NCBI RefSeq assembly: GCF_964204645.1 | Contig: NC_134026.1 | Span: 12,550,450-12,614,449, forward strand | DNA length: 64,000 nt | From: Tubulanus polymorphus | Lineage: Eukaryota; Nemertea; Palaeonemertea; Tubulaniformes; Tubulanidae | Direction: 5' to 3' | Part shown: piece by piece, positions 1-64,000 of the stretch | Position numbering within the stretch: position 1 is the first letter of the stretch | Layout of the letters: every line of letters starts with the position of its first letter | Notes under the pieces: model-generated | Databases searched by the model: none | Seen by the model: only the letters and a program-made list of their open reading frames with translations | Told to the model about the DNA's origin: nothing | Program-made: the position numbers and the translations under genes

Positions 1-2
1 TA

Positions 3-365
3 ACAATTCTCTCAATTCTAACAGCTGTAACTATGGTATTTACAACAATTGGTTTAGCTATATCAAATTCTTTAAAATCTACTCCTACTCCCAATAAACC
101 GGATAAACCCCCAGGTAATAATTCTATACAAGATAAAGTTAAAGATGGTTTCAAGAAATCAGCAAAATATTTATGGGAACTATCTAAAAAATCTGCTGCA
201 GCTTTACCAGGAATTATTGCATCAATTGTTGGTTTTATATTGAAATCTGCAGGAAACATTCTTAACTTTGCTGCTGAACATATTATTTTATTTTTAATTA
301 CAGTTGTAAGTGCTATTATTTTTGGGTTAGTAAATATGATATCAAAAAATATCAAGAAAGAATAA
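3..365 (+). CDS. C-terminal part of an element membrane protein (hydrophobic, virion-associated?)
   Basis: The frame is open from the window edge, so this is the 3' part of a longer gene; the first in-frame ATG is at 33. The readable part has a Pro/Asn-rich linker (PNKPDKPP) and then long hydrophobic Ala/Gly/Ile-rich segments, with two or three probable membrane helices up to a short basic tail. The copy at 30001-30408 is nearly identical, and there it is the 3' end of a gene starting at 28891. It sits just before the capsid-like gene in both copies. The function is not known; a membrane-active or capsid-associated role is inference. Confidence 0.6.
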   Translation, partial: TILSILTAVTMVFTTIGLAISNSLKSTPTPNKPDKPPGNNSIQDKVKDGFKKSAKYLWELSKKSAAALPGIIASIVGFILKSAGNILNFAAEHIILFLITVVSAIIFGLVNMISKNIKKE

Positions 366-414
366 TAAAAAATAAACATAATCAAAATAAATAATTAATT
401 TTTTTGTTAAATAA

Positions 415-1580
415 ATGAGTGGGAGTTATATCAATCCTTCTAAGAATCATAGAATATCTAATGCTATTAAAGCAGAAAGATCACATCATATAATTACTCA
501 TAACCCTTCTAATATTAATCCCGATGAAACTTTATATGTTAGAATTCCTCGATTAACACAAAATACTTTTTATGTTCCAAATAGTATTTATTTATCAGCT
601 GATATAAAAGTAATCGGTAATAATAATAATTATGTTGTTGATAATGTTGGAAGATATTTGATTAAAAAGTTAACAATAAAGATTGGTCCAGAAACAGTTT
701 TCTCATTAGATGATTATAATTTATTTATGCATTATAAAGATTTATGGTTAACTAAAGAAAATAGAAATAATATGATATTTCAGGGTATTCAATCGGAAAA
801 CCATAATAAATTAAGATCAGGAGCTAATGACGCAATAGTAACTCGTGCCACAGATAATTTGATTAAAAAGATTTATGGAAGCAAATATAAAATCCCATTA
901 GACTTTGAATTGATAAACAATAATGCACCTTTATATAAATACGCAATTCAAGAAGATGTTATATTCGAAATAACATTTGCTCCTGTAAATGAAATTGTAT
1001 TATCTAGCGTTGTTAAAGATATGAGTTATAAATTATCAAATATATGTTTAGAATATGATATAGTAACTGATGAAAATATTGCTAGCACAATTCAAACTCA
1101 ATACAATCAAGGATTTTCATTATTATATGATTATATTGATAAATTTAAAACCGTAACTATTAATGCAAATGATGAAATTATTAATGAGAATATTAACTTC
1201 CCAAGAAGATCTATTAAAGGTATATTAATATTTTTTTACCATTGCAACATATTCTAATGGTGCAATACTGGTTGATAAGTATTATAATCCTGAAATAACA
1301 AAAGTAGAAATAACTATCGAAGGAATAGCAAATAAAATATTTTGTCAAGGAATGAGAATGATAGATCAATGGCCAGAAATTAGAAAACATTTTATGAATG
1401 AAAAAGTGAAATCATCTGAAAATTGTAATATTAATCAAATTGATTATTATACCGGTATTAAATATGCATTATGGTTAGATTTTAGAACAACAGAGGATAA
1501 TTCATTACATGGTTCTGGAAAAAAACTACAGAACACTTAAGATGGAATACAATTATTCATGACAAAGAAAAAAGGAAGCC
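415..1580 (+). pseudogene. Probable major capsid protein, broken copy (element A)
   Basis: The start ATG at 415 sits in the element motif TTAAATAAATG. The first 270 or so residues match the open copy at 30443-31678 closely. The T-run at 1231-1237 is one base longer than in that copy and shifts the frame; the match resumes in another frame at 1238-1540 and then meets a stop (TAA at 1538). After about 1585 the similarity ends and a different gene follows. The call as a double-jelly-roll major capsid protein rests on gene position, length of about 410 codons in the intact copy, and resemblance to a protein that recurs in invertebrate Polinton-like elements (recalled, not searched). Beta-rich composition with no membrane segment fits. 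Confidence 0.6.
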
Positions 1581-1659
1581 TAAATTTCAAAATGTAACAA
1601 AGGCTAATTGGGCAAAACATTATAAATTAATAACAAAAGGTGGAAATGATTCAGCCCAT

Positions 1660-2151
1660 GCAATATAGGTATTTAAATCTTGGTGTGAAAAATGTAAAGA
1701 ATATGTAATATATGATAAACAATTGAATCATAAATACTCAATTAAACATATTGGTACAGATAATGTAATAGAAAATCCAACAGTTATAAATCCAAAATTT
1801 AATAAAATGAATATATTAGATTATCGGTGGTATAGAAAAACATTTATAGATTATTTCTCGAGTAATGATATAGTTACCATATTGAAAAAGTTAGATAACT
1901 TTAAACCAAATGTTACTGATGCAATGAACTTATTTGAACTTAAATATGATGATTTTAGAGAATTTTTAAATAAACATCCATCTAAAACTGAAATCGAAAA
2001 TTATATTCCAAAAATATTTTCAAGAGAAACATTCAATAAACATAAACTCGGGAATCGTTTAGGAATTATACCAATGAAAATGCAAAGGAATATACGGTTA
2101 GAATATGATAAGCTTAAAGAAAAATATGAAAATGAAAATGAAAAAGATTAA
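1660..2151 (+). CDS. Element A zinc-finger-like protein downstream of capsid gene (partial)
   Basis: The longest ATG-started frame is 1723-2151 (142 aa), but the frame continues upstream to about 1671 and includes a Cys-x2-Cys pair followed by two His (CEKCKEY, later NHKYSIKH), a C2H2-like finger cut by a late ATG. The rest is Lys/Asn/Tyr-rich and ends in a charged Glu/Lys/Asn tail. Element C has a gene at the same place (31724-32532) with a similar single finger but otherwise different sequence. The true start is unclear because the 5' end is fused to the broken capsid gene. The function is unknown; nucleic-acid binding is inferred from the finger only. Confidence 0.5.
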
Positions 2152-2163
2152 TTTCCATTTATA

Positions 2164-2489
2164 TATTGATGGATGAATGGATGAGTTGGATGAGTTGGAT
2201 GAGTGGAAGAGTGGATGAGTGTAATAATATATATATTTTACTTTTTAACACATGAATTGGAAGAATAGTATGAGTATAAATATAATATTTGTATTCTTTT
2301 TTAAATTTAACACAATATATATATATTATTAAAATAATATTTAAATGTAGTATAAAATTGATAAAATAACTTCAAATCAAACTCTTACTGTTTTAAAAAT
2401 AAAAAACATATGTAAATTATATATTATTACACTCATCCATTCATCCAATTCATCCAATTCATCCAATTCATCCACTCATCCACTCAAAC
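2164..2489. repeat. Inverted pair of GGATGAGT-type minisatellites between convergent arms
   Basis: At 2164-2222 there are about six copies of a GGATGA(A/G)T(T)-type unit. At 2424-2489 the same units appear in the opposite orientation (TTCATCCAA, CTCATCCA), and both blocks share the outer flank ATATATTATTACACTCATCC in inverted form. About 200 bp of AT-rich sequence separates them. The structure lies between the rightward and leftward gene arms and could fold into a long imperfect hairpin. A role in transcription termination or replication is inference. Confidence 0.75.
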
Positions 2490-2687
2490 ACATTCAAAAT
2501 TCTATAATATTTTAAATTAGGATTTTATTTTGTAAATTTATATTCATACGGAAATTAAAGCCTCAGTAATAATAAATAACCTTTATTATTTTCAAACTAA
2601 TTCATATATTAGTTGAAAAAAATAAAAATAAATTGGTTGAAATTATATGAATAATATTTATTTTAAAAATGGGGTTTCAAGCATTAA

Positions 2688-2722
2688 TGTATTTAATACG
2701 TATCTAATACGTATTAGATAGA
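2688..2722. repeat. Palindromic GTATCTAATAC repeats next to ATPase 3' end (element A)
   Basis: The units GTATCTAATACGTATTAGATA overlap here, each AATACGTATT being a perfect palindrome. The same units occur twice in element C at 33770-33793 and 33914-33937, again just past the ATPase stop codon. They are preceded in each case by a GGGGTTT(C/T)AAG run. Conservation of a noncoding block at the same place suggests a cis-acting site (terminator or origin), but nothing proves it. Confidence 0.55.
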
Positions 2723-2737
2723 TAGATATATAAATAG

Positions 2738-3353
2738 TTATTTTATAAATTTATATTCATATGGAAATTGTAGTCTCAGTAATAATTTTGAACCTTTATT
2801 ATTCTTTAATTTATTCATATATTCATCATGTAATTCAGTAGGTATAATTTGATTTTCTTCCAATGATTGTTGCATAGATTTTCTATCTTTGTTATAAAAT
2901 AAAACTAGAAATCTTATATTCTCCCTAAAGTCTTTAACAATTGAATTATATTTTTGATTTAAAACCCATGTTGTTATCCCAAAATGTCTTCCAGAGAAAG
3001 CTAGATAACATAACTCACTTTCTCTCACTTTTGAATCATGTAAATTAGCGCAATCATCTACAATGAATAATGTATTTGATCCTTTATAATCAATTATCAA
3101 TTGCTATTTTTATACAATTATCTAAATTGTCTTTTACTGTTTTAGGATCTAATATAATAAACTTTTTCATCTTAACTATATCTCTATTATATGTTTTATT
3201 CATTTCATAAGTAGGACAAAATAATATTATATTATCAAAATGATTCTCATAAATAGTTTCTAACAAGTCTAATATGAAATGTGTTTTACCACAGTTTGTT
3301 ACTCCAGTAACTAACATATTATGAGGTTCAAATATAAATAAATCTTTATTCAT
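2738..3353 (-). pseudogene. A32-like/FtsK-HerA packaging ATPase, frameshifted (element A)
   Basis: This encodes the predicted genome-packaging ATPase. The N-terminal piece (3353-3090) carries the Walker A motif GVTNCGKT at about residue 17. The C-terminal piece (3100-2738) carries the Walker B-like LFIVDDCA and ends in LRLQFPYEYKFIK. At 3090-3100 this copy has four extra bases relative to element C, which splits the reading frame. Known: ATPases of this family pump DNA into double-jelly-roll capsids. The ATG at 3353 overlaps the 3' end of the integrase gene, so the right arm is a compact leftward unit. About 200 codons is short but normal for Polinton-type ATPases. Confidence 0.8.
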
Positions 3354-4437
3354 TTATTCTTTTAATTTTACTAGATAAAATCCATTCATTAAATTTATCA
3401 TCGTATCCTTTATATTTCACCAAAGAATACTTTTTTCCTTTAAGAGTTTTTGTTTTCAATACTTTTTCTATTTTGTATTCTATTTCATCTGGATTTGGTA
3501 CAAGTGATAATTCTTGTTCATAGAAATAACCTAATATTTCTTCATCTTTTAGATCTTCTAGTTTATAAACAAAAGGTTTAGTTAATATTATCTTTTTAAT
3601 CTTAAATATTTCTTCAGTAAAATTAGGAGTATAACCTTTATAAAATGTTTTTCGATATTTAGATATTCTAACATGTTGTCTAATTTTAAATTTAGGTTCA
3701 CCGAAATCATGTGTAACAAATGCTCCATATAAATTATTCCAAACTATTTCCGAATTATCTTCTTTTCTAGCTTGTATAGGTTTCATATTTATAGAACTAT
3801 GTTTAGAATTATTATAACCTTTCACCAAATCATCTAACACACCGATATATTTATATGTTTCATTAGCAGTAAAGTATTTCCACATTCTAGTTTTCAATGT
3901 TTTATTAAATCTTTCTATAATAGATGCTTTTTTATCTGAGTGTGTTGAAAAATATTCTACATCGTTATCAGATAATAGTTTTTTTAAATGTTTGTTATAA
4001 AATTCCTTACCTTCATCAAATTGTATCTTATCTGGAATAGCTTCTTTAAATATTGATTTAAAAGCATTTGTTACTTCTATTCCAGTTTTATTTTTGATTG
4101 GAATTGACCATGCGTATCTACTGAATATATCTATAACATTCAGTATCCAGAAATATCCGTTGTTGTATTCCTCTAAGTTCTTCATGTCAATTAAATCTGC
4201 TTGCCATTGTTGATCGATATATGAAACCATAACTTTTCTTGTTAAATAAGTTTTATCCATTTTCTTGTGTATTTGATATGTTGGTTGATTTTGTAACCAT
4301 AATCTTAGTTCACTATATTTTATATTACCATTTTCTTTATCAGATTTAATTTTATTCCATAATTCTAAAACGTTAGAATATGATACTTCACTCTCTGGGT
4401 TATAATATAACTCTCTTAAATATTGTTCTTTTTTCAT
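3346..4437 (-). CDS. Retroviral-type integrase with C-terminal chromodomain (element A, intact)
   Basis: A 363-codon open frame. Residues 1-75 form an N-terminal region. The rve core follows, with catalytic residues near D81 (QADLIDM), D141 (FDEGKEF) and E175 (IIERFNK), about 34 apart for the last pair. A basic linker with an SH3-like stretch comes next, and a chromodomain lies at about 318-356 (YSLVKYKGY and a Trp near NEW). Known: this DDE integrase inserts Polinton DNA, and the chromodomain may steer it to particular chromatin. It starts 6 nt after the upstream membrane gene and overlaps the ATPase start. It is the only clearly intact large enzyme gene among the copies here. Parallel copies at 34565-35640 and 48470-49240 are broken. 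Confidence 0.9.
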   Translation of the reverse strand: MKKEQYLRELYYNPESEVSYSNVLELWNKIKSDKENGNIKYSELRLWLQNQPTYQIHKKMDKTYLTRKVMVSYIDQQWQADLIDMKNLEEYNNGYFWILNVIDIFSRYAWSIPIKNKTGIEVTNAFKSIFKEAIPDKIQFDEGKEFYNKHLKKLLSDNDVEYFSTHSDKKASIIERFNKTLKTRMWKYFTANETYKYIGVLDDLVKGYNNSKHSSINMKPIQARKEDNSEIVWNNLYGAFVTHDFGEPKFKIRQHVRISKYRKTFYKGYTPNFTEEIFKIKKIILTKPFVYKLEDLKDEEILGYFYEQELSLVPNPDEIEYKIEKVLKTKTLKGKKYSLVKYKGYDDKFNEWILSSKIKRINE

Positions 4438-4443
4438 CTTCTT

Positions 4444-4842
4444 TTAATCCATTAATAATAATCTTGGTTTATTTTCAACGATTTTAACATTTGACTTATT
4501 TTCTGGTATAATAGGTTTACTGTCTGTACACGGATAACTAAGTTTCCGATTGTCATTGGAATCATCTTTATCATCAGATTTGAATTTTGATGTATATATT
4601 ACACCGCATAATATAATAACTGTTACTAATCCAATTGTAATATATAATTTATAATTGCTTCCAGCATTAGAAGAATCAGATGGATTATTATTTGAATGAA
4701 TATCAGATAAAGTCTGTGATTCATTTATATCAGTTAATTTCTTTTTCTTAGCTTTTTTTAATTCTGAAGATCTTTTACCTAATTCTCTTGCCCATATAAT
4801 TTGTTTCTCGGATCTAGCCTTTTTCTTAACTCCATCACTCAT
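4444..4842 (-). CDS. Element membrane protein with basic N-terminus (SEKQ-type)
   Basis: 132 codons. Residues 1-40 are strongly basic (KKKARSEKQ, KKAKKKK), then comes a Ser/Asn-rich linker, one hydrophobic segment of about 20 residues near 67-87 (LYITIGLVTVIILCGVIY), and a polar tail. Copies occur at 35641-36000, 48159-48462 (broken) and 49244-49439 (partial), always between the integrase and the second membrane gene. Start context TAAAATAAATG. The function is unknown. A single-pass membrane or DNA-binding virion protein would fit the layout, but that is inference. Confidence 0.7.
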   Translation of the reverse strand: MSDGVKKKARSEKQIIWARELGKRSSELKKAKKKKLTDINESQTLSDIHSNNNPSDSSNAGSNYKLYITIGLVTVIILCGVIYTSKFKSDDKDDSNDNRKLSYPCTDSKPIIPENKSNVKIVENKPRLLLMD

Positions 4843-4847
4843 TTATT

Positions 4848-5440
4848 TTAGTTAATTTTTGTTCTGATATCATTTTCTGTTTCGACGTTTGGTTGTAGTA
4901 CATCTGTTTCGTTCTTACCTGATTTATATTCCATAGGCTTGATGTTCGAAAATGTTATGACGCCAGTAGAAATTAATGTCATAACCGATCCTAATTGAAA
5001 TGAAGCATATCCGACCCATTTTTGTAATTCAGTCATAACTAAATAGTCATTTTTCAAATCACTATATAATTTATTTTCATCATCAATTGGTATTAACTGG
5101 TTACATAACTTAGAATAACATTTGACAATACCATCTGAAATAGAATCATTTATTCTAGCTAATCTAGCTTCTTCATAAATCTTAAAATATTTCATTACTT
5201 TATCGGGTTTCATAGCATCTAATTCTTGAAAAGTAATTATTTTCCCGATAAACTGATTATATTTCCCGCCAGCAATTAATAATTCTAGATGGTGTTTACA
5301 ATATAAATAGTATTCATAATCAATATTACAATTAATATTATTTTCAATTTTGATTGGAATATCCTTATTATCACTAATGCCTAAATCATCTAATGTTTTT
5401 TCATATGTTGGTATTATTCTTATTTGATTTCTTTGACATT
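4848..5440 (-). pseudogene. Element membrane protein (MSKK-type), frameshifted
   Basis: The open part is 5213-4848 (121 aa). Frame matches to the other copies extend upstream to an ATG at 5440 in ATAAATG context, but a frame break near 5402-5425 separates the first dozen codons. The protein has a Lys/Ser-rich start, a tract with Cys, His and Tyr (CKHHLELLIA), and one hydrophobic segment near the end (LGSVMTLISTGVITF). The copies at 35993-36590 and 47574-48165 show the same plan, about 190-200 codons when complete. The function is unknown. Confidence 0.6.
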
Positions 5441-6550
5441 TATATTAGAGAAAAAAGCAAGAAAAATATTATAAGTATTCTTCAAAAGATACTAGCTAGT
5501 TAAAGCTAAAGAATTTCTATTCGGATCTATTCAAAATATAAAGTATTCTCTTTTGAAAAGAAAGTATTAAAAATATAATAGAATTCACTAGCTAGTTGAA
5601 GTTTTTGTTTTTTAAATACTTTTTATTTTGATTAGGATTTAGATTATCTCACTAATATTGTTTATCTATAGGAGCAGTAACTATAACTGTCCAGATAAGT
5701 CATTTCGGATTCTCGATAATAAATCCTAAAACTGAAAATAAATTCAAAGAAACGACTGGTGGAAATACTATTTCATAAACACATATATTTTGTTATACAA
5801 TCATTATCGATTTCTACATTCCTCACCGGGCGTCTGAGGCCCGGCAAGTTATGCGTGGAATGCAGGAATCAATAAAATACAATACAACATCTGTCACTGT
5901 GTGTCATTAACAACAGCTTAATGACGCAATTGACATTCCGACAAACGTAATGCATTGGAAGCCTATACAGTATGGCTAAACTGCTACATGTCTCATGAGT
6001 TGAAATATCCATTATTTCTGATTCCACATCCATCTATCTTCACTTTCTTGATTCAATGGCCTTCATTTTGTTATCTAAAAGATAAATATCTAGCGTAGAA
6101 TAAAACTAACTTGAAGTTGTAGTTGTAAAATATTAATTACAACACTTAAACATGACCATTTTGTGGCGCATCTTACCAGGATAAGTTTTACATGTTTAGC
6201 GTTTTCCAACGCCTTAATAACAACAAAAACCGTACTTACATTTATAACTGTAAACTCCTAAAATTGTGTTTATAGAGAGAATATCCTATACGTTCCTATG
6301 CTTATGTGCTGCGCGTTTATAACTGGCAGTTATTCACTAGCTAAACACTGTCTGTGCAACAGATGTTCCTTCTTTTGTAATATAATTGATTAATCCTTTT
6401 CAACTAAAATAACACACCCGATCAATATTCAAATGAGATACACCCTATTCAACTGAATATGAAATACGGCACAGATGTTTTTGTAAACAACCTAATACAA
6501 TTACATACAGGCGGTTTGACATAGATCGAGAGTAACCGGTTTTCTAAGCG
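5441..6550. other. Noncoding region of element A with a conserved block
   Basis: No gene is supported here. A block at 5672-5710 (core CCAGATAAGTCATTTCGGAT) recurs in opposite orientation at about 44991-45028 and 47272-47310. A second stretch (about 6222-6265, ACTTACATTTATAACTGTAAAC) resembles element C at 38383-38425. A short GC-rich hairpin, CCGGGCGTCTGAGGCCCGG, lies at 5827-5845. About 800 bp after the conserved block has no match in fragment D and may be an old insertion. Confidence 0.45.
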
Positions 6551-6551
6551 T

Positions 6552-7205
6552 TTAACATTCAACGTATTTTTCATTATGTGTTGAGTTCCATAATTCAACA
6601 AATGTCTTTGCTTCATCCAGTTGATCTAAATATAACTGTATATCTAGTTTATTAGATTTAATTATATTTTCTTTCTTTTCAAGAGGTCTTAAATTTCTCC
6701 AGTTCTATATTAGCTTCTTATTATAATCATCACTCATGTCAAATTTAGATATTGGTAACAGGTGATCAATATGGTAATAATCCCCATAATTATCTATATT
6801 CATTTTATCATCGAATTGAAATATAATCCATGATTTGAGAAATTCATCTGAACAACCCAATAAATTAGATAGTGTTTCTGAATGTGTTTCTTTGTTGAAT
6901 AATTGTGTTAATCTAGATCTTAAACATTGTTTCAATCTAAAATTAAGATCTGTTTGATATCTTTCTCTCATATATTCTGCCATATAATAATTATAATGTT
7001 CTATATTATCTTCTCGGTATTGTTTGGTATATAGTTTAAAACAAGTTTTAAAGCAATATTGAAAACCATCTTTGCTAATCTTACGCTTACTAAATTCTGT
7101 TAAAGCTAATTTATCTAATTCACATTTAGAACACTTCTTGTAGTATATATTTATAACACCAGCGTTATTTGTTATATCGATAGTTTGTGGTTGTTCTGGT
7201 TCCAT
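6552..7205 (-). pseudogene. HNH endonuclease with N-terminal zinc ribbon (element A)
   Basis: The open part is 7205-6705 (166 aa). A premature stop at 6705-6707, at a Trp position in the other copies, is followed in frame by the rest of the domain to 6552. Features: a Cys-x2-Cys/Cys-x(n)-Cys ribbon at residues 24-55, a basic helical linker, then the HNH core with HIDHLLPISKF and, past the stop, the NLRPLEKKENI segment holding the conserved Asn. Known: such enzymes occur in phages, algal viruses and homing elements. It sits just inside the right terminal repeat. Seven copies or fragments exist in the window. The start lies in ATAATAAATG context. Confidence 0.85.
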
Positions 7206-7466
7206 TTATTATACATATTTTTTTACTAAATTGATTTTAGAAGTTCAATGATTTATATTATGTATTATCTCAATCACACTTTACTAACACTTTTAATGTT
7301 TAAAAATCTAACTCACACAAATATAAATATTGAAATAATGTTGTAAATATATACTTTTATATCTATTCTATAAGAGCTCACACTTTACTCACACTTTTAT
7401 ATTGAATAATCTATCAATTTATATGTTATTCATATATATTTTATTCATGTATATGATTATTTTAAG

Positions 7467-7794
7467 AGTAATAGGGATAATAGGCTTTCAAGCGGTCGAG
7501 CGGTCGAGTTCATTAATAACAAATATTAAAAGTAATTTAAAACTATAATATATTTTCATAACCGTGTGTATTTCAGTTGAATAATAGAATAATTATTATT
7601 ATTAAAATATATTTGATTATATGAATTTGTGTATTGTATTAAATTATTGATATCTTAGAATAAATATTTAGTTATAATATAAAATGCACACGGTTATGAA
7701 AATATATTATAGTTTTAAATTACTTTTAATGTTTTGTTTTTTAATGAGCTCGACCGTTCGACCTTTGATCTGAAAGCCTATTATCCCTATTACT
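7467..7794. repeat. Palindromic terminus of element A (328 bp)
   Basis: The block opens with AGTAATAGGGATAATAGG and closes with its exact complement, CCTATTATCCCTATTACT. Arms of about 105 bp pair well (including the inner stretch TTTCATAACCGTGTG and its complement at 7686-7700) around a loop of about 115 bp. The outer arm has the GAGCGGTCGAG/CTCGACCGTTC pair. The sequence immediately left (TTATTTTAAG) is shared with other element ends, and host-like DNA follows on the right. This marks the element end. Confidence 0.85.
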
Positions 7795-7860
7795 GGTGTA
7801 TTTTTTTCATGTCGCGTATTAACTTAAAGACTTTTTCGGAGAGTGAGAGAACTTGTAGGT

Positions 7861-8508
7861 CTAGACATACAATTTTTTTTCGGATTGAGACTTACTAAGT
7901 GTTTGTAGTTCTTTATTAAGCTTCTTTTCCACTAGGAGTTCTCTTTCGATAGCTTTGTGCCGTAGTTCATCGTTTTCGGAGGACGCAGACAGGAGTTTGT
8001 CAACAAATTTTGATTGAAGTTCTCTAAACATAGCCATACAGGGAGTATGCGAAATGGATGTATCTTGATACGTGTTGGTGGAGGCGTCACTCAGAGCAGA
8101 TGATTTTGGCTCGGTTTCAGTGTTCGTTGATGCGCATGCCATGGAGGGCGTATCGAATGGTGAGAAGAAGTCCGACGGAATAGCGCATATACAATACTCA
8201 CATTGAAATGTACGCTTCGTTTTATGCAGAACATAAAGTTGGTAGCGGGGCAACTTAGTGCATTTATAATGCAGCCAGCTTGCGCAGCTTTTGCATTCGA
8301 TCATGCGTTCATCATCTGGCAACGCGCAGAGAGTGCAGCTATAGTTCATCGACGGTTCAGAAACGGTTCTGTCGTTAGTAGCACAGTGAGATGGCGGTTC
8401 TTCAGTACATACAGGTTCGCTTAGAGTTGCTCGGCACGTTGTCGGAAACTCGATCCTCTGGGTTTTACAGAATAGGCTGAGAGGTGTGGATTTCATAGTC
8501 CCTAGCAA
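7861..8508 (-). pseudogene. TE-like protein with PHD finger and coiled coil
   Basis: 215 codons. Residues about 55-105 form a PHD-type zinc finger (CTLC, CKSC, WLHYKC, CEYC spacing), followed by a Ser/Thr-rich linker and a C-terminal Lys/Glu-rich coiled coil (about 160-210). The frame continues upstream of its first ATG to about 8547, where it meets the viroplasmin-type ORF in another frame, suggesting one original protein broken by a frameshift near 8548. Such finger-plus-coil proteins are common in ORF1-type proteins of animal retroelements. The exact family is not recognised. Host gene origin cannot be excluded. Confidence 0.5.
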
Positions 8509-8546
8509 ATCTATGGAATGTACTATAACATCCTCTAGCGGGTGTT

Positions 8547-8753
8547 TCAGAGGTCACGGGCATCGCGAAGACTCGAGAATTTCTTAAAAGAGGGATTTGA
8601 TACTCCCTTTACCGAGGCCTCACACGTGTCCCGAGATGTGTGTATGCCGCGATCACGGCCGACCGCGACGGCGTAGTACCAGTTCTTTTGTTTGCTCGGC
8701 GCCATGTTTGTTGTTGTTGACGTTGTTTTAGGCAGTTTCAGAACGCGACGCAA
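8547..8753 (-). pseudogene. Viroplasmin/RNase H1 N-terminal-type domain fragment
   Basis: 68 codons. Residues 26-68 match the viroplasmin (RNase H1 N-terminal) domain pattern: a YYAVAVGRDRGI strand, a C-E-A-x-V-K-G turn and the FKKFSSLRDA end. Known: this domain binds RNA/DNA hybrids and occurs in RNase H1, caulimovirus protein and some transposons. It reads into the PHD protein downstream after a frame break near 8548. A combination of viroplasmin domain, PHD finger and coiled coil points to a retroelement or a TE-derived gene. Confidence 0.65.
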
Positions 8754-8994
8754 ATCGATGAATTTAAGATAGACGATAGATGATTTAGTTCAAATGAGGA
8801 GCACAGATAGTTAATCAGCACTTACGATTGATAGATGTAAATGACAGACGAACTCGATCGGTCAAAATAGTGAAGAAATCTCAGATTTAAAGGGAGCGCT
8901 GCAAAAACATGTTAGCGTTCAGAGGTGATCTCAACTGTTACTCAACTGTTACATATCAGAAGTTTCACTGAAAACACTGTATTTCAGTATGGCA

Positions 8995-9291
8995 CTATCT
9001 TTCGTTCGTTGGCGCATCTGAAATTGCATTTTTTTGAGCTAGAATATTGTTTGATTTTTTCCATATGCCTTTTAGTACCGATTCATGGGTCTCGGGGTTA
9101 AACTGGGATTTTGCTTGCTGATAATTAAGCGATATGGCTAAGGTGGATATACTGATATTGGATTGGGGTGAATTTAGAAGCTCGCGCATAGTGATACAAT
9201 TGGCTTTTCTTAAAAATTCAATTTTTTGTTTTGTACTTATCGAGTAATGAGCGATCAAGTAGTACGTGTTGAAATTCTGGTCGAACTTCAT
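8995..9291 (-). CDS. Unrecognised ORF, possibly TE-derived
   Basis: 98 codons with ordinary composition for the region. No motif or membrane segment is recognised. It lies upstream (in its own direction) of the viroplasmin/PHD gene, and just before it at 9365-9409 is an exact 45-bp copy of part of that gene, so the two may belong to one damaged mobile element. Coding status is uncertain. Confidence 0.25.
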   Translation of the reverse strand: MKFDQNFNTYYLIAHYSISTKQKIEFLRKANCITMRELLNSPQSNISISTLAISLNYQQAKSQFNPETHESVLKGIWKKSNNILAQKNAISDAPTNER

Positions 9292-9364
9292 ATAATTCAG
9301 ATATACGTACCAACCATGAATATTTCATTGCGCTCAGCTTTAACTTTATTTATGAACAGACTGA

Positions 9365-9409
9365 AGTTCTCTTTCGATAGCTTTGTGCCGTAGTTCATCG
9401 TTTTCGGAG
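9365..9409. repeat. 45-bp direct repeat of the PHD/coil gene
   Basis: An exact copy of 7937-7981 (starts AGTTCTCTTTCGATAGCTTT), which codes for part of the coiled coil (SENDELRHKA on the minus strand). It lies 1.4 kb away in the same orientation. It could come from partial duplication of the gene or from a second copy of a retroelement. Confidence 0.8.
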
Positions 9410-11607
9410 CGATGAAGGTACTGAGAGAAACAACTGTCGGACATTTTTTTAAATATTTTGGTTACATAAGGGACTTTTCGATTCACTTCTACCAATTCGG
9501 GAATTTGCATTCGTTCCAAGACACGACGGTCAATTTATGGTGGATTTATGTTAAATCCTGTATAAGATTATTCTATAATAACATATTTGTAGTTCGAAAG
9601 ATTATAACAATCACAGGTAAGAATGGACATAGATATCAACGTGTGTTTATCGTAAATGAAACATGCCTAACTTTCTCGTAAATCCATTGTTGCGCGCTCC
9701 ATCGACGCATTGATGAAGCTCGCGCGCTATTGAGTTTTGTGTTAGTGATTTGATTTAAACGGCAGTTAATCTTCCATGATGTTTTATTGTAAAAAGTTGA
9801 GTATTAATAAATTTACTTTAGAATAATGTGATTCTCGTGATGTAAAAATCATTTTCCAACTGCAGAGAAAAGTTTTTCCAATTTAACCGTAAAAATTGAT
9901 CGGTAAAGTCAATTGTTTTTCCCATTACGGGCACGCGTTGAGTGGTGTCTTAGTGTGTTTGGCTGTCAATAGATGGAGCAAAAATGCATCTTATGCATGA
10001 GTTGACTATACAGTTGCCATATATGGATCTCTACGGTCACAACAGTGTAAGACAAATTCGGATAGTCGCAGATTTGATTTTTCCAATTTAGAGCCAAAAA
10101 CCAGATCTGTAAAAATCAGAAAAATTTTAAGGTTTTAAATGGACGCTTAAAATCACGAATTTGACGACACCGTGGACACGCCATGCAATTTTTGCCTCAT
10201 AAATCCTATGACATCATCACACTTCCCATTTAATGAAAATCTCATCTGGAATAGGCTCGTCCCTAAGAATATAATATTCTCAAATGATTTTTTCAACCGT
10301 AGGCCCTAATTTTCTTGGTTTCCGTCCACCTCGTCAATGCCGATACCGCACCTTCCCCCTCATGACCCTATTTAAATCATTTCAAAAACTTACTGATAAT
10401 TATTAGACCGATAATTACTCTTAAAATGATAATTCATGTAGTATATTGCATTCAAAAAAACTGTTTTCATTCAAACACTGTATTAAAACAAAACGTATAG
10501 CGCGAGCGCGCGGCGCGCCCCAATATATGAGCACTGGATGTGCTGCCACCATGGTGACTGTAGCGTGTATGTGATGGTGTTTGTAGGCCTCTATACATCA
10601 GTAATCTGCATATCGAGCGCTTAGCCCCGTGTACACTGACTTACACTGACATCACGAGTGGGCTGACTGTTGCTACGCATTGAATTGTCTTCAGTAAATA
10701 AATATCCGTACACCATACAACTCGGCGATAATCGATAACATTAAAGACTTCCAAAGACAGGCTTTCAAATTTAAAGATTCTAGTATTTCCCCAGCAACAT
10801 AACAATTCAAAAACCTTCATGGAATTTAAAGACCGCTACGGACCCTGGTATTAGGCTATTCCATCACATTTTGTCCAAAATCAGTTTTTGAAAAATAAAT
10901 CCTTTCCAAAATTGTTAATATTGAATCCACCATCTGATCCAGATAAATGTAATTAAGAATACATGTAATATAAGCAAACATTTTATTTTTAAAAACAGAA
11001 AAATAAATATATAAATACAAACATTAGTAACTATTTTGAGACAGAATACATAACACAGAATGGACAGAATACATAACACAAAATGAAAGACAATTTCATC
11101 AATTAATATCAGTTACATCATTATACTCTTCTCTCATGAAAGGGGTCATGCATTTAATATGTCTTATGTATTTAGAGATCTCAGGACCCATGCATATACA
11201 TACTAAATCGATGGTTCCACAAAATCATCACATTTTTACAACAATTGGTCAAATTCCAGATAATTTTTGGAAAAATAATTTAAGTTCGTACGTTCAAATT
11301 AATTTCTTACTACATGTACAAAAATTCTGAAAATGGGTGTCTGCACCTTCAAAATCATCGCATTTTTACACTATAATCAAAATAATTTTGGAAGTATGCA
11401 TGTCAAAATCCCGAAATCAGGAAAAATTGGCAACACTCGTGAAAGAAAGAAAAGGGCACCAATCATTCATGATGGCTATTTTCTTAGCCCAACCACTGAT
11501 TCGCAGGGCTTTCGTACCTCATTTTGAATTACTAGGCTTTAATAACTCTCTTTTCATCAAGAATAATTTCTTCAAGGGTTCACAGGTTGTACGCATACTT
11601 TTAACCG
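9410..11607. other. Noncoding AT-rich host DNA
   Basis: No supportable gene. The open frames here are short and have no recognisable domain. A short GC-rich patch (GCGCGAGCGCGCGGCGCGCC, 10500-10519) stands out against the AT-rich background but has no clear meaning. Confidence 0.5.
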
Positions 11608-14098
11608 GTTCCTGAACTTCGCTGAAAAAGCTGAAACACTGAAACGCTTAATATTCGCACATTCGAATATAGCAGAAAGTAAGATAAATCATCCAAGCTT
11701 TAATTATAATCTTATAATACATTATATTAATACCGCCTAGAAATATGGAACATTGAATTGAAACTCACCAAACAGGGTAAAGAAACTATGGGTTGATTTT
11801 CTGATGTTTTCTTTACCGCTTTACATTTAACACACGTAGCTGTAAAAAACCAAATGAATCTTGCTGTCAAACTTTAACAGACTTATTTACACACAAACTT
11901 ATCCAATCTAATGGATCTCATAATCTATGCACTAGTCTATTTTAAATCTAAATCATATGAATACAACATTCAAGGCTAGGGTGGAAAATGTCTATGGTAT
12001 GGATGTCAATTAATACTCACTTGTTCCGGTCCAGCTGCTTTGAAAAATCTCTAGCAACGAACTAAAATGTACAATTAAATCATCATACAATATTCTGGCC
12101 AAACAGGTTATGGTATAAGGATTTATGTCCTTTGGAAGGATTCAACTTGACAAAGCCACAGCCAATAAAGTTAAAAAATCATTCGGAATTAATGTTAACT
12201 GTTCCTATAACATGTGCGTATGAGATTCACCTATTAGAACTAATTTTTACAAAGCTAAAAAATTGCTCTGAAGTGCTTCAGATATATAGAACGAACCATA
12301 CACCAATTACAGTTAAAATTAGACTAAATACTTACGGCTCCTGATTATAAATTATTCTGAATAGCCCTGTAAGAAACTCTTCAGCATCTTGCTGATGACG
12401 AATATTGCCACCAGGAATAATGTCTGAAAGCAATGAAAGGTAATTAAAGCACCAAACTGCAACTTTTGCATGAAACAACTGTAACAACTTAAATGCCCTT
12501 ATCTTATACTAAATAAATTTGAGCCTATGCCCTAGTAGTCGGAATTGACCTTGGATATTGCACTTATCAGCCAAAGCCTAACTAGATATCGACTGTTCGA
12601 ATTTAAATGCATTCTTCATACAGTTTAAAAGAGGAATTAAGACTTACCATTTACCAGATAAAAAAGCTCTTCGTGATAGCCACTAAAGCAGTGGTCAAGT
12701 ATACAAAGGATGCAATCATCCACTACACCTACAACAAGAACATGAAAATTAATCGATGTTGTACTTGCTGCAAGACTACATTTTATATTATCGTTGTATG
12801 TACATGTATCTTAAAAAACCTTGAAATTACACTGCATTAAATTGTTTCTTATTAACATCTTCTTTTATCTTCTTTTAATTACTTCAATTTACTCCAGCTG
12901 ACCACGTAACACACAAGGTCCTATTATCGATACAGGCCTACCTGTTAATATTTCAGGTCATACTCACAATCAACTGTGCTGCTGTGTGCAAATATACGCT
13001 CCCTAAAACATGGCAAGGCCTTCAAACATTGAACTATGGCATTCAAGTAACAACTACTTGCATTTAGATTGCTTAGCCCTTTAGGTTCCATATTTAGCAG
13101 AATTGAAAGTAAACACGTTTTCTCATCAATTGGGTTGTAGATAACTGTGCTTCAATTATCTGTATATGATCATGATAATCAGACATATCAATATCATTAT
13201 TCATATATAGGCCAATTTACCAGGCGGCATATAGCTGGCTTAGAGAAAATATTTCCACTCGAATTAAATTCACGTTTATTTCATAATTTCAGTCAGATAA
13301 ACCAACTTGAATCAAATCGACCTTCGTCGTTTTCCGAACTTTTCCATACCACAGGACCAAATTGCGATGTCAATCTCTAAACAGCGTATATACACACACC
13401 AGCATGGTGCCATAATACGCATGTGTGAACCCGGTGAACTTAGAAAATCCAAAGACAAATGTTACAAAAATGGGATTCGGACACGCAAGCACGTGAATGT
13501 CATATGCCTTATCCGCATGGGCTACTGTCAAAACCTGATTCTGATTACCTGAAGTATGGAAAAGTTCATTTACCATCAACCTCAGACTTAGCAAGGAGTA
13601 ACTTAGCGCCACAACCGACCTACTTCTGGGTGTCCAATGACAAAGAGTACTAGCAATTTTCAAAATAATGAACAAATACATTGATTTGAATTGATTTTGC
13701 CGGTTAATGAATATTTCATGGCATGCATTATGTCAATGCGAACGGCCTGCAAAACCCGAAATATTCAGCGGAATAAATGTGTATGAGTGTTCAAACATGT
13801 AAAACACATCAAAAACACATCTACGCAATCCGCAATCGATTAAAAGTCGAACATGAAGACGACCTTAAGGCATTTCTCTGTAACCGAAGGTGGAGACTAA
13901 AACACGGTTCAGGACTCGGCAGCGGACACCGGCCCGGAAATTATTCCAAAACGTGTTTTGTCGGTACCACGATTTCAGCGTTTTTCGGGAATTCCCTGAA
14001 ATTTCGGCGTTTTTCGGAAATTCCCTGAAATTTCAGCGTTTTTATTTCAGCGATTCAGCGTTTCAGTGTTTCAGCTTTTTCAGCGAAGTTCAGGAACC
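11608..14098. repeat. Inverted 42-bp repeat pair (11608-11650 and 14055-14098)
   Basis: The sequence GGTTCCTGAACTTCGCTGAA and the following 22 bases at 11610 recur as the reverse complement at 14055-14096. The right copy covers the 3' end of the leftward gene at 14080. Either the two are terminal repeats of a 2.5-kb element or the left one is a stray copy of that gene's 3' end. The 12000-13950 interior holds only short unsupported ORFs. Confidence 0.5.
13972..14060. repeat. Degenerate TTTCAGCGTTTTT repeats
   Basis: Repeats of the type TTTC(A/G)GCGTTTTTCGG(A)AATTCCCTGAAA, about 29 bp each, two to three copies, then shorter TTCAGCG units. Low-complexity DNA directly past the 3' end of the leftward gene. 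Confidence 0.6.
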
Positions 14099-15201
14099 GT
14101 ACTTTTAACTCCCATTTTCAAAAGTTCAGACCTTAATCCCTCAACACTTTCAGGTACAGGATCACATGGAACACAATTTTCCTGTATCTCCTGCAGTATT
14201 CTACGCTTTTTTCTTTGAGCCCGGGAGTGCTTTTCCCACAACCAGTAATTTTGATCAGTTTTCTTATATGCCCTTTTCTTTCTTTCATGGCCAGAGTCCT
14301 TTAAATGTTCTATTCTTTTCAGGACCGTTAATACCTCCTTAGTTGAATCAGCCTTACAGGTCTTAGCCATGTGTAACTTTTTGATAATCGCATTCAACTT
14401 TTCTATCCCTTGTCCTGTATACCTTTTGAGCGGACCAAATTTGTCCAAAAAGAAAGGTACATGGAAAAGAAGCGCATGCATATAGGGTGTGATATTGGCC
14501 TTCTTGTATCCCTTCCTTTGAGAACCAAGACTGAGAAAATCAGTAATCCAATTTTTCACATTTTCAAAGAAAACCAATGGTTCTGGTACATGCGTATCAT
14601 CAGACAAATATTTGTACAAATCAAAGAAATTAATCCACAGTTGTAATACATCATGTTTTGTCTGTGCATGCATGACATCTGACCCCTGTAACATCTGAGG
14701 TAGAAGTGTCATAATGGTTTTTACATCGGGTCCTTGAACAGATGTCCAATCAAGTTTGCCAGTACCTTTATGTGTTAATGGATCTCTGACTTCCCAAATT
14801 CTGAAAGTCACACCACATGAGTTTATCAGTTTACAAAGGTTTTGTAGTTTATCTCCTATTGGTAGTTGATTAGCAGTATCTAGCTGGCCAAGTCTGGCAA
14901 AGTCATCAAGATCCTTAACATCAGTGATGATATTACGCAATAATACATCAAATATTCATATTAATAGCTCATCAATTACAATGTTTCCTGGATCTATCTT
15001 TAATATAGGTTGAGGGTCTACCCCGTTTTTGGATTCAAGGGCATCATTCACTAAATTATCATAGGTTCTGACATGAGGATCTTGATGAAAATGATCCCAA
15101 TTATGATTATGATGTCTGTTGTCTTTGTGCACTTTGCACCATGGACAACTTTGATTGGCTGTACTGCCTTTTAAACCACACAACAGTTGTAAAAATTTCA
15201 T
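14080..15201 (-). pseudogene. Transposase-like animal protein, C-terminal part
   Basis: Two open pieces in the same frame, 15201-14956 and 14940-14080, are separated by one TGA at 14956-14958, so a single nonsense change divides them. The upper piece has a Cys-rich motif (SCPWCKVHKDNR) that recurs in a large family of uncharacterised invertebrate proteins with transposase-like layout (recalled, not searched). The lower piece has the helical YTGQGIEKLNA segment and a Lys/Arg-rich tail. A further frame shift near 15200 joins it to the middle part. Neighbouring pieces up to 16550 belong to the same gene. No DDE triad could be placed with confidence. Confidence 0.5.
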
Positions 15202-15903
15202 ATCGCCAACAATACAATTTCAACCTCATATGATAGACGATTAATAGCCATTATCTTTTGAATCAATATTTCATTGATTTCATCAATGAGTGGTTTGAAA
15301 CCGTTCTTGATAGACTCATACGATTCAGACTGGTTAAGAATTGCAATAGGAATAGGTACACCTGGGTTTGCCCCTTCTTTCAGAATGGCAAGTGACATAG
15401 TTAGGAAACTACTAACACGACTCATGTTTGCTCCATCACCACCCAATTGTAAGACAATTTTCTCAGCAGACTGAAGAGAAGGGCCATTCTTAACCAGAAG
15501 AGCTACTTGCTCATGGAAACTTATGTAAGCTCCTGGTATTCCCCCAAGGGCCATTCTTAACCAGAAGAGCTACTTGCTCATGGAAACTTATGTAAGCTCC
15601 TGGTATTCCCCCAACAGCCCTATGCATAGAATATATATCTGACAGAGATTCCCTACATTGAACTATAAGTGACTTCTTTGGTAATTCTGAATCAAGAACG
15701 GTCAATTCATGGAAGACAGCATCGCTGATACAAAATGAGTCTAGCACATACAAAATATTGTTCAATTTGTCCTTCACGGAGTCGGACAATTTCTCATAAC
15801 TACCTATGTTCCTGCTGTTGTCAGATTTCAAATTGATATTATGCTCGTTAGTTCCACAAGTTACAATCAAGGAGTCAATTTCCAATATGTTTCCATAAAC
15901 CAT
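15198..15903 (-). pseudogene. Transposase-like animal protein, middle part, split by a 67-bp tandem duplication
   Basis: The open frames 15903-15511 and 15554-15198 overlap because the same 67 bp occurs twice in tandem (15481-15547 and 15548-15614). 67 is not a multiple of three, so the duplication shifts the frame. Both frames therefore repeat the peptide GGIPGAYISFHEQVALLVKN. The lower part contains LQLGGDGANMSR, a conserved segment of the family. The upper end is in a different frame from the N-terminal part; that shift lies near 15895. Confidence 0.55.
15481..15614. repeat. 67-bp perfect tandem duplication
   Basis: The unit begins GGGCCATTCTTAACCAGAAG and is repeated once with no difference that I can see. 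It falls inside the reading frame of the leftward gene. Identity suggests a recent event or an assembly artefact. Confidence 0.85.
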
Positions 15904-16550
15904 AGAGCCCTTTCAATTTCCCCATGTAGCGAATGAAGTCTACGCTTTTGTTGCCAATCACTAAGATCATGATATGATTTCCCACTATTTGTCTTGATAG
16001 GATTGTTATAAACCTTGTCTAGATAATTACTTAATGATGAGCTCAATCTTTCAATTTCTATTTGCTGTTCCTGACATTTGGTAGACAAGGAGTGGGTACT
16101 GTTTTGATATTCAATGATTGATTCCAAAAGTAGATCAATCCTTCTCTGTAGGTCACAGTTTTCAGAGGTCAAAATTTTACAATTCTGAACTTGCCCCCCA
16201 ACAACTAGTTCAGGGGCATATATGCCCATTGACCACACTTTAGCATTCAGTTCCATGTACCTTCTACCGGACAAGTTCTTGTACTTGTACTTGGTACTTG
16301 TTTTTACAGAGTAACAGATTTCTTTGATTCTTTGATTCAGACGTTCAGTATGGTGCAACTGAACAACGTTTGGAAGGGCTACATTCAATAATAAAACATA
16401 GCTAGCATCTTTGTATTTTTGCTTGAAGTTTAGAGCTTCTTTGATTAGACCATAGTCCATTTGTAAGCTAAGTACAACATCAGCAGATGTACTGAAACTA
16501 CATGTTACTAAATTCAATTTGTACATATATTCGATATTTCCAAGAGACAT
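15867..16550 (-). pseudogene. Transposase-like animal protein, N-terminal part
   Basis: 227 codons with a coiled-coil stretch at about 130-175 (heptad-like Leu/Ile/Glu/Gln: CQEQQIEIERLSSSLSNYL). It ends in a Trp/Phe-rich segment where the frame changes into the middle part. A possible splice acceptor (TTTAG) lies just upstream at about 16566. The chromodomain gene upstream reads the same way, so the pieces could once have been exons of one gene, but no donor joining them was found. Confidence 0.45.
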
Positions 16551-16907
16551 ATTGCAAGTTCTAAATATGATTGTAAACAGAAGTAAATAACTAACACTCC
16601 AGTTCTGCAGTGTAATAAGTACAAAAAATACAAAACCAGTTCTGCAGTTAAACCTTGCCTAACGCGGACAAACTGGGACTGGCAAAATTGGTCCGAGGTA
16701 AGTGAAGTCCAAATAAAGGATAGGAAAAATTACAAAACCACAATCTGCAGTCGAACAATCGCAAAAAAGACAACTACAAGTTCTGATGTCAAATATTCAT
16801 GAAAAAAACCACAAATACAGTTCCAATCTGCAGTCTTAAAATGAAATTCTTGAATAAATGACCACTCACTACAGCTTGACATTAAAGTCAATTAAGTTCA
16901 ATACAAA
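16551..16907. repeat. Short CAGTTCTGCAGT-type repeats in an AT-rich spacer
   Basis: Several variants of (C)AGTTCTGCAGT / CAATCTGCAGTC occur between 16600 and 16835 with a spacing of about 35-70 bp. They look like a degenerate tandem array in the spacer or intron between the two leftward genes. No gene is seen. Confidence 0.4.
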
Positions 16908-18929
16908 CTACGAATTTTCATCATTCAATGTCGCCGTATCGCACGCAATAGTTACACATCGGACGATTATTTTCTCGAGTGGGTGATTCTTCCCAAAATC
17001 AAGATTTTTGTTCTCATTTACGTAATAAATTCTTCGACTAAACGATAGTTTTGCTTTTAATTCTACAGGGAATAGTATTCTGATTCCCTGCCCATGTTTG
17101 TTGATACGATAATTCCAAGCAGCGTCGAGTTGTAACTTATCAAAGTCGCGTTTTTGAAGTGACAAGTATCCATTTTTAAGAAGAGTTCCCTTTCCGTAAA
17201 AAACATAACGATAAATATCCAGCGGAAATTCGATGTTTGCCCTTACTACTCCTTCAGTTAGGACTAATCTTCTAACAGCTTCAGAAAAACGATCGGACCA
17301 AAATGAAATTCGTGTGGGTTCAATATTTGGTTCCTCGTAATTATCAATAAAATGACGTGGCAGATGTGAAGACGGCACCCAGGAACAATGAGTTATACTA
17401 TAAGTTTCCCACTTGACAAGAAAGAAAACCTGAAAAATACAACAATTTTTTTGTACCAGTACTTCAGCATCTTGATGACATTTAGATCTTATGAAATAAA
17501 TTATTTGATTCTCATCAGCGCCCACTCCGAATTGTAAACACTTAACATAATAGTGACACATAGCACTCAAATGAGTTCACATTTATTGATTATTGAAAGC
17601 TAGTTCAGTTCAGCAAACATTGACCCATTTTTGTTCAGTGACAAGCGGTTTTGGTTTAAAAAAAATCGCAACCTCAATGGGCCTTGCTATTGTGGAGTCG
17701 TTTTTAGATGAATATGACGGATATAAAATCATCATAAATAATATATTATATATAATATATAATATTATTTCATACAAAATATAAACCTCCCTCTCCAATA
17801 TGTTGATCACAACTGATGAGAATCAAGTAATTTTTTATGGCCTGCAGAACGTGTGGTATCACTAAACAGTCATCTCAAAGTTGATGAGGGTTTTCATTAT
17901 TCATTATTTTCAGCCACAAAATAGGCAACAGTAACAAACCGAAGAACCTTCACCGACAAGTAGGCCTGCATACGCATAATATGTGCTATTATATGCTGTA
18001 TTTATTCATAGGAGTTCTAAACATAATTCAAGAATTATGTGTCAATCACAAATCAACATCACCCTTGATTTCCTCTCAGTATGAAAATTTTGAAGTTTGA
18101 AGAAATGTGTAAAACAAGTAGGCTAGGCCTCCCCTCTAGGACAGGTTGTAACTTCTGTTCTCCAAATCTTACAAAAACAATAAGCACTGAGACTTCTGAG
18201 ACTTGGCATCTTAAAAAATATAGGGCCATCTAAATTCAATTGACAATAAACACAACAGACCTTTCCAATGATTTGTGGCAGTATTTGTTGTAAAATTGGG
18301 CAACAGCTTCAATTTATGTTTGATAGGTGGCGCTAGCGGTGGCTCGGTTAGCTGTCAGGGCAGCCACATACCGAATTATAATCCGTGAATTTAAAGACAT
18401 AAACAGTGCCATCCGAACTCGTAATGGCAATCTACATAATAAATATTGATCTAAAAATGTTTTATCAATGTATTTTAATAGTTTTGTGCGTTATGCTTAT
18501 TTTCTAGATATTAGAACATAATAAATTAAAAATTACGAATATTTTCATTTGGAACCAGGGCATCCTCGCAGGCGGGTGACTACACTCATACCTTAATTCC
18601 ATAGGTCTAAATAAGACATTTTAGCCGAATATACAAGCGTAGTGCGCTAGTTTACTTTGTCTCTTGTTGGGGGCTAAAAGAATGTATTCTTCTTAACTTA
18701 ACGTTACCTTTCGGCCCTCTGTCTTTCTCGAAATAATTCTTTCAACGTCGTAGTAGCCTAAAGTCTGTACAGCAGGTTGAGCTTTAACTTTCCTTTCCTT
18801 TATTAATGGAAGTTGGATCATCTGTAGGTAATTTTTTGCCTCTAAATTTCTTAAATTGTACGACGACAAGGAATTATCGCTGGAATTCCTGGGAGCCGCC
18901 ATCACTACGATTTCATTGGTTGAGCTCAT
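16908..18929 (-). CDS. Two-exon chromodomain protein
   Basis: Exon 1 runs from ATG 18929 to 18708 (74 codons) and ends at a GT donor (AAG|GTAACG). Exon 2 begins at 17429 after a typical acceptor (TATTTTTCAG|GTTTTC) and runs to a stop at 16908. Both junctions are phase 0. The chromodomain is divided exactly by this intron: YDVERIISRKTEGRK in exon 1 and VFFLVKWETYSITHCSW in exon 2, holding the aromatic residues expected for methyl-lysine binding. The rest of exon 2 (about 150 residues) is not recognised. It may be a host gene or the 5' part of a domesticated or decayed transposon gene with the ORFs downstream. Confidence 0.7.
17731..18690. other. Intron of the chromodomain gene; AT microsatellite near 17740
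   Basis: Within the proposed 1.28-kb intron. It has (TA)-rich sequence at 17738-17768 (AATATATTATATATAATATA type). No other coding sequence is supported. Confidence 0.4.
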
Positions 18930-19019
18930 TGTAGCACGCCACGCAGTGGCGGATAGGTGAAACTAATCTGCACAGAAAAGTTCGGCATGCTGGTATTTCT
19001 TTAATTCCTAATGAATTAA

Positions 19020-19330
19020 GCCGGGCGTAGGTTGGCCTTGCGACGGCTTGTGACTCACTGCGACGCCATTCACTGCGACCGTCAGCAACGACTCAACGAC
19101 CTACGCTCCCTTGTGACTGCCAGCGACAGGGTGCGACCGTCAGCGACGCCAGTCACAAAAGTCTAATGTTCTACTTTCTGCGACGCAACCATCACAACCG
19201 ACCTACGCGCTCTTGGGACTGGCAGAAACTAGTCGCACACCACCGCTGACAATCGTGTCGCAACCTACTTGAACCCACAATTGCGACGCAATGCGAGGAT
19301 TGCTTCGCATCGCAAGGCCGACCTACATCC
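19020..19330. repeat. GCGAC/CGACC-rich low-complexity region
   Basis: Many degenerate copies of (T/A)GCGAC(G/C) and CGACCTACG occur, with short inverted partners. It is richer in GC than its flanks. No gene is recognised. Confidence 0.5.
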
Positions 19331-19359
19331 GGCTTTAGGTTACTGCGGAGCCGCAGAAA

Positions 19360-19830
19360 GATCTTTTTTGCTCAAAAGACCTTTCGCTCGAAAATCTTTT
19401 TGTCGGAACACAAATTTTTTCGCTTGAACCAATTAAATTCTGTTTCGATTGAACCAATTTAATACAAAAATCGTTAGAACAAAGTTGTGTTCGTTCGAAC
19501 AAACTTTTTTTTGTCCAAACGAAAGGTTTTTCGTTCGAACAAGTATATCGTAAAAAGTTTTTTGTTCGAACCAAAAGTATAAAGCATTTCGTTCAATCGA
19601 ACAGAATTATTTTCATTCAAACGTTCGTTCGAAAAAAATGGTTTTCGCTCAACAATTTTTTTTTGTCGGGACAAAAAGTTTTTCATTTCAACTATAGCAA
19701 TTTTTTGTCCAAACGAAGAAAAGTTTTCGTTCCAACAAAAAGCATGTTGTTCCATCAAATAGAATTGTTTTCATTCGAACGAGATTTTAGAACATTAAGT
19801 TTCGTTTTGTTCGAACAGATATATTGTTTC
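19360..19830. repeat. Degenerate TTCGTTCGAACAAA repeat tract next to element C
   Basis: About 25 variants of (T)TTCG(T/C)TCGAACAAA with T- and A-runs between them, spaced 18-35 bp, over 470 bp. Both strands look alike because TTCGAA is self-complementary. The tract ends about 15 bp before the truncated left terminus of element C at 19846. Open frames here are artefacts of the repeat. Confidence 0.7.
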
Positions 19831-19845
19831 ATCGAAGCATTTTAC

Positions 19846-20086
19846 GAGCTCATAAAAAATAAAAAAATAAAAATAAAAAATAAATTCTCGCACGCTCGAA
19901 TTTATTTGTCATTTTTTACTCACTCGCCCCTTCAACCTTTAACCTGAACCCCTATTATCCCTATTACTCTTAAAATATTCATATATATGAATAACATATA
20001 AATCTAAAATCAATTTTAATAAAAAATTTGATATTAAAATGGAAGCAAATAAGAAGTACTACTGTCCAACATGTAAAATCAATATA
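19846..20086. repeat. Left terminal inverted repeat of element C (outer palindrome arm truncated)
   Basis: This matches the reverse complement of 38620-38914. 19846-19968 is the inner part of the terminal palindrome and ends in CTATTATCCCTATTACT. The outer arm is missing, the match starting at GAGCTCAT. After it comes CTTAAAATATTCATATATATG and the first 47 bases of the zinc-finger/polymerase gene, so the terminal repeat reaches into a coding region. Confidence 0.8.
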
Positions 20087-22540
20087 GATAAATCCCAAAA
20101 AGCAAGACACAATAAAACTAGAACACATTTAGAAAATAAATTAAAATTAAAAATATAAAGATGATATATTAGAAACTAAATTAGAAGAATTAAAGAATGA
20201 AAAAGAAACATACAAATGTGATACATGTAATCAATCATTCAGTGATTAAAGATATTATAATGAACATTTAAAATCTAAAAGTCATATGAGAAATATGAAT
20301 AATGATATTTTAGGTGAAGATTATTTTGATAATGACAATGATAAGAAACATAAGACAATCAAATTACCAAATACAAAAGGTGATAAAATTGTACATTATA
20401 CATTAGAACCTTTGTATTCATTAAAAGATTATGATTCAAATGGTGTTATAGATATATTATGAAAATCATTATATGTGGATAAAACAAATCGATTTATTTT
20501 TTAAAACAGAAAATAACCACAATAAAATATATCTATGTAGAAAATGTTTACATAGATTCAGTAATGAAAGGACATTATTAAATCATAAGCAATTATGTGA
20601 TAATCATGATTATTGTAAAATAGTTTTACAAAATGAAAAGGATAAAATATTAGAATTCAAAAAATATGATTACAAGAATAAAGTACCATTTGTAATATAT
20701 GGAGATTTTGAATCACTAAATAAGGAACTAACTGATCAACTAACTGATCAAGATAGAAAAGAAATATATTATAAAAGAAAGAAACTAAACTATGAAAATG
20801 ATTTTTCAGAAGAACTACCAATAACAAATACTATTAAAAAGATTCATCAATCAGCAGCAGCTTTTCGATTATATATTAAATCTGATTACCCAGAACTAAT
20901 TAAATGTGAATATTATAATTACAGAAATGAAAATGTTATCAATCATTTTTGTGACTTATTAATCGAGTATGAAATAAAATTTTATGAAAAGTTAAATGAA
21001 AATAAAGAAATAATTATGACAGAAGAAGATAAAGAAGAATTTGAGTTTGCAGATAAATGTTATTATTGTGAAAAGATATTTAATTATAAAGATAAAAAGT
21101 AAGAGACCATGATCATTTGAATGGAAAGTTTAGAGGCGCAGCGCATGAGAATTGTAACTTACAAGCTAAGAAAATTAACTTTGTTCCAGTAATATTTCAT
21201 AATTTATCAGGATATGATGCTCATTTATTCATCAAACAGTTATGCCATAAAATAGAACAAATCAATAATGAAATAGAAAGATTAAATTCAAATAGATCAA
21301 AAGATAAAATACCGACATATAAATTTAAAATGTTAGCTAAAACATCTGAGAATTATATATCCTTCCAATTCGGGTGTCTAAGATTTATAGATTCATATAG
21401 ATTTTTAGGTAGTTCATTAGATAATTTATCAAAATCATTAGTTGATGATGAATTAAGAATATTAAAGCAACACTATCCAAATAATGATGATTTTCAATTA
21501 ATGAGATATAAGGGAGCGATACCATATAGTTTTTATAAAAATCATAATGATTTTAACATAACTGAATTATTAAAAGAACAGTTTTATGATGAATTAAAAA
21601 ATGAATATGTTAAAGATGAAGTATATAATAGAACATTGAATATTTGGAATCATTTTAAAATAATAAATCATGGACAATTAGTAGATTTGTATTTAAAATC
21701 GGACGTATTATTATTAACTGATATATTTGAAAGGTTTAGAGATGTAAATCTAAAATATTTTAATATTGATCCTTGCCATTGTTATTCATCACCAGGATTA
21801 ACTTGGGATTGTGGTTTAAAATTTACAGATTTAAAAATGGATTTGTTAACAAATATAGATCAATTATTATTATTTTAAAAATCTATAAGAGGAGGTGTTT
21901 CAGGTGTATTAGGGGATAGATATTTCAATGTAAATGATAACCCTGGATATAAATAATATATCATATATAGATGCAAATAATCTAGTTGGGCAAGTAATCT
22001 GGTTGGGCAATGATGGAACCACAACCTTATAGAGTAATTGAAATAAGTGAAGTTTTACAACATGAAAATAATGATAAATTTGATTGGAAGAAAATAATTC
22101 TAGATATTGCAGATGATTCAGATACTGGTTACTTCTTTGTTGTAGACTTGGAATATTCTGAAGATAAAAAATTTAAATTTAGAAATCTAGCATACTGTCC
22201 CGAACATAAAACTGTTACGCATGAAGAATTATCAAATTATCAAAAAAGAATTAAACCTGAAAATCATGTTCGTACAGAAAAGTTAATGGTAACTCAGGAA
22301 GATAAATATAATTATGTAGTGCATTATGTTGAAGTTTTATTTGAATCAAGGAATGGTTCTAAAAAAAGTGCATAGATATATTTCATTTAGTCAATCTAAA
22401 TGGTTAGAAAAATATATAGATTTTTACACCAAACAGAGAACTAAAGCTAAAACTGATTTTGAGAAAGATTTCTTCAAACTAATGAATAATGCATTCTATG
22501 GTAAGACTTGTGAAAATATTAGAAATAGAAATGATATTGA
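20040..22540 (+). pseudogene. Protein-primed family B DNA polymerase with zinc fingers, N-terminal and central part
   Basis: Starts at ATG 20040 with a Cys-x2-Cys finger (YYCPTCKINI). A second C2H2-like finger (CDTCNQSF) is at about 20215 and a third (CRKCLHRF) at about 20536. Exonuclease motifs follow: ExoI (YGDFES, about 20700), ExoII (NLSGYDAHLF, about 21210) and ExoIII (YLKSDVLLLTD, about 21690). Polymerase motif A (DANN) is at about 21969 and motif B (NNAFYGKT) at about 22485. Stops and frame shifts occur near 20158, 20248, 20459, 21095, 21876, 21950, 22000 and 22370. A Penelope-like element is inserted at 22541. The function in an intact copy would be protein-primed replication of the element. 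Confidence 0.85.
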
Positions 22541-22587
22541 GGAGAGAATCCCACAATGATAATAAAAAGTCCGAAAATGAAACTTCG

Positions 22588-22640
22588 AGATAGTAGTTTA
22601 TTTCAACGTTTCGACTATATCCTAATAGTCATCTTCAGGA
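22588..22640 (-). ncRNA. Hammerhead-ribozyme-like motif in Penelope repeat (copy 1)
   Basis: On the minus strand: CTGAAGA (22638-22632), a perfect 6-bp stem GACTAT/ATAGTC with a 6-base loop, then GAAA (22612-22609). This is the order and spacing of the hammerhead core box, stem II and second box, with A at the variable seventh position. Further copies are at 24301-24330 (minus) and 25275-25304 (plus). Penelope-like elements are known to carry hammerheads in their terminal repeats. Stems I and III were not convincingly paired by eye, so activity is unproven. Confidence 0.4.
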
Positions 22641-22953
22641 ATAATGAGATACTACAGAAATTATGAGATATATATACAATCCAGAGACAAAGAGACTAAT
22701 TCAAGTAATCAGAGATGATACAAACTAAAGGAAAATTAACGTAGAAACAGTTACACTCTAAAATAGATTAAAGGGAAGCAAACTAAGGGGTGATTATAAA
22801 CAACAATAGTGAGTATAAATATAAATGAAACTTAAAGTCAGTAGTAAAAAGAAAGACAAACTAGGGGGCACTTAAATTAAAACAAAGGTGAATACAAGTT
22901 AAGTCAGAGACGAAATTGATGAGAGAACAAATAACAAATAATCAAAGGGGAAA

Positions 22954-23451
22954 TCAAGTGTTGAGTTTAACCAGTTTACAGAGGAATTTTGATATAAGTT
23001 TATTATGGGGTGAAAAACCATTGTTAAGGTTTACAACGTTGTTCGAATTTTCAATAATTAATGCAGATTCCAAAATATGTCTTCTAGTTTTATCGCTGCA
23101 AGGGTAAACTAATTCAGCATGAGCAAAATCAAAATTGTGTGAAGTCTGAAAAACATGACTAGCAACTCCGCTTTCAGGTTTAAAGTTTTTTACATCTAAT
23201 TTATGCTCTTTTATGCGTTGATTAAGATTCCGACCTGTTTCTCCTATATATACTTTGTCGCAAACTTTACAAGGTATTTTATAAATTCCACAGTTTAGGG
23301 ATTCGGTTTTCGGTTTGTTGTTAATCAATATGTTACTAAGTTTATTATTGTATTTAAAGATGAGTTGTTTATTTAGTGACCGAAGAGAAACTTTAGAATT
23401 CTCGAGGAAAGGTACATACGGTACAATGATAGGCTGTTTATCGGTAGCCAA
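22954..23451 (-). CDS. GIY-YIG endonuclease domain, Penelope-like element (leftward copy)
   Basis: 165 codons. The GIY motif is at about residue 56 (CGIYKIPC) and the YIG motif at about 71 (VYIGETGRNLNQRI) with the downstream catalytic Arg. A conserved Glu-containing helix (HILESALII) follows. The Cys pair CKVC between the motifs is the zinc-like insert typical of Penelope endonucleases. In a complete element this is the C-terminal domain after reverse transcriptase; here the RT core is missing upstream. It is nearly identical to 24462-24959. Confidence 0.9.
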   Translation of the reverse strand: MATDKQPIIVPYVPFLENSKVSLRSLNKQLIFKYNNKLSNILINNKPKTESLNCGIYKIPCKVCDKVYIGETGRNLNQRIKEHKLDVKNFKPESGVASHVFQTSHNFDFAHAELVYPCSDKTRRHILESALIIENSNNVVNLNNGFSPHNKLISKFLCKLVKLNT

Positions 23452-23521
23452 CGTAGGAGTTCTAAGGTTGTTATTTCTACGTTAATTTTCCTTTAGTTTG
23501 TATCATCTCTGATTACTTGAA

Positions 23522-24196
23522 TTAGTCTCTTTCGAGTTCGCATATAGCCTGTAGATTCATGAATATAAAGTTATAGTCCAAACTGTTCGGAGATGATTTG
23601 CGATATTCCAATTGGGTGACAAAGTCTAAAACATGTTTATCTTGATGAGGAAGAGAAAAATTCAAACCGTAGCCGAGAAGTTGACACTGAGTAGAAGATA
23701 ACGTGGTTGAAGACAAATTTACTATGTTTTCGGTGTTGCTAAATCTAGTCCAAGGGCTGGAATCAATGAGTTTATTCAGTTGGTTGGTAAGATCCACGGA
23801 CTTTCTGTGCTGATGATATTTTCCAGAGCCTTGAACAATAGTGGAGAGCGATTTCCAGAGGAATAGGTCCGGTACGTGTGACTTCAAATAATTTTGAGAT
23901 TGACAGAATTTGTAGAACTGATAGTTACAGTCTTCCTTAGCACGATCTATAGCGAATTTGAGTTGCTTGTTAGCTTCGGGTGGAAACACAGAGCTGGAGT
24001 CGTATTTCCAAATCCAAGAAAGTGATCGCGGAACCACTTTTTCGGCATAACACTCCTGAAGGAACTTGACTTTACTTTTAGCAGTCCTGGATTTGATATA
24101 GCATTTCTCATAATTTCGGAAGCTAGCGACGAGGTACGGGAACGTGAAGAAGAAGAATTTTAATACGATATTTCGATCCGTGGGTAGCATGATCAC
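23522..24196 (-). CDS. Penelope-like ORF, N-terminal region before the RT core
   Basis: 224 codons. The region is helical, rich in Lys, Ser, Phe and Trp, and lies upstream (minus strand) of the GIY-YIG copy with matching terminal repeats. No RT catalytic motif (YxDD) is present, so this is only the N-terminal extension. The 3' end runs into a 70-bp piece of the terminal repeat (23452-23530, reverse complement), which marks an internal deletion junction. Assignment to Penelope-like elements rests on context. Confidence 0.6.
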   Translation of the reverse strand: MIMLPTDRNIVLKFFFFTFPYLVASFRNYEKCYIKSRTAKSKVKFLQECYAEKVVPRSLSWIWKYDSSSVFPPEANKQLKFAIDRAKEDCNYQFYKFCQSQNYLKSHVPDLFLWKSLSTIVQGSGKYHQHRKSVDLTNQLNKLIDSSPWTRFSNTENIVNLSSTTLSSTQCQLLGYGLNFSLPHQDKHVLDFVTQLEYRKSSPNSLDYNFIFMNLQAICELERD

Positions 24197-24461
24197 GATA
24201 GGTAGAACACAATATCCGTGTTGACGCGATGAGGAGAGAATCCCACAATGATAATAAAAAGTCCGAAAATGAAACTTCGAGATAGTAGTTTATTTCAACG
24301 TTTCGACTATATCCTAATAGTCATCTTCAGGAATAATGAGATACTACAGAAATTATGAGATATATATACAATCCAGAGACAAAGAGACTAATTCAAGTAA
24401 TCAGAGATGATACAAACTAAAGGAAAATTAACGTAGAAATAACAACCTTAGAACTCCTACG

Positions 24462-24959
24462 TTGGCTACCGATAAACAGCCTATCATTGTACCGTATGTA
24501 CCTTTCCTCGAGAATTCTAAAGTTTCTCTTCGGTCACTAAATAAACAACTCATCTTTAAATACAATAATAAACTTAGTAACTTATTGATTAACAACAAAC
24601 CGAAAACCGAATCCCTAAACTGTGGAATTTATAAAATACCTTGTAAAGTTTGCGACAAAGTATATATAGGAGAAACAGGTCGGAATCTTAATCAACGCAT
24701 AAAAGAGCATAAATTAGATGTAAAACACTTTAAACCTGAAAGCGGAGTTGCTAGTCATGTTTTTCAGACTTCACACAATTTTGATTTTGCTCATGCTGAA
24801 TTAGTTTACCCTTGCAGCGATAAAACTAGAAGACATATTTTGGAATCTGCATTAATTATTGAAAATTCGAACAACGTTGTAAACCTTAACAATGGTTTTT
24901 CACCCCATAATAAACTTATATCAAAATTCCTCTGTAAACTGGTTAAACTCAACACTTGA
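24462..24959 (+). CDS. GIY-YIG endonuclease domain, Penelope-like element (rightward copy)
   Basis: 165 codons, differing from the leftward copy at only a few positions (for example Ile/Leu near residue 40 and Asn/His near 90). It has the same GIY, YIG and Glu motifs. It lies directly after a copy of the terminal repeat, without any RT region, so it cannot be a complete gene. The two copies in opposite orientation imply insertion of a template-switched or dimeric intermediate. Confidence 0.9.
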   Translation: MATDKQPIIVPYVPFLENSKVSLRSLNKQLIFKYNNKLSNLLINNKPKTESLNCGIYKIPCKVCDKVYIGETGRNLNQRIKEHKLDVKHFKPESGVASHVFQTSHNFDFAHAELVYPCSDKTRRHILESALIIENSNNVVNLNNGFSPHNKLISKFLCKLVKLNT

Positions 24960-25411
24960 TTTCCCCTTTGATTATTTGTTATTTGTTCTCTCATCAATTT
25001 CGTCTCTGACTTAACTTGTATTCACCTTTGTTTTAATTTAAGTGCCCCCTAGTTTGTCTTTCTTTTTACTACTGACTTTAAGTTTCATTTATATTTATAC
25101 TCACTATTGTTGTTTATAATCACCCCTTAGTTTGCTTCCCTTTAATCTATTTTAGCGTGTAACTGTTTCTACGTTAATTTTCCTTTAGTTTGTATCATCT
25201 CTGATTACTTGAATTAGTCTCTTTGTCTCTGGATTGTATATATATCTCATAATTTCTGTAGTATCTCATTATTCCTGAAGATGACTATTAGGATATAGTC
25301 GAAACGTTGAAATAAACTACTATCTCGAAGTTTCATTTTCGGACTTTTTATTATCATTGTGGGATTCTCTCCTCATCGCGTCAACACGGATATTGTGTTC
25401 TACCTATCGTG

Positions 25412-26212
25412 AGAAATGATATTGAGTTAGTTAGTAATGGTAAAAGAATTAGACATTTACAAACATATCCTAAGTTCATAGGTAACAGAATATTTGATGA
25501 AAATTTAGCTGCAGTTAAAATGAGGAGAACATCTATGAAATTTAATAAACCAATATATGTTGGAGCTACAGTTTTAGAAATATCAAAGTTATTAATGTAT
25601 GAATTCTATTATAACGTATTACAGCCTCATTTTGGAGAAAAGCATATAGAAATCTTATATTTTGATACAGATTCTTACATATTAAAGATAAAAACTAATA
25701 ACATAACAGATGATTTAAAAACATTAAAACATCATTTTGATTTTAGTTATTATCCTAAAGATCATGAATTGTTTTACAATGATAATAAAAAGGTGCCTGG
25801 TAAATTCAAAGATGAATTAGGAGGTAAAGAAATGATAGAATTTATAGGTATTAGATCTAAAATGTATAGTTATAGAACTAAAACTCATGAAGCTAAAAAG
25901 TTAAAAGGAATAACCAAAAGTGTAGTAGAAAAGAATATTCATTTCAAAGATTACATCAATTGTATATTCAATGAAGAAGTTAGAAAACATAAGATGAGAT
26001 GTTTAAGATCTGAAGATCATGAAATGTCTATTGAAGAGATAGAGAAGATAAGTCTAAACCCATTTGATGATAAAAGATATATTTTAGATGATGATATACA
26101 CACAGTTGCTAATGGTTGCAATTTAGATGAATACTTAAGATTTAAAAGAGAAGAAACAAAAGAGAATGAGATTATGAAAAGAATTCTAGCGTGTAAATCA
26201 AATTTTAATTAA
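25412..26212 (+). pseudogene. DNA polymerase B, C-terminal part with motif C (element C)
   Basis: Open from 25409 to a stop at 26212 (about 265 codons). Motif C, FDTDS, is at about 25671-25685. Downstream is the basic region and KGI(T)K motif (KKLKGITKSVVEK), then the terminal LDEYLRFKREE helix. It resumes exactly where the polymerase frame was cut at 22541, one copy of the 15-bp target duplication lying on each side. This piece is intact, but the N-terminal half is broken, so the gene is dead. Confidence 0.9.
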
Positions 26213-26226
26213 AATATGTATTATAA

Positions 26227-26580
26227 ATGGTGAGTAAACAAGCACACAGTGAGAACAACAAATCATTTCTAGATAGAATAAAAGATACTTCAAATGTCAA
26301 TTCAGTAGATTATAAATTTAAGAAGTTAACAGAATTAACAATTCATAAGAAATATCTAATTACAAATGCTGATACAGTTACTAATAGATATGGTAGTAAA
26401 TTAGTTATCCACTTAGAATATGAAGGATTGAAAGGAAATACATATAAATTCAGAACATATTTACCAGATAGATTTAATAGATTATCAAGTGAAGATTTAG
26501 AAGAATTATGTTCTGGAGATTTCTATTTCATATACAAAGGTAAGAATGAAAAAGGGCACCATGAAATAGATTTCGAATAA
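26227..26580 (+). CDS. Small element protein next to the polymerase (possible DNA-binding)
   Basis: 117 codons, intact, starting in TATTATAAATG context 15 nt after the polymerase stop. It has a Lys/Asp-rich N-terminus, then beta-rich sequence (HKKYLITNADTVTNRYGSKL, TYLPDRF) ending FYFIYKG...IDFE. No catalytic motif is seen. Similar small proteins follow the polymerase in other invertebrate elements (recalled, not searched). A single-stranded DNA-binding role with an OB-like fold is inference from position and strand pattern. Confidence 0.55.
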   Translation: MVSKQAHSENNKSFLDRIKDTSNVNSVDYKFKKLTELTIHKKYLITNADTVTNRYGSKLVIHLEYEGLKGNTYKFRTYLPDRFNRLSSEDLEELCSGDFYFIYKGKNEKGHHEIDFE

Positions 26581-26594
26581 AATATGTAAAATAA

Positions 26595-27367
26595 ATAGAA
26601 TTAAAGTAGAATTAAAAGAATACAGTAAAAGAATACAGAATATTTGTTGATTCAAGAAGACTTACAAATTATGAATCACATAATTTACTAGTACAATTAG
26701 ATAGAGAATTTAAGAATTGTATTGATTTAAAATTAGTAAATGTAAGTTTATGTAATTCTTTTTATAATATATCGGATAAAACTTTTGAACATAGAGGGTT
26801 TATGATTTATATGAGAAATAAAGATAAATGGTTTCATCTATTTTTAAAACCAGGATTATATAATTTAGAATCATTAGCGCAGGAAATAATTAGAAGAGCT
26901 CGGTTGAAAATCGGGGGCACTTCTGTATTTGAAATTGAATTTAATAAAACTGATAGTACTAATAGAATAAGAATAAAGATATCTAATGAACAACATAATT
27001 TATGGTAAATAAACCAATGGCTAAAATGTGAGGAATTAAACCGCTTACAGTTACTGGAAACGCAGAAGGCATCTCAAATATAATACCTTTTACACACTTT
27101 TATATTTATTGCAATTTAATCGATCCTACAAAAACTTTCGAAGCAACTAAAGAAACAATTTGTAGTTCTAGTATACTAAATATTTTACCGCTAAAAATGT
27201 TAAACAATTTGGAACTCAAATAAATTATAATTTAACAGGATGTGATTTTTAAACCTTGTATTCCTCAATTTAGTAATTTTAGATTAGAAGTAAGAAATCA
27301 TAATGGATATTTAATTGATTTGAATAACTTTCCTATAATTTATGAATTAATTGTAAGATGTAGATAG
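26595..27367 (+). pseudogene. Probable minor structural protein (penton/fibre-like?), broken
   Basis: Readable in several frames. 26650-26800 gives a VDSRRLTNYESHNLLV-type start. 26802-27008 is open (MIYMRNKDKWFHLFLKPGLY). 27085-27367 contains FIYCNLIDPTK and, in another frame, PCIPQFSNFRLEVRNHNGY to the end. Frame changes lie near 27005, 27030, 27080, 27175 and 27245. The segment order (Pro-Gly-x-Tyr-x-Leu, then a Phe-x-Val-x-Cys-Asp-like strand, then an R-x-x-x-G-x-L-x-D tail) resembles a structural protein that recurs in animal Polinton-like elements. Function not certain. Confidence 0.45.
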
Positions 27368-27387
27368 TAATTTTTTTCACTACATAA

Positions 27388-27687
27388 ATGAATATAACTG
27401 TTGGACCGAGTATATGTTTTGGATTCGATTTTAAACATGAGGAAGAAATGAAATTTAACAGTACTGATGTAAGTACGCATATTAAAAACATTGCATTTTC
27501 TAATGAAACAACATTTGAGTATGAAAAAACAATAGATAAAGAAACTTTAAATGTAGAAAAGATTACTAATTTAATTAGAGAATCTTTAAGATTTTATGAA
27601 TTAGATGAAGATTTTATCATTGATGATATTAAAAGAATAATAACTGAAATATATGAAAATGAAACTAATAATACTATAAATGTTTAA
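27388..27687 (+). CDS. Unrecognised small element protein
   Basis: 99 codons, intact, acidic (Glu/Asp-rich second half), no membrane segment and no recognised domain. The start follows a T-run in the pattern TTTTTTCACTACATAAATG. It lies between the broken structural gene and the first small membrane gene. A neighbouring leftward frame at 27601-27819 is a shadow. Confidence 0.5.
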   Translation: MNITVGPSICFGFDFKHEEEMKFNSTDVSTHIKNIAFSNETTFEYEKTIDKETLNVEKITNLIRESLRFYELDEDFIIDDIKRIITEIYENETNNTINV

Positions 27688-27743
27688 ATAATTATAACTA
27701 AGATAAATAAATATTTTGAAGATAGTAATTTTTTGATAAATAA

Positions 27744-27965
27744 ATGAGTGATAATAAATGGATAATAACTGGATTATATAATGGAGCCTTACTATCAGTT
27801 GGAACTGTTGGTTATTCAATGGTATTTAAAAAAGTATTTAAAATGGGAAGTGTTAATGTTGATAGATTTGATATAAATGATATTTTAAAATTAACGTTAG
27901 CAGTAACTTTATCTAATTTAACTATTGATTATTTGGAAAAACAAAAATATATTCCTCCTATATAA
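27744..27965 (+). CDS. Small element membrane protein
   Basis: 73 codons, intact. One or two hydrophobic segments (YNGALLSVGTVGYSMVF at 12-28; LKLTLAVTLSNLTIDYL near 48-64). The start lies in TTTTTTGATAAATAAATG. It is the first in a run of short membrane genes leading to the capsid-like gene. Function unknown. Confidence 0.55.
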   Translation: MSDNKWIITGLYNGALLSVGTVGYSMVFKKVFKMGSVNVDRFDINDILKLTLAVTLSNLTIDYLEKQKYIPPI

Positions 27966-27989
27966 ATGCGTAATTATTTTACTAAATAA

Positions 27990-28413
27990 ATGGCTTCTAC
28001 AATTATAACTATTATAGGATCGGCAATTGTTAACGCTTTAGCATTTACTGGTGGTGGTTATTTATTTAAGCATATTGATAAAAATGGGTTATTATCAGAA
28101 CAAAAAAAGACATAACTTAGCATTAGAGAAATACAATAAAGCAGCAGAAGAATATAGAGAAAAGAGACAAAATTACATGGATTATATTAACAAAGAATTT
28201 TATGATCAGAAGATTTCACATAGAGATTTTCAATCAGTTGATGATGCAATGAGTTTATATAACGCGGTAACCAATAAAGAAAAATTACATCTATACAAAC
28301 CTAAATTATCAGATTATTATACCCCAAGTAAAGAACAACAGAAATATGAAATAATTTGGATCTTAGGTGGAACAGTTAATGTTATATTTGTAGCATTTAA
28401 ATTTACTAATTAA
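27990..28413 (+). pseudogene. Element membrane protein with helical DFxxVDxAM core, frameshifted
   Basis: ATG 27990 in ACTAAATAAATG context opens a hydrophobic N-terminal segment (IITIIGSAIVNALAFTGGGYLF). The frame is lost at the A-run 28102-28108. The other frame (seen from 28051) continues with a Lys/Glu/Tyr-rich helical region (LEKYNKAAEEYREKR), the pattern DFQSVDDAMSLYNAVT, and a second hydrophobic segment at the C-terminus. I recall the DF-VD-AM pattern from proteins of other invertebrate Polinton-like elements. Function unknown; a virion membrane or linker protein is possible. Confidence 0.5.
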
Positions 28414-28439
28414 TTATATATTATTTCTTTTCTAAATAA

Positions 28440-28874
28440 ATGGATGATAAAGTTGATGGTGTTAATATTATTCCTCATGATATAAATGAAACTAAATTAA
28501 AATTATATTTGGAAAAACAAACATTAGAATTTGAAAGTGACCTAAAGATAAAAAAGAAAAAATATTTAAAAAGTAAAATTATATATTATTTTATTATAAG
28601 TGGTTCAGTTACAATTAGTTCTGTAATAACATTTCTAGCAATATTCTCACCATTAACACCTTAAGCTTTATCAATTGGCGTGCTAGGATTATCATCAAGT
28701 GTTTTAACTGGTATAAGTTCAAAATTAAATATAAAAAGTAATAAAGAAAAAATTAAAACTAATACAAAAGAAATTAATAAATTAAAAAATACACTAGATT
28801 ATATAATAAGTTTAAATGGTAATATAACAGTTGAAGACCAAGATAAATTATTAAAAGAATTAATAAATTATTAA
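28440..28874 (+). pseudogene. Element membrane protein with one in-frame stop
   Basis: Two open pieces in the same frame, 28440-28664 and 28680-28874, are separated by a TAA at 28662-28664. The N-terminal part is charged and helical; then come two hydrophobic segments around the stop (IIYYFIISGSVTISSVITFL and the LGLSSSVLTGI region), then a Lys/Asn-rich helix and the end DQDKLLKELINY. The start follows TTTTCTAAATAAATG. Total about 144 codons. Function not known. Confidence 0.5.
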
Positions 28875-28890
28875 TTTTTTAATTATATAA

Positions 28891-30408
28891 ATGGGGTTTC
28901 CAAAAGCTTTCCAATATAATAAATCAATTAAATATAATATTCCTGCAATAGATTTTAATAAAAATGTTACATATAAAAATTTAGTTTTAAATTCATTAAC
29001 TAATTTAGAAATTTATGTAACTGAAACACAGTTTTTTATTTCTAAAATAGAAAATATATTTAATACATATGAAGTTACTTTTACTCGAGATGAATATCAT
29101 ATATATAAAGTAAAATCTAATATGAAATATTGGCAGAATCAATTAAATGTTGCTGTTTATTGTGCAACAACTGGTTGTGGTATAAGTTGGAATGATCATT
29201 TAAATAACTTAGATAAAAATTTGAATTATTTTTGTTTTAAAATTAATTCACACAATATTTAGATTTCACACATATTTTCAAATTAGAATAATATTAAATG
29301 AATTAGAATGTCCTTTACCCGGATCTAAATATTTTAAAGAATTGGATAATAATATTAATCTAAGTTTTATAAAATATGTAATGAATTTAATATAAATATT
29401 AATTCCGATTTTAGAGCGCATGGTAAATTGCAAGGTATTGGTAAAAAAAAAGATTAGAATATAATGATATTTATAAATTCAAACCTGTATTTGAAAGATC
29501 TGGGTATAATATAAATGATAGAGGCGCCAGACTTTTAGTAACAGAATTAAAATCTTTAGATGGTGAATATTATTATCATTTGAAATATGATTATTATATT
29601 GATATCACTTATAAAAATCAAAACAAAATATTAGCAGAATCAACTTTGAGTAATTTAGAACCATCTAGAATTAAAAGAATAAGTAATAATAGCAATGAAA
29701 TAGAAAATGTTACACAAGAAGAAAAAAATCAAAATTAAAGAGTATTTAAAGAAAGAATAAATGAATTAATTGAAACAATCAATAATAATTTAGAAACAGA
29801 AACAACTTCTGAACAGAATATAATTTCCAAAACTAGTAAACTTGAATCAAACGAAGTTCAAACTGAAAAACTTTTATCGAATGGATTACTTGATGCAACA
29901 GATCAAGAAATAGAAGCTTTAAGTATGTTTTCTGAAAAAAACAATTAGAGAAATAATAAGTATACGAAATGAAGCCAATAAAATTGCGCGCGAAAAAAAT
30001 ATGAGATATAATAAAATTAAACCTTTAGAAAATAAATTATTTGACACCAGAAAAGAATTAGAACAATTAAAATTAGATAGAGAATTTAACTATGTAACTA
30101 TGGTATTCACAACAATTGGTTTAGCTATATCAAATTCATTGAAATCTACACCAAATCCTAATAAACCGGATAAACCCCCAAATGATAATAATTCTATACA
30201 AGATAAAGTTAAGGATGGTTTAAAAACATTAGCAAAATATTTATGGGAACTATCTAAAAAATCTGCTGCAGCTTTACCCGGAGTTATTGCATCAATTGTT
30301 GGTTTTATATTGAAATCTGCTGGGAATATTCTTAACTTTGCTGCTGAACATATTATTTTATTTTTAATTACAGTTGTAAGTGCTATTATTTTTGGGTTAG
30401 TGATATGA
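28891..30408 (+). pseudogene. Large element structural/membrane protein (about 500 codons), broken
   Basis: Start ATG 28891 in TTAATTATATAAATG. The first part (to 29262) contains NVAVYCATTGCGISWNDHL. A neighbouring frame continues with a FHTYFQIRIILNELECPLPG-type segment (29265 on), then 29440-29740 and 29760-29950 as Asn/Glu/Ser-rich stretches, and finally 30001-30408 with a heptad-like helix (PLENKLFDTRKELEQLKLDR) and hydrophobic AAALPGVIASIVGFILKSAG segments. Frame breaks are at about 29262, 29390, 29450, 29738 and 29948. That this is one gene is inferred from continuous similarity to a long protein I recall from other animal elements. The role is unknown; surface or membrane-active capsid protein is possible. 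Confidence 0.45.
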
Positions 30409-30442
30409 TAAAAAATAGATAATTAATTTTTTTGTTAAATAA

Positions 30443-31678
30443 ATTAGTGGGAGTTATATAAATCCTTCTAAGAATCCTAGAATATCTAATGCTATTAAAG
30501 CAGAAAGATCTCATCATATAATTACGCATAATCCTTCTAATATTAATCCTGATGAAACTTTATATGTTAGAATCCCGAGATTAACACAAAATACTATTTA
30601 TGTTCCAAATAGTATTTATTTATCAGCTGATATAAATGTAACTGGTAATAATAATAATTATGTTGTTGATAAGGTTGGAAGATATTTGATTGAAAAATTA
30701 ACTATAAAGATTGGCCCAGAAACAGTTTTCTCATTAGATGATTATTATTTATTTACGCATTACAAAGATTTATGGTTAACGAAAGAAAATAGAAATAATA
30801 TGATATTTCAAGGCATCCAATCAGAAAACCAAAATAAATTAAGATCGGGAGCTAATGACGCAATAGTTACTCGTACTGCAGATAATTTGATCAAAAAGAT
30901 TTATGGAAGCAAACATAAAATTCCATTAGATTTTGAATTGATAAATAATAATGCACCTTTATATAAATACGCAATTCAAGAAGATTTTATATTCGAAATG
31001 ACATTTGCTCCTGTTAATGAAATTGTATTATCTAGCATTGTTAAAGATATGGGTTATAAATTATCGAATATATGTTTAGAATATGACACAGTAACTGATG
31101 AAAATATTTCAAGCATAATTCAAACTCAATACAATCAAGGATTTTCATTATTATATGATTATATTGATAAATGTAAAACTGTAACTATTAATGCAAGTGA
31201 TGAAATTATTAATGAGAATATCAACTTCCCAAGAAGATCTATTAAAGGTATATTAATATTTTTTACCATTGCAACATATTCTAATGGCGCAATACAGGTC
31301 GATAATTATTATAATCCTGAAATAACAAAAGTAGAAATAACTATCGAAGGAATAGCAAATAAAATATTTTGTCAAGGAATGAGAATGATAGATCAATGGC
31401 CAGAAATTAGAAAATATTTTATGAATGAAAAAGTAAAATCATCTGAAAATTGTAATATTAATCAAATTGATTATTATACCGGTAATAAATATGCATTGTG
31501 GTTAGATTTTAGAGCAACAGAGGGTAATTCATTAGATGGTTCTGGAAAAAAATTACAGAACACTAAAGATGGGATACAATTATTCATGACAAAGAATAAA
31601 GGAATCAAAAATTTTAAAATGCACATTTATATTATATCTGACGCGCAATTAAATATTGTAAATTCTTCAATTAAATAG
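30443..31678 (+). pseudogene. Probable major capsid protein, open frame but start codon lost (element C)
   Basis: An uninterrupted 411-codon frame, but the position of the start codon of copy A (415) is ATT here (30443-30445), so translation would need a later ATG such as 30686. The N-terminal half has IPRLTQNT and the KLTIKIGPETVFSL strand pairs. The C-terminal half has DYYTGNKYALWLDFR, then GSGKKLQNTKDG, and ends in a YIISDAQLNI strand. The length and strand-rich pattern suit a double-jelly-roll capsid subunit. The identity rests on recalled similarity and position between the large membrane gene and the zinc-finger gene. Confidence 0.65.
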
Positions 31679-31723
31679 TGTTATGTATTAGAATTTTAAT
31701 TTTAATTAAAAAATTTATAATAA

Positions 31724-32532
31724 ATGGATGCAGGTAAAGTATATAAACATATTCCATACATTGATAAACATGAAAATAATGATGGCTTATATTATGTAAT
31801 ACCTTGTAATATAGCTTTGATATTTGATCCTATTTTCAAAAATTATAAAACTAAACTAATAGAAATCGATAATAATTAAAGTGGAGTTGCTGATAATTTA
31901 AGTAATGAAATTGATAATAATGTTTTACCTTCTACATCAAATAATGTTTTATCTTCTACATCAAATACTTTTTTACCTTCTACGCCTAATAATGAAATAA
32001 TATTAAATATTAGTGAAAATAGAAATTATTGTGGTTACTGTAAAGGTGAATTTTCAAACAGTCCATCAAATTGGAATAATCATATGAATACAGCTAAACA
32101 TATTACTAATGTAATAGAGCCTGTTGGTATAAGAGATTTTATAGAACACCCATTTAGATATGTAACAAAGTTTGTTTCAAATAAAAAAGTAAATGGTAAA
32201 GATTTATATAAAGATTCATTAGGTGAATTTTTATCTAGGGAACCTGTTAATGATAAATTAGATTTATCTGCTGCTAAAAAAAATAATAGGATCAAACATT
32301 GTAAGTGAAATGTTGGGGTCAAACACTAAGAAAGATGACAATGAAAATATAGTTACAGGTAAATATATTGATTTAATGATGAAGGTATTAAGAAATCGAA
32401 AATAGAAGATATATTTACAAGTCGTGATAATGCTCAAGTTTTATCAAAAAACGATTTTAATTTGGCTATTGTGAAAATGAGTCGGTAGATATGTTGAATA
32501 AATTGTTAGGGTATGATGATGAAAGTGATTAA
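31724..32532 (+). pseudogene. Element C zinc-finger protein downstream of capsid gene
   Basis: ATG 31724 in TTATAATAAATG. The first 51 codons are open, then a TAA at 31876 and the frame resumes. A threefold Leu-(P/S)-S-T-(S/P)-N repeat lies at about 31927-31990. A C2H2 finger (YCGYCKGEF ... HMNTAKH) is at about 32028-32103, followed by a conserved-looking basic region to 32308. Weaker remnants (SKIEDIFTSRDNAQ-type) continue to 32532. Copy A has a different gene with one finger at this place. Function unknown; nucleic-acid binding likely. Confidence 0.5.
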
Positions 32533-32765
32533 GATAGTAATGATAATTATCTAACACGCACATAATATATTAGTTGAAAATTGTATAAAATAATAGTTAA
32601 TAAAACAAGAAAATTAACTTTAATAAATTATTTGACGCCTGCGAAAAAATGTAGAATTTCTGGTATAAGCTAATTATGAGATTATTAAGGGGAATTATGA
32701 GATTTGGCGATTGGGTAGATGATACAGTCTTCGACTAGTCTAATTTAAAAAAAAATTGTCAACTT

Positions 32766-33105
32766 GTGCCCACTTTTGCCTCTAAGCTGGTCTGCAACTT
32801 CATTGCCTCCATGGTTGAAGAAAGGGCTCTTCTGATGTCTGCTTCATCATGACTTTGAGCATATCGTGTAGCCAGCCAGCCCGGTCCTGGGGCCCGGTCT
32901 GGCTGTCACTTGATATCCTAGACTTGAGTCTGGGTTGAAGTAGACATTGTCATTTAAATAACTTATTCATGTTATTCTGTATGAATTACCCGTGTGTCTT
33001 GTATTTTCTTTTTTAAAAATTTGTAAATTTATTGATTTTTGGAATTTTATCCCGGAATTTCAATGTAATAAAGATCAGTATTAATGAGGATAAAGTATTG
33101 AATTG
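32766..33105. mobile_element. Short retroposon (SINE or LINE 3' end), 340 bp
   Basis: Flanked by a 12-bp duplication AATTGTCAACTT (32754-32765 and 33106-33117). The insert is GC-richer than the element, has a GC-rich inverted segment (CAGCCAG ... CTGGCTG) and ends in an AATAAAG-containing tail with ATTGAATTG repeats. No coding sequence. Family not recognised. Confidence 0.65.
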
Positions 33106-33117
33106 AATTGTCAACTT

Positions 33118-33757
33118 ATACACATGCCATCAGTGGACGCGGAGCCGTATATGACAGCTATGCTATTATAAATTGCTAATCTCATGAAACCTGCATACGT
33201 CTAATATCGAACATATTTTCTAAAACATTTGAATATTGAAATTATATGTTTACACGTTTTTATATAGACCGCTTGTAGCCGCCGATGAAATTCACGCCGG
33301 CCCAACTCAGATCGTAGAGTCACTAGTAGAAAGATCGCAGATCGTCACTATCGCAGATCGTCACTAGCATCCCCATGTCAGGGTCTGACTTTTATATCAG
33401 ACTTCCAAATCGTGTATACATCCGCCATTTAACCGAATAATCCGATTTACTTATCATTTCTATTTATCCCTGCCGCTCTTGATATAATCATACATCCTTT
33501 ACTATTACAATACGTCTTCTCATGATATTCAATGCGATATAACATTTCGACGTTCAAATAGAGGTCATTATATAATCCCAGGGAGCCATTCTACATCTTT
33601 ATCAATAATATTTTGCCAAATAGCTTGTATGTGTACACATAAACCTGTGACGTTTTGCACATCGATTTACGGTTGTCGTTTGTAAAATGACGCTGAATGG
33701 TTATCATTGTTTAGGTTTCATAATGGTAACGTTTTATAAGGCGTCAAAAAAGGGGTT
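33118..33757. other. Noncoding sequence in the convergent gap of element C
   Basis: About 640 bp without a gene. It is less AT-rich than the element and has no match in element A, where the two arms are closer. It contains a short repeated AGATCGTCACTA/AGATCGCAGATCGTCAC patch (33331-33366). Possibly inserted host-derived DNA. Confidence 0.4.
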
Positions 33758-33950
33758 TTAAGTTTTTATGTATCTAATACGTATCTAATACATATTTAAG
33801 TATTTATGTATCTAATATGTATTAATCTAAATAACCTTTATTAGTTAGTCAAACTTAGTTGAAAAATTAAAATAGATAATATTTATTTAAAAAAAGGGGT
33901 TTTAAGTATTAAGGTATCTAATACGTATCTAATACATTAATACTTAAAAT
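33758..33950. repeat. GTATCTAATAC palindromic repeats downstream of ATPase (element C)
   Basis: Two blocks of about 45 bp (33758-33800, 33896-33945), each GGGGTTTTAAGT... followed by TATCTAATACGTATCTAATAC. The intervening 90 bp include TAGTTGAAAAATTAAAATAG, also seen in element A (about 2612-2640). Conserved position beside the ATPase stop in both elements. Confidence 0.55.
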
Positions 33951-33953
33951 ACC

Positions 33954-34564
33954 TTATTTTATAAACTTATATTCATATGGAAATTGAAGCCTCAGAAGTA
34001 ATTTTGAACCTTTATTATTCTTTAATTTATTCATATATTCAACAAGTAATTCAGTAGGTATAATTTGATTTTCTTCCAATGATTGTTGCATAGATTTTCT
34101 ATCTTTGTTATAAAATGAAACTAGAAATCTTATATTCTCCCTAAAGTCTTTAACATTTGAATTATATTTTTGATTTAAAACCCATGTTGTTATCCCAAAA
34201 TGTCTCCCAGAGAAAGCTAGATAACATAACTCGCTTTCTCTCACTTTTTAATAATGTAAATTTGCAAAATCGTCTATAATGAATAATGTATTTGAACCTT
34301 TATAAATATCAATTGCTATTTTAATACAATTATCTAAATTTTCTTTTACTGTTTCAGGATCTAATATAATAAACTTTTTTATCTTAACTATATCTCCATT
34401 ATATGTTTTATTCATTTCATAAGTAGGACAGAATAATATTATATTATCAAAATGATTCTTATAAATAGTTCTAACAAATCTAATATGAAATGTGTTTTAC
34501 GACAGTTGGTTACCCCAGTAACTGACATATTATGCGGTTCAAATATAAATAAATCTTTATTCAT
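33954..34564 (-). pseudogene. Packaging ATPase, decayed (element C)
   Basis: The C-terminal piece 34244-33954 is open; a stop at about 34247 and a one-base loss near 34472 break the rest. The Walker A box here reads GVTNCRKT, so the Gly before the catalytic Lys is Arg. Walker B (LFIIDDFA) is present at about 34270. Compared with element A, this copy shows the same domain order and overlaps the integrase gene end, but it could not give an active enzyme. Confidence 0.8.
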
Positions 34565-35640
34565 TTATTCTTTTAATTTTACTGGATAAATCCATTCATT
34601 AAATTTATCATCATACCCTTTATATTTCACCAAAGAATACTTTTTTCCTTTAAGAGTTTTTGTTTTCAATACTTTTTCTATTTTGTATTCTATTTCATCT
34701 GGGTTCGGTACAAGTGATAATTCTTGTTCATAGAAATAACCTAATATTTCTTCATCTTTTAAATATTCTAATTTATAAACAAATGGTTTAGTTAATATTA
34801 TCTTTTTAATCTTGAATATTTCTTCTGTAAAATTAGGAGTATAACCTTTATAAAATGTTTTTCCATATTTAGCTATTCTAACGTGTTGTCCAATTTTAAA
34901 TTTAGGTTCTCCGAAATCATGTGTAACAAACGCACTATATAAATTATCCCAAACTATTTCTGAATTATCTTCTTTTCTAGCTTGTATAGGTTTCATATTT
35001 ATAGAACTATGTTTAGAATTATTATAACCTTTCACTAAATCATCTAACACATCGATATATTTATATGTTTCATTAGCAGTAAAATATTTCCACATTCTAG
35101 ATTTTAATGTTTTATTAAATCTTTCTATAATCGATGCTTTTTTATCTGAGTGTGTTGAAAAATAATCTACATCGTTATCAGATAATAGTTTTTTAAAATG
35201 TTTATTATAGAATTCTTTACCTTCATCGAATTGTATCTTATCTGGAATAGATCTTTTGATTTAAGAACATTTGTTACTTCTATACCAGTTTTATTTTTGA
35301 TTGGATTTTGACCATGCGTATCTACTGAATATATCTATAACATTTAATATCCAGAAATATCCTTTGTTGTGTTCTTCTAAGTTCTTCATATCAATTAAAT
35401 CTGCTTGCCATTGTTGAGCAATATATGAAACCATAACGTTTCTTGTTAAATAAGTTTATCCATTTTCTTGTGGATTTGATATGTTGGTTGATTTTGTAAC
35501 CATAATTTTAATTCACTATATTTTATATTTTCATAATCAGATTTAATTTTATCCCATAATTCTGAAACGCAAGAATATGATACTTCACTCTCTGGGTTAT
35601 AATATAAATCTCTTAAATATTGTTCTTTTTTCATCTTATT
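34565..35640 (-). pseudogene. Integrase with chromodomain, decayed (element C)
   Basis: Open pieces are 35634-35446 (N-terminal) and 35095-34565 (C-terminal with basic linker and chromodomain, ending before the Trp-Ile core is complete). The catalytic core lies between 35440 and 35100, with frame changes near 35453, 35310 and 35255 and a stop near 35096. The acidic residues of the core can still be made out in shifted frames. It is a clear homologue of 3346-4437. Confidence 0.85.
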
Positions 35641-36000
35641 TTAATCCATTAATAATAATTTAGATTTAGTTTCAATGATTTTATCATTTGATTTATTTTC
35701 TGGTATAATAGGTTTATCATCAGAATCATTATTGTTATTAAATTTTGATTCATATATTACACCGGAGAATATAATAATTGTGATTAACCCAATTGTAATA
35801 TATAAGTAATTATTTCTTCCACTATTAGAAGAATCAGATGGATTATCATTCGAATCAATATCAGATAATTTCTGTGATTCATTTATATCAGTTAATTTCT
35901 TTTTCTTAGCTTTTTTTAATTCTGCAGATCTTTTACCTAATTCCCTTGCCCATTTAATTTGTTTTTCAGATCTAGGCTTCTTCTTAATATCATCACTCAT
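35641..36000 (-). CDS. Element membrane protein with basic N-terminus (SEKQ-type), element C
   Basis: 119 codons, intact. It has the same plan as 4444-4842: a basic start (KKKPRSEKQIKWARELGKR), a Ser/Asn/Asp-rich linker, one hydrophobic segment at about 68-86 (LYITIGLITIIIFSGVIY), and a short polar tail ending KLLLMD as in the other copy. Shorter than copy A by 13 codons in the tail. Start TAAAATAAATG. Confidence 0.7.
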   Translation of the reverse strand: MSDDIKKKPRSEKQIKWARELGKRSAELKKAKKKKLTDINESQKLSDIDSNDNPSDSSNSGRNNYLYITIGLITIIIFSGVIYESKFNNNNDSDDKPIIPENKSNDKIIETKSKLLLMD

Positions 36001-36590
36001 TTATTTTAGTTAATTTTTGTTCTGATTCATTTTCTGTTTCACCGTGTGGGTGCCGTATGGCACCATCTGTTTCGTTCTTACCTGATTTATATTCTATAGG
36101 CTTCATATTCGAAATTGTTATGACACCAGTAGAAATTAATGTCATAACCGATCCTAATTGGAATGAAGCGTATCCAACCCATTTTTGTAATTCAGTCATA
36201 ACTAAGTAGTCATTTTTTAAATCACTATATAATTTATTTTCATCATCAATTGGTATAATCCGTTTACATAATTTTGAATAACATTTGACAATACCATCAC
36301 TTATATTTATTCTAGCTAATATTGACTCTTCATAAATCTTAAAATATTCCATTACTTTATCTGGTTTCATGGCATCTAGTTCTTTATAAGTTACAATTTT
36401 TCCCAAGAACTCTTTAGATTTCCCTCCGGCAATTAGTAATTCAAAATGGCGCTTACAATATAAGTAGTATTCATCATCAATATTGTTATCAACTTGAGCA
36501 CAATTAGTTACAACTGCATCATTATTGCCAGTAATGCCAAAATCCTCAATTGTCTTTTCAATATCAGCATTATTTTTACTCGATTTCTTT
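35993..36590 (-). pseudogene. Element membrane protein (MSKK-type), element C
   Basis: The open part is 36406-35993 (137 aa). The upstream frame to an apparent start near 36590 matches fragment D (47574 on) but is broken close to 36410. It includes the CKRHFELLIAGGK stretch, a Lys-Ile-Val-Thr-Tyr-Lys-Glu-Leu segment and one hydrophobic segment (LGSVMTLISTGVITI). Its 3' end overlaps the next gene's ATG by 8 nt. Function unknown. Confidence 0.6.
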
Positions 36591-36851
36591 GACAGTTATA
36601 TTAGAGAAAAAAGCGAGAAAAAAAATATTATAAGTATTATAAAATGATACTAATTACTCTTTAGGTTAATACTAAATTGACTAGGTTAGTTAATGTTAAA
36701 GAATTTTTATTCAAACCCATTCAAAATCTTTTTAATCTAGTGTTAACAAGAATTGCAAAAGAAAATATTAAAAATATAATAGAAATAATGGATAGTTGAA
36801 GTTATTGCTTTTTTATTACATTTTATTTGAGATATATTAATCTTTAACCAC

Positions 36852-37563
36852 TTATAAAGACTCAACGTATTGTTCATTATTTGGATCATTGTTCCATATT
36901 TCAATAAATTTCTTTGCTTTATCCAGTTGATCCAAATATAATTTCATATCAAGTTTGTTCCCTTTCCTAATATTTTCAACTTTTTCTAAAGGTCTTAAAT
37001 TCTGCCAGCTCCAGATTAATTTCTGATTGTGTTCATCATTCATGTTGAATTTAGATATTGGTAACACGTGATCAATATGAAAATAATCTCCATAATTATC
37101 TATATTCATTTTTTCATTGAACATATATATAATCCATGATTTGAGAAATTTATCTGTACAACCCAACAAATTAGATGGTGTAACTGAATGCTTTTCTTTA
37201 ATGAATAATTGTGATAATCTATTTCTCAAACATTGTTTCATTTTAAAATTAAGATCTGTTTTGTATCACTTCTCATATATTCTGTCATATAATCACGGTT
37301 ATCTTTTTTCCAATCTCTCATGTATTCTGGATTATTTGCTCGCCATTGTTTTTACAATTCTTTACATTTTTCTAGATTATTTATATAATATTGTTTACTA
37401 TTTTGATTATGGCAGCTTTTGCAGTTATGACGTAAACCATCATTGCCAATCTTACGTTTATAATAATCTGTAAATGGCTTACTTTTTTTACATTTACAAC
37501 ATAAATATTTATAACACCAGTGTTATTTGTAATATTAATAATTTGTGGCTGTTTACTTTCCAT
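36852..37563 (-). pseudogene. HNH endonuclease, element C copy
   Basis: The C-terminal part 37241-36852 is open and holds the HNH core (HIDHVLPISKF at about residue 54, NLRPLEKVENI, KGN). The N-terminal part starts at ATG 37563 (TATAAATG) but a frame shift near 37495 and others near 37350 and 37265 disrupt the zinc ribbon. Unlike in element A, about 1.1 kb of noncoding sequence separates this gene from the terminal repeat. Confidence 0.85.
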
Positions 37564-37722
37564 TTATAATATATGAATTTTTTTATTCTATTTGAAATCT
37601 ATTTGATAATTTCCGTCTGTTCATCTTCGACTAACGTCATCCTTTTTCATTCCTCGCTGCTTTTGATAAGTCATTTCGGTTCCTTGATATCTAAATCATA
37701 CCAGTTACAATATCCGTGTCGC

Positions 37723-37884
37723 ATACAGGCGCGCTTTTGCTTAATACGCATGCGCTAATCATAATTGTATATTTATTCTGTAAAATTGAAACAACCGAAC
37801 ATAGAACATTCAAACGCATGCGCATTAAGCAAAAGTGCGCATACAGGCGCGCTTTTGATCAATGCGCATGCGCTAATCATAATT
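37723..37884. repeat. Direct repeat with GCGCATGCGC core
   Basis: CATACAGGCGCGCTTTTG and the following 28 bases at 37723-37768 recur at 37839-37884; the space between holds an inverted copy of GCATGCGCATTAAGCAAAAG. GC-rich islands in AT-rich DNA. No gene is seen. Confidence 0.6.
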
Positions 37885-38049
37885 GAAACGACGAACATAG
37901 AATATACACCAAGCTGCGCCTACAGATTTACACAATACATATACAAGTATGTTCGGTCGTTTCATCCAATACATCATTTGATTTCTATTTATAAATTTTA
38001 TAATTACAAACATTTTTTTCAATTGCCGGTAAATATTTAACTACATCAA

Positions 38050-38241
38050 CAAATGTTAAACTTAATCATTGGAATTTTTGGAGTAGTCTAAATGTTTTTG
38101 AAATTCTTATATAGTTTCTTCGTCGATCTTTTGTGTTTCTTGTGCTTCTACGCCAATTTCTATTGGTTCGATATCCATTGCTGTCTACTCCTCAGAAAGA
38201 GTATCTTGAGTTTCTCTATCGCTTCTTGATGCGCGTGACAT
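38050..38241 (-). pseudogene. Small acidic ORF remnant between HNH and terminus
   Basis: ATG 38241 follows TTAATAAAATG. It reads a short Ser/Arg/Glu-rich peptide (MSRASRSDRETQDTLSEE), a stop, then in frame a Glu/Ile-rich stretch (MDIEPIEIGVEAQETQK). It may be a broken small gene of the element. Weak case: no homologue in the other copies. Confidence 0.25.
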
Positions 38242-38619
38242 TTTATTAATCTAAAAGATATTAGTGGTAACTCTAATTATCTAAAAGATATACTAAATAC
38301 ACTTAAATATATTTAAAGGTTTCATATTTAGTAGCCCCCCCCTTTCCCTACTTCATAATAACTACAAAAACAGTAATTACATTTAGAACTGTAAACCTTA
38401 ACTCCGAATGGTGTTTCGATAGATAAATCCTAAGCGTTCTGTGTATGCCGTCTGTTCAGTAAGAGAGCGGCGATCCAGTATGTGTAGTACATACTTGCGC
38501 AACAGTAAATATCAGAGGTATGATTCATTATGTCGCAATACATACTCAACAGGCGCCGTGTATCACTATGGCAACTATAGCAACAGGTGTTGTAAAAAAT
38601 CAAGAGTCATGTATTAAAG

Positions 38620-38914
38620 TATATTGATTTTACATGTTGGACAGTAGTACTTCTTATTTGCTTCCATTAAATCAAATTTAAATCAAATTATCAAATTTTT
38701 TATTAAAATTGATTTTAGAAGTTATTCAATTATATGTTATTCATATATATGAATATTTTAAGAGTAATAGGGATAATAGGAGTTCAGGTTAAAGGTTGAA
38801 GGGGCGAGTGAGTAAAAAATGAAAAATAAATTCGAGCGTGCGAGAATTTATTTTTTATTTTTTATGAGCTCGACCTTTCGACCTTTGGCTTGAACCCCTA
38901 TTATCCCTATTACT
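38620..38914. repeat. Right terminal inverted repeat of element C with complete 152-bp palindrome
   Basis: 38763-38914 opens with AGTAATAGGGATAATAGG and closes with its complement. Between them AGGTTGAAGGGGCGAG... and ...CTCGACCTTTCGACCTTT partly pair, with an inner stem AAATAAATTC/GAATTTATTT around GAGCGTGCGA. Inside it (38620-38762) lie TTCATATATATGAATATT and the first 47 codon bases of the zinc-finger gene on the minus strand. Host-like DNA starts at 38915. Confidence 0.85.
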
Positions 38915-39701
38915 TGCATTGACAGATTCGAACCTAATATGCAACCACTGCGTAAACGTCAAATATGATTCAGCTTTGAAACCGAACATACGCGGACGTA
39001 CAATCAACAAATATGAATTTATTTGACCAGGCATTTATTTTGGCATTCAAACATCATGATACTGTTTTATCACCATGCTTAAAAATGGATCTGTCCTATC
39101 AAGAACTCATCTTAAGCACCTGCTGAGTCGATAGATTGAGTGAATTTACAGATAAGAACGTATTATGATTTAGAATAGATCTAAGAAGTTAATGTTTTCA
39201 TTGAAATATTTGAATAAATACATTGTAGTGTAGATTTTATCAATAAATTATGATTATTTTTGGTCTGGGTTTCCGGCTGATGTTGATTTTGGCTTTTATG
39301 GATTACAAATTCTATAGTGAAAAACAATTGATACCTGCAACATGTGTCTAAATCAAACCTATTCCACTAGTTGCGTGTGTTTCCTAATAAACGGGAGAGT
39401 CACTCTTGATCTGAGTTATTAGAAACATAATGTTAATTTAGTTATAGAAATTCATTGCCTTTTTGAAAATTCTGTAATAATATTTGTTCTGTCCTAATTT
39501 TTATTACTGTATGAACCAATGATGTGCTTTGTAAATATGATGTAATAAAATAAATTTGAATTTGAATTAAATTTGAACATGAGAATCAAGCATAACTTGT
39601 GTTTTTTCAACTTGTCTTTTGTTAACAGTTCCAGAGTTTCAATTACAATCAAATACAAATTGGCTAAAAAGTACATAGGAATAAATGAAATGAACCGTTA
39701 G

Positions 39702-40980
39702 TTACTAGTGATCCACAGCTAGATTTTCGTAGTATTTGAAAATGTTTCGTAGTATTTAGAAATGTTCTTAATGTTGTTTCCGTATGTGTGGGGGTTACGT
39801 TAAAGCCGTCAGACAAGAACGTACTAGTAGTAAGAATTACGAAAGTTCTTGTTTGATGCTTTCATCTACCAACGCAAACCATAAATCAGTCTATAAACAA
39901 CAATTCTTTCTCGGTTCTTCTGCTGTGAGATCTGGCAAACATTCAGAAAATCTTTATATAAAACTTTTAAATAGTTGGAACCATATTTGGTTGGGTCGGA
40001 ACAATGGAGTGTATTTATAATGAAGCTCGTGAAGGGATCACGCTGATACTTGATGATATTCCCGGCTACTTTCCGTAAAAGGAAAAACCGGAAGTTTAGG
40101 AAGATGTGGTTGTTTTGTTTATCCTGTATTAAAATAGAATTAGTTAAATTGTAGATAAAATAATTAGTATAAGTATTTCAAATAATTTAAGAATTGATAA
40201 TCAATCACAATGTATTCCGAATCGTAGTTAATTATAATAATTAAAAAAGAAACAATGAATTTGTACCGTAATTAGAAAAGAAAACAAAGTTTTGAAAAGA
40301 TATTTAATTTGAGTAATCTAGATGTTGTTTAAGAACAAATTGTGAATAATCGCTAATGTTTTAGAAAAATTAATTTGTGTTAAATGTTAAAACTAGCTGT
40401 CTGTAGTTTCTGTTGTCTGTATGCGCTCGTTGGTAATTCACAGACAATAGCTGCTCTCTCAACAACGACTAGCAAGGAGTGAGTAAATCACAACGCGTCA
40501 TGACAGGAGGGTTGGAAGAAAAAGTTTATATCAGCAAATCAGTTTCTAAAAATACCTTTAGATCAGCAAATCAGTAGGGCTAAATTTTCCGTAACTAAAA
40601 ACGGTCATGACAGTTGGGTAGCTGCTCCTTGCCAAAAAGCGGAAGACCCTGCGTGGGAGAATCGGAATTCTGAGAATGCCGGTTCTTTCTACAAAAGGGG
40701 GCCGCTATCGAGAGAGAGGAGAGAATCTGTACCTTAGTAAGACGAGTGTCGACAGCAGGACAGGAGAAGCTTCGGAACGATAGGGATTCATATACAATAG
40801 GGATTAGGAAAATCATTCACAGGTTCAAGGTAAATAAAATATATTATCTTCAATATTATCATCCGGTATTTCAATTTATTCATTCGGATTTGTGCACGGA
40901 CACGTTCTCTCGCCAGGGCCTTACTCAAGTATTTTATAGATAACGATTTAAGAGAGGATTGTGACCGGTGTATCACTAGT
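39702..40980. mobile_element. Possible DNA transposon insertion in unit X
   Basis: The inverted copy of unit X (near 54880-54920) lacks this 1.27-kb stretch. It is flanked by ACTAGTG on both sides (39702-39708, 40974-40980), a possible 7-8 bp target duplication as in hAT-like elements. Terminal inverted repeats are not convincing and no transposase is present. Contents are otherwise noncoding. Confidence 0.35.
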
Positions 40981-41973
40981 GTTATGTCGATCGTGTTGAA
41001 TCACTTTGCTTGATTTGAAGGAATCACATCTTCTATGGTGCAACATCGGTCGCAGAGAGATATCTTGGTGTTGACTCACCTTGACCATCTAACTTCATGC
41101 GTTTGACATTGGAATCAGCATCATACCATTTTGAACTGCATAATATTCATACAACATGAAAACCTACAGTACATCTATACAGTAATCAAACTTTCACCGA
41201 TGTTGGATATTTGAATGAACGTTAGGCTTATTTCAGTATTCTGAAGCAGGAAATAATAAGCCCAATCAATAGGCCCTATTCCCATTGGAACAATTGTATA
41301 ATGCGTACAGCTGTACCGTACACTTATCAGTCAAGAATGGAGAAATCGGTATACCAAACCTACGAACAGCAAAATGTACAGGCCTACAATGATTTCTGGT
41401 ATACAAGCCGTGACCACATGAACGTTTTGGATCTAGGTTTGACTATTAATATCAGCAGGTCAGAGAAGGCCTGGCCAAATTTAATCACATGACTCAAATC
41501 AATAAGCCTTTCTGCGTGTGAATACTTCACTGTATTGTTTTAAAAATAGGCCTATCGAGGGAATTAGTACATAGACTAAATTAGACTTTAAGCTAGTCCT
41601 GACCAAATCCTATCCATGTTATAATGGCACCAGTTATAGTAACATCACTGTAGGGCGACGAGAGGGAAAAAGTTGTGTTTGTGGTACATAGGCATGGTAG
41701 GCTTGTACTAACTTAATACTTAAAACGCTGTTGTTAGCTGTACGTGACTGTACGGTGATTTCTACTGGTTAGCCGTATGTGAGTACGTTGACGCTCAGAC
41801 ATGCAATATTGGGATTCGAAACCAAACGAAAAAAAATAATCCAGTAGTAGTCCAGTGATTTACCCACTGTGACACAGAACGTAACTACAGGGTGGATGAA
41901 ATTTGATTTACAAATAGCCTAGCCTCACTAACCCAAATTCCATTCTTTCACGCATCCGCGTTTGCAGATTATA

Positions 41974-42400
41974 GGAACTCACGTACGGCATTTTTAGGGA
42001 ACTCGCGTACGGTTAACCTGTGGATATCATCGTACAGTCACGTACGGGTAACAACTTCGTATTTAAAATGGTATTGGCTACTAGGAACTCACGTACGGCG
42101 TTAGTAGGGAACTCACGTACGGTTAACCTGTGGAGATCACCGTTCAGTCACGTACGGGTAACAACTTCGTGATTAAAATGGTATTGGCTACTAGGAACTC
42201 ACGTACGGCGTTAGTAGGGAACTCACGTACGGTTAACCTGTGGAGATCACGTACAGTCACGTACGGGTAACAACTTCGTACTTCAAATGGTATTGGCTAC
42301 CAGGAACCCACGTACGGCGTTAATAGGGAACTCACGTACGGTTAACCTGTGGAGATCACCGTACAGTCACGTACGGGTAACAACTACGTACTTAAAAATA
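41974..42400. repeat. 109-111 bp minisatellite with CACGTACGG units
   Basis: Nearly four copies; unit starts are at 41974, 42083, 42194 and 42303 (GGAACTCACGTACGGCG). Each unit holds four ACGTAC-containing sites, two of them GGAACTCACGTACGG. About two inverted units lie at 53690-53885. Confidence 0.85.
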
Positions 42401-42785
42401 CTTTCTAACATTAAAACGATATTTATTAATATATAAAATTCCCCTCCCCGATAAGTTTTCACCCAAATTGTTAAGTAGTAGGTAAAAAATCCTCCAGAAA
42501 ACTTATTGAATTTTTGATTGAGCGTAGACCTAGTTTATTACTAGATATGGGTAAACGATTCAAAGTGAAACTGATCAAGTAGTTAGTTAGAGATATAATG
42601 TAGTTATGAAATCTATTGAATAAAAAACTACATTTTTCATGATACAATACAAGAAATAATGGGTATACTAGTAATATCAGAGTTTATATGTTTTTATATG
42701 TAAACTGAAGCTGTGATCACTGAACCGAAATTAAACTGAACTGAATTTAATTTACATGTAAGTCATAGTTAAATGGTTAAACCAC

Positions 42786-43028
42786 ATGGGACATATACTC
42801 GCGAATCATTATGAACTCATACATTGTTGTGGGCTTTTCTACCCTCTCGTAAAACATGGTGGCGTATACGGTAAAAATCCCCAAATATTCAAAGAAGGTA
42901 AAAATTTCCACTTGGTGATTTTCAAGAACATTTCAAAGCACGATGTTTCTCCAATTTTATTCATTTGCGATGAGACCGAAATATGTTTGAACTGCACAAT
43001 GAAATCTTTGGTTGGGATAAATTGTTAA
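42786..43028 (+). CDS. Unrecognised 80-codon ORF next to element D
   Basis: An open frame with several His, Cys and Phe (HILANHYELIHCCGLFY ... CDETEICLNCTM). Its inverted copy at 63452-63694 differs by a single residue, which follows simply from the duplication. No domain is recognised and no splice signal checked. Coding status uncertain. Confidence 0.25.
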   Translation: MGHILANHYELIHCCGLFYPLVKHGGVYGKNPQIFKEGKNFHLVIFKNISKHDVSPILFICDETEICLNCTMKSLVGINC

Positions 43029-43154
43029 ATAAACGACTTGAATAAAATAAATTATTGGAATTAACAATAATAAGGAAAGGCAGGAATAAATACTAATATA
43101 ACGTTACTTACTGTGCCAATCGTATGTTGACTGACAAAGTATACTATGGTTCAG

Positions 43155-43249
43155 TTCATACCAAAGGTCAAAGGGTCGAAAAATAAATATATCAAATTTA
43201 TTTTTCGACCCTTCAACCTTTGAGCTGAACCCCTATTATCCCTATTACT
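43155..43249. repeat. Palindromic terminus of element D
   Basis: TTCATACCAAAGGTCAAAGGGTCGAAAAATAAAT pairs with ATTTATTTTTCGACCCTTCAACCTTTGAGCTGAA, ending in CTATTATCCCTATTACT at 43249. The outermost AGTAATAGGG arm is missing. Inner sequence CTTAAAATATTCATATATATG follows, as in element C. Confidence 0.8.
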
Positions 43250-43319
43250 CTTAAAATATTCATATATATGAATATGAATAACTTCAAAAATCAATTTAAA
43301 TAAAGAATTTGATATTAAA

Positions 43320-43442
43320 ATGGAACCAAATAAGGAGTACTACTGTCCAACATGTAAAATCAATATAGATAAATCTCAAAAAGCAAGGCATAATATAACT
43401 AGAACACATTTAGAGAAAGGGAAACATCTTAATCAATTTTAA
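43320..43442 (+). CDS. Single zinc-finger peptide in the element terminus
   Basis: 40 codons with a complete stop. CPTC and two His (ARHNITRTH) form a C2H2 finger like the start of the polymerase gene at 20040. In this fragment it ends after the finger (EKGKHLNQF). Because the terminal repeats of element C include the beginning of this frame, the piece occurs at both element ends. Inverted copy at 63038-63160. Confidence 0.55.
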   Translation: MEPNKEYYCPTCKINIDKSQKARHNITRTHLEKGKHLNQF

Positions 43443-43460
43443 TAAAAATATGGATTATAA

Positions 43461-44129
43461 ATGGTGGAACAATCACAAACTATCAATATTCCCCATAAGA
43501 AATGTTCAAAATGTGAATTAGATAAATCATTATCAGAATATTATAATAAAAAAACTCAGAAAGATGGTAAGCAAAGTTATTGTAAAACTTGAAGTAAACT
43601 AAGTGACAAACAAAATTATAGAAATAATACTGAAACACGCAAAGATAAGATTAAGCAATATCAAGCAAATAATAGAGAATATTATAAAGAACTCAATGAA
43701 AATTATCAAAAAGAAAGGCGCCGAACAGATTTTAATTTTAAAATGAAACAATGTTTAAGATCTAAAATATCAAAATTATTCAGTAAAGCTAAACATCCAG
43801 TTACACTATCAAATTTGTTGGGTTGTACAGATGAATTCTTAAAATCATGGATTATATATCAGTTTGACGATAAAATGAATGAAAAAAACTATGGTGAATA
43901 CTTTCACATTGATCACGTGTTACCAATATCGAAATTTGATATGAATGATGAATACAATCAAAAGCTAATCTGGAATTGGAAAAACCTGAGACCTCTTGAA
44001 AAGAAGGAAAATATAAGGAAAGGAAATGAACTAGATTTTCAGTTGTATTTAGACCAGTTGGTTAGAGCAAAGACATTTGTTGAATTATGGAACTCAACAC
44101 ATAATGAAAAATACGTTGAATCTTTATAA
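43461..44129 (+). pseudogene. HNH endonuclease 1, fragment D
   Basis: ATG 43461 in GGATTATAAATG. The zinc ribbon (KCSKCELDKS ... YCKT) is followed by an in-frame TGA at 43591-43593, where the inverted copy at 62351-63019 has Cys. Beyond it the frame is open through the HNH core (HIDHVLPISKF, NLRPLEKKENI, KGN) to 44129. About 222 codons in the undamaged partner. It lies directly inside the element terminus after the zinc-finger peptide. Confidence 0.85.
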
Positions 44130-44139
44130 ACGCCCGATG

Positions 44140-44227
44140 ATACTCAGCCTGTATAACTGGTACTTAAAGTTCAAAAGAGAAGAGTCAAAAGAAAATGAGA
44201 TTATTAAAAGAATTCTAAAATGTTAAT
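44140..44227 (+). pseudogene. Remnant of the DNA polymerase B C-terminus
   Basis: Reads (Y)NWYLKFKREESKENEIIKRIL, clearly like the end of the polymerase at 26130-26205 (LRFKREETKENEIMKRIL). It sits between two HNH genes, with no other polymerase sequence nearby. The inverted copy is at about 62262-62345. Confidence 0.7.
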
Positions 44228-44254
44228 CAATTTTAATAAAAATATATATCATAA

Positions 44255-44958
44255 ATGGAAAGTACACAAACTATCAATATAAACAATAATACTGGGGTTA
44301 TAAATATTCACCATAAGATATGTTATAAGTGTAAAATAAATAAATCATCAGCAGAATATTACAAAGATAAATATTCTAAAGGTGGTATACGAAATATTTG
44401 TAAAACTTGTCGTAAACTATATAATAAACAATATCAAGTGAATAATTCAGAAAAATGTAATGAAAAAATAGACGTTGGTGAGCTAATAATCCTGAATATT
44501 TTTATGAACATCAAAATAATTACCAAAATGAAAGTTATAAAACAGATTTTAATTTTAAATTGAAACAATGTTTGAGAATTAGATTATCACATTTATTCAG
44601 TAAAGATAAACACTCAGTTACACTATCTTATTTGCTAGATTGTTCAGATAAATTTCTAAAATCATGGATTATATTTCAGTTTGATGATAAAATGAATATA
44701 AATAATAATGTTGAATATTTCCACATTGATCATGTGTTACCAATATCTAAATTTGACATGAATGATGATTATAATCAGAAATTAATATGGAATTGGAAGA
44801 ATCTAAGACCATTTGAAAAGAAGGAAAATATTAGGAAAGGAAATAAACTTGATATGAAATTATATTTGGAGCATTTAGATAAAGCAAGGAAATTTATTGA
44901 ATTATGGAATAGTGATCCAAATAATGAACAATACGTTGAGTCTTTGATAAGTGGTTAA
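44255..44958 (+). pseudogene. HNH endonuclease 2, fragment D
   Basis: The zinc-ribbon part 44255-44563 starts in ATCATAAATG and has KICYKCKINKS ... CKTCRKLYNKQY. A frame shift near 44490 leads to the open HNH part 44560-44958 (HIDHVLPISKF, NLRPFEKKENI, KGNKLD). Same fold as the other copies, about 60-70% alike by eye. It is followed by the conserved noncoding block at 44991. Confidence 0.85.
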
Positions 44959-45180
44959 AGAATAGTTTACAGGAATTTAATATAGAGGATCCGAAATGGC
45001 TTATCTGGACGGTTATAGTTACCGCTCGTTTAGATTGACAAAAGTAGAAAGGTATTAAATAGAATTTAAATGATATATATTAAAAAAAACAATAACTTCA
45101 ACTATATAGTGAATTCTATTATATTTTTATTCAAAATCTATTATTTCTTTTCAAAAAGGGAATACTTTATATTTTAAATC
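44653..45180. repeat. 520-bp direct repeat flanking a MULE insertion (left copy)
   Basis: The same sequence recurs at 46931-47455 with few changes, covering the 3' half of the HNH gene and the noncoding block downstream. The MULE block lies between. The left copy ends in TTTATATTTTAAATCA and then foreign sequence starts. This is far longer than a MULE target duplication, so a larger duplication is involved. Confidence 0.75.
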
Positions 45181-45230
45181 ATTGTTTCAGTAAATTGCAA
45201 AATATTATGAGTTAATGTTAAATTCACCCA

Positions 45231-46028
45231 TCATCCTAAAAATCGCATATTTTCTCCGATACCACGCAACAATTCCCCAAGATTTTTCACCCTATTATTA
45301 TAGTCCACGCATAGATTTCGCAATCGAATTTGTAATTGTACATATTTTTGGAAAACACGCTTAGTTGGATTATTTCCAAGATTGTTCTGTGCAGTCATCA
45401 TCTCTACAGATGCATTGTCCTGCTGGAATCCTTTAATGGTGCGCCAGATAGAAGGATGATGATGTCCTATAATGTTGTAGAACTTGTTATTCCACGACTC
45501 ACAAATATTATTAGTTCTAGCATCGTTAGTTAATGTTGCTTCGCGGACGTTCCAAATTGATGGTTCGTACATTGGCGGTACTTTTCGGAGTCTGACTATC
45601 CCGTTCGGGGAGCTAACTGGTCGCCAAGATCCATTTACGTAAGTTGAATTAAAATAGTCCAGAAGTTCAATTACCTCATCAGGGACGTTTTCGAGGAGAT
45701 ACGCCAATCCAGCAGGTACATCATCTACTGGCAAAAATGCTAAGCCATCAAGCATCCCCACAAATAATTGAAATTCGGCATTTTCTCGATAGTGTTGAGA
45801 TAAACCAAGTGATTGTATTTTGCGCCATGTCGATTGCGTAAGATGAAAGAAACATCCTTTTACATTCACACGGTTATTAAAAGCAACGTTAATGGCTTGC
45901 TGTACTGCTCCCTCGTAGTCCAGCATGATGGTTTCTGGTTCTAGATATAGATTTCGCTCCTGGCAATCATTCATTAGAATACGTAGCATATCTTCATAGG
46001 TCCCCTGATCTTTCTTCATTAGTAACAA
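45231..46028 (-). pseudogene. MULE transposase, catalytic region
   Basis: 265 codons. It has the second-acid region (LDYEGAVQQAI), the CxxH-type core GCFFHLTQSTWRKIQ, and a later Glu-containing NNICESWNNKF, as expected for the MULE DDE transposase. The C-terminal part is helical and basic. The upstream (46028-46418) coding sequence carrying the first catalytic Asp is full of stops, so the gene is inactive. Confidence 0.8.
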
Positions 46029-46417
46029 TAAGCAACAGATATTGATGTACCACCAAATTGAATTCGAATTACATAAATTTGCTCGAAAAGTGAAGGGGCC
46101 ATACTAAAATTGCCATCTATAAACATGACTTGGATGAAGCTAGTTTTCGAAGTCCATCATCGCTAGAAAATATAATTCTTCTTCCTTGCTCTTCATTATC
46201 ATGAAGGAGAAATCTGTCGGCAGCTTCTTCTCCAGATGTCGCAGCCCATTTTCCGTCTATTCTCAATTCTCGTAGTAAATCTGGCTCTTTAGGATAATTC
46301 TTTCTACGTTCACGGCGGATACTTTTCTTACAGGCTTCTTCATTTGCAAGACGGGCTTTTACATTGACATCGGTTATCTTTTTATAAGACTTCAGTGAAA
46401 ATCTGTACTGGTTTATT

Positions 46418-46681
46418 TCAACTTTCTTCAGCCAATCTCTTCATTTCATTTCTAGATTTAGAAATATCTACAGTTGTCTGGTCTGCAATGTGATTATGCT
46501 CTCCAGTTTCTCTTGTGGATTCTTCAACAACGTCAGTAATAACACATCCCTTGCATTTCGTAGTTCTGCTTCTTATACAATTCCATCGAATCTGTCTTGC
46601 TGTAGAATATTGTTTCAAGTACATGTAACCATTTAAACACAACTTCAAACCACCTCTAGACGTTTTGATAAATTCAGCCAT
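46418..46681 (-). pseudogene. FLYWCH zinc finger of the MULE
   Basis: 87 codons. GYMYLKQ, then WNCIRSRTTKCKGCVI, then HNH (GEHNHIAD) fit the FLYWCH finger (Trp-x-Cys ... Cys ... His-x-His). In animal MULEs this DNA-binding finger precedes the transposase domain, as here. The link to the downstream part is broken by stops. Confidence 0.8.
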
Positions 46682-46931
46682 AGCAATATTATCTTCTCTG
46701 TATCTGATTGTGATATGCCCTAATCTCTGAATTTCTGCCTGTTATATAGTTTTTGGTTGATTGTTGATAAGAGTTCAGTGTAATTAGAACGCAGCTGATA
46801 TATAATCACAATTAGACATTAATTAATGATAAGAGTTCATAACAAATTAGTTTCAATTAGTTAAAACAGGTGTTAAGTTTTCAATCTTTTAAGTGAACAC
46901 ATTCCAGTATTTATAGTCACAGTAAATGTAT

Positions 46932-47240
46932 TAATTTCTAAAATCATGGATTATATTTCAGTTTGATGGTGAAATGAATATAAATAATAATGGTGAATAT
47001 TTCCACATTGATCATGTGTTACCAATATCTAAATTTGACATGAATGATGATTATAATCAGAAATTAATATGGAATTGGAAGAATCTAAGACCATTTGAAA
47101 AGAAGGAAAATATTAGGAAAGGAAATAAACTTGATATGAAATTATATTTTGAGCAATTAGATAAAGCAAGGAAATTTATTGAATCATGGAATAGTGATCC
47201 AAATAATGAACAATACGTTGAGTCTTTGATAAGTGGTTAA
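46932..47240 (+). pseudogene. HNH endonuclease, C-terminal fragment (right copy of the direct repeat)
   Basis: Begins inside the gene at the same codon as the left repeat copy (SWIIFQFD) and continues open to 47240 with HIDHVLPISKF and NLRPFEKKENI. A few residues differ from 44560-44958 (for example FEQ for LEH). It lacks the N-terminal zinc ribbon and half of the linker. Confidence 0.8.
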
Positions 47241-47573
47241 AGAATAGTTTACAGGAATATAATATCGAGGGTCCGAAATGACTTATCTGGACGGTTATAG
47301 TTACCGCTCATTCAAAAGTAGAAAGGTATTAAATACAATTTAAATGATATATATTAAAAAAACAATTACTTCAACTATATAGTGAATTCTATTATATTTT
47401 CATTCAAAATCTATTATTTCTTTTCAAAAAGGGAATACTTTATATTTTGATAAGATTTGAATAGAAATTCTTTAACTTTAACTAACCTAGTCAATTTAGT
47501 ATTAACCTAAAGAGTAACTAGTATCATTTGAAGGATAAGTATAATATATTTTTCGCTTTTTTCACTAATATAA

Positions 47574-48165
47574 ATGTCAAAGAAATCGAGTAAAAATAAT
47601 ATTGATATTGAAAAGACATTTGAAGATTTAGTTATTACAGATAATAATGATACAGTAGTTACTAATTGTATTCAAAATAATAATATTGATCATAAATACT
47701 ATTTAAAATGTAAGCATCATCTAGAATTATTAATTGCCAGCGGAAAGTGTAACGAATTCCTAAATAGAATTATAACTTTTCAAGAATTAGATAATACGAA
47801 ACCAGATAAAGTAATAAAATATTTCAAAATATACGAAGAAGCTAGATTAGCTCGAATAAACGATTCTATAAGTGATGGAATAGATGTTACTCTAAGTTAT
47901 GTAACCGGATAATACCAATTGATGATGAAAATAAATTATATAGTGATTTAAGAAATATATAAAAATTATTTAGTTATGACAGAATTACAAAAATGGGTTG
48001 GATACGCTTCATTCCGATTAGGATATTAATTTCTACTGGCGTAATAATATTTTCTAATTTCAAACCTAGAGTAAATAAACCAGATAAAATCGAATCAGAT
48101 AATAAATCAGATAATATCGAAACAGATATTGAATCAGAACAAAAATTAAGTAAAATAAATGAGTG
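47574..48165 (+). pseudogene. Element membrane protein (MSKK-type), fragment D
   Basis: 112 codons are open from ATG 47574 (CTAATATAAATG), giving the best view of the N-terminus: Lys/Ser-rich start, then the acidic ENTF-like and CKHHLELLIASGK stretches. After 47912 the frame is broken near 47888, 47955 and 48020, and the hydrophobic segment region is partly deleted. It runs rightward here, opposite to the integrase fragment that follows. Confidence 0.65.
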
Positions 48166-48462
48166 ATGATATTAAGAAGAAGCCTAGATCTGAAAAACAA
48201 ATTAAATGGGCAAGGGAATTAGGTAAAAGATCTTCAAAGAGCTAAGAAAAAGAAATAAGTGATAGAAATGAACCACAGAAATTATCTGATATTAATTCGA
48301 ATGATAATTTATCTGATTCTTCTAATACTGGAAGAAATAATTACTTATATATTACAATTGCAGTAATTAATCGCAGTAATTGTATTCTCTGGTGTTATAT
48401 ATAAATATAAATCTAAATCGATAGTAGTGATGATTATAAACCTATTATACCAGAAAATAAAA
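48159..48462 (+). pseudogene. Element membrane protein (SEKQ-type), fragment D, broken
   Basis: ATG 48159 in TAAAATAAATG. The basic start (KKKPRSEKQIKWARELGKR) is intact; a deletion near 48238 and stops near 48395-48420 disrupt the rest. It ends near KPIIPENK, where the sequence switches abruptly to leftward integrase sequence. Confidence 0.65.
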
Positions 48463-49240
48463 TGTTTTCGATATTTAGATATTCTAACATGTTGACCAAT
48501 TTTAAATTTAGGTTCTCCAAAATCATGTGTAACAAATGCACCATATAGATTATTCCAAACTATTTCTGAATTATCTTATTTTATAGCTTGTATGGGTTTC
48601 ATATTTATAGAACTATGTTTAGAATTATTACAACCTTTCACTAAATCATCTAACACATCGATATATTTATAAAATAAAATATTTCCACATTCTAGATTTC
48701 AATGTTTTATTAAACCTTTCTATAATAGATGCTTTTTTATCTGAATGTGTTGAAAAATATTCTACATCGCTATCAGATAATAATTTTTTGAAATGTTTAT
48801 TATAAAATTCCTTACCTTCATCAAATTGTATCTTATCTGGAATAGCTTCTTTGAATATATTTTTAAAAGCATTAGTAACTTCTATACCAGTTTTATTTTT
48901 GATTGGTATACTCCATGCGTATCTACTGAATATATCTATATCATTTAATATCCAGAAATATCCTTTGTTGTGTTCTTCTAAGTTCTTCATGTCAATTAAA
49001 TCTGCTTGCCATTGTTGATCAATATATCAAACCATAACTTTTCTTGTCAAATAATTTTTATCCATTTTCTTATGGATTTGATATGTTGGTTGATTTTGTA
49101 ACCATAATCTTAGTTCACTATATTTTATATTTTCTTTATCAGATTTAATTTTATCCCATAATTCTGAAACACTAGAATATGATACTTCACTCTCTGGGTT
49201 ATAATTTAACATAAATCTCTTAAATATTGTTCTTTTTTCA
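48463..49240 (-). pseudogene. Integrase fragment, leftward, joined head-on to fragment D
   Basis: The pieces 49212-49027 (N-terminal) and 48990-48667 (catalytic core with DEGKEF and IIERFNK) are open; a stop near 49026 and a deletion near 48672 separate them. The downstream linker remains to about 48470, and the chromodomain is missing. The junction at about 48462 joins this leftward piece to the rightward membrane gene. Confidence 0.8.
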
Positions 49241-49243
49241 TCT

Positions 49244-49439
49244 TATTTTAATCCATTAATAATAATCTTGGTTTATTTTCAATGACTTTATCATTTGACT
49301 TATTTTCTGGTATAATAGGTTTATCATTATCATCATCTTTATTATTAAATTTGAATTTAGATTTATATATTACACCAGAGAATATAATAACTGTGATTAA
49401 CCCAATTGTAATAGATAAGTAATTATTTCTTCCAGTACT
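49244..49439 (-). pseudogene. Element membrane protein (SEKQ-type), C-terminal fragment
   Basis: The tail (ends KPRLLLMD) and hydrophobic segment are recognisable just upstream of the integrase fragment. It is cut at about 49439 where the LINE 3' region begins. Confidence 0.6.
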
Positions 49440-49993
49440 TGCTGACTTTCGTCGAAAACCCTCTTGTAATTCTGTTGATTGTTATTATTATTATTTACAT
49501 ATTTTCCACTTTTTTTCATCACATAAAATTCATCTCTCGGATTCGACAACTGACAGCTACTAAACGGAATGCTGAATTCTGAGAGAAATATAACAGATTT
49601 TTCTTCGCGTAGATTCTATCAATGCACTCTCCATCCTATTTTAAACTTAAAATTACATTCAGACAGCTAACACCGGTGGAAATATACTACCCCAGTGATC
49701 GGCTATCGGAATGTCCCTTCAGGTGTTCCGTACTCCTGCATACGGTATACCTGAATACACCGATGAAACGATAATACGTCCAAGGAATGCTCCAATATCG
49801 GGTCCAAGTCCAAGAGTTTACGAGGCGGCGTTCGCGAGTCTTCTTCTTCTTCTTTAGAGCAATGTGGAGGACCCGTAGTTGAGCATTGTCCCACAGCGTT
49901 TGTCAGCGATGCTCGGACTGGATATCAGTTACGGTTAAAATTCAAATATGTAGAGTTAAAAAAAGAAAACAATGTTGGCTGAGTAGGTGACAT

Positions 49994-50365
49994 CTATTTG
50001 GAGCTCCACTGCCGGAGGAGCGCAGCCTTGAATGCATCTGCTAAGGACGAAGCACATATCTCTTCTGGTACACTATTCCATAGACGGATAGTTGACGGGA
50101 AAAAGGAGTGAAGCTTCACGTTGGTCCTCGTATGATGTACCATCAGTCTATGTGCTACCTTTGTGCTTCGTCTTGCTGGTGTGATGATGCTATCGTCCAC
50201 CTTGATGTCGATAGGTCCATTGATGATTTTGTACATCATCGTGGCCTTGTTAACATTTCTGCGAGTCTGAAGAGTGTCAAGATCGAGGCGTTGGACTAAT
50301 TCAGTAGCGCTTGAAGAACGACTGAAATTACGATTAATTCTTCTGGAAGCATGACGTTGAGTCAT
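49994..50365 (-). pseudogene. LINE C-terminal domain
   Basis: 123 codons. It has the typical end of CR1/L2-like ORF2: DTLQTRRNVNKATMMYKIIN, then HSFFPSTIRLWNSVPEEI and a short basic tail. The upstream part (50365-50600) is in other frames, so the ORF is interrupted. Confidence 0.8.
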
Positions 50366-50604
50366 CTCAAGTTCGTTGATGAGCTTTGTTTGGTATGGGC
50401 TCCAAACTGTAGAGGCGTATTCAACGATAGGTCGAGTGAGCGTCTTGTAACACTGAATGTGAGCTTGAGTTGAGCAGCCTTTCAGGTTCCTGTGGACTAA
50501 GGCGCTCGCTCTGTTGGCTTTTGCTGCTATTGCTTGTATGTGATCACCCCAGGTTAAGTTCTTGTTGAATACTAGCCCAAGGTATTTAGCCTTGTCAACT
50601 TGAT

Positions 50605-52051
50605 CTAGGGGTTGACCGTGCAGATGTTACGTAGATACAATCGGTTTCTTGCGCTGTGTAATGGTGATGGAATGGCATTTCTTGACATTGAACCCCATTT
50701 GCCATCGTTTCTCCCGTTCACCCAGTTTAGTGAGATCGTTTTGGAGGCGCTCAGTGTCTGACAGAGTTTTAATTCGTTCATACAGTATCGTGTCATCAGC
50801 GAACAGACGTACTACGCATTGGGTATCGTTTCCCAACTCATTGATGTAGATCAAAAACAATGTGGGCCCAAGCCTTGTGGCACACCTGATGTCACAGGTC
50901 CAATATCAGAGTATTTACTTTCTACTAGCACCTGTTGAGTTCTATTGGACAAGAAGTTCTCGATCCATGTCAATGTTCTGTCGCGTATGCCATAGTAGTT
51001 GAGCTTTACACCGAGGCGCAGATGGGGCACGGGGCACTTTATCGAATGCCTTCGAAAAGTCCAATAATATGGCATCAGTTTGTAGACCAGAGTCAATAGT
51101 TGTGCTAAAATCATCGGTTGTAAGAATCAGTTGATTCTCGCAGGAACGGTTTTTACGGAAACCGTGTTGCCCATCGGTGAGAATTTGGTGAGTCTCAAAG
51201 TGTTTTGTTATTTCACTCCTGATGATGTGTTCTAGCAACTTGGAACATATTGATGTAAGTGAGACTGGTCGATAGTTTTCTGGTTGACTCCTATTACCTG
51301 CTTTGAAGATTGGCTGCACAGAGGCGTGTTTCCAAATTTCTGGTATTTCACCGGTACGTAACGATTCGTTAAACAGTAGACAGACGGCCGGAGCTATTTC
51401 TTGCGCTACGGCTTGAAGGATACGACCTGGAATATTGTCTGGTCCACATGTTTTTCTTGGGTTGATTTTATTCAACAGGCAGTATACCCCATGACTGGAT
51501 ACTTGTATATCCGGCATCGCTGGGTAGGGGCTTTCTCCAAGTGACGGAATGTTTGAGGTATCTTCTTTTGTGAAGACTGAGCAGAACTGATTATTCAATA
51601 TGTTGCTCTTCGCTGAACTATCACTGAAGGTAATGCCACTGCTTGTAAGAGGAGCGACACCAGTCATGTCAGTTTTCCTGCTTTTTATGTATTTCCATAT
51701 GCGCTTAGAGCTGCTATCACTGGTGAGCATTTCTGCAATGTACTTGTGATAAGCAGTCCGATTTGCCTTCCTAGTTTCGCGTTTTAGTCTACGGTATCGT
51801 CTTTCTGATCGTTTTGATTTGGATGTTTTGGCTTTTTTCCAAGCTCTGGCTTTACGACGGGAAAGCTTTTTGAGTTCGTGATTTATCCATGGTTGGTGGA
51901 ATTTTGTCGATGTAGTCGTCGTTGGGACATGATCTTTTTGAATTTTGAGTAGGTGATTTTGCAGTTCGATCCACTTGGTATTGATTGGTGCTTCTGAGGT
52001 CGAATGACGAGTGCAGAAGTCATGTGTGAATCTAGTGGTATCTGTTCTCAT
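50605..52051 (-). pseudogene. LINE reverse transcriptase
   Basis: The main open frame is 52051-50942 (369 aa), then frame changes near 51030 and 50860. RT motifs in order: GPDNIPGRILQ, ENYRPVSLTSICSKLLEHII, GFRKNRSCENQL, ILLDFSKAFDKVPR (first catalytic Asp), the SGVPQG segment at about 50870, and RLFADDTILY with the catalytic Asp pair at about 50800. A basic N-terminal region (RRKARAWKKAK) precedes RT. Frame shifts mean it is inactive. Confidence 0.9.
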
Positions 52052-52175
52052 TTCATCGAATTTGGCTTTTTTCCATACGCTGACTGTACGAGGATGATTG
52101 GTTCGTTTTTACAGTCGATCTCTAAACGGACAAATACTGCCTCTGATGGAGTGTTTATCTGGATCTCCTGTGAGA

Positions 52176-52406
52176 TTAATAGTTTTTTGATCGCGACAAG
52201 GACGCGCCATATTCATCATGCCTGTCCTTGCGGTAGACGTCGTAACCTTCCGGGAAAATTTCGGCGTTATGTATCTCTGGCTTTAACCAGGTTTCAGAAC
52301 CAAGGATTATGTCAGGATCAGTGTACGTGGTTAGATTCCAAAGTTCGGTTTTTTTGGGCGGATGCTCTGAAAGTTGATCACTAGTGTTCGCGTCGTCGCG
52401 TTGCAT
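52176..52406 (-). pseudogene. LINE AP-endonuclease, N-terminal fragment
   Basis: 76 codons. DPDIILGSETWLKPEI and the GYDVYRKDR stretch are the first strands of the APE domain, including the catalytic Glu-Thr. The frame then ends and most of the domain is deleted before RT at 52051. Confidence 0.75.
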
Positions 52407-52975
52407 TTCACCGCTACTGGGTTACGCGAAGAGGTGCCACATGACGATGATGGGCTATGCAAGTTCGAAAAGCTATCCTGGGTTTCAAGAATATTTTGTG
52501 TTCCTCTGAGCATAATCGGTGACGAGGCATGTACTGGTGTACCCAACTGCTGCGACGAGGTGTTACCATCAGTGTCAAGAGACGAGGTCCTAGATATATC
52601 AAGAAGTGATGGGTGGCTGATATTCAGCGATTCAGTCGCTGTGGTTGTGAATAAAGTAGATGAAAAGTTCGGTGTACCGCATATGTAACATGTCCACAAT
52701 GAGGTGGACGTCTCAAGTTCATATAGCTGGTCAGACATGCCAACACAGTTTGTATGGAACCATAGGTTACATATGTCGCAAGCAATCCCTTTCTGCGTCC
52801 ACTGCACTGCCTTCGTGCACACTCCGCACGGGTATTTTGGTGTACGCGGGCCAGGATTGGGTTGAATATCGTGTGCTATCATCAACATAAGCAGGACGAC
52901 TAGGCCTATGCGCCACCATTGTGCAGGATGCCACCTAATAATGTCGATATATATGTAGAAGGATGGAAATGGCAT
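52331..52975 (-). CDS. LINE N-terminal protein with 2A-like peptide and PHD-like finger
   Basis: 214 codons. A hydrophobic stretch at 22-34 leads into DIQPNPGP at residues 36-43, the signature end of 2A-like ribosome-skipping peptides (usually D-V/I-E-x-N-P-G-P; Gln replaces Glu here). A PHD-like finger follows at about 50-98 (CGVC, CDIC, WFHTNC, CYIC), then a Ser/Thr-rich linker. Known: 2A-like sequences occur at the N-terminus of several invertebrate CR1-type LINEs, where they may also act as signal sequences. The C-terminal part reads into the endonuclease in another frame. Confidence 0.75.
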   Translation of the reverse strand: MPFPSFYIYIDIIRWHPAQWWRIGLVVLLMLMIAHDIQPNPGPRTPKYPCGVCTKAVQWTQKGIACDICNLWFHTNCVGMSDQLYELETSTSLWTCYICGTPNFSSTLFTTTATESLNISHPSLLDISRTSSLDTDGNTSSQQLGTPVHASSPIMLRGTQNILETQDSFSNLHSPSSSCGTSSRNPVAVKCNATTRTLVINFQSIRPKKPNFGI

Positions 52976-53000
52976 TTTGATTTGATTGTTATTGTTTTTT

Positions 53001-53689
53001 AGTTGTCCAATATGGCCGATTTCCGGTTTTCGACATTTTACACAGGATGGTAATCAGGTTGATTTAACTTGATTAAAACTAGTCTTCAAAGTTCGTAGTA
53101 GCTGGATAGTCCGTGTCCAGTATCCGCAAGCTTTTATGAATGATTTTTATGCAACATTATGCAATTATAATTAGTCCAATAACGTTGTTAGAGGTATTTT
53201 TCGAAAGTTTTTGGTCACGAAAGTTGAGAGCTGTTATCCAGTCCGCGCATGCGCAGTCAGAGCAGGTTTAAAGGCATTTGTTTGTTGTTGCCTCCCCTGT
53301 ATTATTGATTTCCTGTTATTCCGGTTATTTTATTTAAATATATTGCTGATCTGTTCATGTAAACAAAAGCGCCAATACATACACTTTTAACTGATCAAGT
53401 TTAAATCAAGGTCGTTGAGTCGCGGTGGCTACCCACTAGAATGACCTTCGACTACATTCAGAGAGAACAGAAACAATAGAAAAGTATCAGGTGATTATCG
53501 ATAGCCTACTACTACGGAAAACACAGACAGTTGACAAACAGTGTTAGGCCTGTGTCGGTTCGTGCGTACTGGGACTAAAATATACTGGTTGGTTCGGTTG
53601 TGAAGTGTGGAAGCTAAGAAAGCCTACCGGTATTTATTTGTCTATAATAGGCCTGTTAGATAGTAGTCAACACCATTTTAAGTAGGAAG
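53001..53689. other. No gene recognised
   Basis: Possibly LINE 5' flank and host DNA. No domain, repeat or RNA gene is identified. Confidence 0.4.
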
Positions 53690-55085
53690 TTGTTACCGGT
53701 ACGTTACTGTACGCTGATCTCCACAGGTTAAACGTACGTGAGTTCCCTACTAACGCCATACGTGAGTTCCTAGTAGCCAATACCATTTTAAGTACGAAAT
53801 TGTTACCCGTACGTGACGGTACGGTGATATCCACAGGTTAACCGTACGTAAGTTCCCTACAAACGCCGTACGTGAGTTCCTATAATCTGCAAACGCGCAT
53901 GCGTGAAAGAATAGAGTTTGAGTTAGATGAAGCTAGGCTATTTGTAAATCAAATTTCATCCACCCTGCAGTTACGTTATGTGGCACATTGGGTAAATCAC
54001 TGGACTACTACTGGATTTTTTTTTGTTAGGTTTCGAATCCCAATATTGCAAGTCTGAGCGTCAACGTACTCACATGCGGCAATCTTGTAGAAATCACCGT
54101 ACAGTCACGTACAGGTAACAACAGCGTTTTAAGTATTAGGTGAGTACGATAAGCCTACCATGCCTACGCCTACGTACTACAAACATAACTTTTTCCCTCT
54201 CGTCGGCCATACAGTGATGTTACTATTACTGGTGCCATTATAACACGGATAGGATTTGGTCAGGACTAGCCTAAAGTATAATTCAGTCTATGCACCAATT
54301 CACTCGATAGGCCTATTTTTAAAACAATACAGTGAAGTATGCACACGCAGAAAGGCTAATTGATTTGAGCCATGCAATTAAATTTTACTCAGGCCATCTC
54401 AGACCTGCTGACATTAATAGGCAAACCTAGATCCAAAACGTTCATGTGGTCACGGCTTGTATACCAGAAGTCAATGTAGGCCTGTACATTTTGCTGTACG
54501 TAGGTTTGGTATACCGATTTCTTGACTGATAAGTGTACGGTACAGCTGTACGCATTATACAATTGTACCAATGGGAATAGGGCCTATTGATTGGTCATAT
54601 TATTTCCTGCTTTAGAACACTGAAATAAGTCTTACGTTCATTCAAATATCCAACATCGGTGAAAGTTTGATTACTGCATACATGTACTGTAGGTTTTCAT
54701 GTTGTATGAATATTTTGCAGTTCAAATGGGTATGATGGTGATTCCAATGTACAATAAACACATGAAGTTAAATGGTCAAGGACAGTCAACACCAAGATAG
54801 ATGTTGCACCGTAGAAGATCTGATTCTTTCAACCCAAGCGAAGTGATTCAACACGATCGACGAAACACTGGAATAGGTTTGCAGTGACTAACAGTTCATT
54901 TAGTCCTATGTATTTTCAATTTTGATTTAATTGTAATTGAAACTCTGGAACTGTTAACAAGAGACAAGTAAGACAAGTTGAAAAAACACAAGTTATGCTT
55001 GATTCTCATATTCAAATTTAATTCAAATTCAAATTTATTTTATAACATCATATTTACAAAGCATATCATTGGTTCATACACTATA
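53690..55085. repeat. Unit X, inverted copy with 1.8 minisatellite units
   Basis: Reverse complement of parts of 39503-42400: minisatellite at 53690-53885, the region with the short ORF (54389-54571), and the end with AAATTTATTTTATAACATCA (about 55035). Several percent diverged. It lacks the 1.27-kb insert present at 39702-40980. Confidence 0.7.
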
Positions 55086-56376
55086 GTCAGGGATATGAGA
55101 TCTAAAAAGGGTCTTTGAATAAGGTTTCGTTTACTTCATCTGTTATATGGACAAATTATACATCGATGGAAAGGTAACATCAACAGCCATCACTGAGTAT
55201 GTTGTCACCCTTGACAACTGGTGCAATTTTGTACAATGCTGTTACCAAGGTTACAGAATTACTAAAATGACGATGATTTCATCACTTTTTCTGGAAATTT
55301 ATTCCCTTCATAGGCCTAACTCAAAATCGGATTGAGATAATGTTTCAATTCCAACGGTTACCGACAGCTCACCTATTGTTCTTTTGTTTGAAGACCAAAA
55401 ATAAATCATCGATCACGCTTGGATGCCTTTATATTTAAGATTTAGTCGTTTTTCCCCATTTTTACGCATAATGGCCAAATGGTAAGTTCCGCAAAATTCA
55501 TCAGTCACCCTTAGCAACCAACAATGCGATATATAGAACCCCCATATAATGTTCTATAAGCTACATTGTTGAGGAAGCCCTGTCTCATTGCGTTGCCATG
55601 GGAACGGGTTCCAATTAACACATCTTGTTAAATTTCGGGTCTATCTTGATTCATTAAATTGCTCATATCTCCGCAATGGGTGGACTTAGAAACGAAATTT
55701 TTGTGGGGAACCCTATGTTTTTGAGGCTGATCTTTCATTTCCAACGTATAATGGAGGGATTGCTTGAGGATTTCATGCATAATCATAGTCATCATCCATT
55801 TCCATAGGCAAAAATCCGATAATTTTTGATGTCTGTCTGATCTTATCTGATTTTAATTTGCACGATAATTGACTTAGCATGTCAAATAATTATGAAATGT
55901 TGTTGGTATTGACAGGAAACCGTGAAACTGCAACATATGTTTTTTACTTTTACAAATTGAATAAGGCCTAAATATGCATGAAAATTTCACATTAATTTTG
56001 AATTCAGCAAATTATGATTTACGTTTCCATTAGTTTTTCAACAATACTATCCATTAAATTTCATAAGAAAGGAAAGAACGGTGTTTTATATCTCTGCTCA
56101 GTTTCCTGTATTCAAGCACGGGTAAATTAATGTAAGAATGATTTCAATAAATTTTAATTTTAATTCGGGCCATATTTCTTCTTTTTGAAATACAATTTAG
56201 ATTAATGGATAAAAAGCTGCTGTTTATGTTTAAGGAAGTTTCATTTCAGCTAGGCCTAGGCCTATTTACTTTTAAATTATGTGCCCTAAATGTAATGTTC
56301 AGCTGTTTTATTTTCTTCGTTGTGATCATTAAGTTATGCTAGGTCTTAAAGATTTCCATTTGTCTTATAGGCAAAA
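55086..56376. other. No gene recognised
   Basis: About 1.3 kb of AT-rich host DNA. The short open frame at 55147-55335 has no recognisable domain. Confidence 0.4.
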
Positions 56377-57021
56377 ATGTCTTCATCTAAAGGGTGTCAT
56401 CGGGTATGTGTGATATGTCAAATGGGTGATACAGACGGCGATGAATTGATACACCCAAGTCCAAGATCGTTCCAAAGCTTCTGTAGATCAGTAGATAAGA
56501 GGAATGACAAGAGATTGATATTTTACACTGAGGATGGAAAAGAGAATGTTGCTTGGCATCGTCATTGTTATTGTTCATACACAAGTAAAGGTAATATAAA
56601 ACGAATTATGAAGAGACAATTAGTGTATCCTTAGGTAGATAATAGTGAAGATGAACACATTTTGGAACGCGTGAAACGTGAAAAATTCGATTGGGCCTGC
56701 TGTGTGTTCTGTGGGAAGTTGTCATACAAAAAGGAAAGGAAAATGTCGACGGTTGAAACGAAGGAGGGGGCAAGGATCATCCAAGAAGCTGGTTTTATAC
56801 ATTGTGATGCAGTTCACCGTAGGATAATAAGTAAGGATTTAGTGGCAAAAGCAGCACAATATCATACTCAATGTCGTGCTACTATGTTAACTATGTTAAC
56901 AGTTCAACACGTAAGCAATCGCCAAATTCAGATATATTTTCAGAAGCGTTCCAGGTTCTGCTTGACCAAGTCGACCAGCAATTGTGTATTGAACGTCATA
57001 TATTCGATATGGGTGAATTGA
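56377..57021 (+). pseudogene. Cysteine-rich protein fragment of an uncharacterised animal family
   Basis: The open pieces 56377-56634 and 56662-57021 are in frame with each other and separated by a TAG at 56632-56634. The first has CVIC, then AWHRHCYCSYTSK, a Cys/His metal-site pattern. The second has DWACCVFCGKLSYKK and a QYHTQCRATML end, a second such module. The frame loses similarity after about 56885. I recall this paired pattern from long uncharacterised proteins in invertebrates, often TE-linked. A possible 3' acceptor (TTATAG|GC) lies before 56377, so it could be an exon. Confidence 0.5.
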
Positions 57022-58150
57022 CTGACCAGTACGAAAGTATTTTGAGAAACATGCGTACGCTAATTCATACGGAATATAAATCCCAGAACCTGAAGTCAAG
57101 ACTAATCCAGGGAAAAAGACACTAAGTATTTGGATGCATATATAAAAGCTGTGGGTATCGGAGTGTGTAATGGGTAGTGTAGTGTGATCTGTGTGCATTT
57201 GTGGCCAGCACACAGATCACATTGTTCATTGGGGTAATAACGTAGGTGGAGTTATGGAGTTGGTGGTAATGATGGGTGGAATATACAGAAACAGGTAATG
57301 AAAGCATAAGACTCATGTAATAATGATTGAAATGAGGAATTTATTACAACATTCAGCATAACATAACAGTACACAATTGCACTTACCCCTCCCCTAGGCA
57401 GTTACAAACTTAAAGCAATTAAACCCGCTGCAAAGTAGGGGGTACTAACGTACAATAGTAAAGATAAGTACAACAACATAAAATCAGGCGCACAAATAAG
57501 AAATTGAAAGCGGGGATACTTAGGAATACTACATGTAACATACAGTGAAATACAATAGTTACTCGAAAATTCAATAGAAAGAGGTCAGTGAAAAATGCAG
57601 TCAACTTACAAGTATATATGTATATAAAGGAATATATTGTTTCTTGTTGGCATTTTTGCCTACTCTACAAGTGACATTTGTCCTGGTGGCATTTGTTCAT
57701 ATGTTGCGAAATTTGGTAAGTATAGTAGGTGGTTACATTGTACAAGTGCAGTATGGGGATAAAGGAATTATTATAGACATACATAATCATAGGCTAAATA
57801 ACATAAGAACAAATGACATAAGTGGAACCAAATTGTGGAATAGAAATAACCGTAACAAAATGAAATGTATGACGAAATAATATCATGACAACAAATGACA
57901 AAATTGAAAGAAAATGTTTGAATATAAAAACGTATAACAAAATGAAATTGAGATAACTGTGAAGTTAGATATGATAATACGGTTTTCACATAATATTAAA
58001 TAGATATAAATGACATTAGACATATATTGTAAATGGGCATAACGTAATCATAACATAACAATAAATGACAGAACGGAAATAAAAATTTATTGGTTTGAAA
58101 AAGGTATCACAAAAGGTCATGGATATAAGTATGAACATGGATAATACTAA
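57022..58150. other. No gene recognised; A-rich low-complexity part
   Basis: 57700-58080 has many ACATAA/AACAAAATGA-type near-repeats that give spurious open frames on both strands. No domain seen. Confidence 0.4.
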
Positions 58151-58151
58151 C

Positions 58152-58424
58152 TTACATATCATCTGTAATTATTAAATGTTTATCTATTCCATCAAATGTA
58201 GTGAATTTTGGAATTATTGTATTGAATAAGATTTTATCTTTATCATTCGATAACTCTATTATTAGATAATGATTTTTAAACACTAATTCAGTAATATTTT
58301 TCACTTGAAAACGAAGACGCGCAGTTTTAATCAAATCTTTAATAGGAATGAAATTTTTAATTGTAAAATATTTTTCTAAATCATGTAAATCGATATCTTT
58401 GAATTGTAGTATCTTCTCATTCAC
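58152..58424 (-). CDS. Unrecognised protein of element fragment F
   Basis: 90 codons, intact, AT-rich in the same style as other element genes. Charged and helical/strand mixed, with Phe-Lys-Asp-Ile-Asp and LIIELSNDKDKILF stretches, no membrane segment. The start is preceded by TTATAAATGTG, again a TAAATG context. It lies inside the palindromic terminus at 58803-58952. No counterpart in elements A or C. Confidence 0.45.
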   Translation of the reverse strand: MNEKILQFKDIDLHDLEKYFTIKNFIPIKDLIKTARLRFQVKNITELVFKNHYLIIELSNDKDKILFNTIIPKFTTFDGIDKHLIITDDM

Positions 58425-58466
58425 ATTTATAAGATATTTTTTTATTAAAATTTATATTTTCATCAA

Positions 58467-58640
58467 CTCGTTAATTACTCGTTACTTTTAAACATAAAAT
58501 AAGAATTTAACGCATATAAATATAAATATTCACTGTTTTAAATATGAATTATTTCACTCGTTAATTACTCGTTACTTTAATACTGAAAATAAGAATTTAA
58601 CACATTTAAATATAAATATTCACTACTATGTCTATCTAAA
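58467..58640. repeat. 90-bp tandem repeat in fragment F
   Basis: CTCGTTAATTACTCGTTACT starts at 58467 and 58557, followed each time by AATAAGAATTTAAC(G/A)CAT and TATAAATATTCACT. Two copies. It lies between the zinc-finger peptide and the ORF at 58152-58424. Confidence 0.75.
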
Positions 58641-58723
58641 TGTGTTCTATTGTGTCTTGCTTTTTGGGATTTATCTATATTGATTTTACATGTTGAACAG
58701 TAGTACTTCTTATTTGCATCCAT
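58577..58723 (-). CDS. Zinc-finger peptide in the terminus of fragment F
   Basis: 48 codons starting at ATG 58723. YYCSTCKINIDKSQKARH is the finger shared with the polymerase start (20040) and the peptide at 43320. After the second His it continues into repeat-encoded sequence (EYLYLNVLNSYF). It may only be the terminal-repeat copy of the finger. Confidence 0.45.
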   Translation of the reverse strand: MDANKKYYCSTCKINIDKSQKARHNRTHLDRHSSEYLYLNVLNSYFQY

Positions 58724-58802
58724 TCTAATATCAAATTTTTTATTAAAATTGAATTTAGAAGTTATTCATTTATATGTTATTCATATATATGAATATTTTA
58801 AG

Positions 58803-58952
58803 AGTACTAGGGATAATGGTGGTTCATATCAAAGGTTGAAGGGGCGTGTGAGTAAAAAATGAAAAATAAATTCGAGCGTGCGAGAATTATTTTTCATTTT
58901 TATGAGCTCGACCGTTCGACCTTTGGTATGAATCCCCATTATCCCTATTACT
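58803..58952. repeat. Palindromic terminus of fragment F (150 bp)
   Basis: Opens with AGTACTAGGGATAATGG and closes with CCATTATCCCTATTACT at 58952; inner arms as in element C (AAGGTTGAAGGGGCG ... GAGCTCGACCGTTCGACCTTT). It has a few changes relative to 38763-38914, so it is an older copy. Confidence 0.85.
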
Positions 58953-59302
58953 ATGAATCCATGGAGATAGTGCCAGATTATTGTGTAGTACTGCGTGTGG
59001 GTGTGTTATATGACAAATGAACAATCGAATTTAAAGTTCTAATGAGTCAATCATAATGAGTTCAGGACTGCGGATTGGAAATGATGAAGTTCTGTCCATA
59101 TTGTAGGATCCATTTTCATATGCAGATATAGTGGTAATCTGACTGTCTGTGAATTGGCGCCAGATTGGTAAGTGAAGGCGGTGAGTGACAGCAACAGGTT
59201 GTCCACCAGCTCCGTCTACTGCTACAGGCTTTTTGTGCTTCATGTAAGCTGGTCGATATTCTGGTGGCAAAGTAGACAGATGAGTGAGATCGCGATCACA
59301 TA

Positions 59303-59872
59303 CTACATATTTAAACCGTTGATATACAATAACATTTCAGTGAATGGCATTAATGGACATAAGGGTCCACTGTGTTGTTGAAGTAATTGTTTGTGATTAA
59401 TTTTGTCATTGCTGAGTGCGTGGATTTGCACCTGAGCTTGCGATGTGTGTGAAATGACTGAAGCTTTGGGTCGTTCTTCGAGACCAGCAGCATACTTTGC
59501 TAAATATGCATGATTGAATCTTCGATCACAGAACTGCACATTTGTAGATGACTGCAATGCAATGAACATGTATGGGTGAGTTGGCACAAAATGCTCGTGG
59601 GGTTCAGCAGGGTATTGCCACTTTCCAGCTTTGAAAATGGTGTCAACGTCCCATTTATATTCATATGCATCATACGTAGCCAAATCCAACGCTGCCAACA
59701 TGCGCAGAGTATTTACATCAAATGCATTATGTTTGTTCAAGAATGATGGTACAAATGCAGGAGGATGTATTTGGACTCGGCAGATTTGTGTGTCATCAGC
59801 AGTTGTTCTCATACATCGAGAGGCAGCATGTGGGCAGTTGTGTACTTGTAGTTTAGTTGCCAAATCGTACAA
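59303..59872 (-). pseudogene. Helitron-like protein piece with NHAYLAKYAAG motif
   Basis: 189 codons, rich in His, Ala and Tyr. PSFLNKHNAFDVNTLRML and EYKWDVDTIFKAGKWQYPAE are followed by HPYMFIALQSSTNVQFCDRR and YLAKYAAGLEE, reminiscent of the PYNPxL ... KYLxKY segment downstream of Rep in Helitrons. Cut by stops at both ends. Confidence 0.4.
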
Positions 59873-59929
59873 AGCTGTAAATGCGTGGGCAGTTTCTGGA
59901 TATAGTCGTAAAATGGCAGCACGAATTGG

Positions 59930-60870
59930 TCAAACACCCATTGTCCTAGCATTGTTGCATGTTAACGTAACAAATAAATTCCACGAGCCTTCTGTACGTT
60001 GTATAGCAGTAACATTTCTCACTTCGCGAGCTGCATCATCCTGATCGAGTGGGATTAACGATTGCTTCGTGATGTGTTGGACACTGTGGTTTCTTGTTAA
60101 ATGTTCAAGTCCGCGTTTAGTAACCAAGCTAGCAGGATTATTGTTGAGATCGTAGTTTATGTTAATATCAAAGAGGAACTGCATGTAGGTATATATGTAC
60201 TGGTCATTAATGCAGGATCTCGAGCGCGTACTCTTATGTGATCAACTATATTACCAATTTGCTTTTGGTGTAGGTGGTACCTGGTGTACATGATGGATGG
60301 CATGGCGCCAACCACTGATGAGCCACGCATATACCAAAATGGCATTGTAAATAATTGACTCTCGGGTGTGATGAGTGGCACTGACCAGCCAGCTGATTTG
60401 CAGCAAATATCTTGTAGTATGCGTCGAGCTTTCAATGGTGCTGTGGGTGTTCTATTGTGGCGATGCAATAAGTGCATGTGACTGTGGTTTAAAAGGTGGT
60501 GTGCTAATGTACTGTCATCGTCAGCTGAGAAGAAGCAATTTTCTTGTTGGGCTGAAGTGTGTGGCAGCAATTGTTCATGCAATAAGTCCTCATGGTGAGG
60601 TATTGGGTGTTCAGTTTGCTCGTTGAGGCCTTCATGTACAATGTTGTGAAGGTCATGATTTTCTATGGTGTCTTCAAATGGAAGTTGCATGGGACGGTTG
60701 TGAGGCAGGGCTGGATAATAAGCACCAATATGTGCAATAGATCCATCATCGTCATTGTATATTTCTTTCATATTTACGCGACATAAGCCTGTTGGACATT
60801 GCATGTCAGGTATGCCATGACTGCACTGCCAGCGAAGAACTCGAGTACAAATAGGAACACTGCAATGCAA
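59930..60870 (-). pseudogene. Helitron-like protein, central pieces
   Basis: Two overlapping frames. 60870-60157 contains ICTRVLRWQCSHG, a His/Leu-rich middle (HHLLNHSHMHLLHRH) and LFTMPFWYMRGSSVVGAMPS. 60184-59930 contains the LFDININYDLNN lead and GSWNLFVTLTCN, similar to the FITxTCN motif of Helitron replicases. The frame shift is at about 60170. Confidence 0.4.
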
Positions 60871-61063
60871 ATGGTGGCCTCGCCCTTACAGGAAACTAGT
60901 AAGCAATCATGTAAAATACATTTCACTTTGAGTTGACCTCCACAAGACATCATGATGTAATTCCAAGCATCATGACACTCAGTTTTCTTGACATACACAG
61001 CAAATGGCTGTACAGTGGTATTAATCTCATTGAGTGTGGTACCAGCTAGGTTCCAATGCATAT

Positions 61064-61657
61064 CTATATTCCATCTGAATGTTCATTGTATGTTCTATCA
61101 TTTTGCCGAGCGTTGTGTGCATACATTAAGTTCCAATTGCCATCTGGGGATTGTAGAGGTAAACTTTGATCACGCAGTGCTCGTTCAGCAATGCAGACTA
61201 TATAGACATTATTCTGGCCTAGATGTTGCCACGAAGGATGTTGTTGTGTGACATAAACATGTGCGCATAAGGATTGCAAGGTCAGCGCCACGCTAATATG
61301 CTGGAAATGTTTTAGATCCTGAGGAGGATTAATATCATGTATGATATGAGATAATCGAGTGAGATGAGGTAATGGAACAGATTGGCGCTGAGAGATTCGA
61401 CAACAAACAGACGCTAGGAATTTTTTGTCAGCATTAGGATGTTGTGATAGATGTTCCAAAAAATTGCGATGCAATTGACGGTTGTGTAACAAAGCATTTA
61501 AAATGCAATAAGTATGAAAGGTTAAATTCCAACCATTGCGTAATGTACCGCGTGGTATATGGAATGGTTTGCGACCTAGTGCAGTGTTAGGGTGAACAAC
61601 CATGATGCAGTGATCAGGGTTAGTTAATTGGTTATCCTCAGCTCCATTACCAGGCAT
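61064..61657 (-). pseudogene. Helitron-like protein, N-terminal piece
   Basis: 197 codons, rich in His, Gln, Leu and Asn, with no catalytic motif. It begins 45 bp from the junction with the duplicated HNH region. Next in frame order comes 61061-60774. Assignment depends on the pieces downstream. Confidence 0.35.
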
Positions 61658-61701
61658 ACTGGAGTTATAACTGCGACTTATGTGGTGTGCGTCATCAATA
61701 T

Positions 61702-62225
61702 CTATGAAAGTTGCCGGTGATGCATTACGTTGTATAAGATAGTGATCAAATTCGTGTGTGTGTGATAATATGACAAGAAGTTGGACATTTTATCATCAAA
61801 CTGAAATATAATCCATGATTTTAGAAATTTATCTGAACAATCTAGCAAATAAGATAGTGTAACTGAGTGTTTATCTTTACTGAATAAATGTGATAATCTA
61901 ATTCTCAAACATTGTTTCAATTTAAAATTAAAATCTGTTTTATAACTTTCATTTTGGTAATTATTTTGATGTTCATAAAAATATTCAGGATTATTAGCTC
62001 ACCAACGTCTATTTTTTCATTACATTTTTCTGAATTATTCACTTGATATTGTTTATTATATAGTTTACGACAAGTTTTACAAATATTTCGTATACCACCT
62101 TTAGAATATTTATCTTTGTAATATTCTGCTGATGATTTATTTATTTTACACTTATAACATATCTTATGGTGAATATTTATAACCCCAGTATTATTGTTTA
62201 TATTGATAGTTTGTGTACTTTCCAT
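61702..62225 (-). pseudogene. HNH endonuclease 2, truncated inverted copy
   Basis: 62225-61917 is the zinc-ribbon part, identical to 44255-44563. The next frame 61920-61702 holds the linker and then leaves the HNH gene at about 61790, before the catalytic HIDH motif, and continues in unrelated sequence. The truncation marks the duplication breakpoint. Confidence 0.85.
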
Positions 62226-62350
62226 TTATGATATATTTTTTTATTAAAATTGATTTACATTTTAGAATTCTTTTAATAATCTCATTTTCTTTTGACTCTT
62301 CTCTTTTGAACTTTAAGTACCAGTTATACAGGCTGAGTATCATCGGGCGT

Positions 62351-63019
62351 TTATAAAGATTCAACGTATTTTTCATTATGTGTTGAGTTCCATAATTCAA
62401 CAAATGTCTTTGCTCTAACCAACTGGTCTAAATAAAACTGAAAATCTAGTTCATTTCCTTTCCTTATATTTTCCTTCTTTTCAAGAGGTCTCAGGTTTTT
62501 CCAATTCCAGATTAGCTTTTGATTGTATTCATCATTCATATCAAATTTCGATATTGGTAACACGTGAACAATGTGAAAGTATTCACCATAGTTTTTTTCA
62601 TTCATTTTATCGTCAAACTGATATATAATCCATGATTTTAAGAATTCATCTGTACAACCCAACAAATTTGATAGTGTAACTGGATGTTTAGCTTTACTGA
62701 ATAATTTTGATATTTTAGATCTTAAACATTGTTTCATTTTAAAATTAAAATCTGTTCGGCGCCTTTCTTTTTGATAATTTTCATTGAGTTCTTTATAATA
62801 TTCTCTATTATTTGCTTGATATTGCTTAATCTTATCTTTGCGTGTTTCAGTATTATTTCTATAATTTTGTTTGTCACTTAGTTTACTACAAGTTTTACAA
62901 TAACTTTGCTTACCATCTTTCTGAGTTTTTTTATTATAATATTCTGATAATGATTTATCTAATTCACATTTTGAACATTTCTTATGGGGAATATTGATAG
63001 TTTGTGATTGTTCCACCAT
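62351..63019 (-). CDS. HNH endonuclease 1, full-length frame but altered motif
   Basis: 222 codons, the only uninterrupted HNH frame in the window. The zinc ribbon (KCSKCELDKS, YCKTCSKL) is at residues 13-45, a charged helix at 45-85, and the core at about 150. The motif reads FHIVHVLPISKF: the Asp of HIDH is Val. NLRPLEKKENI and KGN are kept. The Val probably removes activity. Start in CATTTATAATACATA (minus TATAAATG) context. Inverted copy of 43461-44129. Confidence 0.85.
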   Translation of the reverse strand: MVEQSQTINIPHKKCSKCELDKSLSEYYNKKTQKDGKQSYCKTCSKLSDKQNYRNNTETRKDKIKQYQANNREYYKELNENYQKERRRTDFNFKMKQCLRSKISKLFSKAKHPVTLSNLLGCTDEFLKSWIIYQFDDKMNEKNYGEYFHIVHVLPISKFDMNDEYNQKLIWNWKNLRPLEKKENIRKGNELDFQFYLDQLVRAKTFVELWNSTHNEKYVESL

Positions 63020-63037
63020 TTATAATACATATTTTTA

Positions 63038-63160
63038 TTAAAATTGATTAAGATGTTTCCCTTTCTCTAAATGTGTTCTAGTTATATTATGCCTTGCTTT
63101 TTGAGATTTATCTATATTGATTTTACATGTTGGACAGTAGTACTCCTTATTTGGTTCCAT
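63038..63160 (-). CDS. Zinc-finger peptide, inverted copy
   Basis: 40 codons, the same as 43320-43442 by duplication: CPTC ... H ... H finger and EKGKHLNQF end. It lies between HNH gene 1 and the palindromic terminus. Confidence 0.55.
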   Translation of the reverse strand: MEPNKEYYCPTCKINIDKSQKARHNITRTHLEKGKHLNQF

Positions 63161-63230
63161 TTTAATATCAAATTCTTTATTTAAATTGATTTTTGAAGTT
63201 ATTCATATTCATATATATGAATATTTTAAG

Positions 63231-63325
63231 AGTAATAGGGATAATAGGGGTTCAGCTCAAAGGTTGAAGGGTCGAAAAATAAATTTGATAAATTTATTTT
63301 TCGACCCTTTGACCTTTGGTATGAA
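63231..63325. repeat. Palindromic terminus of fragment E
   Basis: AGTAATAGGGATAATAGG at 63231, then arms GGTTGAAGGGTCGAAAAATAAA / TTTATTTTTCGACCCTTTGACC around a short loop (TTGATAA). The closing AGTAATAGGG complement is absent, as at 43155. Confidence 0.8.
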
Positions 63326-63451
63326 CTGAACCATAGTATACTTTGTCAGTCAACATACGATTGGCACAGTAAGTAACGTTATATTAGTATTTATTCCTGC
63401 CTTTCCTTATTATTGTTAATTCCAATAATTTATTTTATTCAAGTCGTTTAT

Positions 63452-63694
63452 TTAACAATTTATCCCAACCAAAGATTTCATTGTGCAGTTCAAACATATT
63501 TCGGTCTCATCGCAAATGAATAAAATTGGAGAAACATCGTGCTTTGAAATGTTCTTGAAAATCACCAAGTGGAAATTTTTACCTTCTTTGAATATTTGGG
63601 GATTTTTACCGTATACGCCACCATGTTTTACGAGAGAGTAGAAAAGCCCACAACAATGTATGAGTTCATAATGATTCGCGAGTATATGTCCCAT
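63452..63694 (-). CDS. Unrecognised 80-codon ORF, inverted copy
   Basis: Same as 42786-43028 except for one residue (Ser for Pro). Conservation is explained by the recent duplication and is not evidence of coding. Confidence 0.25.
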   Translation of the reverse strand: MGHILANHYELIHCCGLFYSLVKHGGVYGKNPQIFKEGKNFHLVIFKNISKHDVSPILFICDETEICLNCTMKSLVGINC

Positions 63695-64000
63695 GTGGTT
63701 TAACCATTTAACTATGACTTACATGTAAATTAAATTCAGTTCAGTTTAATTTCGGTTCAGTGATCACAGCTTCAGTTTACATATAAAAACATATAAACTC
63801 TGATATTACTAGTATACCCATTATTTCTTGTATTGTAAAATGAAAAATGTAGTTTTTTATTCAATAGATTTCATAACTACATTATATCTATAACTAACTA
63901 CTTGATCAGTTTCACTTTGAATCGTTTACCCATATCTAGTAATAAACTAGGTCTACGCTCAATCAAAAATTCAATAAGTTTTCTGGAGGATTTTTTACCT

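What the first reader, a model, noticed from the sequence alone, without database searches (positions are those of the whole stretch)
38763..38914. Palindromic hairpin-like termini on a Polinton-like family
Seen: six element ends (7467-7794, 19846-19968, 38763-38914, 43155-43249, 58803-58952, 63231-63325) carry a palindrome, or one truncated on its outer side, bounded by AGTAATAGGGATAATAGG and its complement. Arms are conserved in pairing, while loops and lengths (about 95-330 bp) differ between copies, as if pairing itself were under selection. Known Polintons have long terminal inverted repeats, but I do not know of a palindrome within each terminus. Inference: ends may fold into hairpins, resembling parvovirus or poxvirus telomeres, with consequences for protein-primed replication or integrase recognition.
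Basis: partly seen in the sequence, partly recalled or inferred. Interest (0 to 1): 0.85.

Follow-up and report, generated by a model that had tools for sequence, protein, structure and literature searches.

The report
Hairpin-ended Polintons with co-evolving arms
In one unnamed eukaryotic genome, a large family of virus-like Polinton transposons ends in long DNA palindromes that could fold into hairpins and whose two arms change together, which suggests a kind of terminus not expected for elements thought to copy themselves by protein priming.

Summary
The window lies in a 268-Mb unnamed eukaryotic genome with 1,042 copies of the 18-mer. Of 36 element pairs examined, 22 have complete palindromes (182-404 nt) at both ends, abutted by a 6-bp target duplication: 21 exact, one 5/6. 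The palindromes are Polinton termini; the 29 exact arm-arm pairs among the 100 listed places all border the terminal repeat.

The arms co-evolve. In 53 aligned termini, 12 of 80 base pairs changed on both sides (61 cells; 14.5 by shuffling). Inner-arm variants have the matching outer change in 25 of 27 and 11 of 11 cases. A mismatch at position 35 persists in 78 of 84.

Parvovirus- or poxvirus-like inversion is not supported: ends are mirror images in 22 of 22, and for the commonest arm type the reversed arrangement was found 0 times against 181.

Best reading: hairpin termini of a presumably protein-primed element, maintained by arm-to-arm copying plus selection, nearest in logic to Streptomyces telomeres. 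The replication steps are inferred; template switching without function is a serious rival. No description turned up in the papers searched; other Polintons could not be compared.

The parts
7467..7794 (-). Element E1, right terminus: complete 328-nt palindrome; its left partner lies outside the window (332 nt, G000:C2:12540760-12541091)
   Evidence: TSD GGTGTA/GGTGTA
7384..7466 (-). E1 right end, inner part of the terminal repeat
   Evidence: similar to L133 terminal repeat; CTTAAAA junction
19846..19968 (+). Element E2, left (PolB-side) terminus: palindrome lacking about 44 nt of the outer arm; 5/6 TSD-like AGCATT 4 nt outside
19969..20136 (+). E2 left inner terminal repeat
   Evidence: D19, I12
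38763..38914 (-). E2 right (HNH-side) terminus: complete 152-nt palindrome (the finding's coordinates)
43155..43249 (+). Element E3, left (HNH-side) terminus: palindrome lacking about 20 nt of the outer arm; no TSD recognised
43250..43417 (+). E3 left inner terminal repeat
   Evidence: D19
58803..58952 (-). E3 right terminus (PolB side by gene order): complete 150-nt palindrome, inner arm with 3 mismatches to the 18-mer
58644..58802 (-). E3 right inner terminal repeat
   Evidence: I22, I23
63231..63325 (-). Copy of the E3 left terminus in a 2,215-nt inverted duplication (42480-44694 / 61786-64000)
3349..4443 (-). E1 integrase (rve 9.9e-9) with a chromodomain match below its bit cut-off
34568..35260 (-). 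E2 integrase fragment
48670..49026 (-). E3 integrase fragment
415..1254 (+). E1 major-capsid-protein-like frame (Capsid_N 0.0065, below Pfam cut-off)
30443..31675 (+). E2 major-capsid-protein-like frame (789 homologues at E<=0.001; no Pfam match of its own)
2741..3103 (-). E1 packaging-ATPase-like piece (Pox_A32 1e-4, just below cut-off; PHROG terminase 2.6e-6)
20452..21875 (+). E2 PolB gene, 5' part in two frames (DNA_pol_B_2 5.7e-7 for 21096-21875); other mobile DNA lies downstream
25316..26209 (+). E2 PolB, later part (DTDS motif by eye; no Pfam match)
6708..7205 (-). E1 Zn-ribbon/HNH nuclease gene inside the right terminus
36855..37265 (-). E2 HNH nuclease gene fragment, about 1.5 kb inside the right terminus
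43593..44126 (+). E3 HNH nuclease gene (PHROG 1035 'endonuclease VII' 7.8e-6), 344 bp inside the left terminus; a second copy at 44482-44955
62354..63019 (-). HNH gene in the inverted duplication (PHROG 1035 2.4e-13); where other copies read HIDH it reads HIVH

Best explanation
A multicopy Polinton family whose two termini are long imperfect palindromes. SHOWN: the palindrome is the element's outermost sequence, abutted by the 6-bp target duplication; the two ends carry palindromes of the same class as mirror images; the arms stay complementary while their sequence turns over, with changes on both sides; one mismatch (position 35) persists in every size class, and an asymmetric loop motif in most copies of four classes; no inverted arrangement was found. 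INFERRED: in a linear extrachromosomal form, displaced single strands fold their ends into hairpins, so that the outermost 24 nt become double-stranded in cis with the inner arm and present a terminal origin and integrase end on every strand, without needing to pair with the opposite end. The two ends are kept alike by inverted-repeat (protein-primed) replication, and diverged or eroded arms are repaired by copying one arm from the other (fold-back or template-switch synthesis). Selection keeps pairing, the position-35 mismatch and the loop as recognition features. The HNH nuclease encoded near one terminus may trim or resolve branched ends; this is the weakest step.
For: TSDs abut the palindromes in 22 of 22 complete elements, 21 exact, one 5/6; ends mirror images in 22 of 22. 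707 of 708 similar-length pairs share orientation; 0 true reversed arrangements against 181 forward hits for the commonest arm type. Both-sided changes in 12 of 80 pairs, 61 cells against 14.5 shuffled and 1-6 when slid, only 6 one-sided cells. Inner variants matched by the outer arm in 25 of 27 (position 11) and 11 of 11 (position 16). Block conversions both ways: S/S 14 and G/G 4 beside S/G 44 and G/S 0 of 74. Apical arms (57-90) resemble their own partner more than the same arm of another class in 38 of 45 class pairs. Position-35 mismatch in 78 of 84, the commonest state in each of six size classes. Palindrome class differs (identity 0.51-0.53) while PolB pieces are 0.946-0.974 identical. 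A shortened end bears an exact TSD (L095). PolB and integrase matches.
Against: No extrachromosomal form, single strand or hairpin was observed, and no terminal protein was looked for. Template switching could keep arms complementary without any function. The mismatches at 28 and 42 are not universal: both are mostly paired in the 100-129 class, and 42 in the 350+ class and in 4 of 7 of the 318-345 class. Uncompensated mismatches occur: 28 of 84 first-24 stems are imperfect, 4 of 37 at position 11, and both ends of L097/L098. In L067/L068 and L083/L084 the outer-arm block differs between the two ends of one element, so some conversion happened at one end only, perhaps in the chromosome. 31 of the 53 rows of A3 come from the list, where I picked inner-arm variants; pairs 11 and 16 supply 26 of the 61 cells. 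High pairing of positions 1-18 is partly built in, because arms were located by similarity to the 18-mer. Copies share ancestry, so cells are not events; the control 'further pair types' was reached by 18 of 500 shuffles. The palindrome is not clearly more alike between ends than the inner repeat: inner rate higher in 10 elements, lower in 9.
Confidence: 0.45

Rival explanations
1. Mutational homogenisation only: the palindrome was acquired once at the terminus, and quasi-palindrome template switching during DNA replication keeps making the arms match; the hairpin has no function.
For: Double changes including transversions with few one-sided intermediates, multi-base block conversions in both directions, and outer-arm blocks that differ between the two ends of two elements. 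Template switching is described as creating and maintaining stems (PMC8794818, abstract and introduction read).
Against: The position-35 mismatch persists in all six size classes between well-paired stretches. Palindromes are complete at both ends in 22 of 36 examined pairs although outer arms are often lost (8 of 19 junction-selected pairs have one incomplete end). The abstract of PMC8604942 (listing) links template switching also to spacer inversion, which was not seen here.
Confidence: 0.35
2. Parvovirus- or poxvirus-like hairpin telomeres: rolling-hairpin or concatemer replication with terminal resolution by the HNH nuclease.
For: Terminal palindromes, a nuclease gene near one terminus in part of the elements, and arm copying.
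Against: Such cycles invert the palindrome (recalled); 22 of 22 elements mirror-symmetric, 0 G/S of 74, apex motif reversed in 0 of 74, 0 true reversed arrangements against 181.
Confidence: 0.05
3. Integrase-site duplication: the palindrome gives the integrase or a terminal protein two facing copies of the terminal site; arm pairing beyond the site is incidental.
For: The outermost 24 nt are among the best-kept parts of both arms (with the selection effect noted).
Against: The site itself varies at positions 11, 16, 19 and 20 with both arms usually following, and pairing continues for 50-120 bp with sequences unrelated between classes.
Confidence: 0.12
4. An independent fold-back MITE inserted at the ends.
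For: Palindromes with inverted ends look like MITEs; 7 of 20 single-arm places show no clear inner repeat.
Against: The TSD lies outside the palindrome and is shared by the two ends of the element in 22 of 22; 29 of 29 exact arm-arm pairs listed border the inner repeat.
Confidence: 0.03

Closest known systems
Polintons/Mavericks (adintoviruses)
   Same: PolB and rve integrase genes, capsid-like and ATPase-like frames, terminal inverted repeats, 6-bp TSD, ends AGT...ACT. PMC8097293 (passages read) gives 6-bp TSDs, 46-1,447 bp repeats and end motifs (AG)3 or (AGT)2 for vertebrate Mavericks.
   Different: Each terminal repeat begins with a long palindrome with co-evolving arms. The words palindrome and hairpin do not occur in the main texts of PMC8097293 and PMC12220804; in the passages of PMC6431247 hairpin refers to Helitrons. 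No other Polinton's DNA could be tested here.
Streptomyces linear-replicon telomeres (Tpg/Tap)
   Same: Terminal-protein system with terminal palindromes; the outermost palindrome is complementary to part of an inner one and intervening hairpins bind Tap (PMC4513846, passages read).
   Different: Bacterial, replicated from an internal origin, several short hairpins; no integrase (recalled); no sequence relationship was tested.
Parvovirus and poxvirus hairpin telomeres
   Same: Terminal palindromes, with asymmetric mismatches in some (recalled).
   Different: No inversion found; PolB rather than a rolling-circle nuclease (recalled).
Bidnaviruses
   Same: Protein-primed PolB thought to come from Polintons (PMC4061559, passages read).
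   Different: Their termini do not form hairpins and are described as forming panhandles (PMC4061559, PMC4938981, passages read).
Fold-back transposons (FB, Galileo)
   Same: Long inverted repeats at the ends (PMC3573991, seen in the listing only).
   Different: There, as I recall, the two ends of the element pair with each other; here each end is a palindrome by itself, in an element with PolB and rve integrase.

Membership tests
Polinton/Maverick | Family B DNA polymerase gene of the protein-primed type | tested here: met
   DNA_pol_B_2 5.7e-7, above cut-off; 147 scored copies of 1,649 candidates genome-wide. Protein priming itself not tested.
Polinton/Maverick | Retroviral-type integrase | tested here: met
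   rve 9.9e-9, above cut-off; chromodomain 8.2e-5, below its bit cut-off.
Polinton/Maverick | 6-bp target site duplication | tested here: met
   21 of 22 exact, one 5/6.
Polinton/Maverick | Terminal inverted repeats, AG...CT ends | tested here: met
   end motifs in PMC8097293.
Polinton/Maverick | Major capsid protein and A32-type ATPase | tested here: inconclusive
   Capsid_N 0.0065 and Pox_A32 1e-4, both below Pfam cut-offs; Capsid_N in 6 of 22 homologues; PHROG terminase 2.6e-6; no solved structure by sequence.
Polinton/Maverick | Adenovirus-like protease | not tested
   Not searched for specifically.
Parvovirus/poxvirus-type inverting hairpin telomere | Flip and flop orientations of the terminal palindrome | tested here: not met
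   0 of 22 elements, 0 G/S of 74, 0 true reversed against 181 forward for the commonest arm type.
Independent MITE at the ends | Own target duplication and copies away from the host element | tested here: not met
   TSD shared by the two ends of the element in 22 of 22; 29 of 29 exact arm-arm pairs border the inner repeat. 7 single-arm places remain unassigned.
Streptomyces-like protein-capped hairpin telomere | Covalent terminal protein on the 5' end; 3' strand folds into hairpins | not testable with these tools
   Needs isolated extrachromosomal DNA.
Endonuclease VII/HNH nuclease (accessory gene) | HNH (beta-beta-alpha-Me) fold and motif | tested here: inconclusive

The most novel reading that the evidence does not exclude
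A further solution to the end-replication problem in eukaryotic mobile DNA: a protein-primed, integrase-using element with self-folding termini whose outermost 24 bp are re-duplexed in cis on each single strand, kept complementary by arm-to-arm copying, marked by a persisting mismatch and an asymmetric loop that go with a fixed orientation, and served by an element-encoded HNH nuclease.
Probability: 0.27. Interest if true: 0.9.

Novelty: new variant of a known kind. Interest (0 to 1): 0.75.

Why it matters
Hairpin ends and protein-primed PolB replication tend to be treated as alternatives: for a bidnavirus the lack of terminal palindromes is cited as consistent with protein priming (PMC4938981, passages read). 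An element with both would bear on how Polintons replicate, how parvovirus-like and Polinton-like systems could have exchanged parts, and how end recognition evolves. With 965 inner junctions in one genome, it is also a natural data set for watching template copying and selection act on a DNA hairpin.

Tried and rejected
Searches that led nowhere: the exact 18-mer in viral contigs gave 0 matches and in prokaryote genomes 16 stretches, not followed. Integrase, MCP profile A1 and a second MCP profile A2 in viral contigs found no relative, so termini of other Polintons could not be compared. A divergent capsid query found only look-alikes of one family in this genome (98 scored of 1,709 candidates, 40-43% identical). 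COX1 was not found, so the host was not identified; among the best named relatives of the nested non-LTR element are molluscs, which does not name the host. The E3 left terminus had no match in plasmids. The capsid profile matched no solved structure by sequence.

Considered and rejected: MITE; flip/flop telomere; assembly artefact (the same classes recur at many loci with different target duplications). I first thought palindromes might be homogenised between ends more than the inner repeat: 64 mismatches in 5,330 columns with 28 gap columns against 56 in 2,523 with 234, but 10 elements for and 9 against, so I dropped it.

Rows dropped before counts: L048 (a 3-mismatch outer arm of doubtful reality) and a wrong-strand reading of L085; second ends of complete elements and two suspected segmental duplicates (L058, L154); palindromes of 100 nt or less in the position table (84 of 87 kept); only the 180-196-nt class (53 of 87) in A3. 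Searches use both ends of elements. In one search, 3 of 36 pairs were not scorable: L048/L049 was a mispairing, and L055/L056 and its likely duplicate L057/L058 lack one inner junction. Among the 11 pairs with one incomplete end, L060 is diverged rather than truncated, and L080 lacks only the outermost part.

Choice of rows: the first ten complete elements were chosen by me for having both palindromes; the next 19 pairs by neighbouring inner junctions only (11 complete, 8 with one incomplete end). The search lists were capped at about 100 places, so fetched ends are mostly from C1-C4.

Full report
What is there. The window (31.6% GC) is G000:C2:12550450-12614449 of a 268-Mb, 77-contig assembly without a name. 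It holds parts of three Polinton-like elements: E1, whose right end is 7467-7794; E2, 19846-38914; and E3, 43155-58952. A 2,215-nt inverted duplication with 11 differences repeats the E3 left end. Gene evidence: PolB (DNA_pol_B_2 5.7e-7), integrase (rve 9.9e-9, plus a chromodomain below its cut-off), an A32-like ATPase piece and a capsid-like frame, both below Pfam cut-offs; the capsid-like frame of E2 has 789 homologues. The three elements look broken, by frames ending early or by nested mobile DNA (by eye).

The palindromes are the termini. The 18-mer occurs in the window only at the six named ends. Genome-wide there are 525+517 copies and 482+483 inner junctions; the patterns read backwards gave 0. 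I examined 36 candidate element pairs: 22 have complete palindromes at both ends, 11 have one incomplete end and 3 were not scorable. In all 22 the 6 bp outside one palindrome repeat outside the other, 21 exactly and one 5 of 6. Palindrome length is the same or nearly so at the two ends (404/404, 318/320, 268/268, 342/342; the largest difference is 182/188) but ranges from 182 to 404 nt among the 22, and from 66 to 410 nt among all collected. All 29 exact arm-arm pairs among the 100 places listed border the inner repeat. Of 20 further single-arm places, 10 proved to be complete palindromes with a few mismatches, 3 border the inner repeat with no outer arm recognised, and 7 show no clear inner repeat.

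Structure. Folded as DNA, 19 representatives give z of -9.3 to -30 against shuffles. Longer classes look like shorter ones with a further hairpin set in the loop: the 268-nt class carries a 152-type loop inside a 189-like stem, and the 404-nt class is the 318-332 class plus a hairpin (by eye). An asymmetric apex motif is found in 51 of 74 palindromes (51 of 57 in the 110-194 and 268 classes, 0 of 17 in the rest) and reversed in 0 of 74.

Arms co-evolve. In an alignment of 53 termini (51 distinct) of the 180-196-nt class, one end per element, 97.8% of cells pair, 12 of 80 pairs changed on both sides, and 61 cells changed on both sides against 14.5 after shuffling (0 of 500 reach it) and 1-6 when slid; only 6 cells changed on one side. 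The measure 'further pair types' was less clear (18 against 15.0; 18 of 500). Shuffling does not remove shared ancestry, and 31 of the 53 rows come from the list, where I picked inner-arm variants; pairs 11 and 16 supply 26 of the 61 cells. A sharper test uses only those: the variants were chosen by the inner arm, 40 regions fetched, 37 with an outer arm. The outer arm carries the matching change in 25 of 27 cases at position 11 and 11 of 11 at position 16; in all, 4 of 37 are mismatched at position 11. Positions 19-20 are CT/CT in 56 and GG/GG in 15 of 74, with 3 discordant. Deeper in the arm, sequence is unrelated between classes yet self-complementary: own partner beats the same arm of the other class in 38 of 45 class pairs for positions 57-90 and in 112 of 171 for 41-56, but only in 95 of 190 for 19-40, where classes are too alike; the pairs share members and are not independent. 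Class is not tied to gene divergence: one 320-nt-class element and six 185-189-nt-class elements have PolB pieces 94.6-97.4% identical and palindromes 51-53% identical.

Copying and selection. Marker blocks S (GAGCTC, one mismatch allowed) and G (GAGTGAG, likewise) in (outer, inner) arms occur as S,G 44; S,S 14; G,G 4; G,S 0; 12 of 74 were of other type or unscorable. Conversion has thus gone both ways without inversion. In two elements, L067/L068 and L083/L084, the outer block differs between the two ends, so some conversions happened at one end only. The outermost 24 bp are 97.6% paired (1,967 of 2,016 cells; 56 of 84 perfect, in four haplotypes) and positions 29-34 are 96.4% paired; for 1-18 this is partly built in by how arms were located. 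Beyond these, outer C faces a non-complementary base (C against T, as the arms are written) at position 35 in 78 of 84, and this is the commonest state in each of six size classes. Mismatches at 28 (62 of 84) and 42 (64 of 84), seven bases to either side, are common in the 150-269-nt classes but are paired in others. Pure homogenisation would be expected to erase position 35, so I infer selection on asymmetry as well as on pairing; inheritance from a common ancestor is the alternative.

No inversion. In 22 of 22 elements the ends are mirror images; 707 of 708 pairs of similar length share orientation, the exception being a near tie of two short ones. For the commonest arm type the forward inner-arm arrangement has 95+86 hits; the reversed one has 6, of which 5 are outer arms beside chance flanks, their inner arms lying 145 bp away in the forward list, and 1 (L167) is a shortened 86-nt palindrome with a normal inner base. 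Other arm types were checked only in the fetched ends. This speaks against parvovirus- and poxvirus-like cycles, which invert their telomeres (recalled).

Incomplete ends. In L095 an exact TSD directly meets the palindrome at about position 31; in L089 an exact TSD is followed by AGTAATAG and then a deletion to about position 45; in L056 the outer 37 nt and the TSD remain but the rest is gone. So shortened ends may be integrated, or are shortened soon after. Of 11 incomplete ends tested, an exact TSD was found at 3 (L081, L089, L095), in L081 separated by unrelated DNA; five more have only 5-of-6 matches. A 2.44-kb derivative (L133) has about 740 nt of inverted arms, complete 342-nt palindromes and TSD TCAAAC; a 51-nt stretch inside both arms matches the E3 right end, the PolB side by gene order. 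It lacks most genes, so these are not needed in cis, and its symmetry suggests a fold-back rearrangement.

The nearby nuclease. A Zn-ribbon/HNH gene lies near one end. Only 150 of 1,147 candidates were scored and listed. By eye, 11 of the 36 pairs contain a listed hit: in 7 it lies 344-1,120 bp inside a terminus (E1, E3 and five more), in 4, two of them duplicates of each other, about 4.9-9 kb inside. In E2 and C4:19628372, where PolB was also seen, it is at the end opposite to PolB. PHROG 1035 'endonuclease VII' matches 19 of 20 aligned members; Pfam matches none at 0.01; the model (mean pLDDT 86) gives only weak matches to HNH domains. Phage endonuclease VII cuts branched DNA (recalled), which would suit a hairpin end, but homing endonucleases also use this motif (PMC6083498, listing), so the role is open.

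Comparison with print. Searches for Polinton, Maverick or adintovirus with hairpin, palindrome, fold-back, terminal-repeat or endonuclease terms and the passages read in PMC6431247, PMC4061559, PMC8363768, PMC12747079, PMC12220804, PMC8097293 and PMC7805220 gave no description of palindromic Polinton ends; most of the listed papers were not opened, and the library holds open-licence papers only. The end motif AGT...ACT and the 6-bp TSD fit published Maverick ends (PMC8097293). The nearest functional parallel is the Streptomyces telomere, where the outermost palindrome is complementary to part of an inner one and hairpins bind the telomere protein (PMC4513846, passages). Template switching, which can make and maintain stems by double changes, is the main rival (PMC8794818, abstract and introduction).

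Verdict. The feature is real, terminal, not seen inverted, and subject to coordinated change of its arms. The function is inferred. I file it as a new variant of a known kind.

Noticed in passing
42480-44694 and 61786-64000: A 2,215-nt inverted duplication with 11 differences, carrying the E3 left end and its flank; recent rearrangement or assembly effect, and it reaches the window edge.
   Followed up: partly
22538-25412: Inside E2 PolB: 995-nt inverted repeats printed as 100% complementary, encoding proteins with a GIY-YIG-like motif by eye (Penelope-like, recalled).
   Followed up: no
41972-42397 and 53661-53882: A 110-bp tandem repeat rich in CGTACG, once outside E3 and once inverted inside it, within a longer series of inverted pairs (about 39505-42400 / 53661-55083).
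   Followed up: no
49997-53053: Non-LTR retrotransposon frames nested in E3; best named relatives include molluscs. A MULE-type transposase lies at 45234-46103.
   Followed up: partly
L133:126-2564: Symmetric 2.44-kb derivative with inverted arms of about 740 nt and a tandem-repeat centre, with its own TSD.
   Followed up: partly
L116 and L117 (C2:18215654 and 18219787): Two single outer arms 4.1 kb apart share a TSD (ATCGAC, by eye) but show no clear inner repeat; possibly an element with altered ends.
   Followed up: no
7467-7484 and other termini: The terminal 18-mer contains TAGGGATAATAGG, 12 of 13 bases like the start of the I-SceI homing site (recalled); probably chance.
   Followed up: no
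palindrome positions 28, 35, 42 in fetched ends: In the commonest classes three mismatches lie exactly seven bases apart, beside repeated GGTCGA in the outer arm; only the one at 35 is found in every class. Meaning unknown.
   Followed up: partly
L106, L107: A further palindrome class (194 nt, GAGAAATTTT arms) with the GG-type base.
   Followed up: no
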